DNA of 64,000 nucleotides from Neorhizobium galegae (GTDB taxonomy: Bacteria; Pseudomonadota; Alphaproteobacteria; Rhizobiales; Rhizobiaceae), in NCBI RefSeq assembly GCF_017877135.1, contig NZ_JAGIPH010000004.1, positions 1-64,000 on the forward strand, in the 5' to 3' direction. The stretch's first letter is position 1. Every line of letters starts with the position of its first letter. The notes beneath the pieces are model-generated. The model ran no database searches. It was not told the origin of the DNA and was given only the letters and a program-made list of their open reading frames with translations. Below, one piece after another: positions 1-64,000 of this stretch. A program made the translations under genes and the position numbers.

Positions 1-18
1 GAACCCGGAAAAAAATAA

Positions 19-1749
<1,731 letters not shown>

Positions 1750-1788
1750 ATTGGCAGTCCTTTCAGGCTCCGTGTCGGTGGAGGTGTC

Positions 1789-1989
1789 TTAATTCCGTTC
1801 AGGTTTGGAGGCGGCTTCGACTGTCTCGTCCCTGCGCTGCGCCGCTGACAGTAGCTCGTCATAGTGGGCGGCCGACATCAGGACAAACTCGCGCCGTCCA
1901 TGTCGCGTGATCTCTACCGGCTCACGGTGAGATTCGTTCAGATACTTTCCGAACTTACGCTGGAATTCGAGGGAGGTTGTGGTTGGCAT
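1789..1989 (-). CDS. Phd/YefM-type antitoxin, orphan
   Basis: 66 aa with the Phd/YefM pattern: an N-terminal DNA-binding part (SLEFQRKFGKYLNES, then EITRHGRREFVLMSAAHYDEL). A GGAG ribosome site precedes the ATG. No toxin gene follows. The next gene downstream, 40 bp away, is the recombinase. Phd-family proteins repress their own promoter, and a palindrome lies in the spacer of the predicted promoter upstream, so this protein may now regulate the recombinase. That role is inferred. Confidence 0.8.
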   Translation of the reverse strand: MPTTTSLEFQRKFGKYLNESHREPVEITRHGRREFVLMSAAHYDELLSAAQRRDETVEAASKPERN

Positions 1990-2019
1990 CGCAGACTCCA
2001 GTAGAATAAGCCTGCCTAT

Positions 2020-2047
2020 ATAATACGTGTTATACGTATAAGAGCAA
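2020..2047 (-). promoter_or_regulatory. predicted phd-recombinase promoter with palindromic operator
   Basis: Read on the minus strand, TTGCTC (2047-2042) and TATTAT (2025-2020) are separated by 16 bases. The perfect palindrome TATACGTATA (2031-2040) and a related ATACGTGT (2023-2030) fall inside the promoter. This is the layout expected for autorepression by the Phd protein. No experimental support. Confidence 0.5.
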
Positions 2048-2060
2048 GGGAGTTTGCAGG

Positions 2061-2255
2061 TCAGCTAAGCAGGTGGCGTCGTACTTTGCGCTCTGCAGCC
2101 AGCTTGCGTTCAAATTGCTCGCGGGCGATCTGGCGACCAATTAGGCGAGCCAGCGACATCAGAGCAGCGTCTTTGCGCGCAGGATCGTGCCGGTCCGTTT
2201 CCGGTCCGGTCGAGGGTGTAACCTCGATATTGATCCTGTTTCGCTTGACCGCCAT
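2061..2255 (-). CDS. small hypothetical protein
   Basis: About 64 aa (MAVKRNRINIEV... to ...AERKVRRHLLS), basic, with a helical C-terminal half rich in Arg, Lys and Glu. I do not recognise a family. The start is uncertain: in-frame ATGs lie at 2255, 2264 and 2294, and GGAG just before 2255 favours that one or the codon upstream. It is on the same strand as phd and the recombinase but is separated from them by the predicted promoter. Confidence 0.5.
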   Translation of the reverse strand: MAVKRNRINIEVTPSTGPETDRHDPARKDAALMSLARLIGRQIAREQFERKLAAERKVRRHLLS

Positions 2256-2373
2256 TGTCTCCATCATCCCATCCCCGGGAAGGGGCTGGTACAATGGAAA
2301 CCCGGAATGTCATCGCTGGGAAGGCCTCCGGCACCGCTGTGCGGTGAATGGGACGCGGTGGCGTAGAAAAAGG

Positions 2374-2784
2374 ATGATCATCAAGCGCTGTAGAGTGATT
2401 TCGGCCATTGAGCTTTTGTCTGTCGACGGTCTTGGTCGCGGGCTGGATTGGTCGGACGAAGAGAAGGTTCGGATCGTTGAGGAGAGCCTGCAAGGCTTTC
2501 GGCATGGCTCGGTCACGGCGCGGTGTTATGAAGTGTTGCGGTCAATGTTGACCCGTTGGCATCGGAAATACCGAAGCGGGCTTCTAAACGTTTCCGCGTC
2601 AACGGGCTTCGTGTCGCTTTCGATTTCGCCACCACCGGCGGCATCTTTCGAGACGGCCCCGCCGCGGCCTGAAGAAGACAGGATGATCGAGATCGGCCTG
2701 CCGAACGGTCGTCGCCTGACGATCCCGGCTCCGCTTGATCCAACTATCCTTGCTCGGCTGTTGCCGGTTCTGGACGCGTCATGA
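2374..2784 (+). CDS. tnpA: IS66 TnpA-like accessory protein
   Basis: About 136 aa from the ATG at 2374. The WSDEEKVRIVEESL segment and LTRWHRKYRSGLL form the helix-turn-helix typical of IS66 TnpA. The tail (GLPNGRRLTIPAPLDPTILARLL) matches the conserved C-terminal segment of this family. The usual recognition-helix region between them looks divergent (GSVTARCYEVLRSM). It overlaps tnpB by four bases. Non-functional without tnpC. Confidence 0.75.
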   Translation: MIIKRCRVISAIELLSVDGLGRGLDWSDEEKVRIVEESLQGFRHGSVTARCYEVLRSMLTRWHRKYRSGLLNVSASTGFVSLSISPPPAASFETAPPRPEEDRMIEIGLPNGRRLTIPAPLDPTILARLLPVLDAS

Positions 2785-3050
2785 TCGCTTTTCCGACCGG
2801 AGCGAAGGTGTGGATTGCAGGCGGCCTGATGGACATGCGTTGTGGCATTAACAGCCTAGCGCTGAATGTGCAACAGGGGCTTGGCCGCGATCCCCACAGC
2901 GGAGAGGTCTTCAGCTTTCGAGGTCGCAAAGGTGACCTGATCGAGGTCCCGTGGCAGGACGGCGTCGTGATATCGCTCTACCTGAAGCGTCTAAAGGCAG
3001 GCAGGCTCATCGGGTCGGTTAGCCAGAGTGGCTTCGCCGTGCCGGTTCGG
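2374..3050 (+). mobile_element. IS66-family element, truncated
   Basis: The first two genes of an IS66-type element (tnpA and tnpB, overlapping by ATGA) are recognisable, but the large transposase gene tnpC is absent. Similarity stops near 3050 within tnpB. I could not find terminal inverted repeats. It lies just past the end of hsdR and convergent with it, and is probably a dead remnant marking an old insertion into this accessory region. Confidence 0.75.
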
Positions 3051-3134
3051 CGGCTTAACCCAGTGCTTATCCAACCACGCGCGGAATTCAGCCTCGCATG
3101 GACCCATCTAAGTATGACCTGGACTCAGGGCTGA
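2781..3134 (+). pseudogene. tnpB: IS66 TnpB (Orf2), truncated
   Basis: The first 90 residues follow IS66 Orf2 closely (FPTGAKVWIAGG, TDM-like MDMRCG, FRGRKGDLIEV, SLYLKRLKAGR, VSQSGFAVPV). After AVPV, near 3048, the reading frame continues into unrelated sequence (RRLNPVLIQPRAEF...) up to 3134. The normal C-terminus and all of tnpC are missing, so this is a broken gene fused to foreign DNA. Confidence 0.75.
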
Positions 3135-3220
3135 CGGATCCCCGGTCATGTGTCGGGTGCTCGCCAGCGAGTGGCTGTCTGGAGCAACCGAACCGCCACA
3201 ATGAAGCGATCTTCCCCCGT

Positions 3221-6200
3221 CTATTCATGTGATCTACGCAACCTTGAGTAGGCCTCGGTCGCAAGCCAGTTCGTGACAAGGCCTTGGAAGGTTTTGTCAT
3301 TCATGAACCGAGCAAAAATCTCTTCGTTCTGATCCATGCGCTCAACAAACAAAGCTTCCAGCAGATTCTTAAACAACAGTTCGAATTTTTCACCTGGGTT
3401 TGCAATGGCAGCTTGCCGCAAATTGGCGTCCGCCATCGCAGCCTCAACGATCTGATCGAAGAACAGCTGGTCGGCATTGTTGAAGTCAGTGCCGAAGCGG
3501 TCATTCACGACATCAATCAGCCGGGAAAGGGGGACTTCTTCCTCACGAGCGACCTTCGAGCCAACAGAAGATGGCCCGTCGAGTTTATTGGCAGTCCCAT
3601 CGGACAGGCTGATTGAACCCTCGCTAACCTTCTGGAGGCGATAGTAATCCAACCTGACCTCGTCATCGAACTGGTATGACGGGCTGCCGCCCTTCTTTGG
3701 TAGCTTCGAAGCCAAATGGCGCAGGAAAACGTACAACTTCTCCAGATCTGAATCCTGATAGGGAATAATCTGACTAAGGAAGCTGTAGAGACTGCCAAAT
3801 GCGAGGATCTTTCCGCGCAACACCTCGGCCTCTGTGGGCTCCGTCTTCGTAAGATCAGAGAAATTATACACCGGCCGATCGATAATGGCATTCATTTTTT
3901 GGTGGTCGGAAGCGCTCTGTTTCAGCTTTGGCTTGAAGTATATCTGCGAGAAAATTTCGACATCGCTCAGGGAGTATATGCCGCTTGAATCCAGTTCGCC
4001 TTTGATGTGATACATTCGGTTCGGATCGACTTCTTCGCCGATTTCTGCGCCTTCATAATAGGTCTGGAAGGCCTCTTGAATCTCATTTCGGTCGTTCACG
4101 AAATCGAGAATGAACGTATCTTCCTTGAAAGGGTGAGTACGATTCAGCCGCGACAGGGTCTGAACGGCCTGGATGCCTGAAAGCCGCCTGTCAACATACA
4201 TTGTGTGAAGAAGCGGCTGGTCGAATCCGGTCTGATATTTCTCTGCGACTAGCAGAACCTGATATTCGGACGTGGCGAAGACGTCCGGCAGTTCCTTTTC
4301 GCGCACGCCAAGGTTCATCCCCTCCTCGGTGTAGGTGACATCCAGAAGCTTGTCGTCGGCGACCGCACCGGAGAAGGCGACAAGTGATTTGATCGCATAG
4401 CCCTTCGCCTTGATGTAGGCGTCAAAGCTCTGCTTGTACCGTACGGCCTCAAGCCGCGAGCCGGTTACGACCATGCCTTTGGCACGGCCGCCAACCTTGT
4501 GCTGGGTGGCTGCATGGAAATGCTCGACCATCACCTCCGTCTTCTGGGCGATATTGTGAGGATGCAGCTTCAGGAAACGCGCTAGCGCAAGTGCCGCCTT
4601 CTTTCTGATCACATTCGGATCATCGTCACTTGCCTTCAATAGCCGGAAATAGGTCGCGTAGGTGGTGTAGTGCTTCAGCACATCGAGGATGAAGCCTTCC
4701 TCGATGGCCTGACGCATGGTGTAGCGATGGGCTGGTTTCCCGCCATTGCCAAACACCGCCAATGTCTTGTGTTTCGGTGTCGCGGTGAATGCGAAGAAGC
4801 TGATGTTCGCTTGACGACCGCGCTTCGCCATGCTGCGGAACAGCTCATCCTCGCCGACGCTGTCATTATCGACCATATAGCGCTGCGCCTCTTCGCGGAG
4901 CCGTTGGCCGCCGAGCACTTCCTTCAGGTCGGTTGCCGCCTCACCACCCTGAGAGCTGTGCGCCTCATCGATAATGACAGCAAAGCTCCGGGTCTTGAGT
5001 ACACCGTTTCCATTATCACCTCGCTCTTCCGCCAGTCTAACCAATTGGCGCGATACGAATGGAAACTTCTGCAAGGTCGTGATGATGATCGGTACGGAGT
5101 TTTCGAGTGCTTCCGCCAGCTGCCGGGAATTGTCATCAATCTTTTGCACGACCCCGTGCTTGTGCTCGAACTGGTAAATCGTGTCCTGCAACTGCTTGTC
5201 GAGCACCAAGCGATCGGTGATGACAATGACGCTATCGAACACGCGGTCATTGGCGCTGTCGTGCAGCGACGCAAGGCGGTGCGTAAGCCAGCCGATGGTA
5301 TTACTCTTACCGCTGCCAGCTGAATGCTCAATCAGATAATTGTGGCCGGGACCTTCGGATTTCGCCCTCGCGACCAAATCGCGGACAGCTTCAAGCTGAT
5401 GGTAGCGCGGAAAGATCAGTGTTTCTTTCCTAACCTTTCGGCCAGCGTCATCGCGCTTTTCTTCCACCTGCAAATGAATGAACCGGGCCAGCAGATCGAG
5501 CAGGCTGTCGCGCTGAAGCACTTCTTCCCACAGGTAAGCCGTGCGATAGCTCCGGCCCTTCGGGTCAGGAGGATTACCCGCGCCGCCATCGTTCCCGCGA
5601 TTGAAGGGCAGGAAGTGCGTGGCCGGACCGGCCAATCGCGTTGTCATGAAGACCGCATCCGTATCTACGGCGAAGTGCGCCAGTATCCGCCGCTTGAACT
5701 CGAAGATCGGCTCGCGCGGATCGCGGTCGCGGCGGTACTGGCGAATGGCATCCTCAACCGTCGATCCCGTCATGGCATTCTTCAGCTCTACCGAAATCAC
5801 CGGAACGCCGTTGACGCTAAGGACCAGGTCAAGTTCGTTGTCGTTGCTGAGCGAGTAACGAAGCTGGCGCGTGACGCTAACAACGTTCGCCGCATACCGT
5901 GCCTCTAGCTCTGCATTGAGGTCATGAGCAGCCTTGAAGGTGGCGACACGCAGAGTCTTGCCATAGCATTTGAATCCGTGCCGGAGCGTCGCAAGGGAAC
6001 CATTGGCATCAATCCATTTGACCAGATCGGCCAGCACCTGGGCGCGCGCTTTGTCGCCGTGCAAAGCCTCCAGTGCCTTCCACTCGCGCGGTTGGGTGGC
6101 GCGGATGAAGTCAATAACCGGGTCGGGGAACAAAGCGGAAGCCCGGTCGAATTTTTCGGATGGTAGCAGGCTACACCCGTTCGCCACAAGAATGTCCTCA

Positions 6201-6253
6201 ATCACGGTCTCGAACGCACCTTCTGTATGGCGGGCGGGGTTCACTTTGGTCAT
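3221..6253 (-). CDS. hsdR: type I restriction enzyme R subunit (HsdR)
   Basis: 1010 aa. The N-terminal third has the PD-(D/E)xK nuclease signature with VISVELKNAMTG as the ExK strand. The motor part shows Walker A in EHSAGSGKSNTI, DEAH in VIIDEAHSSQGG, and later SF2 motifs (FTATP, TLSRLNR). It cuts DNA after ATP-driven translocation in complex with HsdM and HsdS. It is the last gene of a tightly coupled operon, its ATG overlapping the stop of the HNH gene by four bases. The usual adjacency to hsdS is broken by the ptuA-ptuB pair. The length is normal for the family. Confidence 0.93.
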   Translation of the reverse strand: MTKVNPARHTEGAFETVIEDILVANGCSLLPSEKFDRASALFPDPVIDFIRATQPREWKALEALHGDKARAQVLADLVKWIDANGSLATLRHGFKCYGKTLRVATFKAAHDLNAELEARYAANVVSVTRQLRYSLSNDNELDLVLSVNGVPVISVELKNAMTGSTVEDAIRQYRRDRDPREPIFEFKRRILAHFAVDTDAVFMTTRLAGPATHFLPFNRGNDGGAGNPPDPKGRSYRTAYLWEEVLQRDSLLDLLARFIHLQVEEKRDDAGRKVRKETLIFPRYHQLEAVRDLVARAKSEGPGHNYLIEHSAGSGKSNTIGWLTHRLASLHDSANDRVFDSVIVITDRLVLDKQLQDTIYQFEHKHGVVQKIDDNSRQLAEALENSVPIIITTLQKFPFVSRQLVRLAEERGDNGNGVLKTRSFAVIIDEAHSSQGGEAATDLKEVLGGQRLREEAQRYMVDNDSVGEDELFRSMAKRGRQANISFFAFTATPKHKTLAVFGNGGKPAHRYTMRQAIEEGFILDVLKHYTTYATYFRLLKASDDDPNVIRKKAALALARFLKLHPHNIAQKTEVMVEHFHAATQHKVGGRAKGMVVTGSRLEAVRYKQSFDAYIKAKGYAIKSLVAFSGAVADDKLLDVTYTEEGMNLGVREKELPDVFATSEYQVLLVAEKYQTGFDQPLLHTMYVDRRLSGIQAVQTLSRLNRTHPFKEDTFILDFVNDRNEIQEAFQTYYEGAEIGEEVDPNRMYHIKGELDSSGIYSLSDVEIFSQIYFKPKLKQSASDHQKMNAIIDRPVYNFSDLTKTEPTEAEVLRGKILAFGSLYSFLSQIIPYQDSDLEKLYVFLRHLASKLPKKGGSPSYQFDDEVRLDYYRLQKVSEGSISLSDGTANKLDGPSSVGSKVAREEEVPLSRLIDVVNDRFGTDFNNADQLFFDQIVEAAMADANLRQAAIANPGEKFELLFKNLLEALFVERMDQNEEIFARFMNDKTFQGLVTNWLATEAYSRLRRSHE

Positions 6254-6873
6254 GTTGCCAACTTCCGTTTCAAGAACCAGATTGCGACGGGACTGTATGG
6301 CTCAAGATTGCCTGCACCAGTTTCATACTGGTTCACTTTTGCTCTGACCTTGCCCTGATTTGGCTGCTTCATCTGCCACCACTTAATAAGGCCGTCGAGC
6401 ACGCCTTTGCGACGATTCTTTAGCGTCGCAATGTTCAGGCCAAGTATCGTATTCAGTTCTTCATCGAGTTCAGGATCGTCAGAGACAATCTCGCCGTTGT
6501 TTCGATACTTGAGGCGTGCTTCTATCGCATGGGCTGGCGTCGCCGGATTCCACTTCAGATCCTGGTCATCTTTCAGCTTGTCGCAGTGGTACTGATCGGC
6601 ATTTCCACCCTCTCCACCCCGGCAGGCTGCCAACAAATTTGCATATACCAGCCTTTGGTTCGGGTATCCTGATTGGCTTTGCCAATGCTCGATACGCATG
6701 CTGAGCCCGTCTGCGGCTATGGGAGACATGCAGTAACAACAAAGCCCGCGTTGCTCCGATACCAAGGCCACCCGAAGCGCGGTTTTCCCGCCGTAGTTCG
6801 CATAGTCAGTGGGATCAATCGCACGATGCTGGGTAAGGCACGCAGGTTCGTTGCCTTTGACGATGGCTCTCAT
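6250..6873 (-). CDS. ptuB: HNH nuclease, Septu PtuB-like (TIGR02646-type)
   Basis: 207 aa. The motif order is GLCCYCMSPI (CxYC zinc/HNH start), RIEHWQSQS (the EHW catalytic strand), then YANLLAACRGGEGG, as in the TIGR02646 HNH family that partners AAA ATPases in Septu and some retron systems. It overlaps both neighbours by four bases, upstream the PtuA-like ATPase and downstream hsdR. In Septu, PtuA binds ATP and PtuB is the nuclease effector that degrades DNA on infection. No reverse transcriptase is nearby, so a retron is unlikely. Placement inside an hsd operon suggests joint expression with restriction. Confidence 0.85.
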   Translation of the reverse strand: MRAIVKGNEPACLTQHRAIDPTDYANYGGKTALRVALVSEQRGLCCYCMSPIAADGLSMRIEHWQSQSGYPNQRLVYANLLAACRGGEGGNADQYHCDKLKDDQDLKWNPATPAHAIEARLKYRNNGEIVSDDPELDEELNTILGLNIATLKNRRKGVLDGLIKWWQMKQPNQGKVRAKVNQYETGAGNLEPYSPVAIWFLKRKLAT

Positions 6874-8192
6874 TCATCGTCCCCTTCAAGGAAATCGAGT
6901 AAAAGCTTGGCTCGGACTACCTCAGGATCACTTTCACCGATTTCCTCGGCAAGTGCCTTCAGGGCTGTGCGGGCATCTTCTGTCTTTTGAGCGTCTATCA
7001 GCCTCGCAATCGTTGCCAGCCTCCCCTCTACGCTGGCATTACGCGGCGCGGTGTTCATCAATTCTTCCAGCACCCGGCTGGAATCGACACCAAAAGAGTG
7101 CGACGGTACGAATACATTGTCGCCATCGATCATCTGGATTTGTTCATGTGCCACTTCGCCAATCACTTGCGGAGAATGCGTTGTGGCGATGAACTGGCAG
7201 TTGGGGAATGTCCGCGTCAGGTCGCCAACGATCTTGCGCTGCCATTGCGGGTGGAGATGCAGGTCGATTTCGTCAATCAGGATGACCGCTTCGGCTTCCC
7301 GCATCGGATCTTCGAGCGTCGGATTAGCCTGGGTCAGACGGCGCGCAATATCGAGAATCAGTACGAGCACGCTTCGCTCACCATCCGACAGCTGACGTAT
7401 ATCGAGCGTGACACCCTCGTAGTCGATAAGGATTCTGGGCGGTCCTTCCTCACTCGGGCGTAAGTTCGAAAATTGCGGCAAAAAAGTCGAGATAGCCTCT
7501 TCTAGCAACTCGACCGCCCGGCGAGAAGGAGGATGTTCAGCCGCCTGGACACGTTGTGCGCGCATTCGGTCAGCAGTTTGCACAATGCTGAGCATCGAAT
7601 TGCGAAGGGCGTTGAAGTAGGCTGGATATTTGGCCGCCACAGTCTTCGAGCCCTCGACGTCACGCTCTGTAAGCATTGATCGTCGGGTCGAGAAGTGCAT
7701 GACCAGCGGAGCGCTCCTCTCTTGGGCAGCCCAGCCTTTCATGTCGGCAACTGGAGGGTTAAATAGCGTTGGTTCGGGAGAACTTAGCGTATCTGCTAGC
7801 TCTCGCATGAGTGTTCGCGGACGTTCTCCGGGACGCTCGATTTCAAGGATTTCACGCCGCAAACGTTCTATATTGGCGGGGTCGTCCCGCACCACGGCTT
7901 CCCGCCACTCACGCAAAGTAAATCGGCACTCATGCCCATCCAGCGAGAAGTAGATCGTGGCATCGGCGAACGGAGAACCGAAGCGGATGTCTTCCGCGTC
8001 AAAACCGAACGGATTGATGCGGACGCTCTGAACCTGTCGGTGGATATGCGAGGCGCAAGCACCGATAGTGTCAAGCACAGTGCTCTTGCCGGCGCCGTTG
8101 ATCCCAGCGATCAGGTTGAATTGCGGGTTAAAGGTGAACTCGGCGAACTCAAAGCCGCGAAGGTTAAACAGCGAAAGGCTGGTGATCTTCAT
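6870..8192 (-). CDS. ptuA: AAA/SMC-like ATPase, Septu PtuA-like
   Basis: 440 aa ATPase of the OLD/RecF-like class. Walker A is AGINGAGKST (about residues 29-38), the signature is QLSDGERS, Walker B is ILIDEIDLHLHP, and the switch is TTHSPQVI. The short central insertion and acidic C-terminus (LLDFLEGDDE) fit PtuA-type partners of TIGR02646 HNH proteins. It should control the adjacent HNH nuclease. The gene overlaps hsdS and ptuB by ATGA, so the pair is translated from the restriction mRNA. Family assignment rests on domain content and pairing, not on a search. Confidence 0.85.
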   Translation of the reverse strand: MKITSLSLFNLRGFEFAEFTFNPQFNLIAGINGAGKSTVLDTIGACASHIHRQVQSVRINPFGFDAEDIRFGSPFADATIYFSLDGHECRFTLREWREAVVRDDPANIERLRREILEIERPGERPRTLMRELADTLSSPEPTLFNPPVADMKGWAAQERSAPLVMHFSTRRSMLTERDVEGSKTVAAKYPAYFNALRNSMLSIVQTADRMRAQRVQAAEHPPSRRAVELLEEAISTFLPQFSNLRPSEEGPPRILIDYEGVTLDIRQLSDGERSVLVLILDIARRLTQANPTLEDPMREAEAVILIDEIDLHLHPQWQRKIVGDLTRTFPNCQFIATTHSPQVIGEVAHEQIQMIDGDNVFVPSHSFGVDSSRVLEELMNTAPRNASVEGRLATIARLIDAQKTEDARTALKALAEEIGESDPEVVRAKLLLDFLEGDDE

Positions 8193-9436
8193 GCGGCCTC
8201 CGGAATGTCTATCTGGCCGGTGACGGCGGCGGCGATCAAAGCGCTGCGGCGTTCCTTCAGCAAGGTGATGGAGCGCTCAGTGGCGCTTGCCAGCTTGTCG
8301 ATCTTGGTGCGCTCCTCGGCAATGTGGGCCACGATCTGTTCCTGTTCGTTAAGTGGCGGCACCGGCCAGAAGGTTTCGAAGAAGCCTTCTGGGTACAGAC
8401 GCAAACGGGATGACCAAACACCCTTCGAGTATCGCGTAACTTCCTGTGCGAAGACAGGGATGCGGACCAGTGCGTCGACATAGGCGGGCAGTAGGCATGG
8501 GCCGGGTGAGTAGACATTATAGGCCGGACTGACGATGCCATCGATCGGAGCCGTGCCCATCGCTCCCATCCACGCCCAAAGCGTGTTGATGACCAGATCG
8601 CCAGTGAAACACAGCTTGTATCCTGCCGTCGTTTCCGCCTCGAACATGTTGACGTCTTTTTCGGACCTGGGCGTGACGCCAGTTATGTGGGAGACGGTCA
8701 GCATTTCCTCTTCGCCGGTGTCGGAACGCTCATCCCGCTCGCTAAACAGCCATCGGGACCGCTCGATCTTCCAATGGGCCGGGATATCGCCAAGCCATTC
8801 GATGCCGCAAGGGCGCAAGGGAGCGGAGCGGTCAAGTCCGCGCATGATTGCCTCTGCCACCAGCGTCCGCCGCTTTTCGGCCAACAGATCCAGCAGCTTT
8901 TGCTTGGCCTCGATCAGAGCATCGATTTGGGCCAGTTCTGCGTCGAGAAATGCGGAGGTCCTTCGCTGGACCGGCAGTTCCGGCAAGGCGATCACAATGT
9001 CGCCAATTTCGGACGCATTGATCGCGGGGTAGCTGATCCCCGTTGATCGCATCTCGACTTCCGCCAGAAACCGAGGCTCCCGGACGGCATAACGACAAAA
9101 ACCCGGATCGAGCAGGCTCGAACGAGGGCGTACAACCGCGAACCCCGTGGAGACAATCAGGTTTTCGGGTGGAGAAATGATCGGAGCGATTGCCTGAAGG
9201 TAGGTACGAACGGTTGAAATGATGACATCGCCATCCTGCACGATCCTGCGAGCACGGCTTGGCGCCGCCTCGAACCGATAATCAACAATCTCATGGATGG
9301 TCCCGGAGGAGTCCACATTGCCGATATCAACATAGGCGATTTCAAAGTCCGGATCGACGTTTTCGGGCAGCGCCTCGTCGTTGATGGTTGCCGCGAATTT
9401 GAGGCGCATCATGCTTTTCCCTGGCGCGCTGCTCAC
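8189..9436 (-). CDS. hsdS: type I restriction-modification specificity subunit (HsdS)
   Basis: 415 aa. Two target-recognition halves are each followed by a conserved helical spacer: ALPELPVQRRTSAFLDAEL with LLDLLAEKRRTLV, and PPLNEQEQIVAHIAEE with LLKERRSALIAA. The second half begins at LRPCGIEWLGDIPAHW. It sets the bipartite DNA site recognised by the HsdM and HsdR complex. The gene follows hsdM with a four-base overlap. The recognition sequence cannot be predicted from here. Confidence 0.93.
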   Translation of the reverse strand: MSSAPGKSMMRLKFAATINDEALPENVDPDFEIAYVDIGNVDSSGTIHEIVDYRFEAAPSRARRIVQDGDVIISTVRTYLQAIAPIISPPENLIVSTGFAVVRPRSSLLDPGFCRYAVREPRFLAEVEMRSTGISYPAINASEIGDIVIALPELPVQRRTSAFLDAELAQIDALIEAKQKLLDLLAEKRRTLVAEAIMRGLDRSAPLRPCGIEWLGDIPAHWKIERSRWLFSERDERSDTGEEEMLTVSHITGVTPRSEKDVNMFEAETTAGYKLCFTGDLVINTLWAWMGAMGTAPIDGIVSPAYNVYSPGPCLLPAYVDALVRIPVFAQEVTRYSKGVWSSRLRLYPEGFFETFWPVPPLNEQEQIVAHIAEERTKIDKLASATERSITLLKERRSALIAAAVTGQIDIPEAA

Positions 9437-11442
9437 TCCGTCACCTCCCGCAGAAGGCGCATAATTTCATCCTCCGCCTGCTTCAGTTCGGCGTCGATCA
9501 CCGCCAAGGGACGAGGTGGGGTGAACTTGTAGAAGTGGCGATTGAAGTTGATTTCATAGCCCACCTTGTCCTTGGCACGGTCAATCCAAGCATCGGGTAC
9601 ATGGGGTAGTACTTCGCGGACGAAGAAGGCGTGGACATCGACCTTGAGCGGGATATTCTCGAAATCGCGCAGATCAGGATCTGGTTCGAAACCCTTGCCT
9701 TTACGTACCTTTTCCGCACTTGCGTCCTTGGTGGTAAAAACGTTGCGAAACAGCTTTTCGTCCGCCGCACGCCACTTCGACTCACGATCGTTAAGAATCC
9801 GCTCGACTGTCTCTGACACGGCGTTCCAATCCATCAACGGTTCGCGACGAAGCTCCTTGTCAATTGCCTGAATATCGTCGAGCAGATGCGGTGCAGCATC
9901 GAGAAAGCGGGCCTTGTCCTCCACCGTCATCTGATAGCGCAAACGCAATGGCCGCTCGATCATGACGCGGGTGTAGCCGAAATCGTCATTGTCGAAGATC
10001 TTGGACTGCTCACTCGGGGTAAACTGGCCATAGCGGCGGACGATATCTGCAATCTGGTCCGGCTCGTCTGGACGGTCATCGCCTTCGAGTGCCGGCCCTT
10101 CGCCAATTTTGCGCCGCTTGTCCCCTTGACTTCGGCGCATTTGGACATAGGTTTCGCGCGCGTCTACCAGCTGGATTTTGCCCTTGCGGGCCTTGGCCTT
10201 CCGGTTAGTGACGATCCAGATATAGGTGCCAATGCCGGTGTTGTAGAACATCTGTTCCGGCAGGGCGATGATCGCCTCCAGCATATCCGCTTCGATGATC
10301 CATCTGCGGATGTTGCTTTCCCCGCCCCCGGCGCCGCCCGTGAACAGTGGCGAACCGCTGAAGACAATGGCAGCACGCGAGCCGTACTTCTGCTTGGCAG
10401 GCGCATAGTCTTCGAACTTCGAGATCATGTGCTGCAGGAAAAGCAACGACCCGTCATTAACGCGCGGCAGCCCGGCGTGGAAGCGGCCGGATTTGCCGCG
10501 CTCATGCTCGGCCACGATTTCCTTCTGTTGCTTTTTCCAGTCCACGCCAAAGGGCGGATTGGCGATGAAGTAATCGAACCGGTTTTTGCCCTCTTCCGCG
10601 AACTTGTCGTCGGTGAAGGTATCGCCGAACTGTATGTTCTCGCCGTGCCCGTTGTGGTCAACCTGCTTCATCAGCATGTCTGAAGCGGCGGTGGCGAAGG
10701 CCCGCTTGTTGTAATCCTGGCCGTAGACATACAGCTTCGCCGGCGAGTTGTGCCGCCGCATATAGGCTTGCGCTTCGGCCAGCATTCCGCCCGTGCCGCA
10801 CGCGGGATCGAGTATGGTCCGGACCGCCCCTTCCTTCACGAACAGGTCGTCATCATCGTAGAACAGCAGATCAACCATCAGCGTGATGACTTCGCGCGGG
10901 GTAAAATGGTCGCCCGCCGTTTCATTCGCCAATTCGTTGAAGCGCCGGATCAGGTTTTCGAAAAGCAGCCCCATCTGCTCATTCTTGACTTTGTTGGGGT
11001 GTAGATCGACCGCAGCGAACTCCTTGACGATCAGGAACAGAATGCCTGCCTCGTGCATCCGCTCAATCTCTGCCGTGAATTCGAAATACTCGAAGATCTT
11101 CCGGACATTGGCGGAAAAACTGTCGATATAGGTCTGCAAATGGCGATTGAGGTTGTCTGGGTCCCCGAGAAGCTTTCTGAAATCAAGCTCTGAGCGATTA
11201 TGAAAGCGATGGCCAGCCACCTGGTTCAACTTGCTGTCGAGCGCATCGCCTTTAATCTTGCTGCCTTCGCGGCGCTTGGCCTCGGCAACGACCGCTGCCT
11301 TCGTATCCGCCAGGACGCAATCGAAGCGGCGAAGGACGACCAGCGGCAACATGACTCGCTCATACTGCGGCGGTCGGTAAGGGCCGCGCAGCAAATTGGC
11401 GATGTCCCAGATCAGGTTGGCAAGGTTGGCATGAGTGGCCAT
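9433..11442 (-). CDS. hsdM: type I restriction-modification methyltransferase (HsdM)
   Basis: 669 aa N6-adenine methyltransferase. The SAM site is ILDPACGTGGMLAEA and the catalytic motif is FIANPPFGVDW. A helical N-terminal HsdM domain precedes them. The C-terminal part is longer than in classical 500-residue HsdM, with an extra domain (around KGFEPDPDLRDFENIPLK) seen in the larger HsdM class. It protects host DNA and forms the HsdMS core. Its ATG overlaps the stop of the small phd gene by one base. Confidence 0.93.
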   Translation of the reverse strand: MATHANLANLIWDIANLLRGPYRPPQYERVMLPLVVLRRFDCVLADTKAAVVAEAKRREGSKIKGDALDSKLNQVAGHRFHNRSELDFRKLLGDPDNLNRHLQTYIDSFSANVRKIFEYFEFTAEIERMHEAGILFLIVKEFAAVDLHPNKVKNEQMGLLFENLIRRFNELANETAGDHFTPREVITLMVDLLFYDDDDLFVKEGAVRTILDPACGTGGMLAEAQAYMRRHNSPAKLYVYGQDYNKRAFATAASDMLMKQVDHNGHGENIQFGDTFTDDKFAEEGKNRFDYFIANPPFGVDWKKQQKEIVAEHERGKSGRFHAGLPRVNDGSLLFLQHMISKFEDYAPAKQKYGSRAAIVFSGSPLFTGGAGGGESNIRRWIIEADMLEAIIALPEQMFYNTGIGTYIWIVTNRKAKARKGKIQLVDARETYVQMRRSQGDKRRKIGEGPALEGDDRPDEPDQIADIVRRYGQFTPSEQSKIFDNDDFGYTRVMIERPLRLRYQMTVEDKARFLDAAPHLLDDIQAIDKELRREPLMDWNAVSETVERILNDRESKWRAADEKLFRNVFTTKDASAEKVRKGKGFEPDPDLRDFENIPLKVDVHAFFVREVLPHVPDAWIDRAKDKVGYEINFNRHFYKFTPPRPLAVIDAELKQAEDEIMRLLREVTE

Positions 11443-11615
11443 CAGGCATTGGTTCCGTTCTTTTCGGCTTGGGCCGAGAGCCGTTCATATTCCTCCACCG
11501 ACAGCACGACCACGACAGGTCTGCCGTGTTTGTCTATGGAGACAGGGGATGCCCGAGCCAGATCAATCAGCCGACCAAAGCCATTCTTAGCGTCGCGCGC
11601 CGACATGTGCTGCAT
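11442..11615 (-). CDS. Phd-type antitoxin heading the restriction operon
   Basis: 57 aa (MQHMSARDAKNGFGRLIDLA..., DKHGRPVVVVLSVEEYERL), a typical Phd/YefM protein. The start at 11615 is chosen because GGAGGGG lies just before it. A longer in-frame start at 11648 would place the coding region over the predicted -10 box. No toxin gene accompanies it, and the next gene is hsdM. As an autorepressor it may set expression of the whole restriction/Septu operon, a role otherwise played by C proteins. That role is inferred. Confidence 0.78.
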   Translation of the reverse strand: MQHMSARDAKNGFGRLIDLARASPVSIDKHGRPVVVVLSVEEYERLSAQAEKNGTNA

Positions 11616-11634
11616 GTGCCCCTCCAAAGTTGGA

Positions 11635-11645
11635 GCTATTATAGC
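11635..11645 (-). promoter_or_regulatory. candidate Phd operator over the -10 of the restriction operon
   Basis: GCTATTATAGC is an 11-base palindrome. On the minus strand it contains TATAAT (11643-11638), a consensus -10 hexamer about 23 bases before the chosen phd start codon. No convincing -35 is seen 16-18 bases upstream. A repressor bound here would block the promoter. Confidence 0.45.
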
Positions 11646-11839
11646 CATAATGGATTGAAAGAAAAGAGCATTTCGTGCGACATTGCCGACATCCTGATTG
11701 AGACAAAGCGGGAGTCGACTTTCAGGCGTTCAGTGCCGCCAGCAGAAGATTGGATTCAAACGCTGAATCACCGCTACCTGTCTGAAGTACGGGTCCTTTA
11801 TGACTGCGTGCGCGTAAGCCGTCACGCTCATCGCAACCG

Positions 11840-11977
11840 CTACACCCAGTTTTCCACCCGCACGCCGGGCATACGGACGAACTCCTTCATATTGTTCGTC
11901 ACCACGATCAGCCCCTCGCTACGGGCGTGTGCGCCGGGCTGCCCGTAATGCGCGACCGCCTTGTCTCTCAGCGGGCC
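11840..11977 (-). pseudogene. VapC (PIN) toxin relic
   Basis: The C-terminal end of a VapC toxin is clear on the minus strand: HARSEGLIVVTNNMKEF followed by VRMPGVRVENWV and a stop at 11842-11840. The segment just before it (RDKAVAHYGQ-PGAHARSEG) lacks about 17-20 residues that intact relatives have between HYGQ and HARS, including the IGPxDxLIA active-site strand. Further upstream the frame breaks. No partner vapB is visible. Dead gene. Confidence 0.65.
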
Positions 11978-12227
11978 GCGCTTGTCGAGCGCGCCGCAAT
12001 CACGCAGTCGCGCATTTCCGCCATTCGGCTTCGATCACTGACGCGGGAATGTCGTCAGGGTGTCTCCCATGTGATGCGCAACAGTGCTAACGAAAGATTG
12101 TCGAATTGATTGATCGGGTTAGGCGATCCACTTATCGCGTTAGACACGCTACCGCAAAACCATTCAATAGCGCAGCCTTTTCAGGTCGGACGTGGCCTTG
12201 CGCCGTCCGGCTTTGGGAGGACGCGCC

Positions 12228-12443
12228 ATGCAGAGCATAGATTGGCGTAATCCGGCGGCCTATAAACGCATTAGGGACCTTCCGCCCGCCGGTTTCGCCT
12301 GGGAATACCTTCGTCGTAACGAAGACTATCGCCATGACGTCGAGAGACTCGCGCAGAGGAGAGAACCCGCGGGAGAAGAGGTTGACGCCTTTGTTTCCCG
12401 CTGGGGGGTACGATTTCGCACACGACCCCGACGCGCAGCCTGA
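12228..12443 (+). CDS. FseA-like activator, upstream frame (DUF6499)
   Basis: 71 aa from the ATG after GGGAGG. It begins MQSIDWRNPAAYKRIRDL and contains FAWEYLRRNEDYRHDV, the DUF6499 signature that forms the N-terminus of FseA-type ICE activators. The frame ends at 12443, but homology carries on in the +1 frame. In ICEMlSymR7A the corresponding ORFs msi172 and msi171 are joined by programmed +1 frameshifting to make FseA, the activator of excision genes. Here the two frames overlap in the same +1 relation. Alone, the upstream product would be a short non-activating peptide. Confidence 0.8.
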   Translation: MQSIDWRNPAAYKRIRDLPPAGFAWEYLRRNEDYRHDVERLAQRREPAGEEVDAFVSRWGVRFRTRPRRAA

Positions 12444-13023
12444 CGGCGCACCGCCTTTCTGGTCGCCGCATTTCAATCCGCAGGCGATTACTCTGTCACC
12501 GGTCGAGCAGAACGATCCCGATGGCGGGCGGCTTGTCGCTCTCGCACATCTCGATGGCCTGATCCTGCGTCGCGCGCCGGATGGCTGGCACGCAATCTGG
12601 CGTATCGGTGGGATGGAGCATCAATTCTGGCTGCCGCAGGGCGCGATCGATGCGGCAGCTTTCTATGCTGCAATCCTGCCTATGGACGAGTTCATGGAAT
12701 TGCGCGCCCATGCTGCCCGCCGCCTCTGGCGGTGCCTGACAGGCCGCTCTCCGGGGCCGGATATTCGCACCATGCCAGCGCAGCTTCGGCAATGGCACCT
12801 TCTGTCGCTACGGGCGTTGGACGCACGGCTACACGGCGAAAGCTATCGCGCCGTTGCCGAAGTCCTACTCGGCTTCCTTGGCAACAAGGAAGAATTCGAG
12901 ACTGATCCGCGCAAGAATAAGGCACGTCGTCTTGTTTCCCACGGCATCAGGATGATGCGCGGGGGCTATCGGCTACTTTTGCATTATCCGGTAAAGCCAG
13001 GTCCGCGCTCAAAGGGCAAATGA
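12334..13023 (+). CDS. fseA: FseA-like activator, downstream frame (DUF2285)
   Basis: The DUF2285 half: PPFWSPHF, DGWHAIWRIGGMEHQFWLP, then LRALDARLHGESYRAVAEV and IRMMRGGYRLLLHYP. The open frame has an ATG at 12334, but residues before about 12418 overlap the DUF6499 frame and look non-homologous. The likely active protein is a fusion, 12228-12416 joined to 12418-13023 (about 264 aa), by skipping one base. It would activate the AlpA/RdfS-like gene at 13792 and so excision and transfer. The gene converges on the QseM-like gene. Function is inferred from Mesorhizobium. Confidence 0.8.
   Translation: MTSRDSRRGENPREKRLTPLFPAGGYDFAHDPDAQPDGAPPFWSPHFNPQAITLSPVEQNDPDGGRLVALAHLDGLILRRAPDGWHAIWRIGGMEHQFWLPQGAIDAAAFYAAILPMDEFMELRAHAARRLWRCLTGRSPGPDIRTMPAQLRQWHLLSLRALDARLHGESYRAVAEVLLGFLGNKEEFETDPRKNKARRLVSHGIRMMRGGYRLLLHYPVKPGPRSKGK
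12411..12419 (+). promoter_or_regulatory. candidate +1 ribosomal frameshift site
   Basis: In the upstream frame the codons are CGA TTT CGC. Reading TTT, skipping C12417 and continuing GCA CAC GAC CCC turns ...SRWGVRF into AHDPDAQPDG..., which restores the WGxRF-(x)-DPD pattern expected across the DUF6499/DUF2285 junction. A Phe tRNA can re-pair from TTT to TTC in the +1 frame. The exact slip codon is inferred. Confidence 0.55.
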
Positions 13024-13030
13024 GGCAGTC

Positions 13031-13327
13031 TCACCGATTCCTGTTTGCCGCAGCCTGTTCCAGTATTTGCCTGTAACCTTCCCGCGACAGCCATTGGGCG
13101 CGTTCCAGATGGCTCTGCCAGCATCGCCGGGTTAGCATCTCATCTGATGCCGGATCGCGGTGCAGAACAATTCGCGCCACTTCCTTCCAGTCCGCATCCT
13201 CGGCCTTGGCGTCGAGAAGGCGCAGATAGGTCACGAAATGCTGCTCGTCATAGGCGGTCATGACATTGCCGGACGGCGCTAGATCATCCACATCGGGATC
13301 AAGTTCGACGGGTGCTTTCACGGTCAT
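13031..13327 (-). CDS. QseM-like DUF2285 antiactivator
   Basis: 98 aa. The C-terminal part (YLRLLDAKAEDADWKEVARIV, RCWQSHLERAQWL, EGYRQIL) follows the same DUF2285 pattern as the FseA half opposite (LRALDARLHGESYRAVAEV, GGYRLLL). In ICEMlSymR7A QseM is a small DUF2285 protein that binds and blocks TraR and FseA. Size, family and position next to an fseA-like gene all fit. GAAGGGGA precedes the ATG. It runs convergently to fseA with an 8-base gap. I see no traR, traI or qseC in the window, so its own control is unknown. Confidence 0.7.
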   Translation of the reverse strand: MTVKAPVELDPDVDDLAPSGNVMTAYDEQHFVTYLRLLDAKAEDADWKEVARIVLHRDPASDEMLTRRCWQSHLERAQWLSREGYRQILEQAAANRNR

Positions 13328-13342
13328 TCCCCTTCTTTCAGA

Positions 13343-13377
13343 AGAGTTTCTGCGGTTCGCCCCCGCAATAAAACTCT
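13343..13377 (-). promoter_or_regulatory. inverted repeat upstream of the QseM-like gene
   Basis: AGAGTTT (13343-13349) with TGCGG (13351-13355) pairs with CCGCA (13363-13367) and AAACTCT (13371-13377). The repeat ends 16 bases before the QseM-like start codon. It could be a repressor operator or a 5' leader hairpin. No function can be assigned. Confidence 0.4.
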
Positions 13378-13393
13378 CTGACTCCTGGTGATC

Positions 13394-13559
13394 GGGGAGT
13401 TAGTAACCGTGACTAGACGGCCCCATGGCCTTTAGCTGGAAAGCCTGTTGCATACGCCACAGGCTCCCCGACCATAGGGTCAAGGAGTATGGTGCCGTCA
13501 CGGCCGACACCAACCGCTAGTCAGGGGTTACTACGCCCCCGGAGCAGTGCGTCTGCTCC
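13394..13559 (+). ncRNA. candidate structured RNA or structured DNA element
   Basis: A long-range helix closes this stretch. GGGG (13394-13397), TAGTAACC (13401-13408), TGACTAG (13410-13416) and CGG (13418-13420) pair in register with CCG (13514-13516), CTAGTCA (13517-13523), GGTTACTA (13526-13533) and CCCC (13537-13540). Inside is a hairpin AGCCTGT/ACAGGCT (13442-13448/13459-13465) and a small GACCATAGGGTC stem. A second hairpin GGAGCAG/CTGCTCC follows at 13541-13559. No convincing gene overlaps it. It may be a leader or regulatory RNA for the excision/replication operon, or an origin-type DNA structure. The orientation is unproven and I do not recognise a named RNA family. Confidence 0.5.
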
Positions 13560-13791
13560 ATCTGTATTAATAGCCGAACTGCGTGCGGATGTCTTGGGCA
13601 AATCCGCATCGGCCTGCCTGAGTTGCTGAAATCTCACGTCTTTTCGCGCTGACACAGCCAATTTCAGGGGTGCCGTCTGCGCAGGGGCACAAATGCGGCA
13701 CGCTACACGCCGCTGATCACTTCCCATGGTTCGCTATAGCGCGCCGCCGTCTCCGGCAGCCGCATCAACCTGACGAACCGGAGGTGATCTC
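13560..13791 (+). promoter_or_regulatory. upstream region of the excision/replication operon
   Basis: About 230 bases with no credible gene. It ends in a strong ribosome site GGAGGTGATCTC directly before the AlpA-like gene. In Mesorhizobium ICEs the FseA-activated rdfS promoter lies in this position. I cannot point to a specific binding motif or a good -35/-10 pair. Confidence 0.35.
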
Positions 13792-14064
13792 ATGGCCGAG
13801 CGCCGCAACACGGAAATGCCACCGCGCATGCTGCGCACTCAGGAAGCTGCACGTTTCCTCGGTATTTCTCTTCGCACGCTGGAAAAACACCGGACCTACG
13901 GGACCGGTCCGACCTATCGAAAAATCGGCGGCCGCGTCCTCTATACCGTCGAGGATCTTCAGTCCTGGGCCGACATTGGCACGCGCAAATCCACCAGTGA
14001 CGAGGGCGCAGGCACGGTCTTTCCGGCTCGCCCCCTGACGCCTGAAGAGCGGAGCAAGCTCTGA
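13792..14064 (+). CDS. AlpA/RdfS-like HTH protein, putative excisionase
   Basis: 90 aa with a winged helix-turn-helix of the MerR/AlpA excisionase type: MLRTQEAARFLGISLRTLEK, then GPTYRKIGGRVLYTVEDLQSW. The C-terminal tail is short and polar. In ICEMlSymR7A the similar RdfS protein is the recombination directionality factor, turned on by FseA and placed ahead of transfer genes. Here too it heads an operon into repA (TGAATG junction). RdfS works with a tyrosine integrase, whereas this element has a serine recombinase, so direct action on the recombinase is uncertain. It may instead be a transcriptional regulator. Confidence 0.75.
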   Translation: MAERRNTEMPPRMLRTQEAARFLGISLRTLEKHRTYGTGPTYRKIGGRVLYTVEDLQSWADIGTRKSTSDEGAGTVFPARPLTPEERSKL

Positions 14065-15156
14065 ATGCGGCCCGTCGATCAACTTGACGCCCTGCGGCGA
14101 GAAGGGGGCAGCGAGCGCAGGCACCTCGATCCGTTCGTGGTCGCAACTGGCGATGCCAGTCCGCGCGACCAGCGCGATCTGATGGAACGGCCCTTCTTCT
14201 CGTTGGCGAAGACGCCGCGCACGAAGCCGATCCTCTACAAGACCACCGATGTCGAGGTGCAGGTATTCGGGATGCCTGAACACGGCATGGCGACGATCTG
14301 GGATGCCGATGTGCTGATCTGGGCTGCGAGCCAGATCGTCGCCGCCGAGAACGACGGCATCAAGACATCCCGCTTCTTGCGCTTTACGCCCTATCATCTG
14401 TTGCGCGCCATCGGGCGCGACACCGGCAATCGCCAATATCTGCTGCTGAAGGCAGCGCTGGCACGCCTGCAATCCACCGTCGTCGCCACGACGATCCGTA
14501 ACGGCAAGCATTGGCGCCGCCGCCAGTTCTCCTGGATCAACGAATGGGAAGAGATGACCACCCGCGACGGGCGTGTCGAGGGCATGGAGTTTGTCCTGCC
14601 CGAGTGGTTCTACAACAGCGTCCTCGACCGTTCGCTCGTCCTCACCATCGACCCGGACTATTTCCGGCTGACCGGCGGTATCGAGCGCTGGCTCTACCGT
14701 GTCGCCCGTAAACATGCCGGACATCAGCCGCATGGCTGGCTGTTCGAGGTTGTGCACCTCTACCAGAAATCCGGCAGCATGGCCCGACCATCGGATTTTG
14801 CGCTCGACCTGCGCCGCATTGCTGCCCGCCAGCCGCTGCCCGGCTACAGGCTCAAGATCCTGCGTGAAGATCGCCGCGAACTGCTGCGAATCCGCCCTGA
14901 AAATTCATCAACAGTGCCTGTGGATAACATTGTGCATGCTGTCGGTACATCAGGCGCAAAGGGTATCGGTACATCAGGCGCAGCACTGTCGGCACATCAG
15001 GCGCACGAACCCCAATCAAGTCTCTGGAATGAAAACCAGAATCCGGCTGCTAACTTAGAATCTAACATAGAATCTAACTTTTCTTCTTTGACGCGCGCGC
15101 ATGGGAGGCGCGGTGCCAGTGCCACTTCCCGCCGACCTGGGCGGGGTACGCCATGA
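14065..15156 (+). CDS. repA: RepA-like plasmid replication initiator
   Basis: 363 aa. The core ([68 protein letters not shown]) is the replication initiator family carried by many alphaproteobacterial plasmids and ICEs. The start abuts the stop of the AlpA-like gene. The C-terminal third (after about residue 285) is low-complexity and coincides with three iteron-like DNA repeats and an AT-rich repeat, so the gene may contain its own origin. It should allow the excised circle to replicate. It overlaps parA by four bases. Confidence 0.85.
14941..15005 (+). repeat. three iteron-like direct repeats inside repA
   Basis: GTCGGTACATCAGGCGCA (14941-14958), ATCGGTACATCAGGCGCA (14965-14982) and GTCGGCACATCAGGCGCA (14988-15005) are 16/18 or more identical. 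They start 24 and 23 bases apart, about two helical turns. They lie in the low-complexity 3' part of repA. Direct repeats of this size and phase are typical RepA-binding iterons of an origin. Confidence 0.65.
15050..15078 (+). repeat. AT-rich tandem repeat, possible DNA unwinding element
   Basis: CTAAC, then TTAGAATCTAAC (15055-15066) and ATAGAATCTAAC (15067-15078) form a 12-base period in an otherwise GC-rich gene, 45 bases after the last iteron. It is followed by TTTTCTTCTTTG. This is where an iteron origin would melt. It encodes the SNIESNF-type tail of RepA. Confidence 0.5.
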
Positions 15157-15806
15157 TCGTCGCGCTCCTCAATCAGAAAGGCGGCGTGGGCAAGACCACG
15201 CTGGCGCTGCATCTCGCCGGAGCCTGGGCTGCGGCAGGTAAGCGCGTCATCCTCATCGATGCAGACCCGCAAGGCTCTGCGCTCGACTGGTCGGAGCGGC
15301 GCAGCCATGAAGGACTGCCAAGGTTGTTCACCGTCATCGGCCTGGCCCGCGATACGCTGCACCGGGAAGCGCCGGAGCTGGCGCGTGACGCCGATCATGT
15401 CGTCATTGATGGTCCGCCCCGTGTCGCTGGCCTCATGCGCTCAGCGCTGCTTGCGGCAGATCTGTTGCTGATCCCGGTGCAGCCATCCCCCTTTGACGGC
15501 TGGGCATAGGCCGAGATGCTGTCGCTGCTGAACGAAGCACGCATCTATCGCCCGCAACTTGCCGCCCGATTTGTGCTGAACCGATGCGGTGCGCGCACCG
15601 TCATCGCCCGCGAAACGGCCGAGACACTGGCTGACCATGATCCGCCCTTGCCGGCCACAACGATCGGCCAGCGTGTCGCCTTCGCCGAAGCCGCACAGAC
15701 CGGACGGCTGGTCTGCGAGACCGATGGCGGTGAACGGGCCGCACAGGAGGTCACAGCGCTGGCGGATGAGATCGATGGCCTCGGTATCGGGAGGAGCGTG
15801 CCATGA
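15153..15806 (+). pseudogene. parA: ParA-type partition ATPase with in-frame amber codon
   Basis: The frame opens with [20 protein letters not shown] (deviant Walker A KGGVGKTT) and has [15 protein letters not shown] and VVIDGPPR (Walker A' and B). At 15507-15509 a TAG interrupts PSPFDGWA-stop-AEMLSLLNEAR. The frame then continues without a break to 15806 and the second part is normal ParA sequence. Relatives have Ser at this site, so one base (TCG to TAG) explains it. The product is either a 118-residue fragment, a readthrough protein of 217 residues, or two pieces with reinitiation at ATG 15516. A sequencing error is also possible. Confidence 0.8.
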
Positions 15807-16057
15807 CACGTCCGCCCGTCAAATCCGGCTTCGCATCGCGTCCGGGCAATCCCGATAGCTGGGTCAGAGCCACCGAGGCGCCGGCAACCGGCAAGACGCC
15901 GACGGAGGCGTTCACCGCCCGCCTGACCATCGACATCACGCCCGTACTGCGCGGGCGCATCAAGGTTGCCGCTTTCCGGCGCGATGTCACCGTCGCCGTG
16001 ATGCTGCGCGAGCTGCTGGTCAGCGAGTTTCCACCCACCGAAGGAGACCAGCCATGA
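15803..16057 (+). CDS. small partition-associated protein, ribbon-helix-helix-like
   Basis: 84 aa. A disordered N-terminus is followed by FTARLTIDITPVLRGRIKVAAFRRDVTVAVMLRELL, which looks like a ribbon-helix-helix fold: a strand, then two helices. It overlaps parA by four bases and the DUF2840 gene by four. ParA proteins of this type often pair with small RHH centromere-binding proteins, so a partition role is likely but not shown. Confidence 0.65.
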   Translation: MTRPPVKSGFASRPGNPDSWVRATEAPATGKTPTEAFTARLTIDITPVLRGRIKVAAFRRDVTVAVMLRELLVSEFPPTEGDQP

Positions 16058-16572
16058 CCGACAAAACCGTGCGTGCAGCGCATGAACATCTGCTGGCAGA
16101 CGGGCCTGCACCGTTCACCACAATGGTCGAATTGACGTTCCAGAAGAAGAAGGTCGAGCGATGGATACGCTTCGGCCGCAAGAGCTTTGAGCAGATCATC
16201 GACCGCCGCCGCAGTCTGGTCGGTTTTGCGCCCGAAAGCATCTTCGCCTTCGTCCGCTGGGCCTCCAACGATTACGGCACCATCGTTTCGCGGCTCGACA
16301 TCCTGCGCGCTGCCAAGCGTGGCGAACCATACCAGACCGTGCCCTTCGTTCGTCCTGGCGGCGAGATACTGCTCCGTATCGACGGCTGGCCGAAGGTCCA
16401 GCGGGTGCTGGCCCTGATAGATGCCGTGGACGCGCTTGGCGTCGATCCGGCGGATGTTGCGCCGGACTATTGGCGGCATGTCCACAACCGTTTGAGTGCC
16501 GGTCAGCAACCCAATCCCTACACGCCAGAGCGCCATGCCGCTTGGGTCAGCCGCCGGAGGATCGCACCATGA
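16054..16572 (+). CDS. DUF2840 domain protein
   Basis: 172 aa. It shows the DUF2840 pattern: VELTFQKKKVERWIRFGR, then FAFVRWASNDYGTIVSRLDILRA and ILLRIDGWPKVQRVLALIDAVD. The family occurs almost only between parA and traF in alphaproteobacterial ICEs and plasmids, as here, and has no known function. It overlaps the genes on both sides by four bases, so it is part of the repA-to-traF transcript. Confidence 0.85.
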   Translation: MTDKTVRAAHEHLLADGPAPFTTMVELTFQKKKVERWIRFGRKSFEQIIDRRRSLVGFAPESIFAFVRWASNDYGTIVSRLDILRAAKRGEPYQTVPFVRPGGEILLRIDGWPKVQRVLALIDAVDALGVDPADVAPDYWRHVHNRLSAGQQPNPYTPERHAAWVSRRRIAP

Positions 16573-17114
16573 GCCGCCGTCATATCCTCGCCGTGTCCAT
16601 ACTGGCTGTCGGAACACTTGTCGCCACGGCGGTTGCCGATCTGCCAACCCGGCTGATCTGGAATGCAACCGCCAGCGCGCCCATCGGCTTCTACACCGTT
16701 GCTCCAGCCGATGCGCTCGAAGTGCCCGAACTGGTCGCCATCATGCCGTCTGAGCCGCTGGAGCGGTTCATGGTCGAGCGCGGTTATGTCGGGCGCGGCG
16801 TGCCGCTGCTGAAGCGCGTCCTTGGCCTGCCGGGACAGCGCGTCTGCCGCAACGGTGCGACCATTGCCGTCGATAATGTCGAGATGGGGGATGCGCTGGA
16901 GCGCGACCGCATGGGCCGCGATCTGCCGGTCTGGCAGGGCTGCCGTATCATCGGTGACGGTGAACTCTTCCTCATGAATTGGGAAGTCCGGGACAGCCTC
17001 GACGGCCGTTACTTCGGACCTGTTCCCGTCAGTTCCGTCATCGGCCGGGCGCTCCCGCTCTGGACCGATGGGGAAGGTGATGGCCGCTATGAATGGCGGG
17101 CGGCCACGCATTGA
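16569..17114 (+). CDS. traF: TraF-type conjugal peptidase (S26)
   Basis: 181 aa from the ATG that overlaps the DUF2840 stop. An N-terminal signal anchor (HILAVSILAVGTLVATAVA) is followed by the S26 active-site pair: Ser in NATASAPIGFYTV and Lys in VPLLKRVLGLPGQRVC. WEVRDSLDGRYFGPVPVSSVIGRA is the conserved end. TraF of RP4 processes and cyclises the pilin TrbC, which is encoded later in this element (35336). It acts in the inner membrane facing the periplasm. Confidence 0.92.
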   Translation: MSRRHILAVSILAVGTLVATAVADLPTRLIWNATASAPIGFYTVAPADALEVPELVAIMPSEPLERFMVERGYVGRGVPLLKRVLGLPGQRVCRNGATIAVDNVEMGDALERDRMGRDLPVWQGCRIIGDGELFLMNWEVRDSLDGRYFGPVPVSSVIGRALPLWTDGEGDGRYEWRAATH

Positions 17115-17149
17115 ACCCACGCCGAAACCTCAACAACAGGAGATTTTTC

Positions 17150-17485
17150 ATGCCGCAGATCGGATTGTTCACGCGCGGTGAAACGGGCTTTTCCGGGCGC
17201 GTTCACACGCTCACGCTCTTCCGTGAGCTTACCATCCTACCAGCCGAGCATTCGGACGCCGAAAATGCGCCGGACTATCGTGTCCATCACGGTGCTGATG
17301 ACGGCCCCGAGGTCGGCGCTGCATGGAGACGCACCGGCGAGAAGGCTGGCGAATATCTCTCGGTGCTGCTCGACGATCCCGCTTTGCCGCAGCCGATCCG
17401 CGCCAATCTGTTCCGCGACGACGATGCAGGCTCGTCATGGTCACTGCATTGGAACCGCCCGCGGCCCCGCGAAGATCGGGACTGA
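17150..17485 (+). CDS. DUF736 family protein
   Basis: 111 aa. It begins MPQIGLFTRGETGFSGRVHTL and has the YRVHHG...GAAWRRTGEKAGEYLSVLLDDP core and LHWNRPRPR end of DUF736. AGGAG precedes the ATG. The family is a marker of alphaproteobacterial conjugative elements and its function is unknown. It sits between traF and the lytic transglycosylase on the same strand, with short gaps on each side. Confidence 0.9.
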   Translation: MPQIGLFTRGETGFSGRVHTLTLFRELTILPAEHSDAENAPDYRVHHGADDGPEVGAAWRRTGEKAGEYLSVLLDDPALPQPIRANLFRDDDAGSSWSLHWNRPRPREDRD

Positions 17486-17489
17486 GATC

Positions 17490-18200
17490 ATGCGATCCCG
17501 CGCCCTTCTTCTCTTCACGGCCCTTCTGTCGGCTGACAGCGGATTGACGCCAGCCATTGCGCAGGTCACGCCGCAACCCGCGCCTGTCACCCCGCATCCC
17601 CATGCTGCTTTCATTGTAGAGGCGTCACAGAGTTTCGGCATTCCAGAGCACTGGATACGGGCCGTGCTGCGTGTCGAAAGCGCGGGCGATGTGCGCGCCA
17701 TCTCATCGGCGGGTGCAATGGGACTGATGCAGGTCATGCCCGATACCTGGGCGGGCCTGCGCAGCCGCCATGGCCTCGGGCGCGATCCTTACGATCCGCG
17801 CGACAACATCCTCGCAGGTACAGCGTATCTGCGGGAGATGTGGGACCGCTATGGCAATGTCGCGGCCATGCTTGCCGCCTATAATGCCGGTCCCGGTCGC
17901 TATGACGAGCATCTGGCGACAGGTCGCACTTTGCCCGCAGAAACACGCGCCTATGTCGCCACGCTCGCACCTGTTCTCGGGCATGCGGCTGCGCCTGATG
18001 TGCCGACGATCGTGCCGCCGCCACCGCCGGATTGGCGCGAAGCTCCGCTCTTCGTTGCGCAATCCAGCGGCAATTCGGCTGCGGCCAATCAGCCGTCGAG
18101 CGACGTCCGCGCAACCGTTCCTCTGCGCGATTCCGTCGATCAGGAGCCGCAGGACGGCGGCATATTCGTGGCTCGTGCGAGCAATGGAGATGCGCCATGA
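17490..18200 (+). CDS. lytic transglycosylase (conjugation type)
   Basis: 236 aa with a signal peptide (RALLLFTALLSADSG...AIAQ). The SLT domain has the catalytic Glu in VLRVESAGDVRAISSAGAMG, then GLMQVMPDTW, and the AAYNAGPGRYDEHL end motif. It opens peptidoglycan locally so that the mating channel can be built, like VirB1 or TrbN. The Pro/Asn-rich tail after residue 165 is likely flexible. It starts five bases after the DUF736 stop and overlaps the next small gene by ATGA. Confidence 0.92.
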   Translation: MRSRALLLFTALLSADSGLTPAIAQVTPQPAPVTPHPHAAFIVEASQSFGIPEHWIRAVLRVESAGDVRAISSAGAMGLMQVMPDTWAGLRSRHGLGRDPYDPRDNILAGTAYLREMWDRYGNVAAMLAAYNAGPGRYDEHLATGRTLPAETRAYVATLAPVLGHAAAPDVPTIVPPPPPDWREAPLFVAQSSGNSAAANQPSSDVRATVPLRDSVDQEPQDGGIFVARASNGDAP

Positions 18201-18517
18201 GCATGGCGTCTCCACGCGCTTTCGGTCCGCTTCCGGTGTGCAGTCAGACAAGGGGTCGCCTGGCTGCATCCCCGGCAGGAAGGGCAAAAAGGGCAGGGAA
18301 GGCGGAGGGCAAGATAAAGGAAACCGGCACCCTGTCGGGCCTGTTTCTGGGCAAGCCCTTGTCTGCACACTGTTTTGGGGCGCGGCGCACGGCACCCTGC
18401 TTTTGGGTCTCGCGTGCCGCGATATGGCGCAAAGCCTTGGCTTTGCTGGGTTTTGACCGGCACTATAGCCGAATATCTGCCGTTTGCGTGCCTAAACGGC
18501 ATGGGATGCGCCCATGA
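18197..18517 (+). CDS. small basic hypothetical protein
   Basis: About 106 aa. The start overlaps the stop of the transglycosylase by ATGA and the end overlaps the relaxase start. It is rich in Arg, Ala and Gly with several Cys (PVCSQ, SAHCFG, APCFW). I recognise no domain. The open frame also covers the inverted repeat at 18478-18501, so this stretch may serve mainly as the oriT region with the frame open by chance. Confidence 0.45.
   Translation: MSMASPRAFGPLPVCSQTRGRLAASPAGRAKRAGKAEGKIKETGTLSGLFLGKPLSAHCFGARRTAPCFWVSRAAIWRKALALLGFDRHYSRISAVCVPKRHGMRP
18478..18501 (+). other. candidate oriT inverted repeat
   Basis: TGCCGTTT (18478-18485) and AAACGGCA (18494-18501) form a perfect 8-bp inverted repeat with an 8-base loop. 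It ends 12 bases before the relaxase start. Just upstream, GAATATCTGC resembles a P-type nick region. A relaxase normally acts on a site next to its gene. The nick position is a guess. Confidence 0.4.
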
Positions 18518-20586
18518 GCGCCGACGACGAGAACCGCTTTCGTCCCAGGCCAGGTCGGATCAAATCCGACGTGCCGAAGGCGAGCAAGGCGAAGAGCTTT
18601 CTGACGCAGGTGAAGAAGCTGGCGCGTCAGCACAGCAACAGCACCGGCAGATCATCATCATTCGCATCCCGGACGTCCTCGTCGCCTGCATCTGGTTCGG
18701 CCGGAAATAGCGGGAATGCGTCGCGGGCTGGCAAAGGTCCGGGCGTCAAGCGGGGCCGTGGCGCGGCCTTTGTCCGCGCCCGAACCCTGTCGGGCGGGTG
18801 GCGTCACAGTGCGACTGGCGTGCGCCGCGTCGTCGTCAAAACCCGGTACGTCCAGGGCGCGGGGAAGAACGGCAAAGGGGCTGCCCATCTGCGCTACATC
18901 CAGCGCGACGGCACCTCGCGTGATGGCGAACGTGGCCAGCTCTATTCGGCGACCGACGATCGCGCTGATGGAGATGCCTTTCTTGATCGCGGCAAGGATG
19001 ATCGCCACCAGTTCCGCTTCATCGTTTCCCCCGAAGATGCCGCCGATCTTTCCGATCTCACCGAACACACCCGCGATCTGATGAGCCGCATCGAGGCCGA
19101 CCTTGGCACGAAACTCGATTGGGTGGCTGTCAATCACCACAATACCGGCCATCCTCATGTCCATATCATCATTCGGGGGAAGGACGATCTGGGCGAGAAC
19201 CTGGTCATCAATGGCGACTATCTCGCCAATGGTATTCGTGAGCGGGCAAGCGAACTGACCACGCTGGAACTCGGCCCCGTGACCGAGATCGAGCAGAGCC
19301 GCAAGCTGTCTGTCGAAATCGATCAGGATCGCTTCACGCGCATCGACCGCGCCATGACCGAGGAGGCCGACGAACGGTTCCTCGATCTGCGCCATGAACA
19401 GTCAGATGCACACCGCCAGTTCAACCGCACACTTCGCCTGCGCCGTCTCGCCAAGCTGGAAAAGATGGGGCTGGCCTCGGAACATGCACCCGGCGTCTGG
19501 GAGCTTGGCGCGAAGATGGAACCGGCGCTGCGTGAACTCGGTGAACACGGCGACATCATCCGCAACATGCGCAAGGCGCTGAAGGCCGATGGGCAGGAAC
19601 GTGATCCAATGACCTTCCAGCTTCACGATGCAGCACCCGCAGCACCCATCACCGGCCGCGTCGTGGACAAATATCTCACCGACGAGATGGGCGAGAACCT
19701 GACGCTTGTGGTGGACGGCATTGACGGGCGAACACACCATCTTCCTGGCATTGATCCGGCCCACGTCGAAGATGCCCGGATCGGCAGTATCGTGGAAGTC
19801 GGCCCCGCTGACACAGCACAACGTCCCTCTGATCGCACCATCGCTGCGATCTCGGAGAGCGGCATCTACCAGCCCAGCCGCCATCTCAAACAGGCGAAGT
19901 TCGAGGGACGTGTGCCGGGTGGTGATTACGAGGGCTATGTCGATGCCCATGTCCGGCGACTGGAGGCGCTGCGCCGCGCTGGCATTGCTGAACGGATCGA
20001 CGCTGACCAGTGGCGCATACCCGATGACTTCGAGAGCCGCGCCACCGCCTATGATGCCGGTCGCAACCGGCAAGCCAGCATCCGCGTTGTCTCGACCTTC
20101 GATCTGGAAAAGCAGATCGGCGCCGATGGTGCGACCTGGCTGGATCGGCGACTGGTTACGCCGGGCGCTTCGGACATTACCTCGGCAGGGTTCGGTCAGC
20201 AGGTGCGCGAGGCGATGGATCAGCGCCGCGAGCATCATGTCGCACAGGGCGATGCCACGCGGCAGCAGAATGGACGCATCCTCTATAGGCGCAATCTGCT
20301 CGCCAATCTGCGGGAACGGGAAGTGGCCCGCGTCGGTGCAGAAATGGCCGGGAGCAAAGGATTGCCATTCCGGGCGGCTGCCGATGGCGAAAATGTCAGC
20401 GGCAAGTTCACCGGGACCGCCCACCTATCGAGCGGCAAGTTCGCCATTGTCGAAGAGAGCCATGAGTTCACCCTTGTCCCATGGCGACCTGTCATCGACC
20501 GCCAACTTGGCCGAGAGGTTGCCGGAATTGTGCAGGGCGGATCAGTGTCGTGGCAGCTTGGGCGGCACCGGGGCTTGGGATTGTAG
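18514..20586 (+). CDS. conjugal relaxase, VirD2/TraI-like with DUF3363
   Basis: 690 aa. A basic disordered N-terminus (about 110 residues) is followed by the relaxase core. The metal-binding motif is NHHNTGHPHVHIIIRG (three-His type), preceded by HQFRFIVSPEDA. Tyr residues in the YVQGAGKNGKGAAHLRYIQRD region are candidates for the nucleophile. The C-terminal half is DUF3363. It nicks oriT and pilots the strand to the TraG coupling protein. The layout matches relaxases of Mesorhizobium-type ICEs. It is the last backbone gene before the cargo. Confidence 0.9.
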   Translation: MSADDENRFRPRPGRIKSDVPKASKAKSFLTQVKKLARQHSNSTGRSSSFASRTSSSPASGSAGNSGNASRAGKGPGVKRGRGAAFVRARTLSGGWRHSATGVRRVVVKTRYVQGAGKNGKGAAHLRYIQRDGTSRDGERGQLYSATDDRADGDAFLDRGKDDRHQFRFIVSPEDAADLSDLTEHTRDLMSRIEADLGTKLDWVAVNHHNTGHPHVHIIIRGKDDLGENLVINGDYLANGIRERASELTTLELGPVTEIEQSRKLSVEIDQDRFTRIDRAMTEEADERFLDLRHEQSDAHRQFNRTLRLRRLAKLEKMGLASEHAPGVWELGAKMEPALRELGEHGDIIRNMRKALKADGQERDPMTFQLHDAAPAAPITGRVVDKYLTDEMGENLTLVVDGIDGRTHHLPGIDPAHVEDARIGSIVEVGPADTAQRPSDRTIAAISESGIYQPSRHLKQAKFEGRVPGGDYEGYVDAHVRRLEALRRAGIAERIDADQWRIPDDFESRATAYDAGRNRQASIRVVSTFDLEKQIGADGATWLDRRLVTPGASDITSAGFGQQVREAMDQRREHHVAQGDATRQQNGRILYRRNLLANLREREVARVGAEMAGSKGLPFRAAADGENVSGKFTGTAHLSSGKFAIVEESHEFTLVPWRPVIDRQLGREVAGIVQGGSVSWQLGRHRGLGL

Positions 20587-20663
20587 GAGCTTCTGTTCAA
20601 TCGCTTGCAAAACGTTTGCGCCACTTTTTCTTGTGCCGCACCAGCCGGTGCCAGGCGCATGAC

Positions 20664-21482
20664 TTAAGCAGATTTAGCAGTCGGTGGATTTCGGATCGCA
20701 AAATACTGCGCCGGCGTGCTGCCGAGAGCCTTCTTGAACATCGTGATAAACGAATTCACGGAATCGTATCCCAGTGTCGCCGCAACATTCTGAACACTCT
20801 CACCACTTGCGAGCTCACGAAGTGCGACAACCAGATGGAGTTGCTGTCTCCAACGTCCAAACGTCAGTCCTGTCTCCCGTATCAGCAGCCTAGCTAATGA
20901 TCTGTCGCTCATCGCGACCCGGTTCCCCCAATCGCTCAGCGTGCTGCGATCGGAAGGCTCGGTTGTTAGAGCGTCTGCCATCGCTCGGATTTTCGGATGG
21001 CTGGAAATTGGCAGATTGAACCGCTCATGCGGCATCTGCACGAGTTCGTCGAGGATCACCCGCGCGATGCGGGCGGCATGGCTGTCGGCGTGATAGTCCG
21101 CACGCTCGCGAGCAAGCCGATCGACCATTTCGCGGATCATTTGGGAAACTGCCAGCGTGCAGCTGTTTTCAGGCAGTTTGGCAGACCCCGGTTCGACGAA
21201 CAGATAGTTGAGCCGGGCATTGGCGGTTGCGCGTGCACTATGGGGCACGCCGCCCGGAATCCACACACCGCAATTGGGCGGCACGATCCAGATTTCGTTG
21301 CCCGCAGTGCAGGTAACAGCTCCGTGCAGAGCGAGGATCAGCTGCCCCTTGCGATGCACGTGCAGAGGCACTTCCGCCTCATGATCCGCGAAGTCGAGCT
21401 TGTGGGCGACCGCAGGAAGTAGCGTCAGGTCGGGATCGAAAACGGAAACAGCAGATCGCGATAGCGACATGAGAATGGCCAT
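20664..21482 (-). CDS. AraC-family regulator with cupin sensor domain
   Basis: 272 aa. The N-terminal cupin part has HVHRKGQLILALHGAV and GVWIPGGVPHSA. The C-terminal AraC DNA-binding pair of helix-turn-helices has AMSDRSLARLLIRETGLTFGRWRQQ and QNVAATLGYDSVNSFITMFKKALG. It is divergent from the FUSC efflux operon with only 65 bases between starts, so it probably controls that pump in response to the exported aromatic compound. An alternative start at 21434 would shorten it slightly. The ligand is unknown. Confidence 0.88.
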   Translation of the reverse strand: MAILMSLSRSAVSVFDPDLTLLPAVAHKLDFADHEAEVPLHVHRKGQLILALHGAVTCTAGNEIWIVPPNCGVWIPGGVPHSARATANARLNYLFVEPGSAKLPENSCTLAVSQMIREMVDRLARERADYHADSHAARIARVILDELVQMPHERFNLPISSHPKIRAMADALTTEPSDRSTLSDWGNRVAMSDRSLARLLIRETGLTFGRWRQQLHLVVALRELASGESVQNVAATLGYDSVNSFITMFKKALGSTPAQYFAIRNPPTAKSA

Positions 21483-21547
21483 TTTTAGGTATTTTATGTC
21501 ACAATATCGAATTTATTTGCTTTTGCAAATCGATCACAACTAGCGGC

Positions 21548-23659
21548 ATGAACACCGCTAAGCTCATACCCCCCTTAAACACGACCCTTGCAGCCATGGT
21601 TAAAGCTGGGATGAGCTTCCTGCGCACGCCCACCTTGAAGGCGGATGCGGATGCGATTCTGTTTTCGGCGAAGAGTTTCGCTGCGGCGATGCTGGCCTAC
21701 TACATTTCGCTGCGGATCGGGCTTCCCAAGCCGTTCTGGGCCATCGTAACTGTCTACATCGTCTCACAGACGTCTGCCGGGGCGTCCTTTAGCCGTGGTG
21801 TCTATCGCTTCGCCGGGACGCTGGTCGGCGCCATAGCAACGGTCGCGATCGTTCCGAACTTCGTGAACGATCCGATGGTGTGCAGCGTCGTGCTTGCGGC
21901 CTGGATCGGACTGTGCCTGTTTTTCTCGCTGCTTGATCGCACACCGCGCGCTTATGCCTTTGTTCTTGCCGGCTATACCGCAAGCCTGATCGGGTTCCCG
22001 AGTGTGCTTGATCCAGGCGCGATTTTCGAGACAGCGTCGGTGCGCGTTCAAGAAATCTCAATCGGGATTCTGTGCGCAGTCCTGATCCATCGCTACATCG
22101 TGCCGAAACGCATGACCGGCCAGTTCACCGGCAAGCTATCGGCCACGCTGCGGGACGCTCGTCGGCTGACAGGCGATGCACTGAGTGGAACGCCCGGAGA
22201 AAACCGCCGAGACCGCCACCAACTCGCAGCGGACCTGTTAGCAATTCAGGGACTTGCCACGCATCTACCCTATGATCCGGCGCCGACACCTCCACGTCAG
22301 ATACTGCAACTTATCCATGACCGGCTTGCCCGCTTGCTGTGGCTCGCAGGCGAGATCGAAGACCGGATTGAGGCACTTCGATTAGGCGACAGCGATGCGC
22401 CCGGTGAGCTGATCGCCTTGGTCGGTGACGTCGGTGCCTGGGCCGCAAACGCCGAAACGGAAGAGCGGGAGGCTGCCACAGCCCAACTCATCGCGCACGC
22501 ACGATCAGTCCAGAAGCGTTATGGCGCCGATGCTACGATGCCCGACGACAGGCTTGCAGCTAACCTGGCAGGTCATCTCGCCGAAATGGTCGGTCTGCTA
22601 CAGGACTGCGACAGGCTGGAGCGGAACGTCGCAGCGACCGGGCGGTTGCGCGATGCCACGTCGCTTCATGGACCGAAGCGAGCGAAGGGCTATGTCTATC
22701 ACCGCGATCCATGGATGGCGGGGCGCACTGCGCTCGGCGCGATCATCGGCATTCTCATTGGCTGCGCGTTCTGGATCTGGACGGCCTGGCCGGAGGGCGG
22801 AATGGCCGTATCCATTCTTGGCGTCTGCTGCACCCTGTTCGGCAATTTCGATGCGCCTGTGCCGTTTGTTGTCAAATATATCGTCGGCTCAATCTACGGG
22901 GTCTTAATCAGCCTCATCTACAGTTTCGTCATCCTGCCCCAGGTCACGGACTTCCGAGTTCTTGTCGCGGTGCTTGCGCCGGCGTTCCTGTTCGCCGGCT
23001 CTTTGCAGGCACGCCTGCCGACAACCTTCATGGCGCTCGGCATCACGCTGACTATTCCAATCCTTTCGGCTCTCGGTCCCTATTACACAGGCGACTTCGC
23101 CACCTCACTCAACAGTACGATCGCGCTGTTTGCTGCGGTCGGCTTCGGCGCCGTGAGCATGTCCTTGTTCCAGACCGTGCCGGTCGACGGGGCGATCAAC
23201 CGCTTGCTTCGCTTAAGCCGTCGGGACGTTGGCCGACGCGCGCTTGGCTCTGCGCCTAACGAAGCGCGCTGGGCAAGCCTGATGATTGATCGGACAGCCT
23301 TGCTGCTGCCAAGGTTGCGGCTGACCGGCAAAGCCTATCCAGATGTGCTCGACGATACGCTGAACCATCTTCGCATCGGGCATGTCGCCGGACAGCTTCG
23401 CAAGACAATTCCGCAGATCAAGGGCGAGGCCGGCGTTGAACTGAACGAGCTTCTATTCGTCATCGCGGCACGCTTCAGTGGCCGGAGGCCGCCAACGCCT
23501 GCCGACCTCCGAGACCTCGATAAGCGGATAGAGACCCTGATCGAGAAGACGGCCGGCGGCGTGTTCAAGAACCGCCTGCAGATTGTCGATCTGCTCATCG
23601 ACATGCGGTTCGCGCTTGGCTCTCAGGCAGACAGGAGGATCACGACCGATGATCGTTGA
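21548..23659 (+). CDS. FUSC/AaeB-type aromatic acid efflux protein
   Basis: 703 aa inner-membrane protein with two blocks of transmembrane helices (about residues 35-180 and 385-525, e.g. AILAYYISLRIGLPKPFWAI-like start and FALGITLTIPILSALG-like later) separated by a soluble helical part. GLPKPFWAIVTVYIVSQ is the signature of the fusaric acid resistance/AaeB family. Together with DUF1656 and a HlyD-type adaptor it forms a tripartite pump, typically for hydroxybenzoate or fusaric acid-like compounds. It overlaps the next gene by 11 bases. Confidence 0.9.
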   Translation: MNTAKLIPPLNTTLAAMVKAGMSFLRTPTLKADADAILFSAKSFAAAMLAYYISLRIGLPKPFWAIVTVYIVSQTSAGASFSRGVYRFAGTLVGAIATVAIVPNFVNDPMVCSVVLAAWIGLCLFFSLLDRTPRAYAFVLAGYTASLIGFPSVLDPGAIFETASVRVQEISIGILCAVLIHRYIVPKRMTGQFTGKLSATLRDARRLTGDALSGTPGENRRDRHQLAADLLAIQGLATHLPYDPAPTPPRQILQLIHDRLARLLWLAGEIEDRIEALRLGDSDAPGELIALVGDVGAWAANAETEEREAATAQLIAHARSVQKRYGADATMPDDRLAANLAGHLAEMVGLLQDCDRLERNVAATGRLRDATSLHGPKRAKGYVYHRDPWMAGRTALGAIIGILIGCAFWIWTAWPEGGMAVSILGVCCTLFGNFDAPVPFVVKYIVGSIYGVLISLIYSFVILPQVTDFRVLVAVLAPAFLFAGSLQARLPTTFMALGITLTIPILSALGPYYTGDFATSLNSTIALFAAVGFGAVSMSLFQTVPVDGAINRLLRLSRRDVGRRALGSAPNEARWASLMIDRTALLLPRLRLTGKAYPDVLDDTLNHLRIGHVAGQLRKTIPQIKGEAGVELNELLFVIAARFSGRRPPTPADLRDLDKRIETLIEKTAGGVFKNRLQIVDLLIDMRFALGSQADRRITTDDR

Positions 23660-23864
23660 TCTCAATATCGGAGGCGTCCTGATCCCCGGCCTTGTGGTTA
23701 TCGCGTTCATCGCGCTGGTCATCACCATGGCAACGCTCCGCCTGTTTTCCGCAGCTGGCCTGCATCGGCGGTTCGCTTATTGGCCGCTCGTGGAGCTCGC
23801 CATCTTTGTCATCATCTACGGTCTGCTCGTGCAGTACCTGCCATCGATCGGAAACCTGCCTTGA
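23649..23864 (+). CDS. DUF1656 membrane protein (AaeX-like)
   Basis: 71 aa with two membrane segments (LIPGLVVIAFIALVITMATL and LVELAIFVIIYGLLVQYL), the size and shape of AaeX/DUF1656. This family always lies between a FUSC-type pump and a HlyD-type adaptor. The start overlaps the pump stop by 11 bases and the stop overlaps a TTG start of the adaptor. The precise role is unknown. Confidence 0.9.
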   Translation: MIVDLNIGGVLIPGLVVIAFIALVITMATLRLFSAAGLHRRFAYWPLVELAIFVIIYGLLVQYLPSIGNLP

Positions 23865-24757
23865 CGTCTGTTCTATCCTTGCTGGGCCGCTATGCCCTGA
23901 CCCTTTGCCTCGTCGCCGTCTCCGCCTTTATCGCGCTGAAGGCATGGAACCATTACGAGCGGACGCCCTGGACCCGCGACGGGCGGGTTGGCGTCGATGT
24001 CGTGCAGATCGCGCCGGAAGTCTCCGGCACGGTCAACGCGGTTTCCGTGGTTGATAACCAATATGTCCGTCGGGGTGACATCCTTTATGAGATCGACCCC
24101 GAGCGGCTCAGATTGGCAGTGGCGCTGGCTGAGGCTGAGGTTGAAGCCAAGCGCCAGGATGTGATCGTTCGTCAGGCAACGGCGCGGCGGCACAGCCAAC
24201 TCAAGGACGTCGTTTCCCAGGAGGCGGCTCAGCAATCGAGCGGTGCTGCTGCGGTCGCCGGCGCCGCCTATCAGTCAGCGGTGGCGGCGCTCGATCTGGC
24301 CAAGCTTAACCTTGCCCGCTCGACGGTCCGTGCGCCGGTCGACGGTTATGTTACCAATTTGAGGCTTCGGCCAGGCGACTATGCGACGGCGGGTGTGACG
24401 AAGGTCGCCGTCCTCGACGCCGCCAGCTTCTGGATCACCGGCTATTTCGAGGAGACGAAGATCGGCCAGATCCGAGTTGGCGGCCCGGCACGGATCATGC
24501 TGTTGGGCTTTGATCAGCCACTCACTGGTCATGTCGAAAGCCTCGGTCGGGGGATCGACAACAGCAACGATGCGCCCGGTCATCTCGGCCTCCCCAATGT
24601 GGCCGCGACATTTTCCTGGGTGCGGCTTGCCCAGCGCATCCCTGTGCGCATCCATATCGAAAAGGTGCCGTCCGGTGTTGAACTCGCGGCGGGTATGACG
24701 GCAACAGTTGAAATACTCATCTCAGATGATGAGGCCGTAGCGAGCAAGCGACCATGA
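23861..24757 (+). CDS. HlyD/EmrA-type periplasmic adaptor of the efflux pump
   Basis: 298 aa from TTG at 23861, which overlaps the DUF1656 stop (TTGA) and puts one membrane anchor (ALTLCLVAVSAFIALKAW) at the N-terminus. The only in-frame ATG upstream lies far inside the previous gene. TPWTRDGRVGVDVVQIAPEVSG is the conserved AaeA/EmrA start. Lipoyl-like and beta-barrel parts follow (VRAPVDGYVTNLRLRPGDY, DAASFWITGYFEETKIGQI). It connects the pump to an outer-membrane channel, which is not encoded here. Confidence 0.9.
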   Translation: MTSVLSLLGRYALTLCLVAVSAFIALKAWNHYERTPWTRDGRVGVDVVQIAPEVSGTVNAVSVVDNQYVRRGDILYEIDPERLRLAVALAEAEVEAKRQDVIVRQATARRHSQLKDVVSQEAAQQSSGAAAVAGAAYQSAVAALDLAKLNLARSTVRAPVDGYVTNLRLRPGDYATAGVTKVAVLDAASFWITGYFEETKIGQIRVGGPARIMLLGFDQPLTGHVESLGRGIDNSNDAPGHLGLPNVAATFSWVRLAQRIPVRIHIEKVPSGVELAAGMTATVEILISDDEAVASKRP

Positions 24758-24956
24758 TGGCCATCTAGCCCGGCTATTATTGGATAAGTTGGCGCCCCCC
24801 TTTGAGAACGATAGACGACGTTCTCGGATGTCCTAAGCGACAGTTTCGTCGCCAATCATCGATGATGAAGACGATGTCGACCGTTCTATTCGGCGGCGGT
24901 ACGATTTAGCTTTGCTCAATTTTTCGCGCTACAGGCGAACGTGGCGGAAGTTCCAG

Positions 24957-25541
24957 TTATTTCGATGTTCGGAGAACCAAGGGCAAGAAGACCTCGTCTA
25001 TGATTTCCTCGACGCTTTTGTCAGAAAGAGGTCTGAGCGTCATTAGCATATCGTGGCGTGCCAAGTCAGTCGGTAGAGAAATTATACGGGGCGTGATCCG
25101 CGATGGATCAATTTCGCCGCGTTGCGCCCCTCGCGCTAATATGTCAGCCACTAATCCTTGCTCGCCAATTCTTCCTGGAAGGTCTGCCAGGTGAATATTG
25201 TCTTTCAGGAGATCCTCTCGCATATCGAAAAGGATCCGAATCAGATGCGGTTGTGCTCTTTCTGACAACCCCTGAAGAAGCAATATCATCTCGCTGCGGA
25301 CACTGCCTCGATCCGTCACATTAATAGGGTTGCGGGCTACGTAGCGAGCAAGCGCAGCAACGACGAGTTCACTACGGCTCTTCCAACGCCGGTGAATAAC
25401 TGGTCGGCTTGTACCCGCGCGGCTTGCGGCGGAATCTAAAGTCAAACCACCATATCCCTTGGTCGTTATTTCATGCCAAACGGCATCTAAAATCGCTTCG
25501 TCCAACTCCGGACCACGTCTTCTCTGGGCTTTAGCGCTCAT
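24957..25541 (-). CDS. TetR-family repressor
   Basis: 194 aa. The N-terminal HTH is AILDAVWHEITTKGYGGLTL with ASRAGTSRPVIHRRWKSRSEL. The C-terminal part resembles TetR_C_16/AefR-like domains. It is divergent from a flavoprotein monooxygenase gene, and two copies of an imperfect palindrome lie between them, so it probably represses both. The ligand is likely a substrate of the monooxygenase. Base composition here drops compared with the efflux operon, which suggests separate acquisition. Confidence 0.9.
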   Translation of the reverse strand: MSAKAQRRRGPELDEAILDAVWHEITTKGYGGLTLDSAASRAGTSRPVIHRRWKSRSELVVAALARYVARNPINVTDRGSVRSEMILLLQGLSERAQPHLIRILFDMREDLLKDNIHLADLPGRIGEQGLVADILARGAQRGEIDPSRITPRIISLPTDLARHDMLMTLRPLSDKSVEEIIDEVFLPLVLRTSK

Positions 25542-25554
25542 TTTTCCCTCAAAT

Positions 25555-25606
25555 AAGATGCGGAGCGCATCTTGACTCTTTCGAAATAGGATGCGACGTG
25601 TATCTT
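25555..25606. promoter_or_regulatory. two TetR-type operators in the divergent promoter region
   Basis: AAGATGCGGAGCGCATCTT (25555-25573) is a perfect 8-bp inverted repeat with a 3-base centre. AGGATGCGACGTGTATCTT (25588-25606) is a second, less symmetric copy starting 33 bases later. Both lie between the divergent TetR and monooxygenase genes. TTGACT at 25572-25577 could be a -35 for the monooxygenase, but no well-spaced -10 is clear. Confidence 0.65.
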
Positions 25607-25625
25607 ATAAGCAGGAGATACCCGT

Positions 25626-26840
25626 ATGTCAAAACGTGAGAACTTTCCACGAAGAGTACTAATTTCGGGAGCAAGCGTGGCTGGTCTGACGACAGCGTAC
25701 TGGCTTGACCGATTTGGATTTGACGTCACTCTAGTCGAGAGGGCATCAACTGTACGTAGTGGGGGATACCCCATTGACGTGCGTGGGACGGCGATTGGCG
25801 TTCTTGAGAAAATGAGCCTCGCGCCGCAGGTTAGGTCGGAGCACATAGACTCCCGCTCCATGACGTTCGTCAACGGTCATGGAAAGGTGATCGGTACCAT
25901 TCCGCCCTACGTCGTCATGGGGAACGAAATAGAACGCGACGTCGAACTTCCTCGCGGGGCGCTCACCGGTCTTATTTATGGTTTCGTCAAAGAAAGCCGC
26001 GTTACTTGCCGTTTCAGAAACTCCATTGAAGCACTCGATGATGACGGTCCAAGCGTTAGTGTGCTTTTCGAAGATGGAGTAAGAGAGAAATACGATGTCG
26101 TTATCGGTGCGGACGGCCTTCATTCCCGCACACGTCAACTAGCATTCGGGCCAGAGGATAAGTTCAGCCATTATTTGGGCTACTGCTTCAATCTTTTCAC
26201 GATGCCAAATGACCTGCGGCTGGCGCACGAGGCAATCACCTACGCAGAACCGGGTCGCGCCGCTGGCATGATCGCAGTACGAGAAAGCCATGACGTTTTC
26301 GCTTTCCTAATCTTTGCGACAGAAAATCCTGGTCCAGCATTATCGCGTGATCTGATCGAACAGAGACGGCTTACAGAAGCGGTTTATGCAGAAAGCGGGT
26401 GGCAGGTACCTAAATTGCTCAATGCAATGTCCAATGCGGATGATCTTTACTTCGATTCCGTCAGCCAGATCCGAATGAGTAATTGGGCAAAGGGGCGAGT
26501 TGGTTTAGTCGGAGATGCAGCTTACGCGCCATCGTTTCTGTCTGGGCAAGGCACGAGCCTTGCACTTGTGGGTGCCTATGTTCTCGCCGGCGAGCTTGCC
26601 TCCCATTTTGACCCTGTCGAGGGTTTTATGGCTTATGAGAAAACCATTCGCCCTTACGTGGAAGCCAACCAAGCCTTGGCGACCGGTCAAGGAAGTCATT
26701 CCTTTTTCCTTCCCCGCACACCTGAAGAAATTGAACAACGTGACGAGATGTTAATCCGCTCAGCAAACGGGGAAACTCTAGGAGCGGCCAGTGAGACCTC
26801 CGTCAAAGCCTATAACCAGCTAAAGCTTCCGAAATACTAG
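25626..26840 (+). CDS. FAD-dependent monooxygenase (TetX/PHBH-like)
   Basis: 404 aa class A flavin monooxygenase. The FAD Rossmann motif is ISGASVAGLTTAYWL near the N-terminus, the DG motif is VVIGADGLHSRTRQL, and the second FAD motif is GRVGLVGDAAYAPSFLSGQGTSLA. The family hydroxylates aromatic or polyketide compounds using NAD(P)H and O2, and members include tetracycline-inactivating TetX. The substrate is unknown. A TetR gene is divergent. Codon use is more AT-rich than the ICE backbone. Not confidently TetX itself. Confidence 0.88.
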   Translation: MSKRENFPRRVLISGASVAGLTTAYWLDRFGFDVTLVERASTVRSGGYPIDVRGTAIGVLEKMSLAPQVRSEHIDSRSMTFVNGHGKVIGTIPPYVVMGNEIERDVELPRGALTGLIYGFVKESRVTCRFRNSIEALDDDGPSVSVLFEDGVREKYDVVIGADGLHSRTRQLAFGPEDKFSHYLGYCFNLFTMPNDLRLAHEAITYAEPGRAAGMIAVRESHDVFAFLIFATENPGPALSRDLIEQRRLTEAVYAESGWQVPKLLNAMSNADDLYFDSVSQIRMSNWAKGRVGLVGDAAYAPSFLSGQGTSLALVGAYVLAGELASHFDPVEGFMAYEKTIRPYVEANQALATGQGSHSFFLPRTPEEIEQRDEMLIRSANGETLGAASETSVKAYNQLKLPKY

Positions 26841-27010
26841 CTGAACGAGAACAGGCGGGAACATCCAGCCTAAACAGGCAGCAAGTGTCCTGGAATGTGT
26901 TGTTTAACGCACGCGATCCTGTCCCACCGCCCGCATACAAATTTTCGATTTAGCTGCGCTCGGTCAACAACCGTCGGCTTTGCGCTGATACCCGTAAATG
27001 GAGCAGAGAC

Positions 27011-28189
27011 ATGACAATCGAGTTTGGCCACTGGCCAGAAAATCCCGTGAGATCATTTCAGGTTACCAAGATTCTGGGGCTTGCGTCCCTTGGATTTGCA
27101 GACGTCACCGAGATTTTTGAAGCCTGCAAGAGAATTGACCCGGAGAGTGACGACTCTTGGATCAGGGAATGGCTTGCGACATCGAGAGCCGTGGAAAAGC
27201 ATGGGCGGGATGCTGAAGCCACCGGCAACTGGCTCTCCGCAAGAAACGCCTACTGCCGAGCGTGCAACTACAACCGTGTCGCGGAATTCTTGATTGAGGC
27301 CCAAGACACGCGAAAAATTGATCTGCTTAAAAAGACATCTGAGCTATTCGACGCCGCCTCTCGCTATTTCGATGTGGTTCCTGAGAAGGTGCAAATCGAC
27401 TACGAAGGTGTGAAACTCGAGGGGTATTTTTTCGCCCCACCCTGGGTGCAGGAGCCAAGAGCGACTGTATTGTCTCTAAATGGCGGCGATTGCCAGACTA
27501 CGGAAAACTATTTCAACATTGGCCCAGCACTAATCCAAAGCGGATACAACTTCTTCGTTTACGACCAGCCCGGCACAGGACTATCACTTTATGAAAAAGG
27601 AAAGCCAAGGCGCGCAGACGCGGAACACTTCCATTCCAAGGCAATAGATTTCCTTGTTTCCCGGCCCGAGGTTGATGCGAGCAAGATCATTGTGTTCGGC
27701 GAGAGTTTCTCAGGCTACGATTCACTCAGGCTTGCCTCACAGGATCCTCGTTTGGCCGCGGTGATATCTAATGGAGGGCCACACAAATTCAATTGGGGTG
27801 AAATGCTCAAGTGGATGCCGCCCAGCTACGCAGCCCACGCAATGCAAATTTTGGGCGCAGAAAGCCTGGACGATTTTGCGAACGACCCTCGTTTCAACTA
27901 CAATCTCGATGGTTTTGTGGAAAAAATCGAGTGCCCTCTTCTCGTCGTGCACGGCGTAGAGGAGGTGATGGTGCAACCAAATCCGCTCCATCAAGCTCTG
28001 ACAAATTATCAGCAGGCAGGGACGTCCAACAAATCCTTCGTCGCGATCGAAGATCGGCGGCTGGGTGGTCTTGAACATTGCCAGGTGGACAATCGAAACG
28101 TCACGCATGAGGTCGTATTGAATTGGCTGTGCTCTATCGGTCTGGGTCCGGCAGCGCCGCGCGGAATGACCGAGATTGTGCAGCCATGA
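27011..28189 (+). CDS. alpha/beta hydrolase, FrsA/DUF1100-like
   Basis: 392 aa. A helical N-terminal domain of about 120 residues is followed by an alpha/beta hydrolase fold with the nucleophile elbow VFGESFSGYDSLRL (Ser near residue 232) and a likely catalytic His in RLGGLEHCQ. VLSLNGGDCQTTENYF forms the oxyanion region. Relatives include C-C bond hydrolases such as 2,6-dihydroxypseudooxynicotine hydrolase and fungal Ayg1-type enzymes. It overlaps the next flavin monooxygenase by ATGA, so the two probably act in one pathway, ring hydroxylation and then C-C or ester cleavage. The substrate is not known. Confidence 0.8.
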   Translation: MTIEFGHWPENPVRSFQVTKILGLASLGFADVTEIFEACKRIDPESDDSWIREWLATSRAVEKHGRDAEATGNWLSARNAYCRACNYNRVAEFLIEAQDTRKIDLLKKTSELFDAASRYFDVVPEKVQIDYEGVKLEGYFFAPPWVQEPRATVLSLNGGDCQTTENYFNIGPALIQSGYNFFVYDQPGTGLSLYEKGKPRRADAEHFHSKAIDFLVSRPEVDASKIIVFGESFSGYDSLRLASQDPRLAAVISNGGPHKFNWGEMLKWMPPSYAAHAMQILGAESLDDFANDPRFNYNLDGFVEKIECPLLVVHGVEEVMVQPNPLHQALTNYQQAGTSNKSFVAIEDRRLGGLEHCQVDNRNVTHEVVLNWLCSIGLGPAAPRGMTEIVQP

Positions 28190-29457
28190 CCAGACCCAGA
28201 ATACTTATTGTTGGGGCCAGCATCGCTGGACCTACGGCCGCTTTCTGGCTCGTGCGTGCCGGCTTCGATGTTACCATCGTGGAGCAGGCATCTGAGTTGC
28301 GCCGGGGCGGAAACGGTGTTGATGTAAGGTCGGAGGCGCTCGCTGTTATCGAGAGAATGGGCCTTACATCTGCTGTTCGCGCCAAGGTCCTCAGAATCAA
28401 GGGTATGCGTTTCGTCGATCACCGCGATCGGGAACGCGCGAGAATGCCGCTTGCGGCAATGGAACGGATGGTTGGTTCCGAGGATCTGGAGATCAAGCGC
28501 GGCGATCTGGCGGAACTGCTCTTCGACGCAACCAAGAACGACGTGAACTACATATTTGGCGAAACGACCAAAACTTTCACCCAAGATGAACGTGGGGTGG
28601 ATGTCACGTTCGCAAAGGGGCCGCCTCAACGGTTCGACCTGGTCATCGGCGCGGATGGGCTGCATTCGAGTGTGCGTCGCGCAGTGTTTGGGGCGGAGGA
28701 GGCGTTCCTGAAATTCAAGCAACATTACTTCGCATTTGTAAACGTCGATCTTTCCATGGGCGAATACGGCTGGGTCACGTTTTACAACGAGCCTGGAAAA
28801 TCCGCGGCAATCTTCCGCGCCGAGCCTGGGCTTGGGCAAATAAACTTCATGTTTCGCAGCGATACTCCGCTCAGCTACGATTACCGCGACGTCGAGAAGC
28901 AGCGCGCTATACTACGCCAGGCCTTTACGGGTCTCGGCTGGCATGTACCTGCGTTGCTTGAGAAGACCGACAGCGCTCCTAATTTCTACTTTGATGCGCT
29001 TGCCCAAGTGCAGATGCCATCATGGTCGTCGGGGCGGGTCGTGCTTGTGGGAGATGCCGCATATTGCGCGTCCCCTGCGTCAGGTGCAGGCGCGCTTCTT
29101 GCATTAACCGGCGCTTACCGGTTGGCAGGAGAACTGGCTACCCATGGAATTTCTTCCGCAGCCTTGTCAGGCTACGAAGCTGGCCAGCGCCCGTTGGTTG
29201 CGCAAAAGCAAAAGCAGCTATTCACGGGGCTTTCTACGCCTCGCACCCGCTTGGGTATTCTCACCCGCAACTGGCTACTGTCGCCACCACTTAGTGCGCT
29301 GATCTCAAGGATGCAGGGCAAGGAAACGCCAGCCAATATCCACGAGTACCGTTTTCGACCTGTCGTCTCGCTGCAAGCAGAGGGTGCGACTGGACTTGCA
29401 ACTGAGAGGCTGCTTTCTAGCCCGTTTGCGCGCGAGGGCAGGGGTGTCGAGCGTTGA
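28186..29457 (+). CDS. second FAD-dependent monooxygenase
   Basis: 423 aa from the ATG overlapping the hydrolase stop. It starts MTRPRILIVGASIAGPTAAF (FAD Rossmann), has VIGADGLHSSVRRAVFG (DG motif) and GRVVLVGDAAYCASPASGAG. It is a distant paralogue of the monooxygenase at 25626: both share the same N-terminal sequence pattern and VDVRG/VDVRS segment. It is translationally coupled to the hydrolase. The pair looks like a short aromatic or antibiotic degradation route next to a pump. Confidence 0.88.
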   Translation: MTRPRILIVGASIAGPTAAFWLVRAGFDVTIVEQASELRRGGNGVDVRSEALAVIERMGLTSAVRAKVLRIKGMRFVDHRDRERARMPLAAMERMVGSEDLEIKRGDLAELLFDATKNDVNYIFGETTKTFTQDERGVDVTFAKGPPQRFDLVIGADGLHSSVRRAVFGAEEAFLKFKQHYFAFVNVDLSMGEYGWVTFYNEPGKSAAIFRAEPGLGQINFMFRSDTPLSYDYRDVEKQRAILRQAFTGLGWHVPALLEKTDSAPNFYFDALAQVQMPSWSSGRVVLVGDAAYCASPASGAGALLALTGAYRLAGELATHGISSAALSGYEAGQRPLVAQKQKQLFTGLSTPRTRLGILTRNWLLSPPLSALISRMQGKETPANIHEYRFRPVVSLQAEGATGLATERLLSSPFAREGRGVER

Positions 29458-29522
29458 TAAAATTAAGTATTGGAAGGGGTCAGCCCGCGCACACAAGTGC
29501 GATAAAGTCCGGACGGGGCAGA

Positions 29523-30401
29523 ATGCGGTTCATCACGAAACACGCGTGGCGTCTTGATGGAACATTGGTATCCTCATGCCGTACGGGACTCTTTTTTTTG
29601 TTGGCTATGCCGTTGCTTACCGCATGCACAACCGTGTCTCTAAAAGAGGGCGGTACGCTCAGCTCGTACAGTCGCCTTAGTCCTGAGAAAGGCAAACTGT
29701 CCAAGCGGCGAACTTATGTCGACAGCGCGGCTCTGTCACCGTTGAGAACTGCTACGATCATTCCTACGAGCTTCACTCAGGCAGCCGCTTTGCGAGTGCA
29801 GACCCCGGATGATCGCAGATTGGTGACGAACATCCTTGATCGCTCACTCTGTATCTCGCTTAGTGACCGGTTTTACATGGTACCCTTCGGCCAGAGTGCC
29901 GACGTCACCGTTCGCGCAGTCGTCACGGACATAATACCGACGGACAAGGTCGCAGCGGGAGCTTCAACGGCGTTAACGCTCGGGACCGCAGTAGCGCTTC
30001 CCCTAGCCGCTCCACGCCTGCCAATCGGGCTCGGCGGCATTGCGATTGAGGCCGAAGCAGTTGGCCAGCGAGGGGATCAGCTCGCTGCATCGGTCTGGGC
30101 GCGCGGAGCTAACTCGATTTCGAACACGCCCCAAGTATCCGAGGTAGGAGATGCTTACGCATTAGCGGCCACTTTTGGGAGCGAGTTCGCAAAGCTTCTT
30201 GTCGATGGCAAGGATCGAAATGGACCCGATTTTTCGCTGCCATCAGCCAACCGGATCCAGTCATGGTTTGGTGGGAAGCCCAAGCACGCCGCGTGCGATA
30301 CCTTCGGGCGCTCACCGGGTGTAGCTGGCCGGATCGCTAATCGGCTGGGGGCTCCGCCTGATTGGACGGACAAACAAGCTGAGCTAGGGGCATCACGGTA
30401 G
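29523..30401 (+). CDS. DUF3313-like lipoprotein
   Basis: 292 aa from the ATG at 29523, which places a basic stretch and hydrophobic core (TGLFFLLAMPLLTAC) with a lipobox at the N-terminus. LSSYSRLSPEKG and the TVRAVVTDIIPTD segment are typical of DUF3313 outer-membrane lipoproteins. The mature protein would be lipid-anchored and periplasmic. It follows the monooxygenase by about 65 bases on the same strand. Function is unknown; a link with envelope stress or export is only a guess. Confidence 0.8.
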   Translation: MRFITKHAWRLDGTLVSSCRTGLFFLLAMPLLTACTTVSLKEGGTLSSYSRLSPEKGKLSKRRTYVDSAALSPLRTATIIPTSFTQAAALRVQTPDDRRLVTNILDRSLCISLSDRFYMVPFGQSADVTVRAVVTDIIPTDKVAAGASTALTLGTAVALPLAAPRLPIGLGGIAIEAEAVGQRGDQLAASVWARGANSISNTPQVSEVGDAYALAATFGSEFAKLLVDGKDRNGPDFSLPSANRIQSWFGGKPKHAACDTFGRSPGVAGRIANRLGAPPDWTDKQAELGASR

Positions 30402-30636
30402 TGCTGCGCTGGAGGAGTGTCATCACTACACCATGCGCTCTCACGATATCAATGATGATCGAGGACATGTTCATGCCTAAGCCTTTCAAGTGGCGACTGG
30501 ACAGTTGCGGACCCAAGTCAGCGAAACACCTCCCCATCCGGCTCACGGTGAGTGGTTTCGTGGGCATGAGTTGTCAGCGGCGATGGCAAACTCGCGGTCA
30601 CCTTAGATTGTTGCGAGTCTTATCAGAGAGGTAGTT
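30402..30636 (+). other. non-coding gap between lipoprotein and LysR genes
   Basis: About 235 bases. Short open frames on both strands show no recognisable protein. It marks the edge between the cargo and the TraG/Trb backbone. No repeat or clear promoter was identified. Confidence 0.5.
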
Positions 30637-31605
30637 TTGCGCCGTAGCAAAGGTCGCGCCGCAAGAGCGTCACGGGTTTACGCACTTATAGACGGACGGG
30701 TTTCGCTGAAATCGCTCGTCCAAACGCTGGCTGTTGCCGAGTATTTGAGTTTCCAACGGGCCGCTTCGGCGTTGGGCACCAGTCAATCGAGTGTCAGCGC
30801 CCGGATCAAGCTGCTGGAAGAGGACCTAGGCGTCATCCTCTTCCAGCGCAACACGCGCGGCGTTCGACTCACCGATGCTGGACGCGAGTTCGTCGATCAG
30901 GTTCAGGAAGCTATCAGCACTCTTGATGCTGCGATCAACACCGCAGGAATCAACGCGCGCGGGGGTAAGGGCGAACTGCGGATTGGCGTTTATGCTCTTA
31001 CAGCAGGCTGGTTCCTCGACCAATTACTAAATCAATTCCACGACACGTACCCAGATGTTCAATTGCAAATCACAGAAGCAACGGCACGTGACGCTGAGAT
31101 CATGCTTCGTGAAAGCAAAATTGATATCGCTTTCATGGCTCAGAATCATGAAATTTCTGACCTCAATTCGCGCGTCATATGGCGCGATCGTCTGGTGGTC
31201 GCGTTACCATTTGGGCATCCCTTGGCCCTGCAGACAAACATCGAGTGGCGTCAACTCGCCGGGGAAACATTTCTCGTTCGGCATGGCGGAAGCGGCCCAC
31301 AGATTCATGACCTGATCGTCACGCGGGCGACTGGAAACTGGTTGACGCCGACAATTCACCGTTGCGATGTTGGACGCAGCACGTTGCTGTCGATGATTGC
31401 GGCCGGACACGGTATTTCTCTTTTCGTGGAGGAAGTGGTCCAGGCCAATACTGCGAACGTTTGCTTTCTGCCGATCAGCGACGAACCGGAAACGATCGCC
31501 TTTTCTGCTGTCTGGTCGCCCCAAAACTGCGATCCTGCGCTTTTAAAACTCCTCAGCGTTACGAAGAAAGTGGACTGCCAACACCTTTCTTCTGATACAC
31601 GTTAA
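30637..31605 (+). CDS. LysR-family regulator at the traG boundary
   Basis: 322 aa from TTG at 30637 (GAGAGGTAG precedes it). The N-terminal HTH is EYLSFQRAASALGTSQSSVSARI with LLEEDLGVILFQRNTRGVRLTDAG, and a LysR substrate domain follows. A LysR gene in this place, just upstream of traG, recurs in related alphaproteobacterial ICEs, so it may control transfer genes rather than cargo. It is separated from traG by about 140 bases. Confidence 0.88.
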   Translation: MRRSKGRAARASRVYALIDGRVSLKSLVQTLAVAEYLSFQRAASALGTSQSSVSARIKLLEEDLGVILFQRNTRGVRLTDAGREFVDQVQEAISTLDAAINTAGINARGGKGELRIGVYALTAGWFLDQLLNQFHDTYPDVQLQITEATARDAEIMLRESKIDIAFMAQNHEISDLNSRVIWRDRLVVALPFGHPLALQTNIEWRQLAGETFLVRHGGSGPQIHDLIVTRATGNWLTPTIHRCDVGRSTLLSMIAAGHGISLFVEEVVQANTANVCFLPISDEPETIAFSAVWSPQNCDPALLKLLSVTKKVDCQHLSSDTR

Positions 31606-31747
31606 CGCACCCTGATGGTGCCGCTGCAGCCCATCCGATTCGCCGCCGATAGTATTCGGCAGCCCTACGGCCACACCTTTGCTGTTGCAACGCTCAAAAT
31701 AGCACATTCTCTGATCGCCTCCGTCTCTTTTGCCGATTGGGGTCTGT

Positions 31748-33736
31748 ATGCGTGGAGGGCGAATACTCTGGGGCCAGATCATTGTGGTGCTCACCATCGT
31801 CGTGGTGATGGTCTGGACTGCAACGCAATGGGTGGCTTTCCGGCTCGGCTTCCAGCCCCAGCTCGGCGCCCCCTGGTTCGATATTTCCGGATGGCCATTT
31901 TATTATCCACCTGCCTTCTTCTGGTGGTGGTTTTCTTATGACGCCTATGCGCCCGGCATCTTTACCGAAGGTGCGTTCATCGCCACGTCCGGGGCGGTTC
32001 TTGCAATAGCCGCCGCCCTCTTCATGTCGATCATCCGGGCACGGGAAGCCCGCAATGTCGCCACCTACGGTTCGGCGCGATGGGCCGAGGATAAGGAAAT
32101 CCATGCGGCCGGATTGCTTGGTCCTGATGGCGTCGTGTTGGGACGGCACAGCAAGGACTATCTGCGTCATGACGGCCCAGAACATGTACTGTGCTTTGCA
32201 CCAACCCGATCCGGCAAGGGCGTGGGCCTCGTCGTACCGACGCTGCTGAGCTGGCCGGGAAGCTGCATTGTCCATGACATCAAAGGGGAGAATTGGAACC
32301 TGACCGCAGGCTTCCGCTCCCGTCATGGCCGCGTCCTGCTGTTCGATCCGACCAATGTGCATTCCGCAGCCTATAATCCGCTTCTGGAAGTGCGGCAGGG
32401 TGAACGGGAAGTCCGTGACGTCCAGAACATCGCGGACATCCTAGTTGATCCCGAAGGTTCTCTCGACAAGCGCAATCATTGGGAAAAGACCTCGCACAGC
32501 CTGCTGGTCGGCGCGATCCTGCATGTTCTCTATGCCGAGAAGGAAAAGACACTGGCTGGTGTCGCAAATTTTCTGTCCGATCCGCGCCGTCCGGTCGAAG
32601 CGACATTACGTGCGATGATGGACACGCCGCATCTGGGCGAAGCCGGGGTGCATCCCGTCATTGCTTCTTCTGCGCGGGAATTGCTGAACAAATCCGAGAA
32701 CGAGCGCTCCGGCGTGCTTTCGACCGCCATGTCTTTTCTCGGCCTTTACCGAGATCCAGTTGTGGCCCGCGTGACGGCGCGGTGCGATTGGCGCATCGCC
32801 GATCTGGTCGGTGCGAAAGAACCGGTCAGCCTCTATCTCGTAGTGCCACCCTCTGACATCAACCGCACCAAGCCGCTGATCCGCCTCATCCTCAATCAGG
32901 TCGGGCGCCGGCTGACCGAGGAACTGGAAACCTCCGGCAAGCGGCATCGGCTGCTATTGATGCTCGATGAGTTTCCGGCATTGGGCAGGCTCGACTTCTT
33001 TGAATCGGCGCTGGCCTTTATGGCCGGCTACGGGCTGAAAGCGTTCCTAATCGCCCAATCGCTCAATCAGATCGAGCGCGCCTATGGTCAGAACAATGCC
33101 ATTCTCGACAACTGCCATGTACGCGTTGCCTTCGCGGCCAATGATGAGCGTACTGCCAAGCGGATCAGCGATGCGCTCGGCACGGCAACCGAAATGCGCG
33201 ATTCCACTAACTATGCCGGCCATCGCCTCGCGCCATGGCTGGGGCATCTCATGGTGTCGCGGCAGGAAACGGCGCGGCCGCTGCTGACACCCGGGGAGAT
33301 CATGCAGCTTCCGCCCACCGACGAGATCGTCATGGTGGCGGGGGTGCTGCCGATCCGCGCAGCCAAGGCACGCTACTATGCTGATGCGCGGTTTCAGGAG
33401 CGGGTGATGTCACCGCCCGATCTGCACAAACAGCCGGTGAAAATCGCCACATCGGCACAGGACGACTGGACGAGCCGCATTGTTGCGGCTGCGACCGGCA
33501 ATGTCTCTGCCTCAGATACATCCGATGACGATCCGGCCAATGCTGGTATTCGGCGTGAACCGGAACTGCCTGAGCATGAGGAAATCATCCCGCCACCTCC
33601 GCCACCATCGCAGGAGTTCGATTTCCTCGATGATGAGCCGGACGTCGATGCCGCCAAAGCCCGAGCCATGCGCCAGCGTATGCGCATGGTGGCGCGGCAC
33701 GCGTCACTTGACCCAAATGACGGCATCGAGCTTTGA
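31748..33736 (+). CDS. traG: type IV coupling protein TraG/VirD4
   Basis: 662 aa. Two N-terminal membrane helices (IIVVLTIVVVMVWTATQWVAF and the AFIATSGAVLAIAAALFMSII region) precede the ATPase. Walker A is APTRSGKGVGLVVPTLLSW and Walker B is LLMLDEFPALGRLDF. It links the relaxosome to the Trb channel and pumps DNA. The ATG at 31748 is preferred over 31730 because it starts at the conserved MRGGRILWGQ. The acidic, Pro-rich C-terminus (EEIIPPPPPPSQEFDF) may contact partners. Confidence 0.93.
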   Translation: MRGGRILWGQIIVVLTIVVVMVWTATQWVAFRLGFQPQLGAPWFDISGWPFYYPPAFFWWWFSYDAYAPGIFTEGAFIATSGAVLAIAAALFMSIIRAREARNVATYGSARWAEDKEIHAAGLLGPDGVVLGRHSKDYLRHDGPEHVLCFAPTRSGKGVGLVVPTLLSWPGSCIVHDIKGENWNLTAGFRSRHGRVLLFDPTNVHSAAYNPLLEVRQGEREVRDVQNIADILVDPEGSLDKRNHWEKTSHSLLVGAILHVLYAEKEKTLAGVANFLSDPRRPVEATLRAMMDTPHLGEAGVHPVIASSARELLNKSENERSGVLSTAMSFLGLYRDPVVARVTARCDWRIADLVGAKEPVSLYLVVPPSDINRTKPLIRLILNQVGRRLTEELETSGKRHRLLLMLDEFPALGRLDFFESALAFMAGYGLKAFLIAQSLNQIERAYGQNNAILDNCHVRVAFAANDERTAKRISDALGTATEMRDSTNYAGHRLAPWLGHLMVSRQETARPLLTPGEIMQLPPTDEIVMVAGVLPIRAAKARYYADARFQERVMSPPDLHKQPVKIATSAQDDWTSRIVAAATGNVSASDTSDDDPANAGIRREPELPEHEEIIPPPPPPSQEFDFLDDEPDVDAAKARAMRQRMRMVARHASLDPNDGIEL

Positions 33737-33750
33737 GAGCGGAGACAGGC

Positions 33751-34206
33751 ATGACGACGCGCACCCGCATGAATGTCTACTTCGATCCCGCTCTGCTGAA
33801 ACAGGTGGAAGCGCTGGCATTGCGCCGAAATGTCTCGAAATCCGCAGTGATCGAGGCCGCGGTCGCATCCTTCATGTCAGGCGATACGACTGAGCGACTG
33901 GAAGCCGCCATGTCGCGCCGCCTGGACAAGCTTGGCCGTCAGTTCGACATACTGGACGAGGATATCGCCGTGCTGGGCGAAACCCTTTCGCTATTCGTAC
34001 AATTCTGGCTGACCCTCACGCCGCCGCTGCCCGACAGCGCAAAACAATCTGCGCGAATCAAGGGAAACGAGCGTTTCGAGGGATTCATGCAGGCGCTTGG
34101 TAAGCGCCTCGCCACCGGTGACAGGTTCCTCAAAGAAATATCGCACGACATGGCTGCGCTACACGACACCCCGCCGGAGGGTGTGTCCGAAGGCGATGGG
34201 GATTAG
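33751..34206 (+). CDS. CopG-family ribbon-helix-helix protein (TraD-like)
   Basis: 151 aa from ATG 33751. The N-terminal RHH is TRTRMNVYFDPALLKQVEAL with RNVSKSAVIEAAVASFM. The rest is helical with a coiled stretch (LEAAMSRRLDKLGRQFDILDED) and a hydrophobic LFVQFWLTLTPPLP segment. It lies 14 bases after traG. Similar proteins in this position are annotated as CopG or conjugal transfer accessory proteins and may autoregulate traG or help relaxosome assembly. Confidence 0.8.
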   Translation: MTTRTRMNVYFDPALLKQVEALALRRNVSKSAVIEAAVASFMSGDTTERLEAAMSRRLDKLGRQFDILDEDIAVLGETLSLFVQFWLTLTPPLPDSAKQSARIKGNERFEGFMQALGKRLATGDRFLKEISHDMAALHDTPPEGVSEGDGD

Positions 34207-34306
34207 CCTCAGGATTTGAACTCGTCCTATTCACCGCCAGGCCTCGCCGATGGCCGCACGCGCGTAAACATCTGTTGAAATAGCCCAAAATCAGGTTCTT
34301 TTAATC

Positions 34307-34330
34307 GACCCCGATCCGGGGTCCGTCTTT
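34307..34330 (+). terminator. hairpin with T-run before trbB
   Basis: GACCCCG (34307-34313) and CGGGGTC (34317-34323) form a 7-bp stem with a 3-base loop, followed by CGTCTTT. It lies in the 137-base gap between the CopG gene and trbB. It could end the traG transcript or attenuate the trb operon. Confidence 0.5.
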
Positions 34331-34343
34331 TGCGCGCCCCGTC

Positions 34344-35339
34344 ATGAACGGGGCCGCTATGACCGCATCAAATCAAAAGCCGGAAACGATTGCCCGTGGT
34401 GCGCGGATGTTGCGCACTGCGCTTGGGGCATCCATCGCCCGGTTTCTGGAAGATCCCGGTGTGGTCGAGGTGATGCTGAACCCGGATGGCCGCATCTGGG
34501 TGGATCGGCTGTCCGAGGGCTTGGCCGATACGGGGGAAATTCTGTCCGCCGCCGATGGCGAGCGGATCGTGCGTCTCGTGGCCCATTATGTCGGGGCGGA
34601 GGTTCATGCCCGCAATCCGCGCGTTTCGGCAGAGCTTCCCGAAACCGGTGAACGGTTCGAAGGGCTATTGCCGCCCGTTGTCGCCGCGCCCGCCTTCGCC
34701 ATCCGCAAGCCCGCCGTCGCGGTGTTTACGCTCGATGACTATGTGACCGCCGGGATCATGACCAGCATTCAGGCAGAAGTGCTGCGCCTGAACGTCGCCA
34801 CGCGCGCCAACATCCTTGTGGCAGGCGGCACGTCCACCGGCAAAACCACGCTGACCAACGCGCTGCTGGCCGAAGTGGCGAAAACCTCGGATCGCGTGGT
34901 CATCATTGAAGATACGCGCGAGCTGCAATGTGCCGCGCCCAATCTCGTGGCAATGCGCACGAAGGATGGCGTTGCCACGCTTTCCGATCTGGTGCGCTCT
35001 TCGCTGCGCCTACGCCCTGATCGCATCCCGGTCGGGGAGGTCCGCGGGTCCGAAGCTCTCGATCTGCTCAAAGCTTGGGGGACGGGACATCCGGGCGGCA
35101 TCGGCACTATCCACGCCGGTTCCGGCATCGGTGCGCTGCGCCGCCTCGAACAGCTCATCCAGGAAGCCGTGATCACGGTTCCACGCGCCCTGATCGCCGA
35201 GACGATCGACCTTGTTGCTGTCCTTGCCGGGCGTGGATCGTCGCGTCGGCTGGTTGAACTCGCCCGCGTCGACGGGCTGGGGCCGGACGGCGACTACGCC
35301 ATTACCCCCGCAACCACCTCAAAAGGAGATCCTTCATGA
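34344..35339 (+). CDS. trbB: TrbB, conjugal transfer ATPase (VirB11)
   Basis: 331 aa. Walker A is [17 protein letters not shown], the Asp box is IEDTRELQC, and the Walker B/His box region is [35 protein letters not shown]. It is the hexameric VirB11-type motor of the mating channel. A second ATG at 34359 (MTASNQ...) is also possible. First gene of the trb operon, overlapping trbC by four bases. Confidence 0.94.
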
Positions 35340-35668
35340 TCCGCACGATTTCGCGCGGCTGCCACGTCATGGCAACCGCCGCCGCCACCGTTTCCGTCAG
35401 CCTGATGCTGGCGCCTGCAGCACACGCCTCCGGTTCCTCCATGCCGTGGGAGGCGCCGCTTCAGAGTATCCTCCAGTCGATCGAAGGGCCGGTCGCCAAG
35501 ATCATCGCAGTGATCGTCATTATCTCCACCGGCCTTGCGCTGGCCTTCGGTGATACGGGTGGTGGCTTCCGCAAGCTGATTCAGATCGTGTTCGGTCTGT
35601 CTATCGCGTTCGCGGCCAGTTCGTTCTTCCTGTCGTTCTTCTCGTTTGGCGGCGGGGCGCTCATCTGA
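35336..35668 (+). CDS. trbC: TrbC, conjugal pilin precursor
   Basis: 110 aa. A long signal region ends near APAAHASG and two hydrophobic helices follow (AKIIAVIVIISTGLALAFGD and IVFGLSIAFAASSFFLSFF), the VirB2/TrbC pilin pattern. The TraF peptidase at 16569 is the likely processing enzyme. Coupled to trbB and trbD by overlaps. Confidence 0.92.
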   Translation: MIRTISRGCHVMATAAATVSVSLMLAPAAHASGSSMPWEAPLQSILQSIEGPVAKIIAVIVIISTGLALAFGDTGGGFRKLIQIVFGLSIAFAASSFFLSFFSFGGGALI

Positions 35669-35949
35669 TGGCGGGCGGCCTCGAACAGCTCGATGCGGTG
35701 CCGGGTTTTTCCGTCCCGGTCCACCGGGCGCTGACCGAGCATATCCTGCTCGGCGGCGCACCGCGCTCCATCGCGATCGTCAATGGCACGCTGGCCGGGG
35801 CCGTGGGCCTCGGCTTGCGCCTGTGGCTGGTCGGCCTCGCCATCTGGGCGGTCGGACACTTCCTCGCGGTATGGGCGGCTAAGCGAGATCCGCTCTTTGT
35901 CGAGGTCGGCCGCAGGCATCTGCGCATCCCCGGTCATTTGTCAGTGTGA
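35668..35949 (+). CDS. trbD: TrbD (VirB3-like)
   Basis: 93 aa. It begins MAGGLEQLDAVPGFSVPVHRAL and has a hydrophobic core (LAGAVGLGLRLWLVGLAIWAVG), the VirB3/TrbD form. It is a small inner-membrane part of the channel. Its ATG overlaps the trbC stop by one base, and trbE starts 10 bases after its end. Confidence 0.92.
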   Translation: MAGGLEQLDAVPGFSVPVHRALTEHILLGGAPRSIAIVNGTLAGAVGLGLRLWLVGLAIWAVGHFLAVWAAKRDPLFVEVGRRHLRIPGHLSV

Positions 35950-35959
35950 GGACGCGGCT

Positions 35960-38467
35960 ATGATGAACCTCAGCGAATATCGCCGCACCTCCGCCCGGCT
36001 TTCCGACTATCTGCCGTGGGCAGCTCTGGTCGCACCAAGCATTGTGCTGAACAAGGATGGCAGTTTTCAGAGGACGGCGAAGTTTCGCGGGCCGGATCTG
36101 GATTCTGCTGTCGCCGCAGAACTGGTCGCCGTCGCCGGTCGCATCAACAACGCCGTCCGCCGTCTGGGTTCGGGCTGGTCGATTTTCGTCGAGGCGCAGC
36201 GCTCCGAGGCCGCGACCTATCCAGACAGCCGTTTTCCAGATGCGGCCTCCGCTTTGGTCGATGCCGAACGCAAGGCTGGCTTCGAGGAAGCTGGCACCCA
36301 TTTCGTTTCAGGCTATTTCCTGACCTTCCTCTGGCTGCCACCTGCCGAGGACGCGGCTCGTGCCGAAACATGGCTCTATGAAGGCCGCGAGCAATCTGGC
36401 GTCAATCCGCATGAATTGTTGCGCGGCTTCATCGACCGCACCGACCGCGTGCTGGCCTTGCTCGACGGGTTTATGCCGGAATGCGGCTGGCTCAATGATA
36501 GCGGCACGCTCACCTATTTGCATTCGACCATCTCGACCAACCGGCATCGCGTGCGCGTGCCCGAAGTGTCGATGCACCTTGATGCGCTGTTGCCCGACCA
36601 GCCCCTGACCGGCGGACTGGAGCCGCGCCTTGGCGATCAGCATCTGCGCGTCCTGACCATCATCGGCTTCCCGACAGCGACCACACCCGGCCTGCTCGAC
36701 GAAATGAACCGGCTCGCGTTCCCATATCGCTGGTCCACCCGCGCCATCCTGATGGACAAGACGGATGCAACGAAGCTGCTGACCAAAATCCGCCGCCAGT
36801 GGTTTGCCAAGCGTAAGAGCATCGCCGCGATCCTCAAGGAGGTGATGACCAACGAACAATCGGCGCTGGTGGACACCGATGCGTCTAACAAGGCGCTCGA
36901 TGCCGACATGGCCTTGCAGGAGCTGGGCGCTGACGTCGCTGGCATGGCCTATGTCACAGCAACCGTCACCGTCTGGGACATTGATCCGCGGATCGCCGAC
37001 GAGAAGCTACGTCTGGTCGAGAAGATCATTCAAGGCCGTGACTTCACGGCCATGCCCGAAACCGTCAATGCCGTCGATGCCTGGCTCGGCTCGATCCCCG
37101 GACATGCCTACGCCAATGTCCGTCAGCCGCCGATCTCGACGCTCAACCTTGCCCACATGATCCCGCTATCGGCCGTGTGGGCGGGGCCGGAACGGAACGA
37201 ACACCTCGGAGCGCCCCCCTTGCTGTATGGCAAGACCGAAGGTTCGACGCCGTTCCGGCTTTCCCTTCATGTCGGCGACGTGGGCCACACCCTCGTCGTC
37301 GGCCCGACCGGCGCGGGCAAATCCGTGCTGCTGGCGCTGATGGCCCTGCAATTCCGCCGCTATGAACGCAGCCAGATCTTCGCCTTCGATTTCGGGGGAT
37401 CGATCCGGGCATCCGCGCTGGCCATGGGCGGCGACTGGCATGACCTCGGCGGCGGGTTGACCGAGGGATCGGAGGTTTCCGTTTCCCTGCAACCGCTCGC
37501 GCGGATCGATGATGCCTATGAGCGGTCATGGGCCGGTGACTGGATCGCTGCAATCCTGATGCGAGAAGGCATGACCATCACGCCTGAGGTGAAGGAGCAT
37601 ATCTGGACGGCGCTGACCTCGCTGGCATCTGCACCCGTCAGCGAGCGCACCATCACCGGTCTCGCGGTGCTCTTGCAATCCAATGATCTCAAGCAGGCGC
37701 TGCGACCCTATTGCATCGGTGGTGCCTATGGCCGGTTGCTCGATGCGGAGACCGAACAACTCGGCTCAGCGGGTGTGCAGGCGTTCGAGATCGAGGGACT
37801 GGTCGGAACTGGCGCGGCCCCGGCCGTGCTCGCCTACCTGTTCCATCGCATCGGCGACCGGCTCGACGGGCGGCCGACTTTGCTCATCATCGACGAAGGT
37901 TGGCTGGCGCTGGATGACGAAGGGTTCGCCAACCAGCTGCGCGAATGGCTGAAGACGCTCCGCAAGAAAAACGCCAGCGTTATCTTCGCCACGCAGTCGC
38001 TCTCGGACATCGACGGCAGCAACATCGCGCCTGCCATCATCGAAAGCTGCCCGACACGGCTGCTGCTGCCGAATGAACGCGCGATCGAGCCGCAGATCAC
38101 TGCGATCTATCGGCGGTTCGGCCTCAATGACCGGCAGATCGAGATCCTCGCACGGGCAACGCCCAAGCGCGACTATTACTGCCAGTCGCGCCGCGGCAAT
38201 CGCCTGTTCGAGCTGGGCCTGTCCGAAGTCGGCCTCGCGCTCTGCGCCGCATCATCCAAAACCGATCAAACCCGCATTGCCGCTCTCGTCGCCGAGCATG
38301 GGCAGGAAGGCTTCCTCGCCGCCTGGCTGCGCGAGCGCGGCGTCGAATGGGCGGCCGAGCTGATCCCCGATCTCACCAATCTTGCCGAACGGCCCGAGCC
38401 CGCTCAGCCGGTCAGGCCAGATCCAATCCAACCCGATGACATCCAGGAAGAGGAGACCTTGCCATGA
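35960..38467 (+). CDS. trbE: TrbE, conjugal transfer ATPase (VirB4)
   Basis: 835 aa from ATG 35960 (MMNLSEYRRTS). Walker A is VVGPTGAGKSVLLALMAL and Walker B is LLIIDEGWLALDDE. LSDIDGSNIAPAIIESCPTR and the ARATPKRDYYCQSRRGNRLF stretch are typical of VirB4/TrbE ends. It powers pilus and channel assembly at the inner membrane. An open frame extends upstream into trbD but without homology. It overlaps trbJ by four bases. Confidence 0.94.
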   Translation: MMNLSEYRRTSARLSDYLPWAALVAPSIVLNKDGSFQRTAKFRGPDLDSAVAAELVAVAGRINNAVRRLGSGWSIFVEAQRSEAATYPDSRFPDAASALVDAERKAGFEEAGTHFVSGYFLTFLWLPPAEDAARAETWLYEGREQSGVNPHELLRGFIDRTDRVLALLDGFMPECGWLNDSGTLTYLHSTISTNRHRVRVPEVSMHLDALLPDQPLTGGLEPRLGDQHLRVLTIIGFPTATTPGLLDEMNRLAFPYRWSTRAILMDKTDATKLLTKIRRQWFAKRKSIAAILKEVMTNEQSALVDTDASNKALDADMALQELGADVAGMAYVTATVTVWDIDPRIADEKLRLVEKIIQGRDFTAMPETVNAVDAWLGSIPGHAYANVRQPPISTLNLAHMIPLSAVWAGPERNEHLGAPPLLYGKTEGSTPFRLSLHVGDVGHTLVVGPTGAGKSVLLALMALQFRRYERSQIFAFDFGGSIRASALAMGGDWHDLGGGLTEGSEVSVSLQPLARIDDAYERSWAGDWIAAILMREGMTITPEVKEHIWTALTSLASAPVSERTITGLAVLLQSNDLKQALRPYCIGGAYGRLLDAETEQLGSAGVQAFEIEGLVGTGAAPAVLAYLFHRIGDRLDGRPTLLIIDEGWLALDDEGFANQLREWLKTLRKKNASVIFATQSLSDIDGSNIAPAIIESCPTRLLLPNERAIEPQITAIYRRFGLNDRQIEILARATPKRDYYCQSRRGNRLFELGLSEVGLALCAASSKTDQTRIAALVAEHGQEGFLAAWLRERGVEWAAELIPDLTNLAERPEPAQPVRPDPIQPDDIQEEETLP

Positions 38468-39246
38468 TCCGTATACTCATTTCGCGTTTTGCCAGTGCAT
38501 CCATGCTGGCGTTGACCCTCGCTATGTCGGTCGCACTATCACCAATCCTGACAAGTCCGGCTCACGCCTTTGGCTTTGGCCGCATCGTCTATGATCCGAC
38601 CAACTATGCGCAGAACCTTCTCACCGCCGCGCGCACGCTGGAGCAGATCAACCACCAGATCACTTCGCTTCAGAACGAAGCGCAGATGCTCATCAATCAG
38701 GCGAAGAACCTCGCCAGCCTGCCATATTCCTCGCTCCAGACCTTGCAGAAAAATGTGCAGCGCACACAGCAGCTCCTGAGCCAGGCCCAAAACATCGCCT
38801 TCGACGTCCAGAACGTCGATCGGATGTTCAGCCAAAAATACGGCAATGTCTCGCTCTCTGCCACCGACACCCAGCTTGTCGAAGATGCGCGTTCGCGCTG
38901 GCAGAACACAGTTGGCGGTTTGCAGGATGCCATGCGCGTGCAGGCTGGCGTTGTAGGCAATATCGACACCAACCGCGCCGAGATGTCCGCTTTGGTCGGC
39001 CAGAGCCAGAACGCCACCGGCGCTTTGCAGGCAACGCAGGCGGGCAATCAGCTTCTCGCCCTCCAGTCGCAGCAGCTTTCCGATCTTATCGCGCTGATGT
39101 CGGCCAATGGCCGGTCCGAGGCGCTGATCGAGGCCGAACGAGCAACAGCCGCCGAACAGGGCCGTGTCCAGCGTGAACGTTTTCTGACGCCGGGATCGGG
39201 CTACCAGCCCGGCAATGCCCGGATGTTTGGCAACGGCAACAACTGA
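38464..39246 (+). CDS. trbJ: TrbJ (VirB5-like)
   Basis: 260 aa with an N-terminal signal peptide ending at PAHAFG and a long helical body (TLEQINHQITSLQNEAQMLI, RTQQLLSQAQNIAFDVQNVD). The VYDPTNYAQNLL start of the mature part is characteristic of TrbJ. It is a periplasmic/pilus-associated component. TrbK-like follows after 20 bases. Confidence 0.92.
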   Translation: MIRILISRFASASMLALTLAMSVALSPILTSPAHAFGFGRIVYDPTNYAQNLLTAARTLEQINHQITSLQNEAQMLINQAKNLASLPYSSLQTLQKNVQRTQQLLSQAQNIAFDVQNVDRMFSQKYGNVSLSATDTQLVEDARSRWQNTVGGLQDAMRVQAGVVGNIDTNRAEMSALVGQSQNATGALQATQAGNQLLALQSQQLSDLIALMSANGRSEALIEAERATAAEQGRVQRERFLTPGSGYQPGNARMFGNGNN

Positions 39247-39266
39247 CCGGACAGGAGGGGCGCGAC

Positions 39267-39554
39267 ATGGACGGCAAGATGCTGGCACGACTGGGCGCGA
39301 TCATATTCGTGGCTATCGCCATCACCGCCACGGTGATCGAAATGACCCGCGAGAATGAACCGGCGCAGAACCGCACGGCGCCATCGCTTCAGCCCTCTGC
39401 CGATCCGCTGCGCCAGAGCCTGCGCCGTTGCCAGCAGTTAGGCGAAGCCGCCGTGAGTGATCCCGGCTGCCTCGCCACCTGGGCCGAGAACCGCGACCGC
39501 TTTCTCGGCCGGACGCCGGTGCCCGCTTCCCCGCATCAGAACGGGGGAGAGTGA
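39267..39554 (+). CDS. trbK: TrbK-alt, putative entry-exclusion protein
   Basis: 95 aa. One N-terminal membrane helix (RLGAIIFVAIAITATVI) is followed by a soluble part with RRCQQLGEAAVSDPGCLATWAENRDRFLG. The two conserved Cys and the CLATWAENRDRF tail define the TrbK-alt family that replaces classical lipoprotein TrbK in alphaproteobacterial elements. It probably blocks entry of the same element, though that role is inferred by position. Confidence 0.88.
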   Translation: MDGKMLARLGAIIFVAIAITATVIEMTRENEPAQNRTAPSLQPSADPLRQSLRRCQQLGEAAVSDPGCLATWAENRDRFLGRTPVPASPHQNGGE

Positions 39555-39557
39555 AAC

Positions 39558-40925
39558 ATGGGCGGCACCGGCGTCATCGACAATTTTCTGGGCGTATTCA
39601 CCAGCTATATCGACAGTGGCTTCGGTCTGCTTGGCGGGGAAGTCGCCTTTATCGCCACCACGCTGATCGTCATCGACGTGACGCTGTCGGCGCTGTTCTG
39701 GAGTTGGGGCGCGGACGAAGACATCATCGCCCGGCTGGTCAAGAAGACGCTGTTCGTCGGCGTCTTCGCCTATCTGATCGGCAACTGGAACAATCTCGCG
39801 CAGATCATCTTCGACAGCTTCGCCGGTCTGGGCCTGAAAGGGTCAGGCACCAGCTTTTCTTCTGCCGATCTGCTTCGTCCCGGCAAGGTGGCGCAGACCG
39901 GCCTTGATGCCGGTCGACCGCTGCTCGAATCCATCTCCGACATGATGGGCTACTGGTCGTTCTTCGAGAACTTCATCCAGATCGCCTGCCTGATGTTTGC
40001 CTGGGCGCTGGTGCTGCTCGCCTTCTTCATTCTGGCCGTGCAGCTCTTCGTCACGTTGATTGAGTTCAAGCTGACCACGCTGGCCGGGTTCGTGCTGATC
40101 CCCTTCGGCCTGTTCGGCAAGACCGCCTTCATGGCCGAGCGCGTTCTCGGCAATGTCGTTTCCTCCGGCATCAAGGTGCTGGTCCTGGCCGTCATCATCG
40201 GCATCGGATCGACCCTGTTTTCACAGTTCACGGCAGGCTTCGGCGGCGTGACGCCGACCATCGATGATGCCATGGCGATCGTGCTGGCCGCACTTTCCCT
40301 TCTCGGCCTCGGCATATTTGGTCCCGGCATCGCTTCCGGTCTGGTTTCCGGCGGCCCGCAGCTTGGCGCCGGTGCTGCCGTCGGAACCGGCCTTGCTGCG
40401 GGCGGCATGGTGCTTGCCGGGGGGGCCGCCGCTGGCATGGCCGCGAAGGGAGGAGCCGCTGCGCTCTCTGGTGGAGCGGCTGCCGTCCGGGGTGGTGCTG
40501 CCGCCGCAGGGGCGGCGAGCGCCGCCTACAGTGTCGGTTCGCTTGGCCAGTCTGGTGCTGCCGGCGTTGCCTCCGGTCTGGGCGGTGTTGCCCGTGCCGC
40601 AGGCTCCGCCGCCGCATCGCCCCTGAAACGTGCCGCCTCGAAGGCATCGGAAAGCGTCCAGTCCAGCTTTTCCGATGGAGCGCGTGCCGGTTTCGGCGTC
40701 AGCGGCGGGTCTTCGACGGCTGGAACAGTCGGAGGCGCGAGCGAGGCCGCGAACGCTACCCCATCACCCGCAACTCAGGTTGGCGGTTTTCCGGCATGGG
40801 CAAAGCAGATGCAGCGCAAACAGACACTCAGCCACGGCACGTCGATGGCCGCCCATGCCGTGCGCTCCGGCGACAGCCATGGCGGCGGCTCCTCCATCAA
40901 TCTTTCTGAAAGTGACCGCTCATGA
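39558..40925 (+). CDS. trbL: TrbL (VirB6-like)
   Basis: 455 aa polytopic inner-membrane protein. About six hydrophobic segments lie in the first 270 residues (e.g. AFIATTLIVIDVTLSALFW, LMFAWALVLLAFFILAVQLF, LGIFGPGIASGLVSGG). The C-terminal third is Gly/Ala/Ser-rich and low-complexity (AAAGMAAKGGAAALSGG), a usual TrbL feature. It overlaps trbF by four bases. Confidence 0.93.
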   Translation: MGGTGVIDNFLGVFTSYIDSGFGLLGGEVAFIATTLIVIDVTLSALFWSWGADEDIIARLVKKTLFVGVFAYLIGNWNNLAQIIFDSFAGLGLKGSGTSFSSADLLRPGKVAQTGLDAGRPLLESISDMMGYWSFFENFIQIACLMFAWALVLLAFFILAVQLFVTLIEFKLTTLAGFVLIPFGLFGKTAFMAERVLGNVVSSGIKVLVLAVIIGIGSTLFSQFTAGFGGVTPTIDDAMAIVLAALSLLGLGIFGPGIASGLVSGGPQLGAGAAVGTGLAAGGMVLAGGAAAGMAAKGGAAALSGGAAAVRGGAAAAGAASAAYSVGSLGQSGAAGVASGLGGVARAAGSAAASPLKRAASKASESVQSSFSDGARAGFGVSGGSSTAGTVGGASEAANATPSPATQVGGFPAWAKQMQRKQTLSHGTSMAAHAVRSGDSHGGGSSINLSESDRS

Positions 40926-41611
40926 ACATCTTCAAACGTCCATCGGCCCATTACGGCAAATCGCCCGAACCCGAGACGCCCTATCAGAAAGCTGCCCAAG
41001 CTTGGGACGAGCGTATCGGCTCGGCTCGCGTGCAGGCAAAGAACTGGCGCATCATGGCCTTCGGCTCGCTGATCCTCTCGGCCGGTTTCGCCTCTGCCCT
41101 GATCTGGCAATCGGCGCGGGGGACGGTCGTTCCTTGGGTGGTACAGGTCGATAATCTCGGCCAGTCACAAGCCGTCGCGCCTGCCGTGGCTGACTATCGC
41201 CCGACCGATCCGCAGATAGCATTCCATCTCGGCCGCTTCATCGAGCAGACGCGCTCGATCGCGTCCGACGCCATCATCGTGCGCCAGAACTGGCTGCGCG
41301 CCTATGAGTTCACTACGGATCGGGGTGCTGCGACCCTCAATGATTATGCCCGTGCCAATGACCCGTTCACCAGGGTCGGACGGCAGCAGATTGCGGTCGA
41401 GGTGTCGTCGGTGATCCGAGCCTCGAATGACAGCTTCCGTGTCGCCTGGACCGAGCGCCATTACGAAAATGGCCAGCTCTCCACGACCGAACGCTGGACG
41501 GCGATCCTGACCATCGTAATCCAGACGCCGCGCGATGCTGAGCGCCTGCGCGCCAATCCGCTCGGTATCTACGTCAATGCAATTTCATGGTCGCGGGAGA
41601 TGAGCCAATGA
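40922..41611 (+). CDS. trbF: TrbF (VirB8-like)
   Basis: 229 aa. It starts with the FKRPSAHYGKSPEPETPYQ segment, has one membrane helix (AFGSLILSAGFASALIWQSA) and a periplasmic VirB8 domain (VAPAVADYRPTDPQIAFHLGRF, VAWTERHYENGQ). It nucleates channel assembly. Overlaps both neighbours by four bases. Confidence 0.93.
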   Translation: MNIFKRPSAHYGKSPEPETPYQKAAQAWDERIGSARVQAKNWRIMAFGSLILSAGFASALIWQSARGTVVPWVVQVDNLGQSQAVAPAVADYRPTDPQIAFHLGRFIEQTRSIASDAIIVRQNWLRAYEFTTDRGAATLNDYARANDPFTRVGRQQIAVEVSSVIRASNDSFRVAWTERHYENGQLSTTERWTAILTIVIQTPRDAERLRANPLGIYVNAISWSREMSQ

Positions 41612-42618
41612 CCCGCACAATGGTTCGTAATTCCGGCTTGCCGGTTTTCCGTAAACCCGCTTTGGCGGCTTTGTTGCTGTCAGCCACCATGCTGGCCGGT
41701 TGCGCAACCAACCGCACCCCGCAGTTCAGCTATGATGCCGATGTACCCGCGTTGCCCGTGGTGCCGGCAGCCGTTACCGATGACCGGCCCCGGCCTTTGC
41801 ACACACCCCCGGCATGGACTGTGGCGCGCGGCGGGACCGTTGCCACGACGCCGAGTGGCCGCGTCGAGAATGCCAATGCTGCCGCCCGTGTCGAACCGCG
41901 CCGGGAAGGCTATTACAACGCCGTCCAGATCTACCCCTGGTCGGAAGGGGCGCTGTTTCAGGTCTATGCCGCACCGGGGCAGATCACGACAATCGCGCTG
42001 GAACCCGGCGAAAGCCTGACTGGCGCGGGACCGATCGCGGCAGGCGATACCGCCCGATGGATCATTGGCGATACCGAAAGTGGATCGGGTACAAGCCGCC
42101 GCGTCCATATCCTCGTCAAACCGACCCGCGAGGATATTTCTACCAATCTTGTCATCAGCACGGATCGCCGCGTTTATCTCATTGAGCTTCGCGCCCGCGT
42201 GGCGCTCTATATGCCCGCTGTGGCCTGGGCCTATCCCGCGTTACCTGCCGGTCAGCGCGTGACCGTGCCGGCAGCCCCCATCATCCCTGTCGAGACGGCC
42301 CGCAACTATCGCTACGGACTGACTGGAGACACGCCACCGTGGCGCCCCATCTCCGTCTTCGACGATGGCCGCCGTGTCTATGTCGTCTTCCCGCGCGGCA
42401 TCGTGCAGGGCGAGATGCCGCCGATCTTCGTCATAGGCTCCGAGGGCGAAACGCAGATCGTCAACAGCCGCATCCACCAGAACATCCTGATCGTGGATCG
42501 TTTGTTCGGGGCTGCCGAGCTGCGCCTTGGCAGCGGCGATCGCCAGCAGACCGTCAGGATCGTCCGCGTCGAACAAAGGCAGGCGGCCCAGCCCGCAAAG
42601 ACCGGGGAGAATCCGTAA
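41608..42618 (+). CDS. trbG: TrbG (VirB9-like) lipoprotein
   Basis: 336 aa from ATG 41608. The signal sequence ends in a lipobox (LLSATMLAGC), as in TrbG of related systems. The VirB9 body includes VQIYPWSEGALFQVYAAPGQ and DGRRVYVVFPRGI, with the conserved C-terminal segment EGETQIVNSRIHQNILIVD. It forms part of the outer-membrane core complex. Overlaps trbI by one base. Confidence 0.93.
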   Translation: MTRTMVRNSGLPVFRKPALAALLLSATMLAGCATNRTPQFSYDADVPALPVVPAAVTDDRPRPLHTPPAWTVARGGTVATTPSGRVENANAAARVEPRREGYYNAVQIYPWSEGALFQVYAAPGQITTIALEPGESLTGAGPIAAGDTARWIIGDTESGSGTSRRVHILVKPTREDISTNLVISTDRRVYLIELRARVALYMPAVAWAYPALPAGQRVTVPAAPIIPVETARNYRYGLTGDTPPWRPISVFDDGRRVYVVFPRGIVQGEMPPIFVIGSEGETQIVNSRIHQNILIVDRLFGAAELRLGSGDRQQTVRIVRVEQRQAAQPAKTGENP

Positions 42619-43751
42619 TGAGCGACGAGACGACCACCAACGCGCCTCCTATGCGCCTGCGCGCCGAGCCGCCGCGCGTCACCCGGCTGTCGCGCAAGAT
42701 GCTGGCCGGTGTGGGCGCCGTCGCGCTCCTCGGTATTGGCGGCGCATTGATCTATGCGCTCCAGACCCGCGATATGAGTGGAAATGGCGAGGAACTCTAT
42801 TCCACCGAGAACCGCGCCACAGCGGACGGGCTGGCCGGTCTGCCGAAAGATTATACCGGCCCCGTCCTGGGACCAGCTTTGCCGGGCGACCTCGGCGGCC
42901 CGATCCTCGATGCGCAGAACAGGGGGCAACCCGTTACGCCGCGCGTAATGGTGACGCCAACTCGTGATCCTGCCGAGGAGCGACGTCTCGCGGAGGAAGA
43001 AGCTGCACGTCTCAGCACGGTGTTTTTCCAGTCGGGGCAGCGATCAGCGACTACACCCGGTTCCAGTATGCCGGGCCTGGCTGGCCTTGACCTTGGCGGT
43101 CAACCCGCCACGCAGGACCGACACACGGCATTTCTCAATGGTCCGGTGGACCGTCAGGCCGTCGCCATGGATCGGATCATGGCGCCAGCCTCGCCATACA
43201 TCCTTCAGGCAGGGGCTGTAATCCCGGCTGCAATGATTACCGGCATCCGTTCGGATCTGCCCGGCCAGATCGCCGCGCAGGTCACGGAAAATGTCTATGA
43301 CAGCCCGACCGGCGCGCTGCTCCTGATCCCGCAGGGAACGCGCATCATCGGACAGTATGATGCCGGTGTGCAGTTCGGCCAACGCCGTGTGCTGCTGGTC
43401 TGGAACCGCCTGATCCTACCCAATGGCCGCTCCATCGTGCTGGAGCGCCAGCCCGGCGCTGACGCTTCCGGATATGCCGGTCTGGAAGATGGCGTCGATT
43501 ACCACTGGTGGGGTCTGATGAAGGCTGCCGGCCTGTCCACGCTGCTTGGCATCGGGACAGAACTGGCGACCGACGACGAAGACCGCCTGATCCGCGCCAT
43601 CCGCGATGGGGCGCAGGACACCATCAATCAGGCCGGACAGCAGATCGTCCAGCGCCAGTTGCAGGTTGCCCCAACGCTGACCATCAGGCCTGGCTATCCG
43701 GTCAGGGTCATCGTCACCCGAGATCTCGTACTCGAACCTTACAGGAATTGA
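42618..43751 (+). CDS. trbI: TrbI (VirB10-like)
   Basis: 377 aa from ATG 42618. A cytoplasmic N-terminus is followed by one membrane helix (MLAGVGAVALLGIGGALIYA), a Pro/Gly-rich periplasmic linker and the VirB10 barrel domain: LQAGAVIPAAMITGIRSDLP, LLIPQGTRIIGQYD, RPGYPVRVIVTRDLVLEPY. It spans both membranes and gates the channel. An open frame upstream overlaps trbG but is not homologous. Confidence 0.93.
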   Translation: MSDETTTNAPPMRLRAEPPRVTRLSRKMLAGVGAVALLGIGGALIYALQTRDMSGNGEELYSTENRATADGLAGLPKDYTGPVLGPALPGDLGGPILDAQNRGQPVTPRVMVTPTRDPAEERRLAEEEAARLSTVFFQSGQRSATTPGSSMPGLAGLDLGGQPATQDRHTAFLNGPVDRQAVAMDRIMAPASPYILQAGAVIPAAMITGIRSDLPGQIAAQVTENVYDSPTGALLLIPQGTRIIGQYDAGVQFGQRRVLLVWNRLILPNGRSIVLERQPGADASGYAGLEDGVDYHWWGLMKAAGLSTLLGIGTELATDDEDRLIRAIRDGAQDTINQAGQQIVQRQLQVAPTLTIRPGYPVRVIVTRDLVLEPYRN

Positions 43752-43753
43752 CC

Positions 43754-43972
43754 ATGACGAAGCTGAAACTCGGACCGCTTGTTGAGGACAAAGCCGTCAA
43801 AGTGACGGTGGAACTGCCGGGCGCGCTCCACCGTGATCTGATCGCCTATGCTGAGGTGCTGGCCCGCGAAAGTGGCCAGCCCACCGCCGATCCCGTCCGA
43901 CTGATCGTCCCGATGCTTGAGCGGTTCATTGCCACAGATCGTGGGTTTGCAAAGGCGCGGCGAGCTACCTGA
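43754..43972 (+). CDS. DUF2274 protein
   Basis: 72 aa. It starts MTKLKLGPLVEDKAVKVTVE and has LHRDLIAYAEVLARESGQ, the DUF2274 family, which looks like a ribbon-helix-helix. It commonly closes trb operons in alphaproteobacterial elements. It starts two bases after trbI and may be an operon regulator. End of the conjugation block. Confidence 0.9.
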   Translation: MTKLKLGPLVEDKAVKVTVELPGALHRDLIAYAEVLARESGQPTADPVRLIVPMLERFIATDRGFAKARRAT

Positions 43973-43992
43973 AGGATTGTCTACTTAAATAT

Positions 43993-44093
43993 AGGGTCAC
44001 ATATTGCCCGTTATGTGAAAATTTTAATTTAATAGGTCGAATGTGACCCTTAGTGTGATTTCCATTGAAGAATGTGATTGCAGGCCATATAAT
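43993..44093 (+). promoter_or_regulatory. hipBA promoter with repeated TCACAT/ATGTGA motifs
   Basis: AGGGTCACAT (43993-44002) and ATGTGACCCT (44041-44050) are perfect inverted arms 38 bases apart. Further ATGTGA copies are at 44013-44018 and 44072-44077. TTGAAG (44065-44070) and TATAAT (44088-44093) are 17 bases apart, a good sigma-70 promoter, with one ATGTGA in its spacer. HipB autorepresses through sites of this kind, so these are probable HipB operators. Confidence 0.65.
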
Positions 44094-44130
44094 GCACTCT
44101 AACTGGATTTTTCTAGATAAGGTGCGAGAT

Positions 44131-44490
44131 ATGGCTCCAATTTCGGCGGTGGGCTTCACAACGGTAGAGCGAGAGTTGCGCGACCTGGGTACGCGAATTG
44201 CCCGTATTCGCCTCAGCCGGAACCTCACTCAGGCGAGCCTTGCACGCGAGACCGGCGCATCAGTCCGCAGCATCAAGCGGCTTGAGGCCGGCGAGAATGT
44301 ATCTCTCGACACGCTGATACGTGTGCTGGCGGCGCTCAACCTCGGTGATCGGCTGGCGGCAGCCTTGCCAGATCCCGATGTCAGGCCGGTTGAGCGCATC
44401 AGGCATGAGGGACATGAGCGCCAACGCGCTCGCGAGCGCAACGCCGTCCAGAAAGCAACCGAGTGGGCGTGGGGAGACGATGAAGAATGA
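44131..44490 (+). CDS. hipB: HipB-like antitoxin/repressor
   Basis: 119 aa from ATG 44131. Longer starts would overlap the TATAAT promoter, and AAGG lies at a proper distance before this ATG. The Xre-type HTH is ARIRLSRNLTQASLARETGASVRSIKRLEAGENV. The C-terminus is charged (GHERQRARERNAVQKATEWAWGDDEE). It should bind the kinase encoded next and repress the operon. Overlaps hipA by ATGA. Confidence 0.88.
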   Translation: MAPISAVGFTTVERELRDLGTRIARIRLSRNLTQASLARETGASVRSIKRLEAGENVSLDTLIRVLAALNLGDRLAAALPDPDVRPVERIRHEGHERQRARERNAVQKATEWAWGDDEE

Positions 44491-45800
44491 CGGACGCAAC
44501 CGTTCGCCTTTGGGGCAAAGACATTGGCGCTGTGAGCTGGATCGAAGAGCGTGGCGTCGGCGTATTCCAGTATATGCCTGAGTTTGTTCCCAGCGACATT
44601 CAACTGGCGCCGATCATGATGCGGCTTGGGCCGAATCCCTATGAGTTCCCGGCCTTGCCGCGGGATGCCTTCAAAGGTCTTCCGGGCCTTCTCGCCGACT
44701 CCTTGCCTGACAAGTTCGGTAATGCCCTGATCGACACATGGCTTGCGGCGCAGGGAAGATCGGCCGGGAGTTTCAATCCGGTCGAACGCCTTTGCTACAT
44801 TGGAACGCGCGGCATGGGCGCGCTGGAGTTTCACCCGACCATCCTCAAGGCTACCAGAAAATCCCGTATCCTTGAGATTGACGCTCTGACGCAACTCGCC
44901 AACGATGTCCTGAATAACCGTGAGAAGCTGACAGGCGTTTTGCAGGGTGACGATGATCGGGAAATGCTTGAAGAAATCCTGCGGGTTGGAACATCCGCAG
45001 GTGGCGCTCGCGCGAAGGCGATCCTGGCCTGGAACGAGAAGACCGGAGAGTTCCGTTCAGGTCAGGTCAAGGCCGGTGAGGGTTTCAGCTACTGGCTCAT
45101 AAAGTTCGACGGTATCTCGAACAACAAGGACAAGGAATTGGCAGACCCGCAAGGGTTCGGGCTGATCGAATACGGCTTCTATCTCCTTGCGGTCGCCGCA
45201 GGCATCGACATGAGTGAATGCCGTATTCACAGGGAGGGCGGTCGTTCGCATTTCATGACACGGCGCTTCGATCGCAGCGCCAGCGGTCAGAAGCTGCACA
45301 TGCAATCGCTTGCGGCGCTTCGCCATTACGACTTCAACGCGGCCGGCGCTTACTCCTACGAACAGGCTGTTGAAACGATCCGATTGCTCGATCTTCCCGC
45401 TTACGACATTGAACAGCAGTTCCGCCGGGCTGTGTTCAATATCCTGATCAGAAACCAGGACGATCACGTCAAGAACATCGCATTTTTGATGAACAGGAAA
45501 GGCGAATGGCGATTGTCGCCCGCATTTGACGTGAGCTACGCCTATAATCCGAACGGTAGTTGGACACACCAGCACCAGATGAGCCTCAATGGCAAACGTG
45601 ATGGTTTCGACCTGTCTGATCTTATTCAGTTTGGCGTTTTTTGTGGGATGAAGCCGAAAAAGGCCGAGAAAATCGTTCGAGACATGCGTACCCATGTCGA
45701 AAACTGGATAGAATATGCCGATAAAGCAGGCGTTGCCGAGAACGTGGCAACTTCAATCCATAGAATGATGCGCAGGGATATAGCCGTTCAGCCGTGGTGA
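44487..45800 (+). CDS. hipA: HipA-like serine/threonine kinase toxin
   Basis: 437 aa. The N-terminal HipA_N part has YMPEFVPSDIQLAPIMM and LPGLLADSLPDKFGN. The kinase core includes GTSAGGARAKAILAW (ATP loop), SYWLIKFDG, and the catalytic loop FNILIRNQDDHVKNIAFLM with metal-binding SPAFDVSYAY. HipA toxins phosphorylate proteins such as glutamyl-tRNA synthetase and cause dormancy. Here it may stabilise the element or act as a defence effector. It is placed between the trb operon and the minus-strand defence block. Confidence 0.9.
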   Translation: MTDATVRLWGKDIGAVSWIEERGVGVFQYMPEFVPSDIQLAPIMMRLGPNPYEFPALPRDAFKGLPGLLADSLPDKFGNALIDTWLAAQGRSAGSFNPVERLCYIGTRGMGALEFHPTILKATRKSRILEIDALTQLANDVLNNREKLTGVLQGDDDREMLEEILRVGTSAGGARAKAILAWNEKTGEFRSGQVKAGEGFSYWLIKFDGISNNKDKELADPQGFGLIEYGFYLLAVAAGIDMSECRIHREGGRSHFMTRRFDRSASGQKLHMQSLAALRHYDFNAAGAYSYEQAVETIRLLDLPAYDIEQQFRRAVFNILIRNQDDHVKNIAFLMNRKGEWRLSPAFDVSYAYNPNGSWTHQHQMSLNGKRDGFDLSDLIQFGVFCGMKPKKAEKIVRDMRTHVENWIEYADKAGVAENVATSIHRMMRRDIAVQPW

Positions 45801-46142
45801 AAGAGACGCCCGAGCATAGACGGAACACAACAAGCTACGTCAGGCATCTCGTGGTGGCCGAGCGAACTTTCGCCGGACCGCTTTGAACGACGTCCGAATA
45901 GCGCAATCGTCTCAGCGCTGATCACGATGACTGATGACAGTGGCCGTTTTCGCATCTCGTTGCGGCTCTCGCTGAGGCAAACCCGTCGAATTCCCGTTTG
46001 CAGAGCCTCGCTCGGCTTTCGACGATGATCGTCGAGTGGCTCTCGTTCTCCAGGAGTTCCGGTGCGATCGAAGAGTGATGAAAGCTCGAAAGTGCGTTTA
46101 GTCCAGCAACAATAGGGCTAACGCCTGATGTCCTTTCTTTGT
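45801..46142. other. gene-free junction between hipA and the defence block
   Basis: About 340 bases where plus-strand hipA and the minus-strand trio converge. No open frame of interest, no clear terminator and no repeat was found. Confidence 0.5.
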
Positions 46143-49100
46143 TTACGGGATGCCTCCTATTGTCCGAATATCGTCCAGATGAACCTGCGTGAAACGGAGC
46201 CGCACGAATGCGCCCGCAAGTTCTACTGATACCTCGGGCGCTTCGGCGGCAGCGATCTTCTCGCGCAATTCAGCGTCGGTGATCGGATTTGCATGCCGCC
46301 ATTTCGCTGAGCAGGTCGGACATAGCGCCAGATGGTTCTCGGGTTGTTCTTGGGGTAGGGAATCGAGGCATTCGACAGCCTCAAAATATGGAGAGCCATC
46401 TGGCCGGTTAAACGGCATTTTGTCGTGACATCCCTGACAGACCATTTCCCCCAAGGGATTAGTGTATTGATCTTCCAGGTATGTGCGAGCGACCTTGTGG
46501 CTCTCGGCGTTGCTTGTTCGCACCGATCGCGCGCGAACTTCATATGTCTTGGTGGGCGCTGCTTTGGCGCGCGCGGCAAGCCGTTCTGTTCGTCGCGCGG
46601 CATTTCCGGTCTCGCGCACGGGGAATTCAACTGGTTCTAATGCGCCGCTGTCAATGGTGCGCATCATGTCCGCACTCAATGTTGCTAGAGCCTCCGGCGA
46701 GAGGCCATTCAACCGATCGATTAGTTCCGGTGTCAGTCCTATCAGTTCGCCGGCCTGGCGCCGCGCTCTGGCTTGCTCGCCGCGCATACGTTCCTGTTCG
46801 CCGAAGCCAATTGCACGGAGCCAATCCTCGTTACCTCCTATTGAGAACCCTTTTGCTAGGTCGGGAGCGGTGATCTCGCTCGGTTTGCGAAGAGATCCAT
46901 CCTTTGCAGGTATCCATGGTGTCTGGCGCAGAAGATGGCCGATTGATGAGGGGGCCCGGTGGGCCGAATACTGTTGGTTAGGCGAATACTGGGCTACCAT
47001 AGCCACCGCCCCGGCTTGACGGGCTGCGTCCCAAACCAGCTTTGAAATCTGGGGGTCTTGGCGCTCCAACAACGATGCCAGTTGGTCAATACGGTAGTCG
47101 ATGTCGATGCCTGTGCCAGTGTGCCGTGCTGAGCCCCAGTTATGGCGTAGACTGCTCCAGTGCGGATGGCCGTAGGGAATTGTGGACGACAGGATCTTGA
47201 GTTGCCGCTCAACGCCGCATGCCTCAAGAAATGCTACAAGATCAGCACGGGGGAGAGATTTGTATCCTTCCCACAACGCAACTCGACTGCGATCGGGGAT
47301 CGTCCCGTCGTATATTCTGGATAGTAGCGTATCCTGGTAGGGCAATCCGAAATAAACCTCGCCAGGATTGCTGTAGGCTGCGTCGGCTCCGGCTCGGACA
47401 AACGCAAGACCATTAAAGAGGCCCAAATCCTTGTGTTCCTTCCACCACCGCAAAAACCGACGCATATGCTGAATATGCTGCTCGCGGTTAGGTCGAGGAC
47501 TTTCACCCTTATACCGTGTCCGGATGATTGCGCTTAAGAAGGCGCGTTCATCGATGTCACGAACACCTACGCGACGAAGAAATTGCTCTACGTCTTTGCC
47601 TCTGCCGCGACCGAGCCTGATCAGGCTTTTCTTGACAAGGTACAACTCACCTTGGTCAGTCTCTGACTCCAAGTCGCTGTCGGCAGGAGCGAACACAGCA
47701 TATCGGGGCGAATGACGACGGCCATCTTCCAGGCGGACAAATGGCATGTCCGCGATCGATATCGGAGGCCGTTGTGCTTTTTGCGCCGCGTCCAGAGCAA
47801 GGTAGAATGACTGAACTTGCTCATCGGTGCGTTCGCCAAACCACTTTAGCCCACGAGTGCGCCAGAGTTTGTCACTCTCGCTATATAAATTGTGAAGCCC
47901 AAAGACGTGGCGGAAGGAAGTGAAAAAGTCCGCCGAGCCGAATTCCTCAATCTTCAGCGTGTTGACAAAATGGTCGGCCCGACTGTTCCGGAGGGCGGGG
48001 ACAATCCACCGTCGATCTGACCGATTGGAGAACTCGGCTAGTCCTGCCTCACCAAGAAGATCTCGAAGGTCAGCCGGGCCACGGATAGCGGCCGCCGTTC
48101 TAGTGAAGCCGCCGCCGTGGACCGGAATCAGATCCTCCTCGGCGAATTTCTTCGTGATCGTCTCAAGTATTGGAGCGAAGGTTGATGGCAACTCGTCCAT
48201 TGCGTTGGGCAGCAGATCTAGCACGCCGCGCTTGAGCATCCCGCGCTCGCGCAAATCGGGAAGTGCATCTGCAACCATGTTGGCGATAGCGGCTACGAGC
48301 TGAGTGTTCCAGGGGTCGTCGCGCTTGATGTTACCGCGGTTGTCCGTGAGCTGAAAAGGGCCATGGATCGTAAAGTGTAGCCCAGTAAGTTCCTCCGTTT
48401 CGAAGAACACCATCAGGCGGGTTGGTGCGTCCTCCGCAACAAGATCGCCGGCCCCGTTCAGCTTTAATGCCGCCTTTACCGCATGCTGTTTGCGATTGGC
48501 CTCTTGCTCGACTGCCCGCTCCAGCACCAGATAACGATCGAGGTTCGTGCTTCCATCCGGCATCGTTGCTTTGATTGAACGGATCGAGTTGCCGGAATCA
48601 ACGACTTCGGCGGAACCACGTCGATCACCGTCAATCCAATCAAGCTTCTGCACATGGCGAAGAAACAGAAGTGATCGAGCACCCGACGCGATTAGCCCCT
48701 CCCGCGCCCGGTCGAGCGCCAGCCCTGCACGGTCTGGTCGAAGTGGCAGTACAATTTGCGTAGTGCGCTCGAGGTGGTCGGAGTTGATGAGGCTAGGGAC
48801 CACCAGCCGGTCGATGGCGAAGGCGAGTGGCGTGTCTTCGATTGTCGAATGAACCTCGGGGCGCTCGGTGACGACGTATACGGATTTAAAGCCAATGCCG
48901 AAGCAGCCGATCTTGTGACCATCGTCCAGCTTGGTAGTGTTGCCGATGCCGGTAATTCCCTCAATATCGTCACGGTTGAAGGGCCGCCCATCATGCTCGA
49001 AGATGATACGGTCGGGCTGCAGCTCGAAACGGACCCACGATGCCGCAGCATCCTCGGCGTTTTGCAGGAGTTCAAAGATGAAGTGGCTGGGGTCAGCGTA

Positions 49101-49217
49101 CTTGTCGACGGTCGCGTTCCAAATGCCGCGATCGAAATCGTTTTCATGGCTAGCGTCGACCCAACGCTGCCGTTTCGCTCGCAAGTTTCCTAACCAATCC
49201 TGGAAAGTATCAGCCAT
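46143..49217 (-). CDS. GHKL (sacsin-like) ATPase with C-terminal HNH-like zinc domain
   Basis: 1024 aa. The N-terminal ATPase is of the sacsin/Hsp90 GHKL type: N-box FELLQNAEDA (about 48-57), FEHDGRPF (G1, about 73-80) and GCFGIGFKSVY (G2, about 104-114). The long middle part is unassigned. Near residues 925-970 MVCQGCHDKMPF and ALCPTCSAKW give two CxxC pairs around YFEAVECL and an Asn, the frame of an HNH domain, but the usual catalytic His after FEA is Val, so cleavage activity is doubtful. It lies one base after the SNF2 gene, with a sigma-like gene ahead. This trio has the look of a defence system I cannot name. Confidence 0.8.
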   Translation of the reverse strand: MADTFQDWLGNLRAKRQRWVDASHENDFDRGIWNATVDKYADPSHFIFELLQNAEDAAASWVRFELQPDRIIFEHDGRPFNRDDIEGITGIGNTTKLDDGHKIGCFGIGFKSVYVVTERPEVHSTIEDTPLAFAIDRLVVPSLINSDHLERTTQIVLPLRPDRAGLALDRAREGLIASGARSLLFLRHVQKLDWIDGDRRGSAEVVDSGNSIRSIKATMPDGSTNLDRYLVLERAVEQEANRKQHAVKAALKLNGAGDLVAEDAPTRLMVFFETEELTGLHFTIHGPFQLTDNRGNIKRDDPWNTQLVAAIANMVADALPDLRERGMLKRGVLDLLPNAMDELPSTFAPILETITKKFAEEDLIPVHGGGFTRTAAAIRGPADLRDLLGEAGLAEFSNRSDRRWIVPALRNSRADHFVNTLKIEEFGSADFFTSFRHVFGLHNLYSESDKLWRTRGLKWFGERTDEQVQSFYLALDAAQKAQRPPISIADMPFVRLEDGRRHSPRYAVFAPADSDLESETDQGELYLVKKSLIRLGRGRGKDVEQFLRRVGVRDIDERAFLSAIIRTRYKGESPRPNREQHIQHMRRFLRWWKEHKDLGLFNGLAFVRAGADAAYSNPGEVYFGLPYQDTLLSRIYDGTIPDRSRVALWEGYKSLPRADLVAFLEACGVERQLKILSSTIPYGHPHWSSLRHNWGSARHTGTGIDIDYRIDQLASLLERQDPQISKLVWDAARQAGAVAMVAQYSPNQQYSAHRAPSSIGHLLRQTPWIPAKDGSLRKPSEITAPDLAKGFSIGGNEDWLRAIGFGEQERMRGEQARARRQAGELIGLTPELIDRLNGLSPEALATLSADMMRTIDSGALEPVEFPVRETGNAARRTERLAARAKAAPTKTYEVRARSVRTSNAESHKVARTYLEDQYTNPLGEMVCQGCHDKMPFNRPDGSPYFEAVECLDSLPQEQPENHLALCPTCSAKWRHANPITDAELREKIAAAEAPEVSVELAGAFVRLRFTQVHLDDIRTIGGIP

Positions 49218-49218
49218 A

Positions 49219-52200
49219 TCAATGCTCCACTCGCAACATTCCCGAGGCGACGCGACGAGGCAATATATCCGCCCGCCGTTCTGCTATAGTGAGACTATCG
49301 AGCGACTCGCGGCAATCTGCATTCGCCCGTGCCAACTGCCCCGTCCGCATACGTCGGATCCGCTCTTCCGTAGTGGCGGCAAGTTGCTCTTCTAGAATTG
49401 CAACTCGAGCTCGATGGCTTGCTTCCAAGCTATCTCGCCGGAAACGCGCGATCTCACTTGCTTCAGCAATGTGGGCTGCCCGGCGCCGTGTCCACATCTC
49501 GTGGTGCCAGCCTTCAAGACCTTCGATTTCTGAACTGCTTGGCGGCGCGACGTCCGGGGCATCGTGAGCCCTTGTGAAAACGTCCATAAATGCCGCCGCG
49601 ACCTGCGGATCCTCGACCACAGGGACCAGCATCGCGTCTTCCCGAAGACCGCGCATTTGCCACTGATAGATCGCGAATGGGTGTTCCCCTACAGGCAAAG
49701 CGGAGTCAGTTATTCGCAAGGTCACGAGAACCTCCTCGTCACTAGCGAACGACCGCGCTGCCGCTTGGGTTAGTGGGTGAACCGGTGTGATGAAGGAAAG
49801 CGACCGGTCTTCGTTGGCGGCCTCACGGTCGAATGTAAGAGAAAGCGTCTGTTGGTCACCTCGCAACCATGTTTCCCATTCGCGTTCGGCAAGGCTAAGA
49901 CGCGTGCCACGGGCGCGTGGTGGTACAAGCCGACGGCGGGCATCAGCCGACAGCCGCAGGCTCTTGATTGGACCCTGTCCACTGATGGGATTGCGACCGA
50001 CATCAAGTTCACGCTCGAGATGAAGCCCGACTAAGCGCTCGATCGCTGCCGGCTCGAGCCAGCGACTTGATGCCTCAGCAATTTCATCGTCCATACGGGT
50101 GCGCTCGATACGCACTCCAAACAACTCTGCTTCTCGCTCCTCAAGTGCATCGGTTTCAATAATCTGGCGGATCTCGTTGTCTGCAAGCTGCTGCAACCGC
50201 GCCTGGCGCTCCTCGTCGGTCAGCCGGAAGTCGTCTGCCACCGCTTGTAAACGACCAGCGATCTCGCCAAGGATCGCCTCGCTACCTCCGATAGCCCGTT
50301 CGAAAACGCCTATCCGCGATAGGCAGCGTTGGAAGATATCGAAATCGACCGTACCTGGCGTGACGAAGTTGTAGATCGCAACCGTTTGGCTCTTCTGCCC
50401 GTAGCGATCAATTCGACCGATCCGCTGCTCGATCCGCATAGGATTCCAAGGGATGTCAAAATTTACGACCGCGTCGCAGAACTGGAAATCCAAGCCCTCG
50501 GAGCCGACTTCGGATGAAAGTAGAACATCAATCGCATCTGGATTGCCGGGGGCAAGGGCGAACGCCTTACGCAAAGATCGGCGCTCGTCATCCGGGATGC
50601 CGCCATGAATGAGCCCTGTCCGCACGCCTCGGGAGCGCAACGCCTCGTAAAGATAAGCCAGCGTGTGCCGAAATGAACTGAACGCCAGGAGGCGCCGATT
50701 CGGCATGCCGGCCTTCTGAACAACAATATCGAGGAAAGCGGCGAGCTTGGGGTCATCATCCGACAAGTTCTTCGCTCGTACAACCAGCGCAGCGATTTCG
50801 GAGCGAACGGACGCGATGTCATTGTCGCCATGATCTAAAGTGTCGCAATCGATCTCAGCGAGTTCGAGGTCGCTCAGTCGGCGAGACAAAATATCTTCCA
50901 GAAAGGGTGCAAGCCCATGCAGTGAACTCGCCGCTTGTCGCCGAATTGTGGTCATAAGGAAGCCGAGGGGCCCGGTGCCGTGGGTGCGCAGATAGATGGA
51001 GCGCTGCAATGCCAACAGGTCGTCGTGAACGCTCTGCTGCTCCGGGGTGAACGGAACCTCGACAGTCCGCGCCTTGCGGCTGGTGAAGTTGCCGATATCG
51101 CGCCGCCTTGTGCGGCTGATCATCGTCGAGAAGCTGTGGAGACCTTCTGCTGGGCGGATGAGGCGAACCCTATCATCATCTGTCGCGGCATTTTGTGTGG
51201 CGGACACCAGGTTACGGTATTCCGGAGACGGCGCGAGCATCACGCGGCCCCAATCGGTGGCGGCAGCCTCACCCAGATGCGCAATAACCTCATTCTGCCA
51301 GCCAGGAGCTGCGCCTCGGATAGCGGCAATGGCTGCGTTGATCGTCTCGTTTGGTTCGGCCATCCGCTCGAATGTAGGACGGTCGATGACAAGGTCGGGG
51401 CGAAGTAGATTCAAAAGGGAAAAGAGGTCACCGGTCCCGAGCTGCACCGGTGTTGCGGTTATGAGTACGACAGCTTCTGCTTCGTCGGCGAGAATCCTCA
51501 ATCCTTGGTGAAGTCCGGTATCGCTATTACGTGCGTTGTGCGCCTCATCCACGATCAGAAGGTCGAACCGAGGCGGGGTGTCTAGAGTGCTTAGACCGGG
51601 CCCTCGAACGGCACCCCGTTGAGGATAGCCCTGCAGAAGATTGTCATTCACAAGCGAGAACGGCAAGATTGCTCGAGAATAGCGGTCCGGCCATTCGCCC
51701 TCGAGATCGGTCTGATCGAGGCAGTAGCGCAACTCATCACTGCCGAGCGTTACAAACTCCTCATCGAAGCGCCGCATTTCACGGTGCCATTTCTCCTCGG
51801 CGACTAGAGCCTTCGAGCAAATGATCAGAACGGAGCGCAAAGGACGACGTGCCTGCAATTCCCTCAGCAGCAAGCCAGCTTCAATGGTCTTCCCGACACC
51901 TACCTCGTCGGCTACTAGCAAACGCGGCCGGTCGGCGCGGATAAACTTGAGCACTGGCCGAAACTGATAGGGTATGAAGTCGATGCGCCCGGCCTGCAAT
52001 GAATAGAGATTGGCGATGCTTGGTTCGGCGAGCTGAAGTGCGGTCAAGCGGGCGTTAAACTCGCTCAAGGTCGCGCGCACCGCTCCCGGGGTGAGATCGG
52101 CGCGGACAACCTGGCTGATGTAGAGTGTTTCAAGGCGACCGTCGATGAAGACGCTCAAGCGGGTTTCGCGGTTGCTCGGCGTGATGCCTGTAATGACACC

Positions 52201-52428
52201 AATCCGCGCGGCATCGGAGCGCAAAGCAACGGTCTCGCCGATCCGAAGCGGTTGGACAGTCTCCATTCCTGACACGCGAGCGGCGATAAGCTCACGCACC
52301 TTCTTCTCGAGAGCAGCTACATCGACCCCATTGGCTTGCGCGGTTTCAACAATCTCTTCGTCGCTGGCGTCGAGTATGCCTTCTGCAATCAGTGCGAGGA
52401 TCTGGTCGGATTCAAAGGGTGTCGTCAT
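49219..52428 (-). CDS. SNF2/RapA-like helicase of the defence trio
   Basis: About 1069 aa from the ATG at 52428, chosen because it overlaps the sigma-like stop by ATGA; an in-frame ATG lies 9 bases earlier. Motifs are ADEVGVGKTIEAGLLL (motif I, about 174-189), LLIVDEAHNARN (II, near 290), LITATPVQ (III), and RIGRIDRYGQKS (VI, near 669). The C-terminal third is helical and charged. The type is that of RapA and DISARM DrmD, but no drmA, drmB, drmC or methyltransferase is present. It should act on dsDNA, possibly stalled or foreign DNA, with the GHKL protein. Confidence 0.85.
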   Translation of the reverse strand: MTTPFESDQILALIAEGILDASDEEIVETAQANGVDVAALEKKVRELIAARVSGMETVQPLRIGETVALRSDAARIGVITGITPSNRETRLSVFIDGRLETLYISQVVRADLTPGAVRATLSEFNARLTALQLAEPSIANLYSLQAGRIDFIPYQFRPVLKFIRADRPRLLVADEVGVGKTIEAGLLLRELQARRPLRSVLIICSKALVAEEKWHREMRRFDEEFVTLGSDELRYCLDQTDLEGEWPDRYSRAILPFSLVNDNLLQGYPQRGAVRGPGLSTLDTPPRFDLLIVDEAHNARNSDTGLHQGLRILADEAEAVVLITATPVQLGTGDLFSLLNLLRPDLVIDRPTFERMAEPNETINAAIAAIRGAAPGWQNEVIAHLGEAAATDWGRVMLAPSPEYRNLVSATQNAATDDDRVRLIRPAEGLHSFSTMISRTRRRDIGNFTSRKARTVEVPFTPEQQSVHDDLLALQRSIYLRTHGTGPLGFLMTTIRRQAASSLHGLAPFLEDILSRRLSDLELAEIDCDTLDHGDNDIASVRSEIAALVVRAKNLSDDDPKLAAFLDIVVQKAGMPNRRLLAFSSFRHTLAYLYEALRSRGVRTGLIHGGIPDDERRSLRKAFALAPGNPDAIDVLLSSEVGSEGLDFQFCDAVVNFDIPWNPMRIEQRIGRIDRYGQKSQTVAIYNFVTPGTVDFDIFQRCLSRIGVFERAIGGSEAILGEIAGRLQAVADDFRLTDEERQARLQQLADNEIRQIIETDALEEREAELFGVRIERTRMDDEIAEASSRWLEPAAIERLVGLHLERELDVGRNPISGQGPIKSLRLSADARRRLVPPRARGTRLSLAEREWETWLRGDQQTLSLTFDREAANEDRSLSFITPVHPLTQAAARSFASDEEVLVTLRITDSALPVGEHPFAIYQWQMRGLREDAMLVPVVEDPQVAAAFMDVFTRAHDAPDVAPPSSSEIEGLEGWHHEMWTRRRAAHIAEASEIARFRRDSLEASHRARVAILEEQLAATTEERIRRMRTGQLARANADCRESLDSLTIAERRADILPRRVASGMLRVEH

Positions 52429-52955
52429 TGTGTCCATCCAGTCTTGAATTGGCGTCGAAGCGTTCGGGTCATGCGGCGGCGGGCCGTGTCGTAGCCGGTT
52501 GCGTCAAGGCCAAGCTGGTCGAAGGCTTGCTTCCGGCTGGTTTGCGTTAGGATATGATCGAAGATGCCGAGTGCCGGCGGATCGTCCACAAGTGTCGCGC
52601 GCATGCGGACAGCAAGATCACTGAAATCAAAATCCAGGTGTCCCGCCGTTTCAACGTTGGGCTCATCGCCATCGCCGATGAGCGGCTCGCGGATGTCCTC
52701 GCGGCGCCATTGGCTAGCGATACTACGCATCACCTGTGACAAGAAGGGATGGAGGCCAATGTCAACAGGCCACGGCCGATCTCCAGAAAGGACTCGCGCC
52801 AACGCCTCATTCAATAGATCGGACGCATCGCGGCGAGGCACACCACGCACCCAAGTCTCGGCGATTGCCGCCAAGCGCAGGATATCGGCCTGTCGCTGAC
52901 GATGCAGCAACCGGGCGACTTCCTCACGTGAAAGATGTTCCACCTCGTCTGACAT
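52425..52955 (-). CDS. sigma-70-like small protein heading the trio
   Basis: 176 aa. Residues about 40-85 (DASDLLNEALARVL, LHPFLSQVMRSIASQWRR) resemble sigma region 2, and the last 35 (AFDQLGLDATGYDTARRRMTRTLRR) resemble the region 4 helix-turn-helix of ECF sigma factors. The middle is acidic (GDGDEPNVETAGHLDFDFSDL). GAAGGG precedes the start. It could be a true sigma factor for this operon or a DNA-binding recognition subunit that borrowed the fold. A sigma-like first gene is unusual in defence operons. Confidence 0.7.
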   Translation of the reverse strand: MSDEVEHLSREEVARLLHRQRQADILRLAAIAETWVRGVPRRDASDLLNEALARVLSGDRPWPVDIGLHPFLSQVMRSIASQWRREDIREPLIGDGDEPNVETAGHLDFDFSDLAVRMRATLVDDPPALGIFDHILTQTSRKQAFDQLGLDATGYDTARRRMTRTLRRQFKTGWTQ

Positions 52956-53106
52956 GAGCCCTTCTCACTGCCCTTTGTCAACATTGCGCTGCTTGGCAAG
53001 AAAATGGGAAGGGCATGCGAAAGTTTTTGAAAAAAGCTTGATGCACCCAGATTTTAAGATCGCATTTGAAGCCTCATCGAGACCAACAACTGGGTATCCT
53101 CGAACG
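52956..53106. other. spacer between two defence operons
   Basis: About 150 bases between the minus-strand sigma-like start and the stop of the ABC ATPase gene. It should hold the promoter of the trio on the minus strand. No clear -35/-10 pair was identified. Confidence 0.4.
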
Positions 53107-55017
53107 TCATGCGACGTGGACTTGGTTGAGGCGTTGGAAGTGCGCACCATCAAGACCCCTGAAGGAAGCTCCCGTCATTATAAGTTGCGCACCTGCGAAT
53201 GCATCAGTTTGCAGGAGGTCGACGAAGGGCTGGACGATGAAGTTTTCCTTATCTTCCACAGCTTCACCAGAGAATTCCCCCGGCACGTCTATAATCAGAA
53301 ATCCGGGATAATGTGTCTGCGGGTCGGCGCTCAGACTAAGTAAGCCGTAGTGATAGGCCATCAGGAAATAAAGAGTGTCGGTGCCGCCGAGCGCAACGTG
53401 CCACCGACGCTTACCCACCCTTATCGTGAAACTCGATCTTGTAAGGTCTACCGTTACTGCGCTGTGCCGCCAAACGTTTGGTCGCAATACGTTAAGCGCA
53501 TTAAGGTAGGCGTTCATGCCGTCCTCAAGTTTGCTGGCGCTTGCCTCAAAATCTGTCGATTTGACAAGTTCGTTTACGCTCTCTTGCAGCGGCTCTATTT
53601 GTTTCTCCAACCTGCTAATTTGCTCGGTTAAATCTCCCTCCAGCTCGAGCGCGCCAGCTATCCGCCCCAGCTGACGTTCGCGTTCGCTAGCCTGTCCGAG
53701 TGCTACGTCGATGCCGCTAACTTCTTCCTGGACGAAAGCAGAGATCCTTTCCCGAGCTGGGGCGAGCTCGCGCTCAATCAGTCCAAACTCTTCCTCGGCG
53801 TCGTTAAGCGTCGCGCCCACATTCGCCGACTCTTTCGATAACACATTAAGTAACTCATCTGCCTCAACGAGTTCGGCCATGAGGCGCTCTCGCTCGAATC
53901 GAAGCCGAACTGCGCCCAGTTCTTCGATAGTGGGTTCGTCGGGCATGACTTGGTGGCAGAGAAAGCAGTGGTCCGCACTCGCTTTCTGGGAGACGGCTTG
54001 GTCGCATGCCGGGCAATGTGTGATCCGTAGGTCTGCCAGTACCGCGCCCGCGTCTTCTGCGCGAGCGATCCGTTCCAGTTCGTTTGACAGCTCGGTGCGA
54101 TACCGTTTGAGCTCAGTTTGCCGCTCAGTCGTTAAGCGAAGTCGGCGTCGGCTTTCCTCAAGCGTGACTAGCGCTTCGGCCCGGCGCTCTGCAAGACGCG
54201 AAATATGACCCTGCGTATCAGCGGTGATAGCCCTTCGTCCTCCGTCTCTGAGGAGCGTGGCTCTGCGCTGCCGAAGTTCCGTCGCCTGCTCAGAAAGACG
54301 TAGTTGCGCGGATCGAACAGACGCGCGGTTTACGGCCACCGATAGTTCGGGCTCGCTAATGATGTCGCGGGCGAGTTGGTCGAGTGTTTGGTTGAACTGC
54401 TCCCGCCGCGATCTCAGACGTTCCGCCTTCATCCGCAGGTCTATCAAATTTCCGTAGTCGTCAGTGTAGATGCGTTCGGCGAGGCCAAAGAACTGCAGCA
54501 GACAAGCATGCTGCTCCGCCTCAGGCTGCTTGTCGGCGATATCTCCCCAAAAACGCTGCTGGCGATAAATGTGTCGCAGCATCATCCGGAAGCTGAGCTC
54601 AGGCCAAGTTTGTCCCGACATGGGATTGCCCTTGGGGAAATTGAGCAAGGGTATTTGTAGGCTTTGCATTAGCCAATGCTGAAATTCTTTTGGCGACATA
54701 GCTTCCTCGCCGACGAATATCTTGGTTTTCGATCCCGGCTCCCGCCACTTGCGCTCTAGTCTGAAAGCTTCGCTACCTATTATTAGATCAACGGCTGCCG
54801 CTTCATATTTATCAGCGAGGCCGGTCTCCTCGGCTCCTTCAAAAGGGTTCTCACCAGGATCCCCGAGCAGGAAATCCAGCGTCTGAAGCCACTTTGTTTT
54901 CCCGGCATTGGGGGGCCCTACCATCAGGTTGACGCCGGGTGCAAAGACAAGCTCCTCGACATTACCTGTCGAAAATGTTCGTTGAAGGCGTGCGATGCTT
55001 AGAAACGGGATTTTCAT
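53107..55017 (-). CDS. ABC/Rad50-like ATPase of an ABC three-component system (DUF3732-type)
   Basis: 636 aa. Walker A is MVGPPNAGKTKWLQ (residues 32-45). A long coiled coil follows, with a zinc-hook-like apex near residue 335 (THCPACDQ and DHCFLCHQ, two CxxC pairs). A second coiled arm leads to a diverged signature ALGGTDTLYFL (near 540) and Walker B FLIIDVPGEFSG (near 573). It should sense or clamp DNA and control the nuclease. The gene follows a winged-helix middle component by ATGA. DUF3732 is known as the ATPase of one ABC-3C branch, related in layout to Lamassu LmuB. Confidence 0.85.
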   Translation of the reverse strand: MKIPFLSIARLQRTFSTGNVEELVFAPGVNLMVGPPNAGKTKWLQTLDFLLGDPGENPFEGAEETGLADKYEAAAVDLIIGSEAFRLERKWREPGSKTKIFVGEEAMSPKEFQHWLMQSLQIPLLNFPKGNPMSGQTWPELSFRMMLRHIYRQQRFWGDIADKQPEAEQHACLLQFFGLAERIYTDDYGNLIDLRMKAERLRSRREQFNQTLDQLARDIISEPELSVAVNRASVRSAQLRLSEQATELRQRRATLLRDGGRRAITADTQGHISRLAERRAEALVTLEESRRRLRLTTERQTELKRYRTELSNELERIARAEDAGAVLADLRITHCPACDQAVSQKASADHCFLCHQVMPDEPTIEELGAVRLRFERERLMAELVEADELLNVLSKESANVGATLNDAEEEFGLIERELAPARERISAFVQEEVSGIDVALGQASERERQLGRIAGALELEGDLTEQISRLEKQIEPLQESVNELVKSTDFEASASKLEDGMNAYLNALNVLRPNVWRHSAVTVDLTRSSFTIRVGKRRWHVALGGTDTLYFLMAYHYGLLSLSADPQTHYPGFLIIDVPGEFSGEAVEDKENFIVQPFVDLLQTDAFAGAQLIMTGASFRGLDGAHFQRLNQVHVA

Positions 55018-55580
55018 TTGGTGATTTTCTTCCCCATAGTGCGCTGTCCAACCTCATCGTCAAATAGTCTGTAGATCAGCGTCTTGAGGAATGTGCCTGT
55101 CTTTCCGCCGAAAACCTTCTTGACATCTTTCATCCGGGCAACGAGCGGAGCGAAAGATGGTCGGTCAGCTAATAACTTTGCTCGCTCTCGTCCGAAGTCC
55201 GTTAGGCCAATTTGATAGCTCTTTCCTTCCTTCCGAACGCTAATGAGCCCGCGCGCCTCAAGATGGGCAAGCACATGATAATAGCGTTTGTCCCAAGGGC
55301 CGTAATGATGCCGGACCATGGCCGACTCCACAGTATCCTCAGATAGCTTTTCCGCGGGGGCTGTCGGCGAAGGAGCAACAGCGGCTCGCGCAATTTCGAA
55401 AAAATCAGGATATCGCGAAAAGAAATCCAGCTTTGCCATTTTCGTCAATCCGTTAATGCGACCTTTGACACCGCAGATATCCATGAGCAGCAGAAGGCGG
55501 GCGGCGTGAAATTCTACTATGTCGTCCGCCGCCAAAGGCAGACTGACGGGCTGCAACCCAACGCGGTTGAGAGACCTCAT
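55014..55580 (-). CDS. ABC three-component system middle component
   Basis: 188 aa. An N-terminal helical part (DDIVEFHAARLLLLMDICG, GLTKMAKLDFFSRYPDFF) is followed by a winged helix (KRYYHVLAHLEARGLISVRK, GLTDFGRERAKLL). This size and fold and its place between nuclease and ATPase fit middle components of ABC-3C systems (LmuC-like). It probably bridges the effector and the ATPase. Overlaps both neighbours by four bases. Confidence 0.8.
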   Translation of the reverse strand: MRSLNRVGLQPVSLPLAADDIVEFHAARLLLLMDICGVKGRINGLTKMAKLDFFSRYPDFFEIARAAVAPSPTAPAEKLSEDTVESAMVRHHYGPWDKRYYHVLAHLEARGLISVRKEGKSYQIGLTDFGRERAKLLADRPSFAPLVARMKDVKKVFGGKTGTFLKTLIYRLFDDEVGQRTMGKKITK

Positions 55581-56746
55581 AGCACTGGCCTATTGAATCT
55601 TAGGAGGCAGCGATCCGTGATATCATATAAGCAACCCTTCAAGAATGCAGACCGGTCCTCTACCATCGCACCACGCTCCGCGTTGAGCGTGTCCATGCGG
55701 CTCAGGCAAAGCGAATGAAACTGTACGGGATCGATGTCTAATTCACCGGCGACAAATCGTGCGCGAAGGGACGCTACCTCTGACAGAACTCTGCCTTGAA
55801 GGTTGTTGACGTCGCTTTCATCAAGGTAGCGTGGTGCGCGGGCTTCAGACGCATAGCCACGCCTTAGCGCGGCGGCGAGAGCCGTCATCTCGTCCGGCAG
55901 TCCGGCCTCGGCCATTTTCAAGGCCAGCTTGCCGCCCGAGCGAGTTGCACCTTGGGAAATATCAAGGAGCCGCTCTTGCCACCAAGTCCGCAACTCTTCG
56001 CGGGTAATGATCTTCCTTGAAGAATCCGGCAACCATCTGGCTGCCCCGGCGGCCTTAGCTCTTGCTCGCAACTCGAGGAGCAAGTTCTCCGCCGGCTCAA
56101 AAAGGATGGACGTTCCCTCCTGATGTGCTAGGCGCATAAGCCTGACTAAGTTGTCCTTCTCGACAGCCCTTTCAGTGTCTCTATGGTCCCATAAGCAGTT
56201 GGCGAGCCAGAAGGCGGCATCTCTACCCTTCGGAGATCTGAAGCCGGGACACCGGCCTTCTATCTCCACGGCGAGCGCAACGATATCAGCATCAGCGCTT
56301 TGGCGTCCCTGCGAGGAGCGAGGGAAGGTCAGTGGCTTCAATGCGCTCACTACTGGTCGCAGCGTAACCAGCCGAAATAGGGAATTTTCAAGGTAGCCAT
56401 CTCTATCTAGCGATTTCTCGAAAATCGATGTCCCAGTTTTGGCCTTCTTGCGTTGGCAGATGTCGGCCACCGACCAGAACTTCTCCTCTTCTCCTGCCTT
56501 GACCTGTATATATTCGGCTGTGCGCGCGTCGATTTCTTCCCAGACGAGCACTATATCGTCGTGTGTCTCAAGGTGCACCTTAACGAGGGCAGGATTTGCG
56601 AGCATATCGATCAAAAAGCCGACAGCTATTTCATCTTGATAATTGAAGCCAGTACGAGCACTAGGACCGCCTTCTTCGACGGGCTGAGCATCGTCGATAG
56701 ATGGCCATACCTCTACCGCGGCAGAAATATCGTTCGCTCCCGTCAA
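55577..56746 (-). CDS. Cap4-like dsDNA nuclease effector (DUF4297)
   Basis: 389 aa. SARTGFNYQDEIAVGFLI (about 29-46) is the DUF4297/Cap4 start. Asp64 in THDDIVLVWEE and QVK (81-83) in EYIQVKAG give a PD-(D/E)xK-type active site of the D...QxK form. The C-terminal half (DVNNLQGRVLSEVASLRA and on) is probably the oligomerisation or partner region. In Lamassu-Cap4 and CBASS, Cap4-type nucleases degrade DNA as abortive effectors. Here it is the first gene of the ABC-3C operon. No CD-NTase is nearby, so it is not CBASS. Confidence 0.85.
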   Translation of the reverse strand: MTGANDISAAVEVWPSIDDAQPVEEGGPSARTGFNYQDEIAVGFLIDMLANPALVKVHLETHDDIVLVWEEIDARTAEYIQVKAGEEEKFWSVADICQRKKAKTGTSIFEKSLDRDGYLENSLFRLVTLRPVVSALKPLTFPRSSQGRQSADADIVALAVEIEGRCPGFRSPKGRDAAFWLANCLWDHRDTERAVEKDNLVRLMRLAHQEGTSILFEPAENLLLELRARAKAAGAARWLPDSSRKIITREELRTWWQERLLDISQGATRSGGKLALKMAEAGLPDEMTALAAALRRGYASEARAPRYLDESDVNNLQGRVLSEVASLRARFVAGELDIDPVQFHSLCLSRMDTLNAERGAMVEDRSAFLKGCLYDITDRCLLRFNRPVL

Positions 56747-57270
56747 GAGGGACTACCGGCAAAAAACTGATTCATGTATGATCATGCGGACGATGTTTTG
56801 ACCGCATCACTCCCCCTAAACGTGTCTTTTGCATCACAATAAACTTAGCGATGCAGAATGTCGATTGCCTTGGGCCGATAAAAGAAAAAACGCCCCATTA
56901 ATCGTGCGATCTCAAGAAAACCTGAGCAGAGTGGGAGTCAAAACGTAGGATGATTGGCCGGCAGAACAAGGATTAAACGTGAAGATACAATTTCTCTCGC
57001 GGCATGAAGACCCTGAGGAAGGAACGAGATGTCAATGACATGCACCTGATGACTGATTAGCATTTCGTTTGCATTTTCCAATTGCCGCGCAACCCGAAAC
57101 AGCTGGAGCGAACTCAAAACTGGATAAAACTTGAGGGAAAGGTCATCAGTTTTGCACGATATCTGATCTTTCCATTTGGCAGGGCGCATAAGCGTCTACT
57201 GATATATCAACGATGACAGCCGAAGAAATGATGAACGGGAAGGCTCGGCGAGTACGATGATGTCGTCAAA
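56747..57270. other. gap between the ABC-3C and Hachiman operons
   Basis: About 520 bases, clearly more AT-rich than its surroundings. A minus-strand open frame at 56938-57189 (83 codons) matches nothing I know and may be a relic. The minus-strand promoter of the ABC-3C operon should lie near 56750-56850. No insertion-sequence ends or direct repeats were found. Confidence 0.4.
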
Positions 57271-60200
57271 TCATTCGTCTTCCAGGAAGCTGTACAAGTT
57301 CTTCCCACGCCTCACACGTTCACGTGTGTCGTCGAAATTCTCAAATTCGCCACCAGCTTCAATGAACGCTTTGTAGTCGTTGTGCAGTATCATTGCCCTT
57401 ACTCGAGAAACGTCGCGGCCATGTTCCAGCCGGCTTGCTAGAGAATCGGGACTGTCGCATCCTTCACGAACGATCGCAGCCAGCGTGGACAAGACCGTTA
57501 GGACAGGGAAGGTCGGCTCTCCCTCGAGATCATTGGCGGCATTTCGTGCCACTAAGATCCTCGCAGGTAAGCCCGCGACAAATGCTAGATCCTGTACAAT
57601 TCTGAGCGCAAACTGCCTCGCAAACTTACAGTTTCCGACATCCTGTGTTCCAGTGTAGTGGCGCTCTATTTCGCATAGAGGGCGCGCGGACATCCATAAC
57701 GGCAGAATTTTTAGAAGCGCGGCTAGCCCTTGCCTTCCTCGCTCTTCGTCGGAAGGCAGTTTCTTGTACGCTTCGCCAAAGAGTCCTTCGAGGTTTTCAG
57801 GCCTGACGAAGTCAAGCAGTCGATCCGGGATTTCAGCGATCCATCGGAGTAGAAGCGTCATAATCTCAATGGCGCTTCCTTCTAAAAAGCCATTGTCGAG
57901 GAGTGTCTGGATTCCGCGCAGGTTCTGCACCGACACACCCGTCGATCCAGAGACAAGGTCAATCCACCCCCGTCCGGACGAGTCGCCCATGATAGCTTTT
58001 GCGTGAAGCGCCGCTTCGATGCGGGTTTCGATCCATCGTTGGTTGCCGTCCCGGTTTGCCCTGTAGGCGGCAAGGGTACGAGATAGCATTTTTCTTGCCC
58101 CATCAAACTCATCGTCGCCAGGAGAGAGAGGAAGCTTGCTAACAAGATAGGAAGACATGCCACCTTCTGCCGCACTGATATGAATTTGATCCAATAACTC
58201 CGTAAGTGGATCATCGATCTTGAGGCACTGATCCGATTGCTCGAAGATATTTCGCAATGTTGCCCAGTGATCGCCTATTTCGCCGGTTTCGTCGTCAAAT
58301 TCGATGACACGACTCGGGACGACCAAGACGAGCCCCTGCGAACGTTCTCCTGCCCGGCCGGCGCGTCCGGCGGCATTGAGCACCTCGTAAGCTTCTAAAA
58401 CCTCCATTCGTTTTGCCTTGGGATCGAAGCGGCTATCACCTGCGATAATGACAATTTCAGCGGGGAGATTCATACCCTGCGCAAGCGTTGAGGTGGCGAA
58501 AAGCACCCCGATTCCGTCTGGTCGTTTGAAAAGCGACTCGTGGAGATAGCGTTCTTCTCTTAGAAGAAGACCGTGATGGCTTGCCGCCCCGCCACTAAAG
58601 GTTCCATCTTCGTCGAGACGGAGATAGCAATACTCCGGGCCCCCCATTTCCTCGACGGCGAGGTGATGCCACTTTTGTTCACTTGTGTTAAGTGTGACCG
58701 ACGGAGCCTTAAGAAGTTCCCGAAAATCCCGGCTCGAGGCATTTGCCAGAACAGTCGTCTGGACAAAGACTAGGGTCTTGATGCCGCTCGCCGAAGATGC
58801 CGCAGCGATCGCAGCGCTCAGTTTGTTGCCGTTGGGCGTCAGCCGCCACCGAAGGAACCTATCCGGTGCTGTGCTGAAATGGGGTGCGTTGTTGATCATC
58901 CCCAGTAATGTGTAGTCTTCGGTATCCGTACTCGCCCATGTCTGGTGCAGAGAGAAAAGGCCGACCGGCGGCGCGGTCAGCTCTCGCTCGATTTTTGCTG
59001 GAGCGTTGTTCTTTTTTTTGGGATAGTCTTTTCGCGCTTGTATTAAAATTTCCCTTAGCTCGGCGATACGGTTCGCGGCGTAAACGACGGTGCCACGGAC
59101 CTGCCGGGTTGGCTTCCATGTAAGATCCAGAGCGAGGCAATCCCGTCCGGTTAGGTTCCGAACCCACGATGCTATCTCGCCTGCGTTCTTCATCATTGCA
59201 GAAAGCAGCAAGACGTCCGCATCAGGTGCCGCCGCTGTCAGATTGAGCAGGGTCAACATTGCGTCTACAGCGCGTCGGCTTCTGTCGTCGTCTCTTGGAT
59301 GAAGCAAATGGCATTCATCGAAGACGATGAGGCCGAGGTTTTCAAACGCCTCGGGTTGCACTGAGTGTAGAAGGAGGCATCTTTCCGGCGTAGTGACAAT
59401 TACCGCGGGAAGCACCACGACGTCGGCGACAGTAACCTCGTCCTCGAGATCGCCGACGACGTCGTAATCCTGGAATGTGTTTTTAAGCGATGTCGCCGTC
59501 TGGTCAACAAGAGCATTAGTCGGTGCGAGGAACACTACCTGCTCGCCGCGCAAGAGAGCCGCCGCGATCTTCAATTCAGCCAGCGTTGACTTCCCACCCC
59601 CAGTCGGGAAGCTGATCGCGGCAGAAACACCCTCTTCGAGATAGCCCTTGTCGATCGCATCCCGGTGATTGCGCCAGAGATATGGTCGCGTTGTCGCCAT
59701 CCTCTTAATTATCTTCCACCAGGCCGCTTCTCCGACGCCGCCTGGGGTCGGGGTGCGGGCGATCGCCGTAGCCGTTAGGTCACGCTCGACGGCAAGTAGG
59801 AGATTTGCAAGGTGAAGAGGGCCAGGGAAGAGACTGTAAACCGGGCCGTCCTCTGCGTCGGCTATTTTATCGACGCTGAGAGCCTTTACTTTCATAAATG
59901 TCGCTTGAGCAGTTCCGCTCCCAGTCAGGGATTCTTCGTCCGTTCTTGATAGAAGCTGCCTAGCTAGGCTCCTGACACCGATGAACAGATGGAGAAGAAG
60001 TGCCTCTTGCGCCTGGTCGTCGAGGGGAGCAGATTCGTCGAATACGGGAGACGCCATTGCCAGGATACCGTTCAGTTCCCCCCTTGCAAGGCGACGGATA
60101 GCTAGCGATAGAGCCGTTTCAATATCCGTCGCTTCTTCAACTTCAGGGAGTATTGATTTCGAGGCTTCGGCAGCGTCGGCGAAAGAGTCGGCAATCATGA

Positions 60201-60576
60201 ACAGAAGTGTCGCGCAGACATCGGGCGATACGGATGATCTATCGATATAGCTCTGCCGGGTCAGAGCCTTACGTAACGCAACGCCCTGAGCATACACTTG
60301 GTGCGCGGTTCCTGAAATAAACGCCGCCGCTGCGCGGTTCTCGCGGTCCGGTAGCAGCGCGACGAGGGCTTCGTGCGTAGCTGCGAGGCGTTTCATTCGG
60401 CGAAGCGTGCGTACCAAGCGGGCAGGAAGATTTTCGTCCTTGTTGTCTCTAAACCGCAATCTCGCCGCGACTATCTCCGCGTATGCTTTGGTGAACTCCC
60501 TGGGAAGTTCTTCGAGGTTGACACCCGTTAGTTCTGGGCCTGAGGCGATAAGTGATACGGTTGAGGCATCAAACAT
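57271..60576 (-). CDS. hamB: Hachiman helicase HamB
   Basis: 1101 aa superfamily 2 helicase. Motif I is SFPTGGGKSTLAELKIA (near 322-338), motif II is LIVFDECHLLHP (near 420), and motif VI is AGRAGRAGERS (near 735). Long extra N- and C-terminal domains fit HamB rather than a housekeeping helicase. It overlaps the HamA gene by eight bases. In Hachiman, HamB tracks DNA and releases the HamA nuclease when it meets damaged or foreign DNA, clearing the cell's DNA. Function here is inferred from the pair. Confidence 0.88.
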   Translation of the reverse strand: MFDASTVSLIASGPELTGVNLEELPREFTKAYAEIVAARLRFRDNKDENLPARLVRTLRRMKRLAATHEALVALLPDRENRAAAAFISGTAHQVYAQGVALRKALTRQSYIDRSSVSPDVCATLLFMIADSFADAAEASKSILPEVEEATDIETALSLAIRRLARGELNGILAMASPVFDESAPLDDQAQEALLLHLFIGVRSLARQLLSRTDEESLTGSGTAQATFMKVKALSVDKIADAEDGPVYSLFPGPLHLANLLLAVERDLTATAIARTPTPGGVGEAAWWKIIKRMATTRPYLWRNHRDAIDKGYLEEGVSAAISFPTGGGKSTLAELKIAAALLRGEQVVFLAPTNALVDQTATSLKNTFQDYDVVGDLEDEVTVADVVVLPAVIVTTPERCLLLHSVQPEAFENLGLIVFDECHLLHPRDDDRSRRAVDAMLTLLNLTAAAPDADVLLLSAMMKNAGEIASWVRNLTGRDCLALDLTWKPTRQVRGTVVYAANRIAELREILIQARKDYPKKKNNAPAKIERELTAPPVGLFSLHQTWASTDTEDYTLLGMINNAPHFSTAPDRFLRWRLTPNGNKLSAAIAAASSASGIKTLVFVQTTVLANASSRDFRELLKAPSVTLNTSEQKWHHLAVEEMGGPEYCYLRLDEDGTFSGGAASHHGLLLREERYLHESLFKRPDGIGVLFATSTLAQGMNLPAEIVIIAGDSRFDPKAKRMEVLEAYEVLNAAGRAGRAGERSQGLVLVVPSRVIEFDDETGEIGDHWATLRNIFEQSDQCLKIDDPLTELLDQIHISAAEGGMSSYLVSKLPLSPGDDEFDGARKMLSRTLAAYRANRDGNQRWIETRIEAALHAKAIMGDSSGRGWIDLVSGSTGVSVQNLRGIQTLLDNGFLEGSAIEIMTLLLRWIAEIPDRLLDFVRPENLEGLFGEAYKKLPSDEERGRQGLAALLKILPLWMSARPLCEIERHYTGTQDVGNCKFARQFALRIVQDLAFVAGLPARILVARNAANDLEGEPTFPVLTVLSTLAAIVREGCDSPDSLASRLEHGRDVSRVRAMILHNDYKAFIEAGGEFENFDDTRERVRRGKNLYSFLEDE

Positions 60577-61387
60577 GAGGCGCGAGCTCGGATATTCGAG
60601 TTTCCACCTTGTCGGTGAAGGCCTCCATCCAATCCCTCATATCTGGGATGCAGATCGTTTCTGCTCGACGTCGGTTCACATTGCCGCTCACGCGATCGTT
60701 AAAGCCTTTGAAGAGGCCCTTGCGGGCCTTCTGATCGACGTGCTCGTCTCCGACGGTGATGCTAATCCGATAGCGTCGTGCATTTTTCCAGATGATATTC
60801 TCAACGGCTTCCTCGATCGCGAAATCGGATGCGGAGCCATGGATGGCCTCGAGCATCGACGTCACCTCATGCGTCAGTTCGGTTATCCGCTGACCAATTT
60901 CGAGCTTCTTAACTTCAGGCCAGACTTTTTTGATCACTGTGCTTCGAGGTGACGTGGTGGCCTTGTCCTCGAAAATCACGACTGCGGATACTGTGCTGCC
61001 GTCTGGCGACATCTCCAGCTGCATGCCATCGAAACCATGATCAGCCTTACGAATATGAGGGGCGCGAATGAACGCGTTACCGCGGTTTGCGTTGGCCGCA
61101 ATCCAAGAGATGACCTGGAAAATCCAACCATCGCGCTTTGAAGACGATCCGTCCGCATCCAACGCAAGCTTATCCAGCGCGTCCGCAACGTGCTCGGCGG
61201 TCGTCGTTGGTGGTCTCGGGGCGAGTCGCTGCAGGACCTTGGAAATATGTCGATATTGTCCAAGCGTGACGCGTGCTACCTGGTCGACCAGTTCCTCCTC
61301 GTCTTCGATCTCCCACGACCAGCCGTGACATAGTTCGTCATGGTCCGTCGCTACCAAGCTAAGTGTCATTTTCGATGCGTGCCCCAT
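60569..61387 (-). CDS. hamA: Hachiman nuclease HamA (DUF1837)
   Basis: 272 aa DUF1837 protein. GFDGMQLEM gives Asp120 and AVVIFEDKATTSP gives Glu140-Asp141-Lys142, a PD-(D/E)xK active site with the ExK spacing known for HamA. The C-terminal helical part (KARKGLFKGFNDRV, NRRRAETICIPDM) would contact HamB. It is the first gene of the operon. AbpA/AbpB of E. coli is the related pair. An alternative start at residue 7 is possible. Confidence 0.88.
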   Translation of the reverse strand: MGHASKMTLSLVATDHDELCHGWSWEIEDEEELVDQVARVTLGQYRHISKVLQRLAPRPPTTTAEHVADALDKLALDADGSSSKRDGWIFQVISWIAANANRGNAFIRAPHIRKADHGFDGMQLEMSPDGSTVSAVVIFEDKATTSPRSTVIKKVWPEVKKLEIGQRITELTHEVTSMLEAIHGSASDFAIEEAVENIIWKNARRYRISITVGDEHVDQKARKGLFKGFNDRVSGNVNRRRAETICIPDMRDWMEAFTDKVETRISELAPHV

Positions 61388-61933
61388 TAGCGCCGATTCG
61401 CCAGCCCCTATCCATATGGTTGCATTTTTCGTCTAAACACGACAAGTAATGCATGCACGATGGCATGAAAAGTTGCGACAACAACTTCGACAAAGCTGCC
61501 AGTTGTGGTTCAGCTTGCTCCCGCAAATGTGACTGTGGAATGGCCGGGAGAAGCTGTCTACAAGTCTAGGGCTATTCAGATGAAGCGAATTTGAACGTCG
61601 ACGATGATTACGTTTGGGATCTTAGCAATGGCCCCTGATGGAACAGAGTTATCTGTCTCGCTAGATCCTCATCCACTTCCTTCTTATGCGGCAAAAGAAA
61701 CCGACATTGGCGGCGTCCCCACCGGCCTTCGCTTCCGCGGCCTGCAACTGCTGGTGAACAAGTTTAACGCGATGGAACGAAAAAGCCCGAGTTTGGAGCT
61801 CATGGTGAGACTGTGCTTCGCCTGGAAGGCCGGCTTTAGCCTCCGCTAGTTATGATCAAACCCTGTCCTCGCAACCGTTTGAGTAGTTCATTAGATGGCT
61901 ACTTGGATCGAATGTCGGTATCGGTATCTGCGA
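61388..61933. other. terminal non-coding stretch of the element
   Basis: About 545 bases from hamA to the candidate right attachment site. A plus-strand open frame at 61604-61849 (81 codons) shows no recognisable family and I give it little weight. The hamA promoter must lie at the left part on the minus strand. The right part would supply half of attP in the circular form. Confidence 0.4.
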
Positions 61934-61947
61934 GCCCCCGCAACCAC
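61934..61947. other. candidate attR core (copy of tRNA-fMet 3' end)
   Basis: GCCCCCGCAACCAC is identical to 83-96, the last bases of tRNA-fMet with its CCA and one more base, in the same orientation. A chance 14-base match to this one site is unlikely in 64 kb. It separates defence genes from what looks like chromosome (esterase and FAD/Fe-S oxidase). It lies a few bases from an IS3 relic, which could have disturbed the sequence. Confidence 0.5.
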
Positions 61948-61982
61948 CGACACTTGTAAATTCTCCCACTCGGGAGATCTCC

Positions 61983-62270
61983 TCATTTGCATTTTGCTCC
62001 GTGTCGTTCACCCGTTGCAACGGGCCAGTGTGGCCGGAGCTCGTTGTAGTATCTACGCCAATCCTCAATCTTTGCCCGCGCGGCTTCAAGGTCATGAACC
62101 AGTGGGCGTTCAGGCACTCGGCGCCGAACTTGCCAAGAGACACTCGATGGCCAGCCGTCCCGCTTGAGCAGCACGTGGCCACGCCTGTAGCCGTAGCGCA
62201 CCCGCGTCTGGCAGATGTCCTTGATCTTCAGTTGCAGTTCGGCCTGCTCGCCACCATTTCCCTGTGGCAC
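61983..62270 (-). pseudogene. IS3-family transposase OrfB relic
   Basis: The minus strand carries two pieces of an IS3-type OrfB: QLKIKDICQTRVRYGYRR with HVLLKRDGW from the N-terminal part, joined after a short unrelated stretch to LEAARAKIEDWRRYYNELRPH from the C-terminal end. The DDE catalytic core between them is deleted. No OrfA is seen. Dead element just outside the candidate attR. Confidence 0.7.
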
Positions 62271-62388
62271 AGAGGGTTTGCTACCGTTCTGAAATCAAGA
62301 GCCTCTGCGCCTTGGCGAACAATCTGGTCGCCGGTTCGTATTCCTTCAGGAAAGACATTACACCCACAACCGGCAACATTATCATTGG

Positions 62389-63306
62389 TCAGCTCGAAGC
62401 GCGGGCGATGCCGTCCGAATGGGTCCGGACGAAATGGGTGATGAGATCCCGCGCCCTGTCGGCTTCCGGAAGCGGCAGGATCGTATAGACATGCATGAGG
62501 CCCGGCGCCTCATGGTATATCAACTGGTGCCTCTCGATCTTTGCCTTTTCTGCAAGACGTCGAGAATCCGTCACCAGCACGTCGCGGCTTCCCGAAATGA
62601 TCTGGATGGGCGGCAGGCCGGCGAGTGAGCCGTATAGGGGGCTCGGTAAAGGATCGTTCGTTGCGCGCTTTCCGGCATAGAGCTGGCCAGCCGACATGAG
62701 GCCGGGCAGCATCAACATTGGATCGCTGACGGCAATCTTCACCTGCTCCGGGGCTGACATCGACACATCGAGCCAGGGTGACAGGAGGATAACGCCCGTT
62801 GCCGGTGGAATTGCCTGTCTGGCAGTCTGCATCGCAACCGACAGTGTCAGCCCGCCCCCGGCAGAATCCCCCATCAGAAAGAGCGATCCTTCTCCGACTT
62901 GAGCGCGCACTTCGCGATAGATGGCAAGCGCAAAATGGACTGTCGCTGTACAATCGACCTCGGGAACTTTGGGGTAAAGAGGAATGATGATCCGTGCCTT
63001 CAGGCGCACGGCCATGTCGGCCAGGAACGTCCAATGCTGCGCCATGATCGGCCTGATATAGGCGCCGCCGTGAAAATAAAGCACCGTTGTGCAGATATCC
63101 TGACCCAATGGCGAGATCGTGTAGATATCCCGGCCTTCACGGGAGGCTTGCTCGACATGGCATTTCCCACGCACGGCCGATCCCGGTTTCGCCGGCGCAG
63201 GGCTCTCGTTGCGAAGGCCCTCTGGTGTAAAGGGCCTGGCATAGACCAGGCGACGGCCGGACAGCTTGAGAAAAGCCACCATCAGATGCGCACGAAAACT
63301 GACCAT
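62389..63306 (-). CDS. alpha/beta hydrolase, hormone-sensitive-lipase family
   Basis: 305 aa. It shows the HSL-type oxyanion motif YFHGGAYI, nucleophile motif LMGDSAGGGLTLS, Asp in IISGSRDVLVTDSRRL and His in APGLMHVYTILPLPEA. It is an esterase or lipase on short acyl esters; the substrate is unknown. It lies outside the candidate attR and so is probably chromosomal. Its 3' end is close to the IS3 relic but the frame seems complete. Confidence 0.88.
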   Translation of the reverse strand: MVSFRAHLMVAFLKLSGRRLVYARPFTPEGLRNESPAPAKPGSAVRGKCHVEQASREGRDIYTISPLGQDICTTVLYFHGGAYIRPIMAQHWTFLADMAVRLKARIIIPLYPKVPEVDCTATVHFALAIYREVRAQVGEGSLFLMGDSAGGGLTLSVAMQTARQAIPPATGVILLSPWLDVSMSAPEQVKIAVSDPMLMLPGLMSAGQLYAGKRATNDPLPSPLYGSLAGLPPIQIISGSRDVLVTDSRRLAEKAKIERHQLIYHEAPGLMHVYTILPLPEADRARDLITHFVRTHSDGIARASS

Positions 63307-63503
63307 TTTATTCTCGCAATAAATTCAGATGAAGCTGGAATACAATGCTGGATATTGGCGGGCCGCCTTCTTCGGGTGGGCCTATCCCCCGCCTGGAAGC
63401 ATGCCTGTGAGAAGTCGGAGGCGTCGGTCTCAGCGCATGGATTTGTCAGAAGGATGCGGACGCGCTTGTCTGCGCAAGCGCCCGCATTTGCTGCGCCAGA
63501 GCA
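63307..63503. other. intergenic gap, esterase to oxidase
   Basis: About 200 bases with no credible gene. It should hold the promoter of the esterase on the minus strand. Nothing else stands out. Confidence 0.4.
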
Positions 63504-64000
63504 TCACGTTTGCTGGATGAGTTCGGTTTCCACCGGTCGGCTCAGTTCCTCCAGAAGGAAGACAAACGACTCGTAGGGATATCCGGTGGCATGCCGCAGG
63601 CCCATCTCGCAGGTGCGGTTGGCTGACACATAAACGTCCGCGGGCTCGGCATCGAGAACCGCCTTGATCTCGCGCGATGCCGATCTCACCAGTTCAGGAT
63701 GCAATAGTCCGCGATCCCCGGCCGTGCCGCAGCACGTCGTTCCGATGGGGATCTCAACATCGACGGCGAGGTGATCCGCGATATCTTTCAGTTTTCTGTC
63801 GAGCCCCAGATGGACCGCAGAACAATTGGGATGAACGGCCACGCGGTTGATTTTTCGCGTGATCGAAAGCTCGGGGAGCAGGTCGTGGCACCATGCGATC
63901 GAATCAATGATGGTGAGCTTGGCGTATCTCGCTTTCGCTTCCTCCGTAAGGTTTGGTGGTATGTCTTCGATCAGGCTGAGTGAACAAGACGCCGCATCCA
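63504..64000 (-). CDS. FAD-binding and Fe-S-binding oxidoreductase, C-terminal part
   Basis: Partial; the frame runs off the right edge. The visible 165 residues are the cysteine-rich CCG domain of GlcD/Dld-type FAD-linked oxidases fused to a GlcF-like part: DAASCSLSLIEDIPP, VAVHPNCSAVHLGLDRKL, IGTTCCGTAGDRGLLHPEL and VSANRTCEMGLRHATGYPYES. Such enzymes oxidise D-lactate or glycolate and pass electrons to the membrane. An internal GTG at 63842 is not the true start, because homology continues upstream to the edge. Probably chromosomal flank. Confidence 0.82.
   Translation of the reverse strand, partial: DAASCSLSLIEDIPPNLTEEAKARYAKLTIIDSIAWCHDLLPELSITRKINRVAVHPNCSAVHLGLDRKLKDIADHLAVDVEIPIGTTCCGTAGDRGLLHPELVRSASREIKAVLDAEPADVYVSANRTCEMGLRHATGYPYESFVFLLEELSRPVETELIQQT

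Follow-up and report, generated by a model that had tools for sequence, protein, structure and literature searches.

Several described systems contain parts that resemble the operon reported here. DISARM is defined by drmA, drmB and a methylase gene beside drmD or drmE, Tiamat is a one-gene system, and RapA is an RNA-polymerase-associated motor. DISARM DrmD, BREX BrxHII and RapA belong to a common SNF2 family; in our operon, the partner of the SNF2 protein is a GHKL ATPase. Prokaryotic MORC and paraMORC operons likewise place a GHKL ATPase beside an SFII SWI2/SNF2 helicase, with HNH-type domains in the setting, and are described as keeping company with DNases and methylases at restriction-modification loci (PMC2292703). 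Relative to the operons so described, the trio differs in having a sacsin-type GHKL ATPase, a dead HNH domain, no methylase among the nine window proteins scanned and a leading sigma-like gene.

Layout, distribution and genomic setting

Three intact minus-strand open reading frames on contig NZ_JAGIPH010000004.1 of Neorhizobium galegae encode, in order, a sigma-like protein, an SNF2 ATPase and a GHKL ATPase (Table 1). We refer to the whole 64,000-nucleotide stretch that was analysed as the window. The SNF2 frame opens at 52437, but M4 (52428) is an invariant start column in a 7-row alignment, and a start at M4 gives a 4-base ATGA overlap with gene 1. The SNF2 gene ends at 49219 and the GHKL gene starts at 49217, leaving a 1-base gap. 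These coordinates and the conserved M4 bear out the gene coupling described in an earlier note on this DNA, which had also placed the operon between HipBA and two defence systems; HipA, Lamassu-like and HamB-like neighbours were indeed found. By reading of the open reading frames, trb conjugation-type genes lie near the operon as well. No promoter emerged when 45800-53200 was scanned for sigma-70 sites.

Table 1 Features of the operon and its neighbours, in window coordinates
Feature	Position	Strand	Evidence
Gene 1, 176-aa protein of a divergent ECF-sigma-like type	52425..52955	-	ORF
Gene 2, SNF2 (DrmD/RapA-like) ATPase	49219..52428	-	PADLOC DrmD 7.3e-104
SNF2 N-terminal ~55-residue segment, putative anti-sigma	52264..52428	-	Reverse HMM
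Gene 3, GHKL ATPase of the sacsin type (1024 aa) ending in a zinc tail	46143..49217	-	
GHKL body (~aa 40-860), apparently exchanged between L007 and L051; limits approximate	46638..49100	-	
Cys4 domain at the C-terminus, derived from HNH but lacking its histidines	46146..46610	-	10-row alignment
Promoter-like element in two parts, TTCCC-N17-CGCA, 55 nt ahead of the gene 1 start	52985..53010	-	
HipA neighbour	44487-45800		
Lamassu-like neighbour	53107-56746		
HamB-like neighbour	57271-60576		

The trio occurs in the same gene order in eight distinct Rhizobiales loci (L064 and L066, near-copies of L009 and L010, were not counted). Against L003, the sole comparison with unsaturated dS, dN/dS was 0.17 for the sigma gene, 0.08 for SNF2 and 0.10 for GHKL. 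The shared order and these low ratios argue that the trio is more than a chance arrangement. An SNF2-GHKL pair without the sigma gene is found in four other proteobacterial genomes and on an archaeal plasmid, so the sigma gene was rejected as a core component. The earlier view of the three genes as a unit thus stands for their co-occurrence and falls for the sigma gene as a core part. Three of the five sigma-less SNF2 proteins have a HEPN-like N-terminal domain instead.

Presence is patchy: the trio was found in 1 of 397 order-level genomes, and the sole other match at that cut-off was G026 (GHKL matches G274 and G557 were left out of the survey, and G477 comes from a contig of just 3 kb). Four trio copies are on plasmids or beside plasmid genes, as judged for L007 from its neighbours. 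Relatives of single components also occur in other company, namely four lone GHKL proteins that end in another kind of tail and have no SNF2 gene beside them (L028, L029, L047 and L049) and SNF2 proteins with other partners (L054-L057).

Five of the eight trio loci adjoin a named or candidate defence system. The window has Lamassu-like and HamB-like neighbours and L061 the same Lamassu-like operon, while IetAS lies beside the trio in L003, IetS and QatABCD in L005, and PDC-M68B in L006. Both co-occurrence of the homologues and proximity to defence systems are thus found, and from this genomic context we infer an antiphage action of the trio.

The SNF2 motor and the GHKL ATPase

Beyond its DrmD match, the SNF2 protein matches PADLOC BrxH (3.2e-57), and its nearest solved chains are RapA (2.3e-48). 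The segments DEVGVGKT, DEAH and QRIGRIDR are invariant in the 7-row alignment. The score against the NCBIfam DrmD model NF038317 was 308.2 bits, where the cut-off is 610. We scanned nine window proteins around the operon and found no DrmB, DrmC, methylase or other DISARM or BREX component; the DrmA profile matched the SNF2 protein alone, through helicase similarity. The protein is thus, as first described, DrmD/RapA-like without DISARM partners, and PADLOC, Pfam and NCBIfam name no system for the combination, in keeping with the original reading.

The GHKL protein matches Pfam SACS (7.4e-16, above the cut-off), NCBIfam P_loop_sacsin (6.9e-27) and PADLOC TmtA (4.5e-58). With boxes assigned by analogy with Hsp90, E49, N53 and D56 and the G104-G107-G109 loop are invariant, and the DxGxG (G1) box reads HxGxPF. 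Of the Sacsin/Hsp90-type features, the N-box and nucleotide-binding loop are therefore present and G1 is modified; the claim of intact GHKL boxes survives for the former two and not for a classical G1. The fold model of this protein (pLDDT 41.5) was too poor for use.

The HNH domain of ScoMcrA (6ghc) can be aligned to the C-terminal four-Cys domain (E 7.5e-8). Where 6ghc has EVHHV and CPNCH, the window tail reads EAVEC and CPTCS, which confirms the loss of the HNH His noted from the sequence at the outset and rules out an active HNH nuclease. In L048, the tail has lost Cys residues. Sequence comparison shows a core of two proteins, an SNF2 motor of the DrmD/RapA type and a sacsin-type GHKL ATPase with a dead HNH zinc domain at its end.

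Between L007 and L051, conservation differs along the operon. The SNF2 proteins are 94% identical in amino acids, and the GHKL tail and downstream gene are 92% identical in DNA, whereas windows across the GHKL body mostly show 21-54% amino acid and 46-63% DNA identity. This pattern indicates that the GHKL body was swapped in the manner of a cassette, with the sigma gene, SNF2 and zinc tail retained; this exchange, new here, was seen once.

The sigma-like gene and its upstream element

Gene 1 had been said to look like an ECF sigma factor. Its protein alone has no match in PADLOC, Pfam or NCBIfam; together with five relatives it matched only unrelated families in Pfam at E<=10, with no sigma family among them, and a PDB profile search returned FocB only, at 1.4. 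Several relatives show weak, sub-threshold region 2 matches (best 0.00028), and the family HMM also retrieves the canonical ECF sigmas L071 and L072, which have strong Pfam Sigma70_r2/r4_2 matches (L070, a weak sigma-profile match inside a longer ORF, was left out). In a fold model with a pLDDT of 53, residues 104-176 resemble sigma region 4, and the best Foldseek match of the model was an ECF sigma at E 0.13, with none at 0.001. The ECF assignment is thus backed by relatives and a low-confidence model and not by the protein's own sequence, which matches no sigma model; gene 1 appears to encode a member of a divergent ECF-sigma-like family.

The spacing of the upstream element is identical in all eight trio loci, and its first core is TTCCC in seven and ATCCC in L007. 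Mean pairwise identity across these loci is 95% and 100% in the two cores, compared with 26-45% in the flanks and spacer. In sigma-family relatives, the element is mostly GTCCG-N17-[CA]GCAT. A pattern fixed beforehand was found at the expected place in four of six new relatives and in 12 of 280 control upstream regions (the six came from nine sigma relatives, with H180, H181 and H182 left out, and an off-position match at -124 in L107 was scored as a miss). Three relatives, L053, L105 and L107, either lack the element or have it at another position. A two-part promoter of the ECF autoregulated type is thus present as a sequence feature in 8/8 trio loci and most relatives, and a family-specific bipartite element before the sigma-family genes is, on these alignments, new here. 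The window element is the sole exact copy in its own genome. Near-matches with up to two mismatches numbered 66 and do not exceed the 70 of a backwards control, so we claim no wider regulon; the gene 1 sigma appears to turn on only its own operon.

The same family includes stand-alone plasmid operons in which a homologous sigma gene, preceded by a related element, is followed by a second gene and an ImmA-IrrE gene. A reverse HMM showed homology between this second-gene product and the N-terminal segment of the trio SNF2 proteins: it matched all eight trio SNF2 proteins (E 1.1e-7 to 9.2e-5), the first unrelated control ORF scored 0.12, and none of the five sigma-less SNF2 proteins was among the best 40 rows. 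With the forward HMM, 7 of 15 second-gene proteins, no more, ranked above unrelated ORFs. This homology, at the level of profile comparison, is likewise new here. Operon position suggests that the second-gene proteins are anti-sigma factors, and the SNF2 protein is likely to be one too. Whereas the stand-alone operons have a small second-gene protein, often an M78-type peptidase as the third and a divergent second promoter, the trio has the segment as a fused part of SNF2, and neither a peptidase nor a divergent copy was seen. Among the matches listed from mostly open-access literature, we found neither the trio nor the promoter family of the sigma/ImmA-IrrE operons described.

A proposed self-regulated operon and competing readings

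We consider it probable that the trio belongs to a wider SNF2-GHKL defence-type system and regulates itself through its own sigma switch, with SNF2 as the likely anti-sigma. In quiet cells, the SNF2 N-terminus would hold the sigma protein. On infection, the SNF2 motor and GHKL ATPase would encounter a state of DNA, RNA polymerase or protein that is specific to phage, and the GHKL body, which changes fast and can be exchanged, would do most of the sensing. Freed sigma would bring RNA polymerase to the operon's own promoter, producing a surge of SNF2 and GHKL, and the ATP-driven complex may stop the phage when it remodels protein-DNA complexes or clears them away. The most likely role of the zinc tail is to attach GHKL to SNF2. 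Several observations weigh against this reading: gene 1's own protein matches no sigma model, three relatives lack the element at its usual place, the forward HMM separates fewer than half of the second-gene proteins from unrelated ORFs, the cassette exchange was seen once, the L048 tail has lost Cys residues, and a lone zinc-tailed GHKL lies on viral contig L032.

The earlier note had left open whether the sigma-like subunit switches the operon on or recognises a DNA or RNA-polymerase state, and the first role is now better supported. Under the second, it would have ceased to be a transcription factor and become a structural subunit, one that attaches to RNA polymerase or to promoter-like DNA and so carries SNF2-GHKL to a transcribing or hijacked polymerase; the element would then be a common operator or serve as promoter for a different sigma. 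The close translational coupling and the homology of the SNF2 N-terminal segment do suggest a physical partner, the nearest solved SNF2 relatives are the polymerase-associated RapA chains, and in sigma-less loci the HEPN-like domain sits at the same N-terminal place, as an exchangeable attachment would. We nonetheless think a structural role unlikely: a family-specific, ECF-like-spaced element precedes the sigma gene in the trio as well as in the family's unrelated operons, which is hard to explain for a protein that reads no promoter.

It is more doubtful still that the operon is a mobile-element or host regulator, clearing stalled RNA polymerase or chaperoning nucleoprotein complexes, with no part in defence. 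RapA similarity, the nearby trb genes and the four plasmid-associated copies would fit such a role, but the named or candidate defence systems beside five of eight trio loci, the PADLOC defence profiles closest to both SNF2 and GHKL, the patchy distribution and the GHKL body exchange all argue against it. It seems very improbable that the trio is no more than a diverged form of DISARM or Tiamat. Its best profiles are DrmD and TmtA, and the GHKL gene is closest to the latter (4.5e-58 in the window, 2.1e-75 in L013). DISARM was rejected, however, as its partners are absent among the nine window proteins scanned and the DrmD score is half the cut-off. For Tiamat, the TmtA match covers model positions 8-807 of 1302, and the trio GHKL bears a Cys4 tail and has an adjacent SNF2 gene in 8/8 trio loci.

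The probable self-regulated system can be extended to a broader scheme, which we put forward tentatively and as possible rather than probable. Here the SNF2 motor itself would be the anti-sigma, and infection would free a private, one-promoter sigma; the GHKL body would be a sensor cassette; a HEPN RNase would replace sigma at the same slot on the motor in sister lineages; and the plasmid sigma/second-gene/ImmA-IrrE modules with paired divergent promoters would be mobile regulators of varied cargo, including CBASS-like and ubiquitin-like operons.

If the self-regulated reading is true, it would join ECF sigma control and phage defence, two fields usually apart, and a defence motor acting as anti-sigma would lead sensing straight to transcription, needing neither a receptor of its own nor a signal from the membrane. 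The exchanged GHKL body is the part that may recognise the invader, and replacement of sigma by HEPN suggests that one core can be fitted with different outputs. The GTCCG-N17-[CA]GCAT promoter code would offer a route to the targets of the whole plasmid-borne sigma family. Viral contigs searched for gene 1 sigma homologues yielded none, and a phage sequence search with GHKL gave one weak match.

Organization and distribution of the operon

We infer that the operon is a self-regulated version, headed by a sigma-like gene, of a defence-type pair of SNF2 and GHKL proteins, with a probable antiphage action. Its conservation, the SNF2-GHKL pairing, a promoter-like element, a segment shared with other operons and an exchange within the GHKL gene are established by sequence comparison. 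The coupling of the three genes described in the earlier note was confirmed, with a 4-base overlap between the sigma-like and SNF2 genes and a 1-base gap between the SNF2 and GHKL genes. Family searches (PADLOC, NCBIfam, Pfam) returned no match for the sigma-like protein. The closest PADLOC profile for the SNF2 protein is DrmD (7.3e-104); it scores 308 bits against NCBIfam DrmD, where the cut-off is 610, and its nearest solved structure is RapA (2.3e-48). The GHKL protein is of sacsin type (SACS, 7.4e-16; P_loop_sacsin, 6.9e-27), with TmtA as its best PADLOC profile (4.5e-58). Its C-terminal domain is related to the HNH of 6ghc (7.5e-8), and comparison with 6ghc bore out the claim that the HNH histidines are lost and four cysteines kept. 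We regard this zinc tail as a putative docking part, and the GHKL body ahead of it as a putative sensor. The same zinc domain, without a GHKL domain, ends an 850-aa protein on a Proteus mirabilis plasmid (L011:6261-8813).

Features of the window and loci (L) carrying the same three genes
Feature	Location or source	Strand	Basis or remark
Sigma-like ORF, 176 aa	52425-52955	minus	ORF reading
SNF2 ATPase	ORF 49219-52437, conserved start M4 at 52428	minus	ORF reading and alignment
GHKL protein, 1024 aa	46143-49217	minus	ORF reading
Lamassu-like three-gene operon (LmuB-, LmuC-like, Cap4 nuclease) and HamB-like helicase with partner	53107-61387
Trio L003	Rhizobium populisoli		same contig as genome G005
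Trio L004	Mesorhizobium sp. B4-1-3
Trio L005	Rhizobiales isolate
Trio L006	R. bangladeshense plasmid
Trio L061	Rhizobium sp. BT03 plasmid
Trio L007	Ensifer adhaerens plasmid
Trio L051	genome G847

The three genes co-occur in identical order in eight distinct loci, window counted. Sigma, SNF2 and GHKL identities to the window fall to 54, 73 and 52% for L007 and 51, 74 and 33% for L051. The trio is rare. GHKL is present in 2 of 100 relatives (own genome counted). Of 397 order genomes, two have SNF2 at 1e-120, with G026 as the second. For sigma at E<=1e-4, matches occur in two of the 337 class genomes, one of which is of ImmA/IrrE type, and in four of the 297 family genomes, of which two carry trios. 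A GHKL remnant of ~80 residues, 65% identical, lies on a Rhizobium plasmid (L058; CP140806.1, near 436263-436502), and likewise on NZ_CP050092.1.

Lamassu-like and HamB-like genes adjoin the window trio (the 272-aa partner of the HamB-like helicase matched no PADLOC profile), and the same Lamassu-like operon, 61-74% identical, adjoins that of L061. Neighbours elsewhere are IetAS (L003), IetS and QatABCD (L005) and PDC-M68B (L006); L004 has a weak type IV restriction match and nothing else in defence, and L007 and L051 have a RecB-like gene as sole such neighbour. We found no description of a sigma-SNF2-GHKL trio in the literature searched. Passages of two papers describe GHKL-SNF2 neighbourhoods of MORC-type ATPases in restriction settings (PMC2292703) and, in BREX, a BrxHII built like RapA and a BrxL with a sigma-like HTH (PMC12839542).

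A promoter-like element ahead of the sigma-like gene

All eight trio loci have TTCCC-N17-CGCA (ATCCC in L007) 54-56 nt before the sigma start codon, with constant spacing. The two cores average 95% and 100% pairwise identity, compared with 26-45% for the flanks and spacer. The exact element occurs once in the own genome, ahead of this operon; the 66 near-matches there are not above the 70 of a backwards control, and a sigma-70 promoter scan of 45800-53200 found none.

In four loci with relatives of the sigma-like gene (L008, L009, L010, L052), GTCCG-N17-[CA]GCA was spotted by eye, and this expression matched two of three previously unseen relatives (L062 and L065, not L063; 0.0085 expected per region). 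Once these loci had been seen, a broader pattern was drafted. Of 9 distinct relatives, 8 carry it in the intergenic region on both strands (the miss being L053), and it matched both strands in 5 of 6732 control windows. The pattern was then frozen, and six new sigma-relative loci were retrieved as a test. It was found at -49 to -54 in four (L102, L103, L104, L106) and on both strands in three of the six; L105 had no match and L107 only one off-position. Among 280 control upstream regions, 12 matched on the sense strand and none on both strands. The reverse copy points at a divergent gene. In L008 this gene is part of a nucleotidyltransferase-SAVED (CBASS-like) stretch, in L065 of a multiubiquitin-ThiF pair and in L063 of a ThiF-patatin group.

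Operons of a sigma gene, a small second gene and often ImmA-IrrE form a plasmid-rich family (L008, L030, L052, L053, L062, L063, L065, L102-L107). In most of them, promoter-like elements are paired in divergent orientation and face varied cargo, including these three kinds.

SNF2-GHKL pairs and the SNF2 N-terminal slot

With the own genome counted in each set, GHKL profile matches were found in 6 of 337 genomes of the class and in 8 of 398 of the phylum. Among the matches other than G274 and G557, SNF2 lies immediately ahead of GHKL without a sigma gene in G164, G284, G488 and G491, and G572 has a fused SNF2 and GHKL remnant. In G183, G196, G538 and G628 the GHKL stands alone and bears a different tail; the G477 contig is too short. 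An archaeal plasmid (L013) carries the pair at ~27% identity. Exceptions are a viral contig (L032) with a zinc-tailed GHKL alone, and L048, in which cysteines are lost from the GHKL tail.

In the SNF2 of L026 (G164), Pfam places a HEPN_Swt1 domain at the N-terminus (7.4e-13), and the Rx4H motif RNRWAH stands at the HEPN position in four of four (L026, L046, L048 and the remnant L050). The N-terminal slot is thus occupied by a HEPN-like domain in one lineage and by a sigma-linked segment in another. A single ORF, L050:570-2495, joins an SNF2 N-terminus, HEPN-like part included, to a GHKL C-terminus, as if a deletion had left this remnant of the pair.

When 1110 ORFs were searched with an HMM covering residues 1-62 of the eight trio SNF2s, 7 of the 15 second-gene proteins from stand-alone sigma operons ranked above unrelated ORFs (L010, L009, L008, L062, L104, L052, L063); the other eight ranked lower or were not among the matches listed. 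A reverse HMM built from 13 second-gene proteins recovered all eight trio SNF2 N-termini (1.1e-7 to 9.2e-5; first unrelated ORF, 0.12) and, in its best 40 rows, none of the five sigma-less SNF2s. The small protein following sigma elsewhere is thus fused to SNF2 in the trio; its operon position makes this segment a putative anti-sigma.

Exchange within the GHKL gene

Between L007 and L051, DNA identity is 85% across sigma and SNF2 (protein: SNF2 94%, sigma 85%), falls to 46-63% over ~2.3 kb of GHKL, and is back at 92% in the GHKL tail and the RecB-like nuclease gene that follows. The GHKL reading frame is open in both, and the records are single-contig or complete. GHKL changes faster than SNF2 in the remaining trio comparisons (GHKL/SNF2 identities of 85/96, 74/86, 72/85, 70/85, 69/86 and 52/73%). 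The single exchange found and the faster GHKL change fit a recognition part under diversifying exchange.

This nuclease gene, a fourth one behind the trio in these two loci only (L007:13117-16506, L051:13936-17328), encodes a TM0106-type RecB-like protein with helicase domains.
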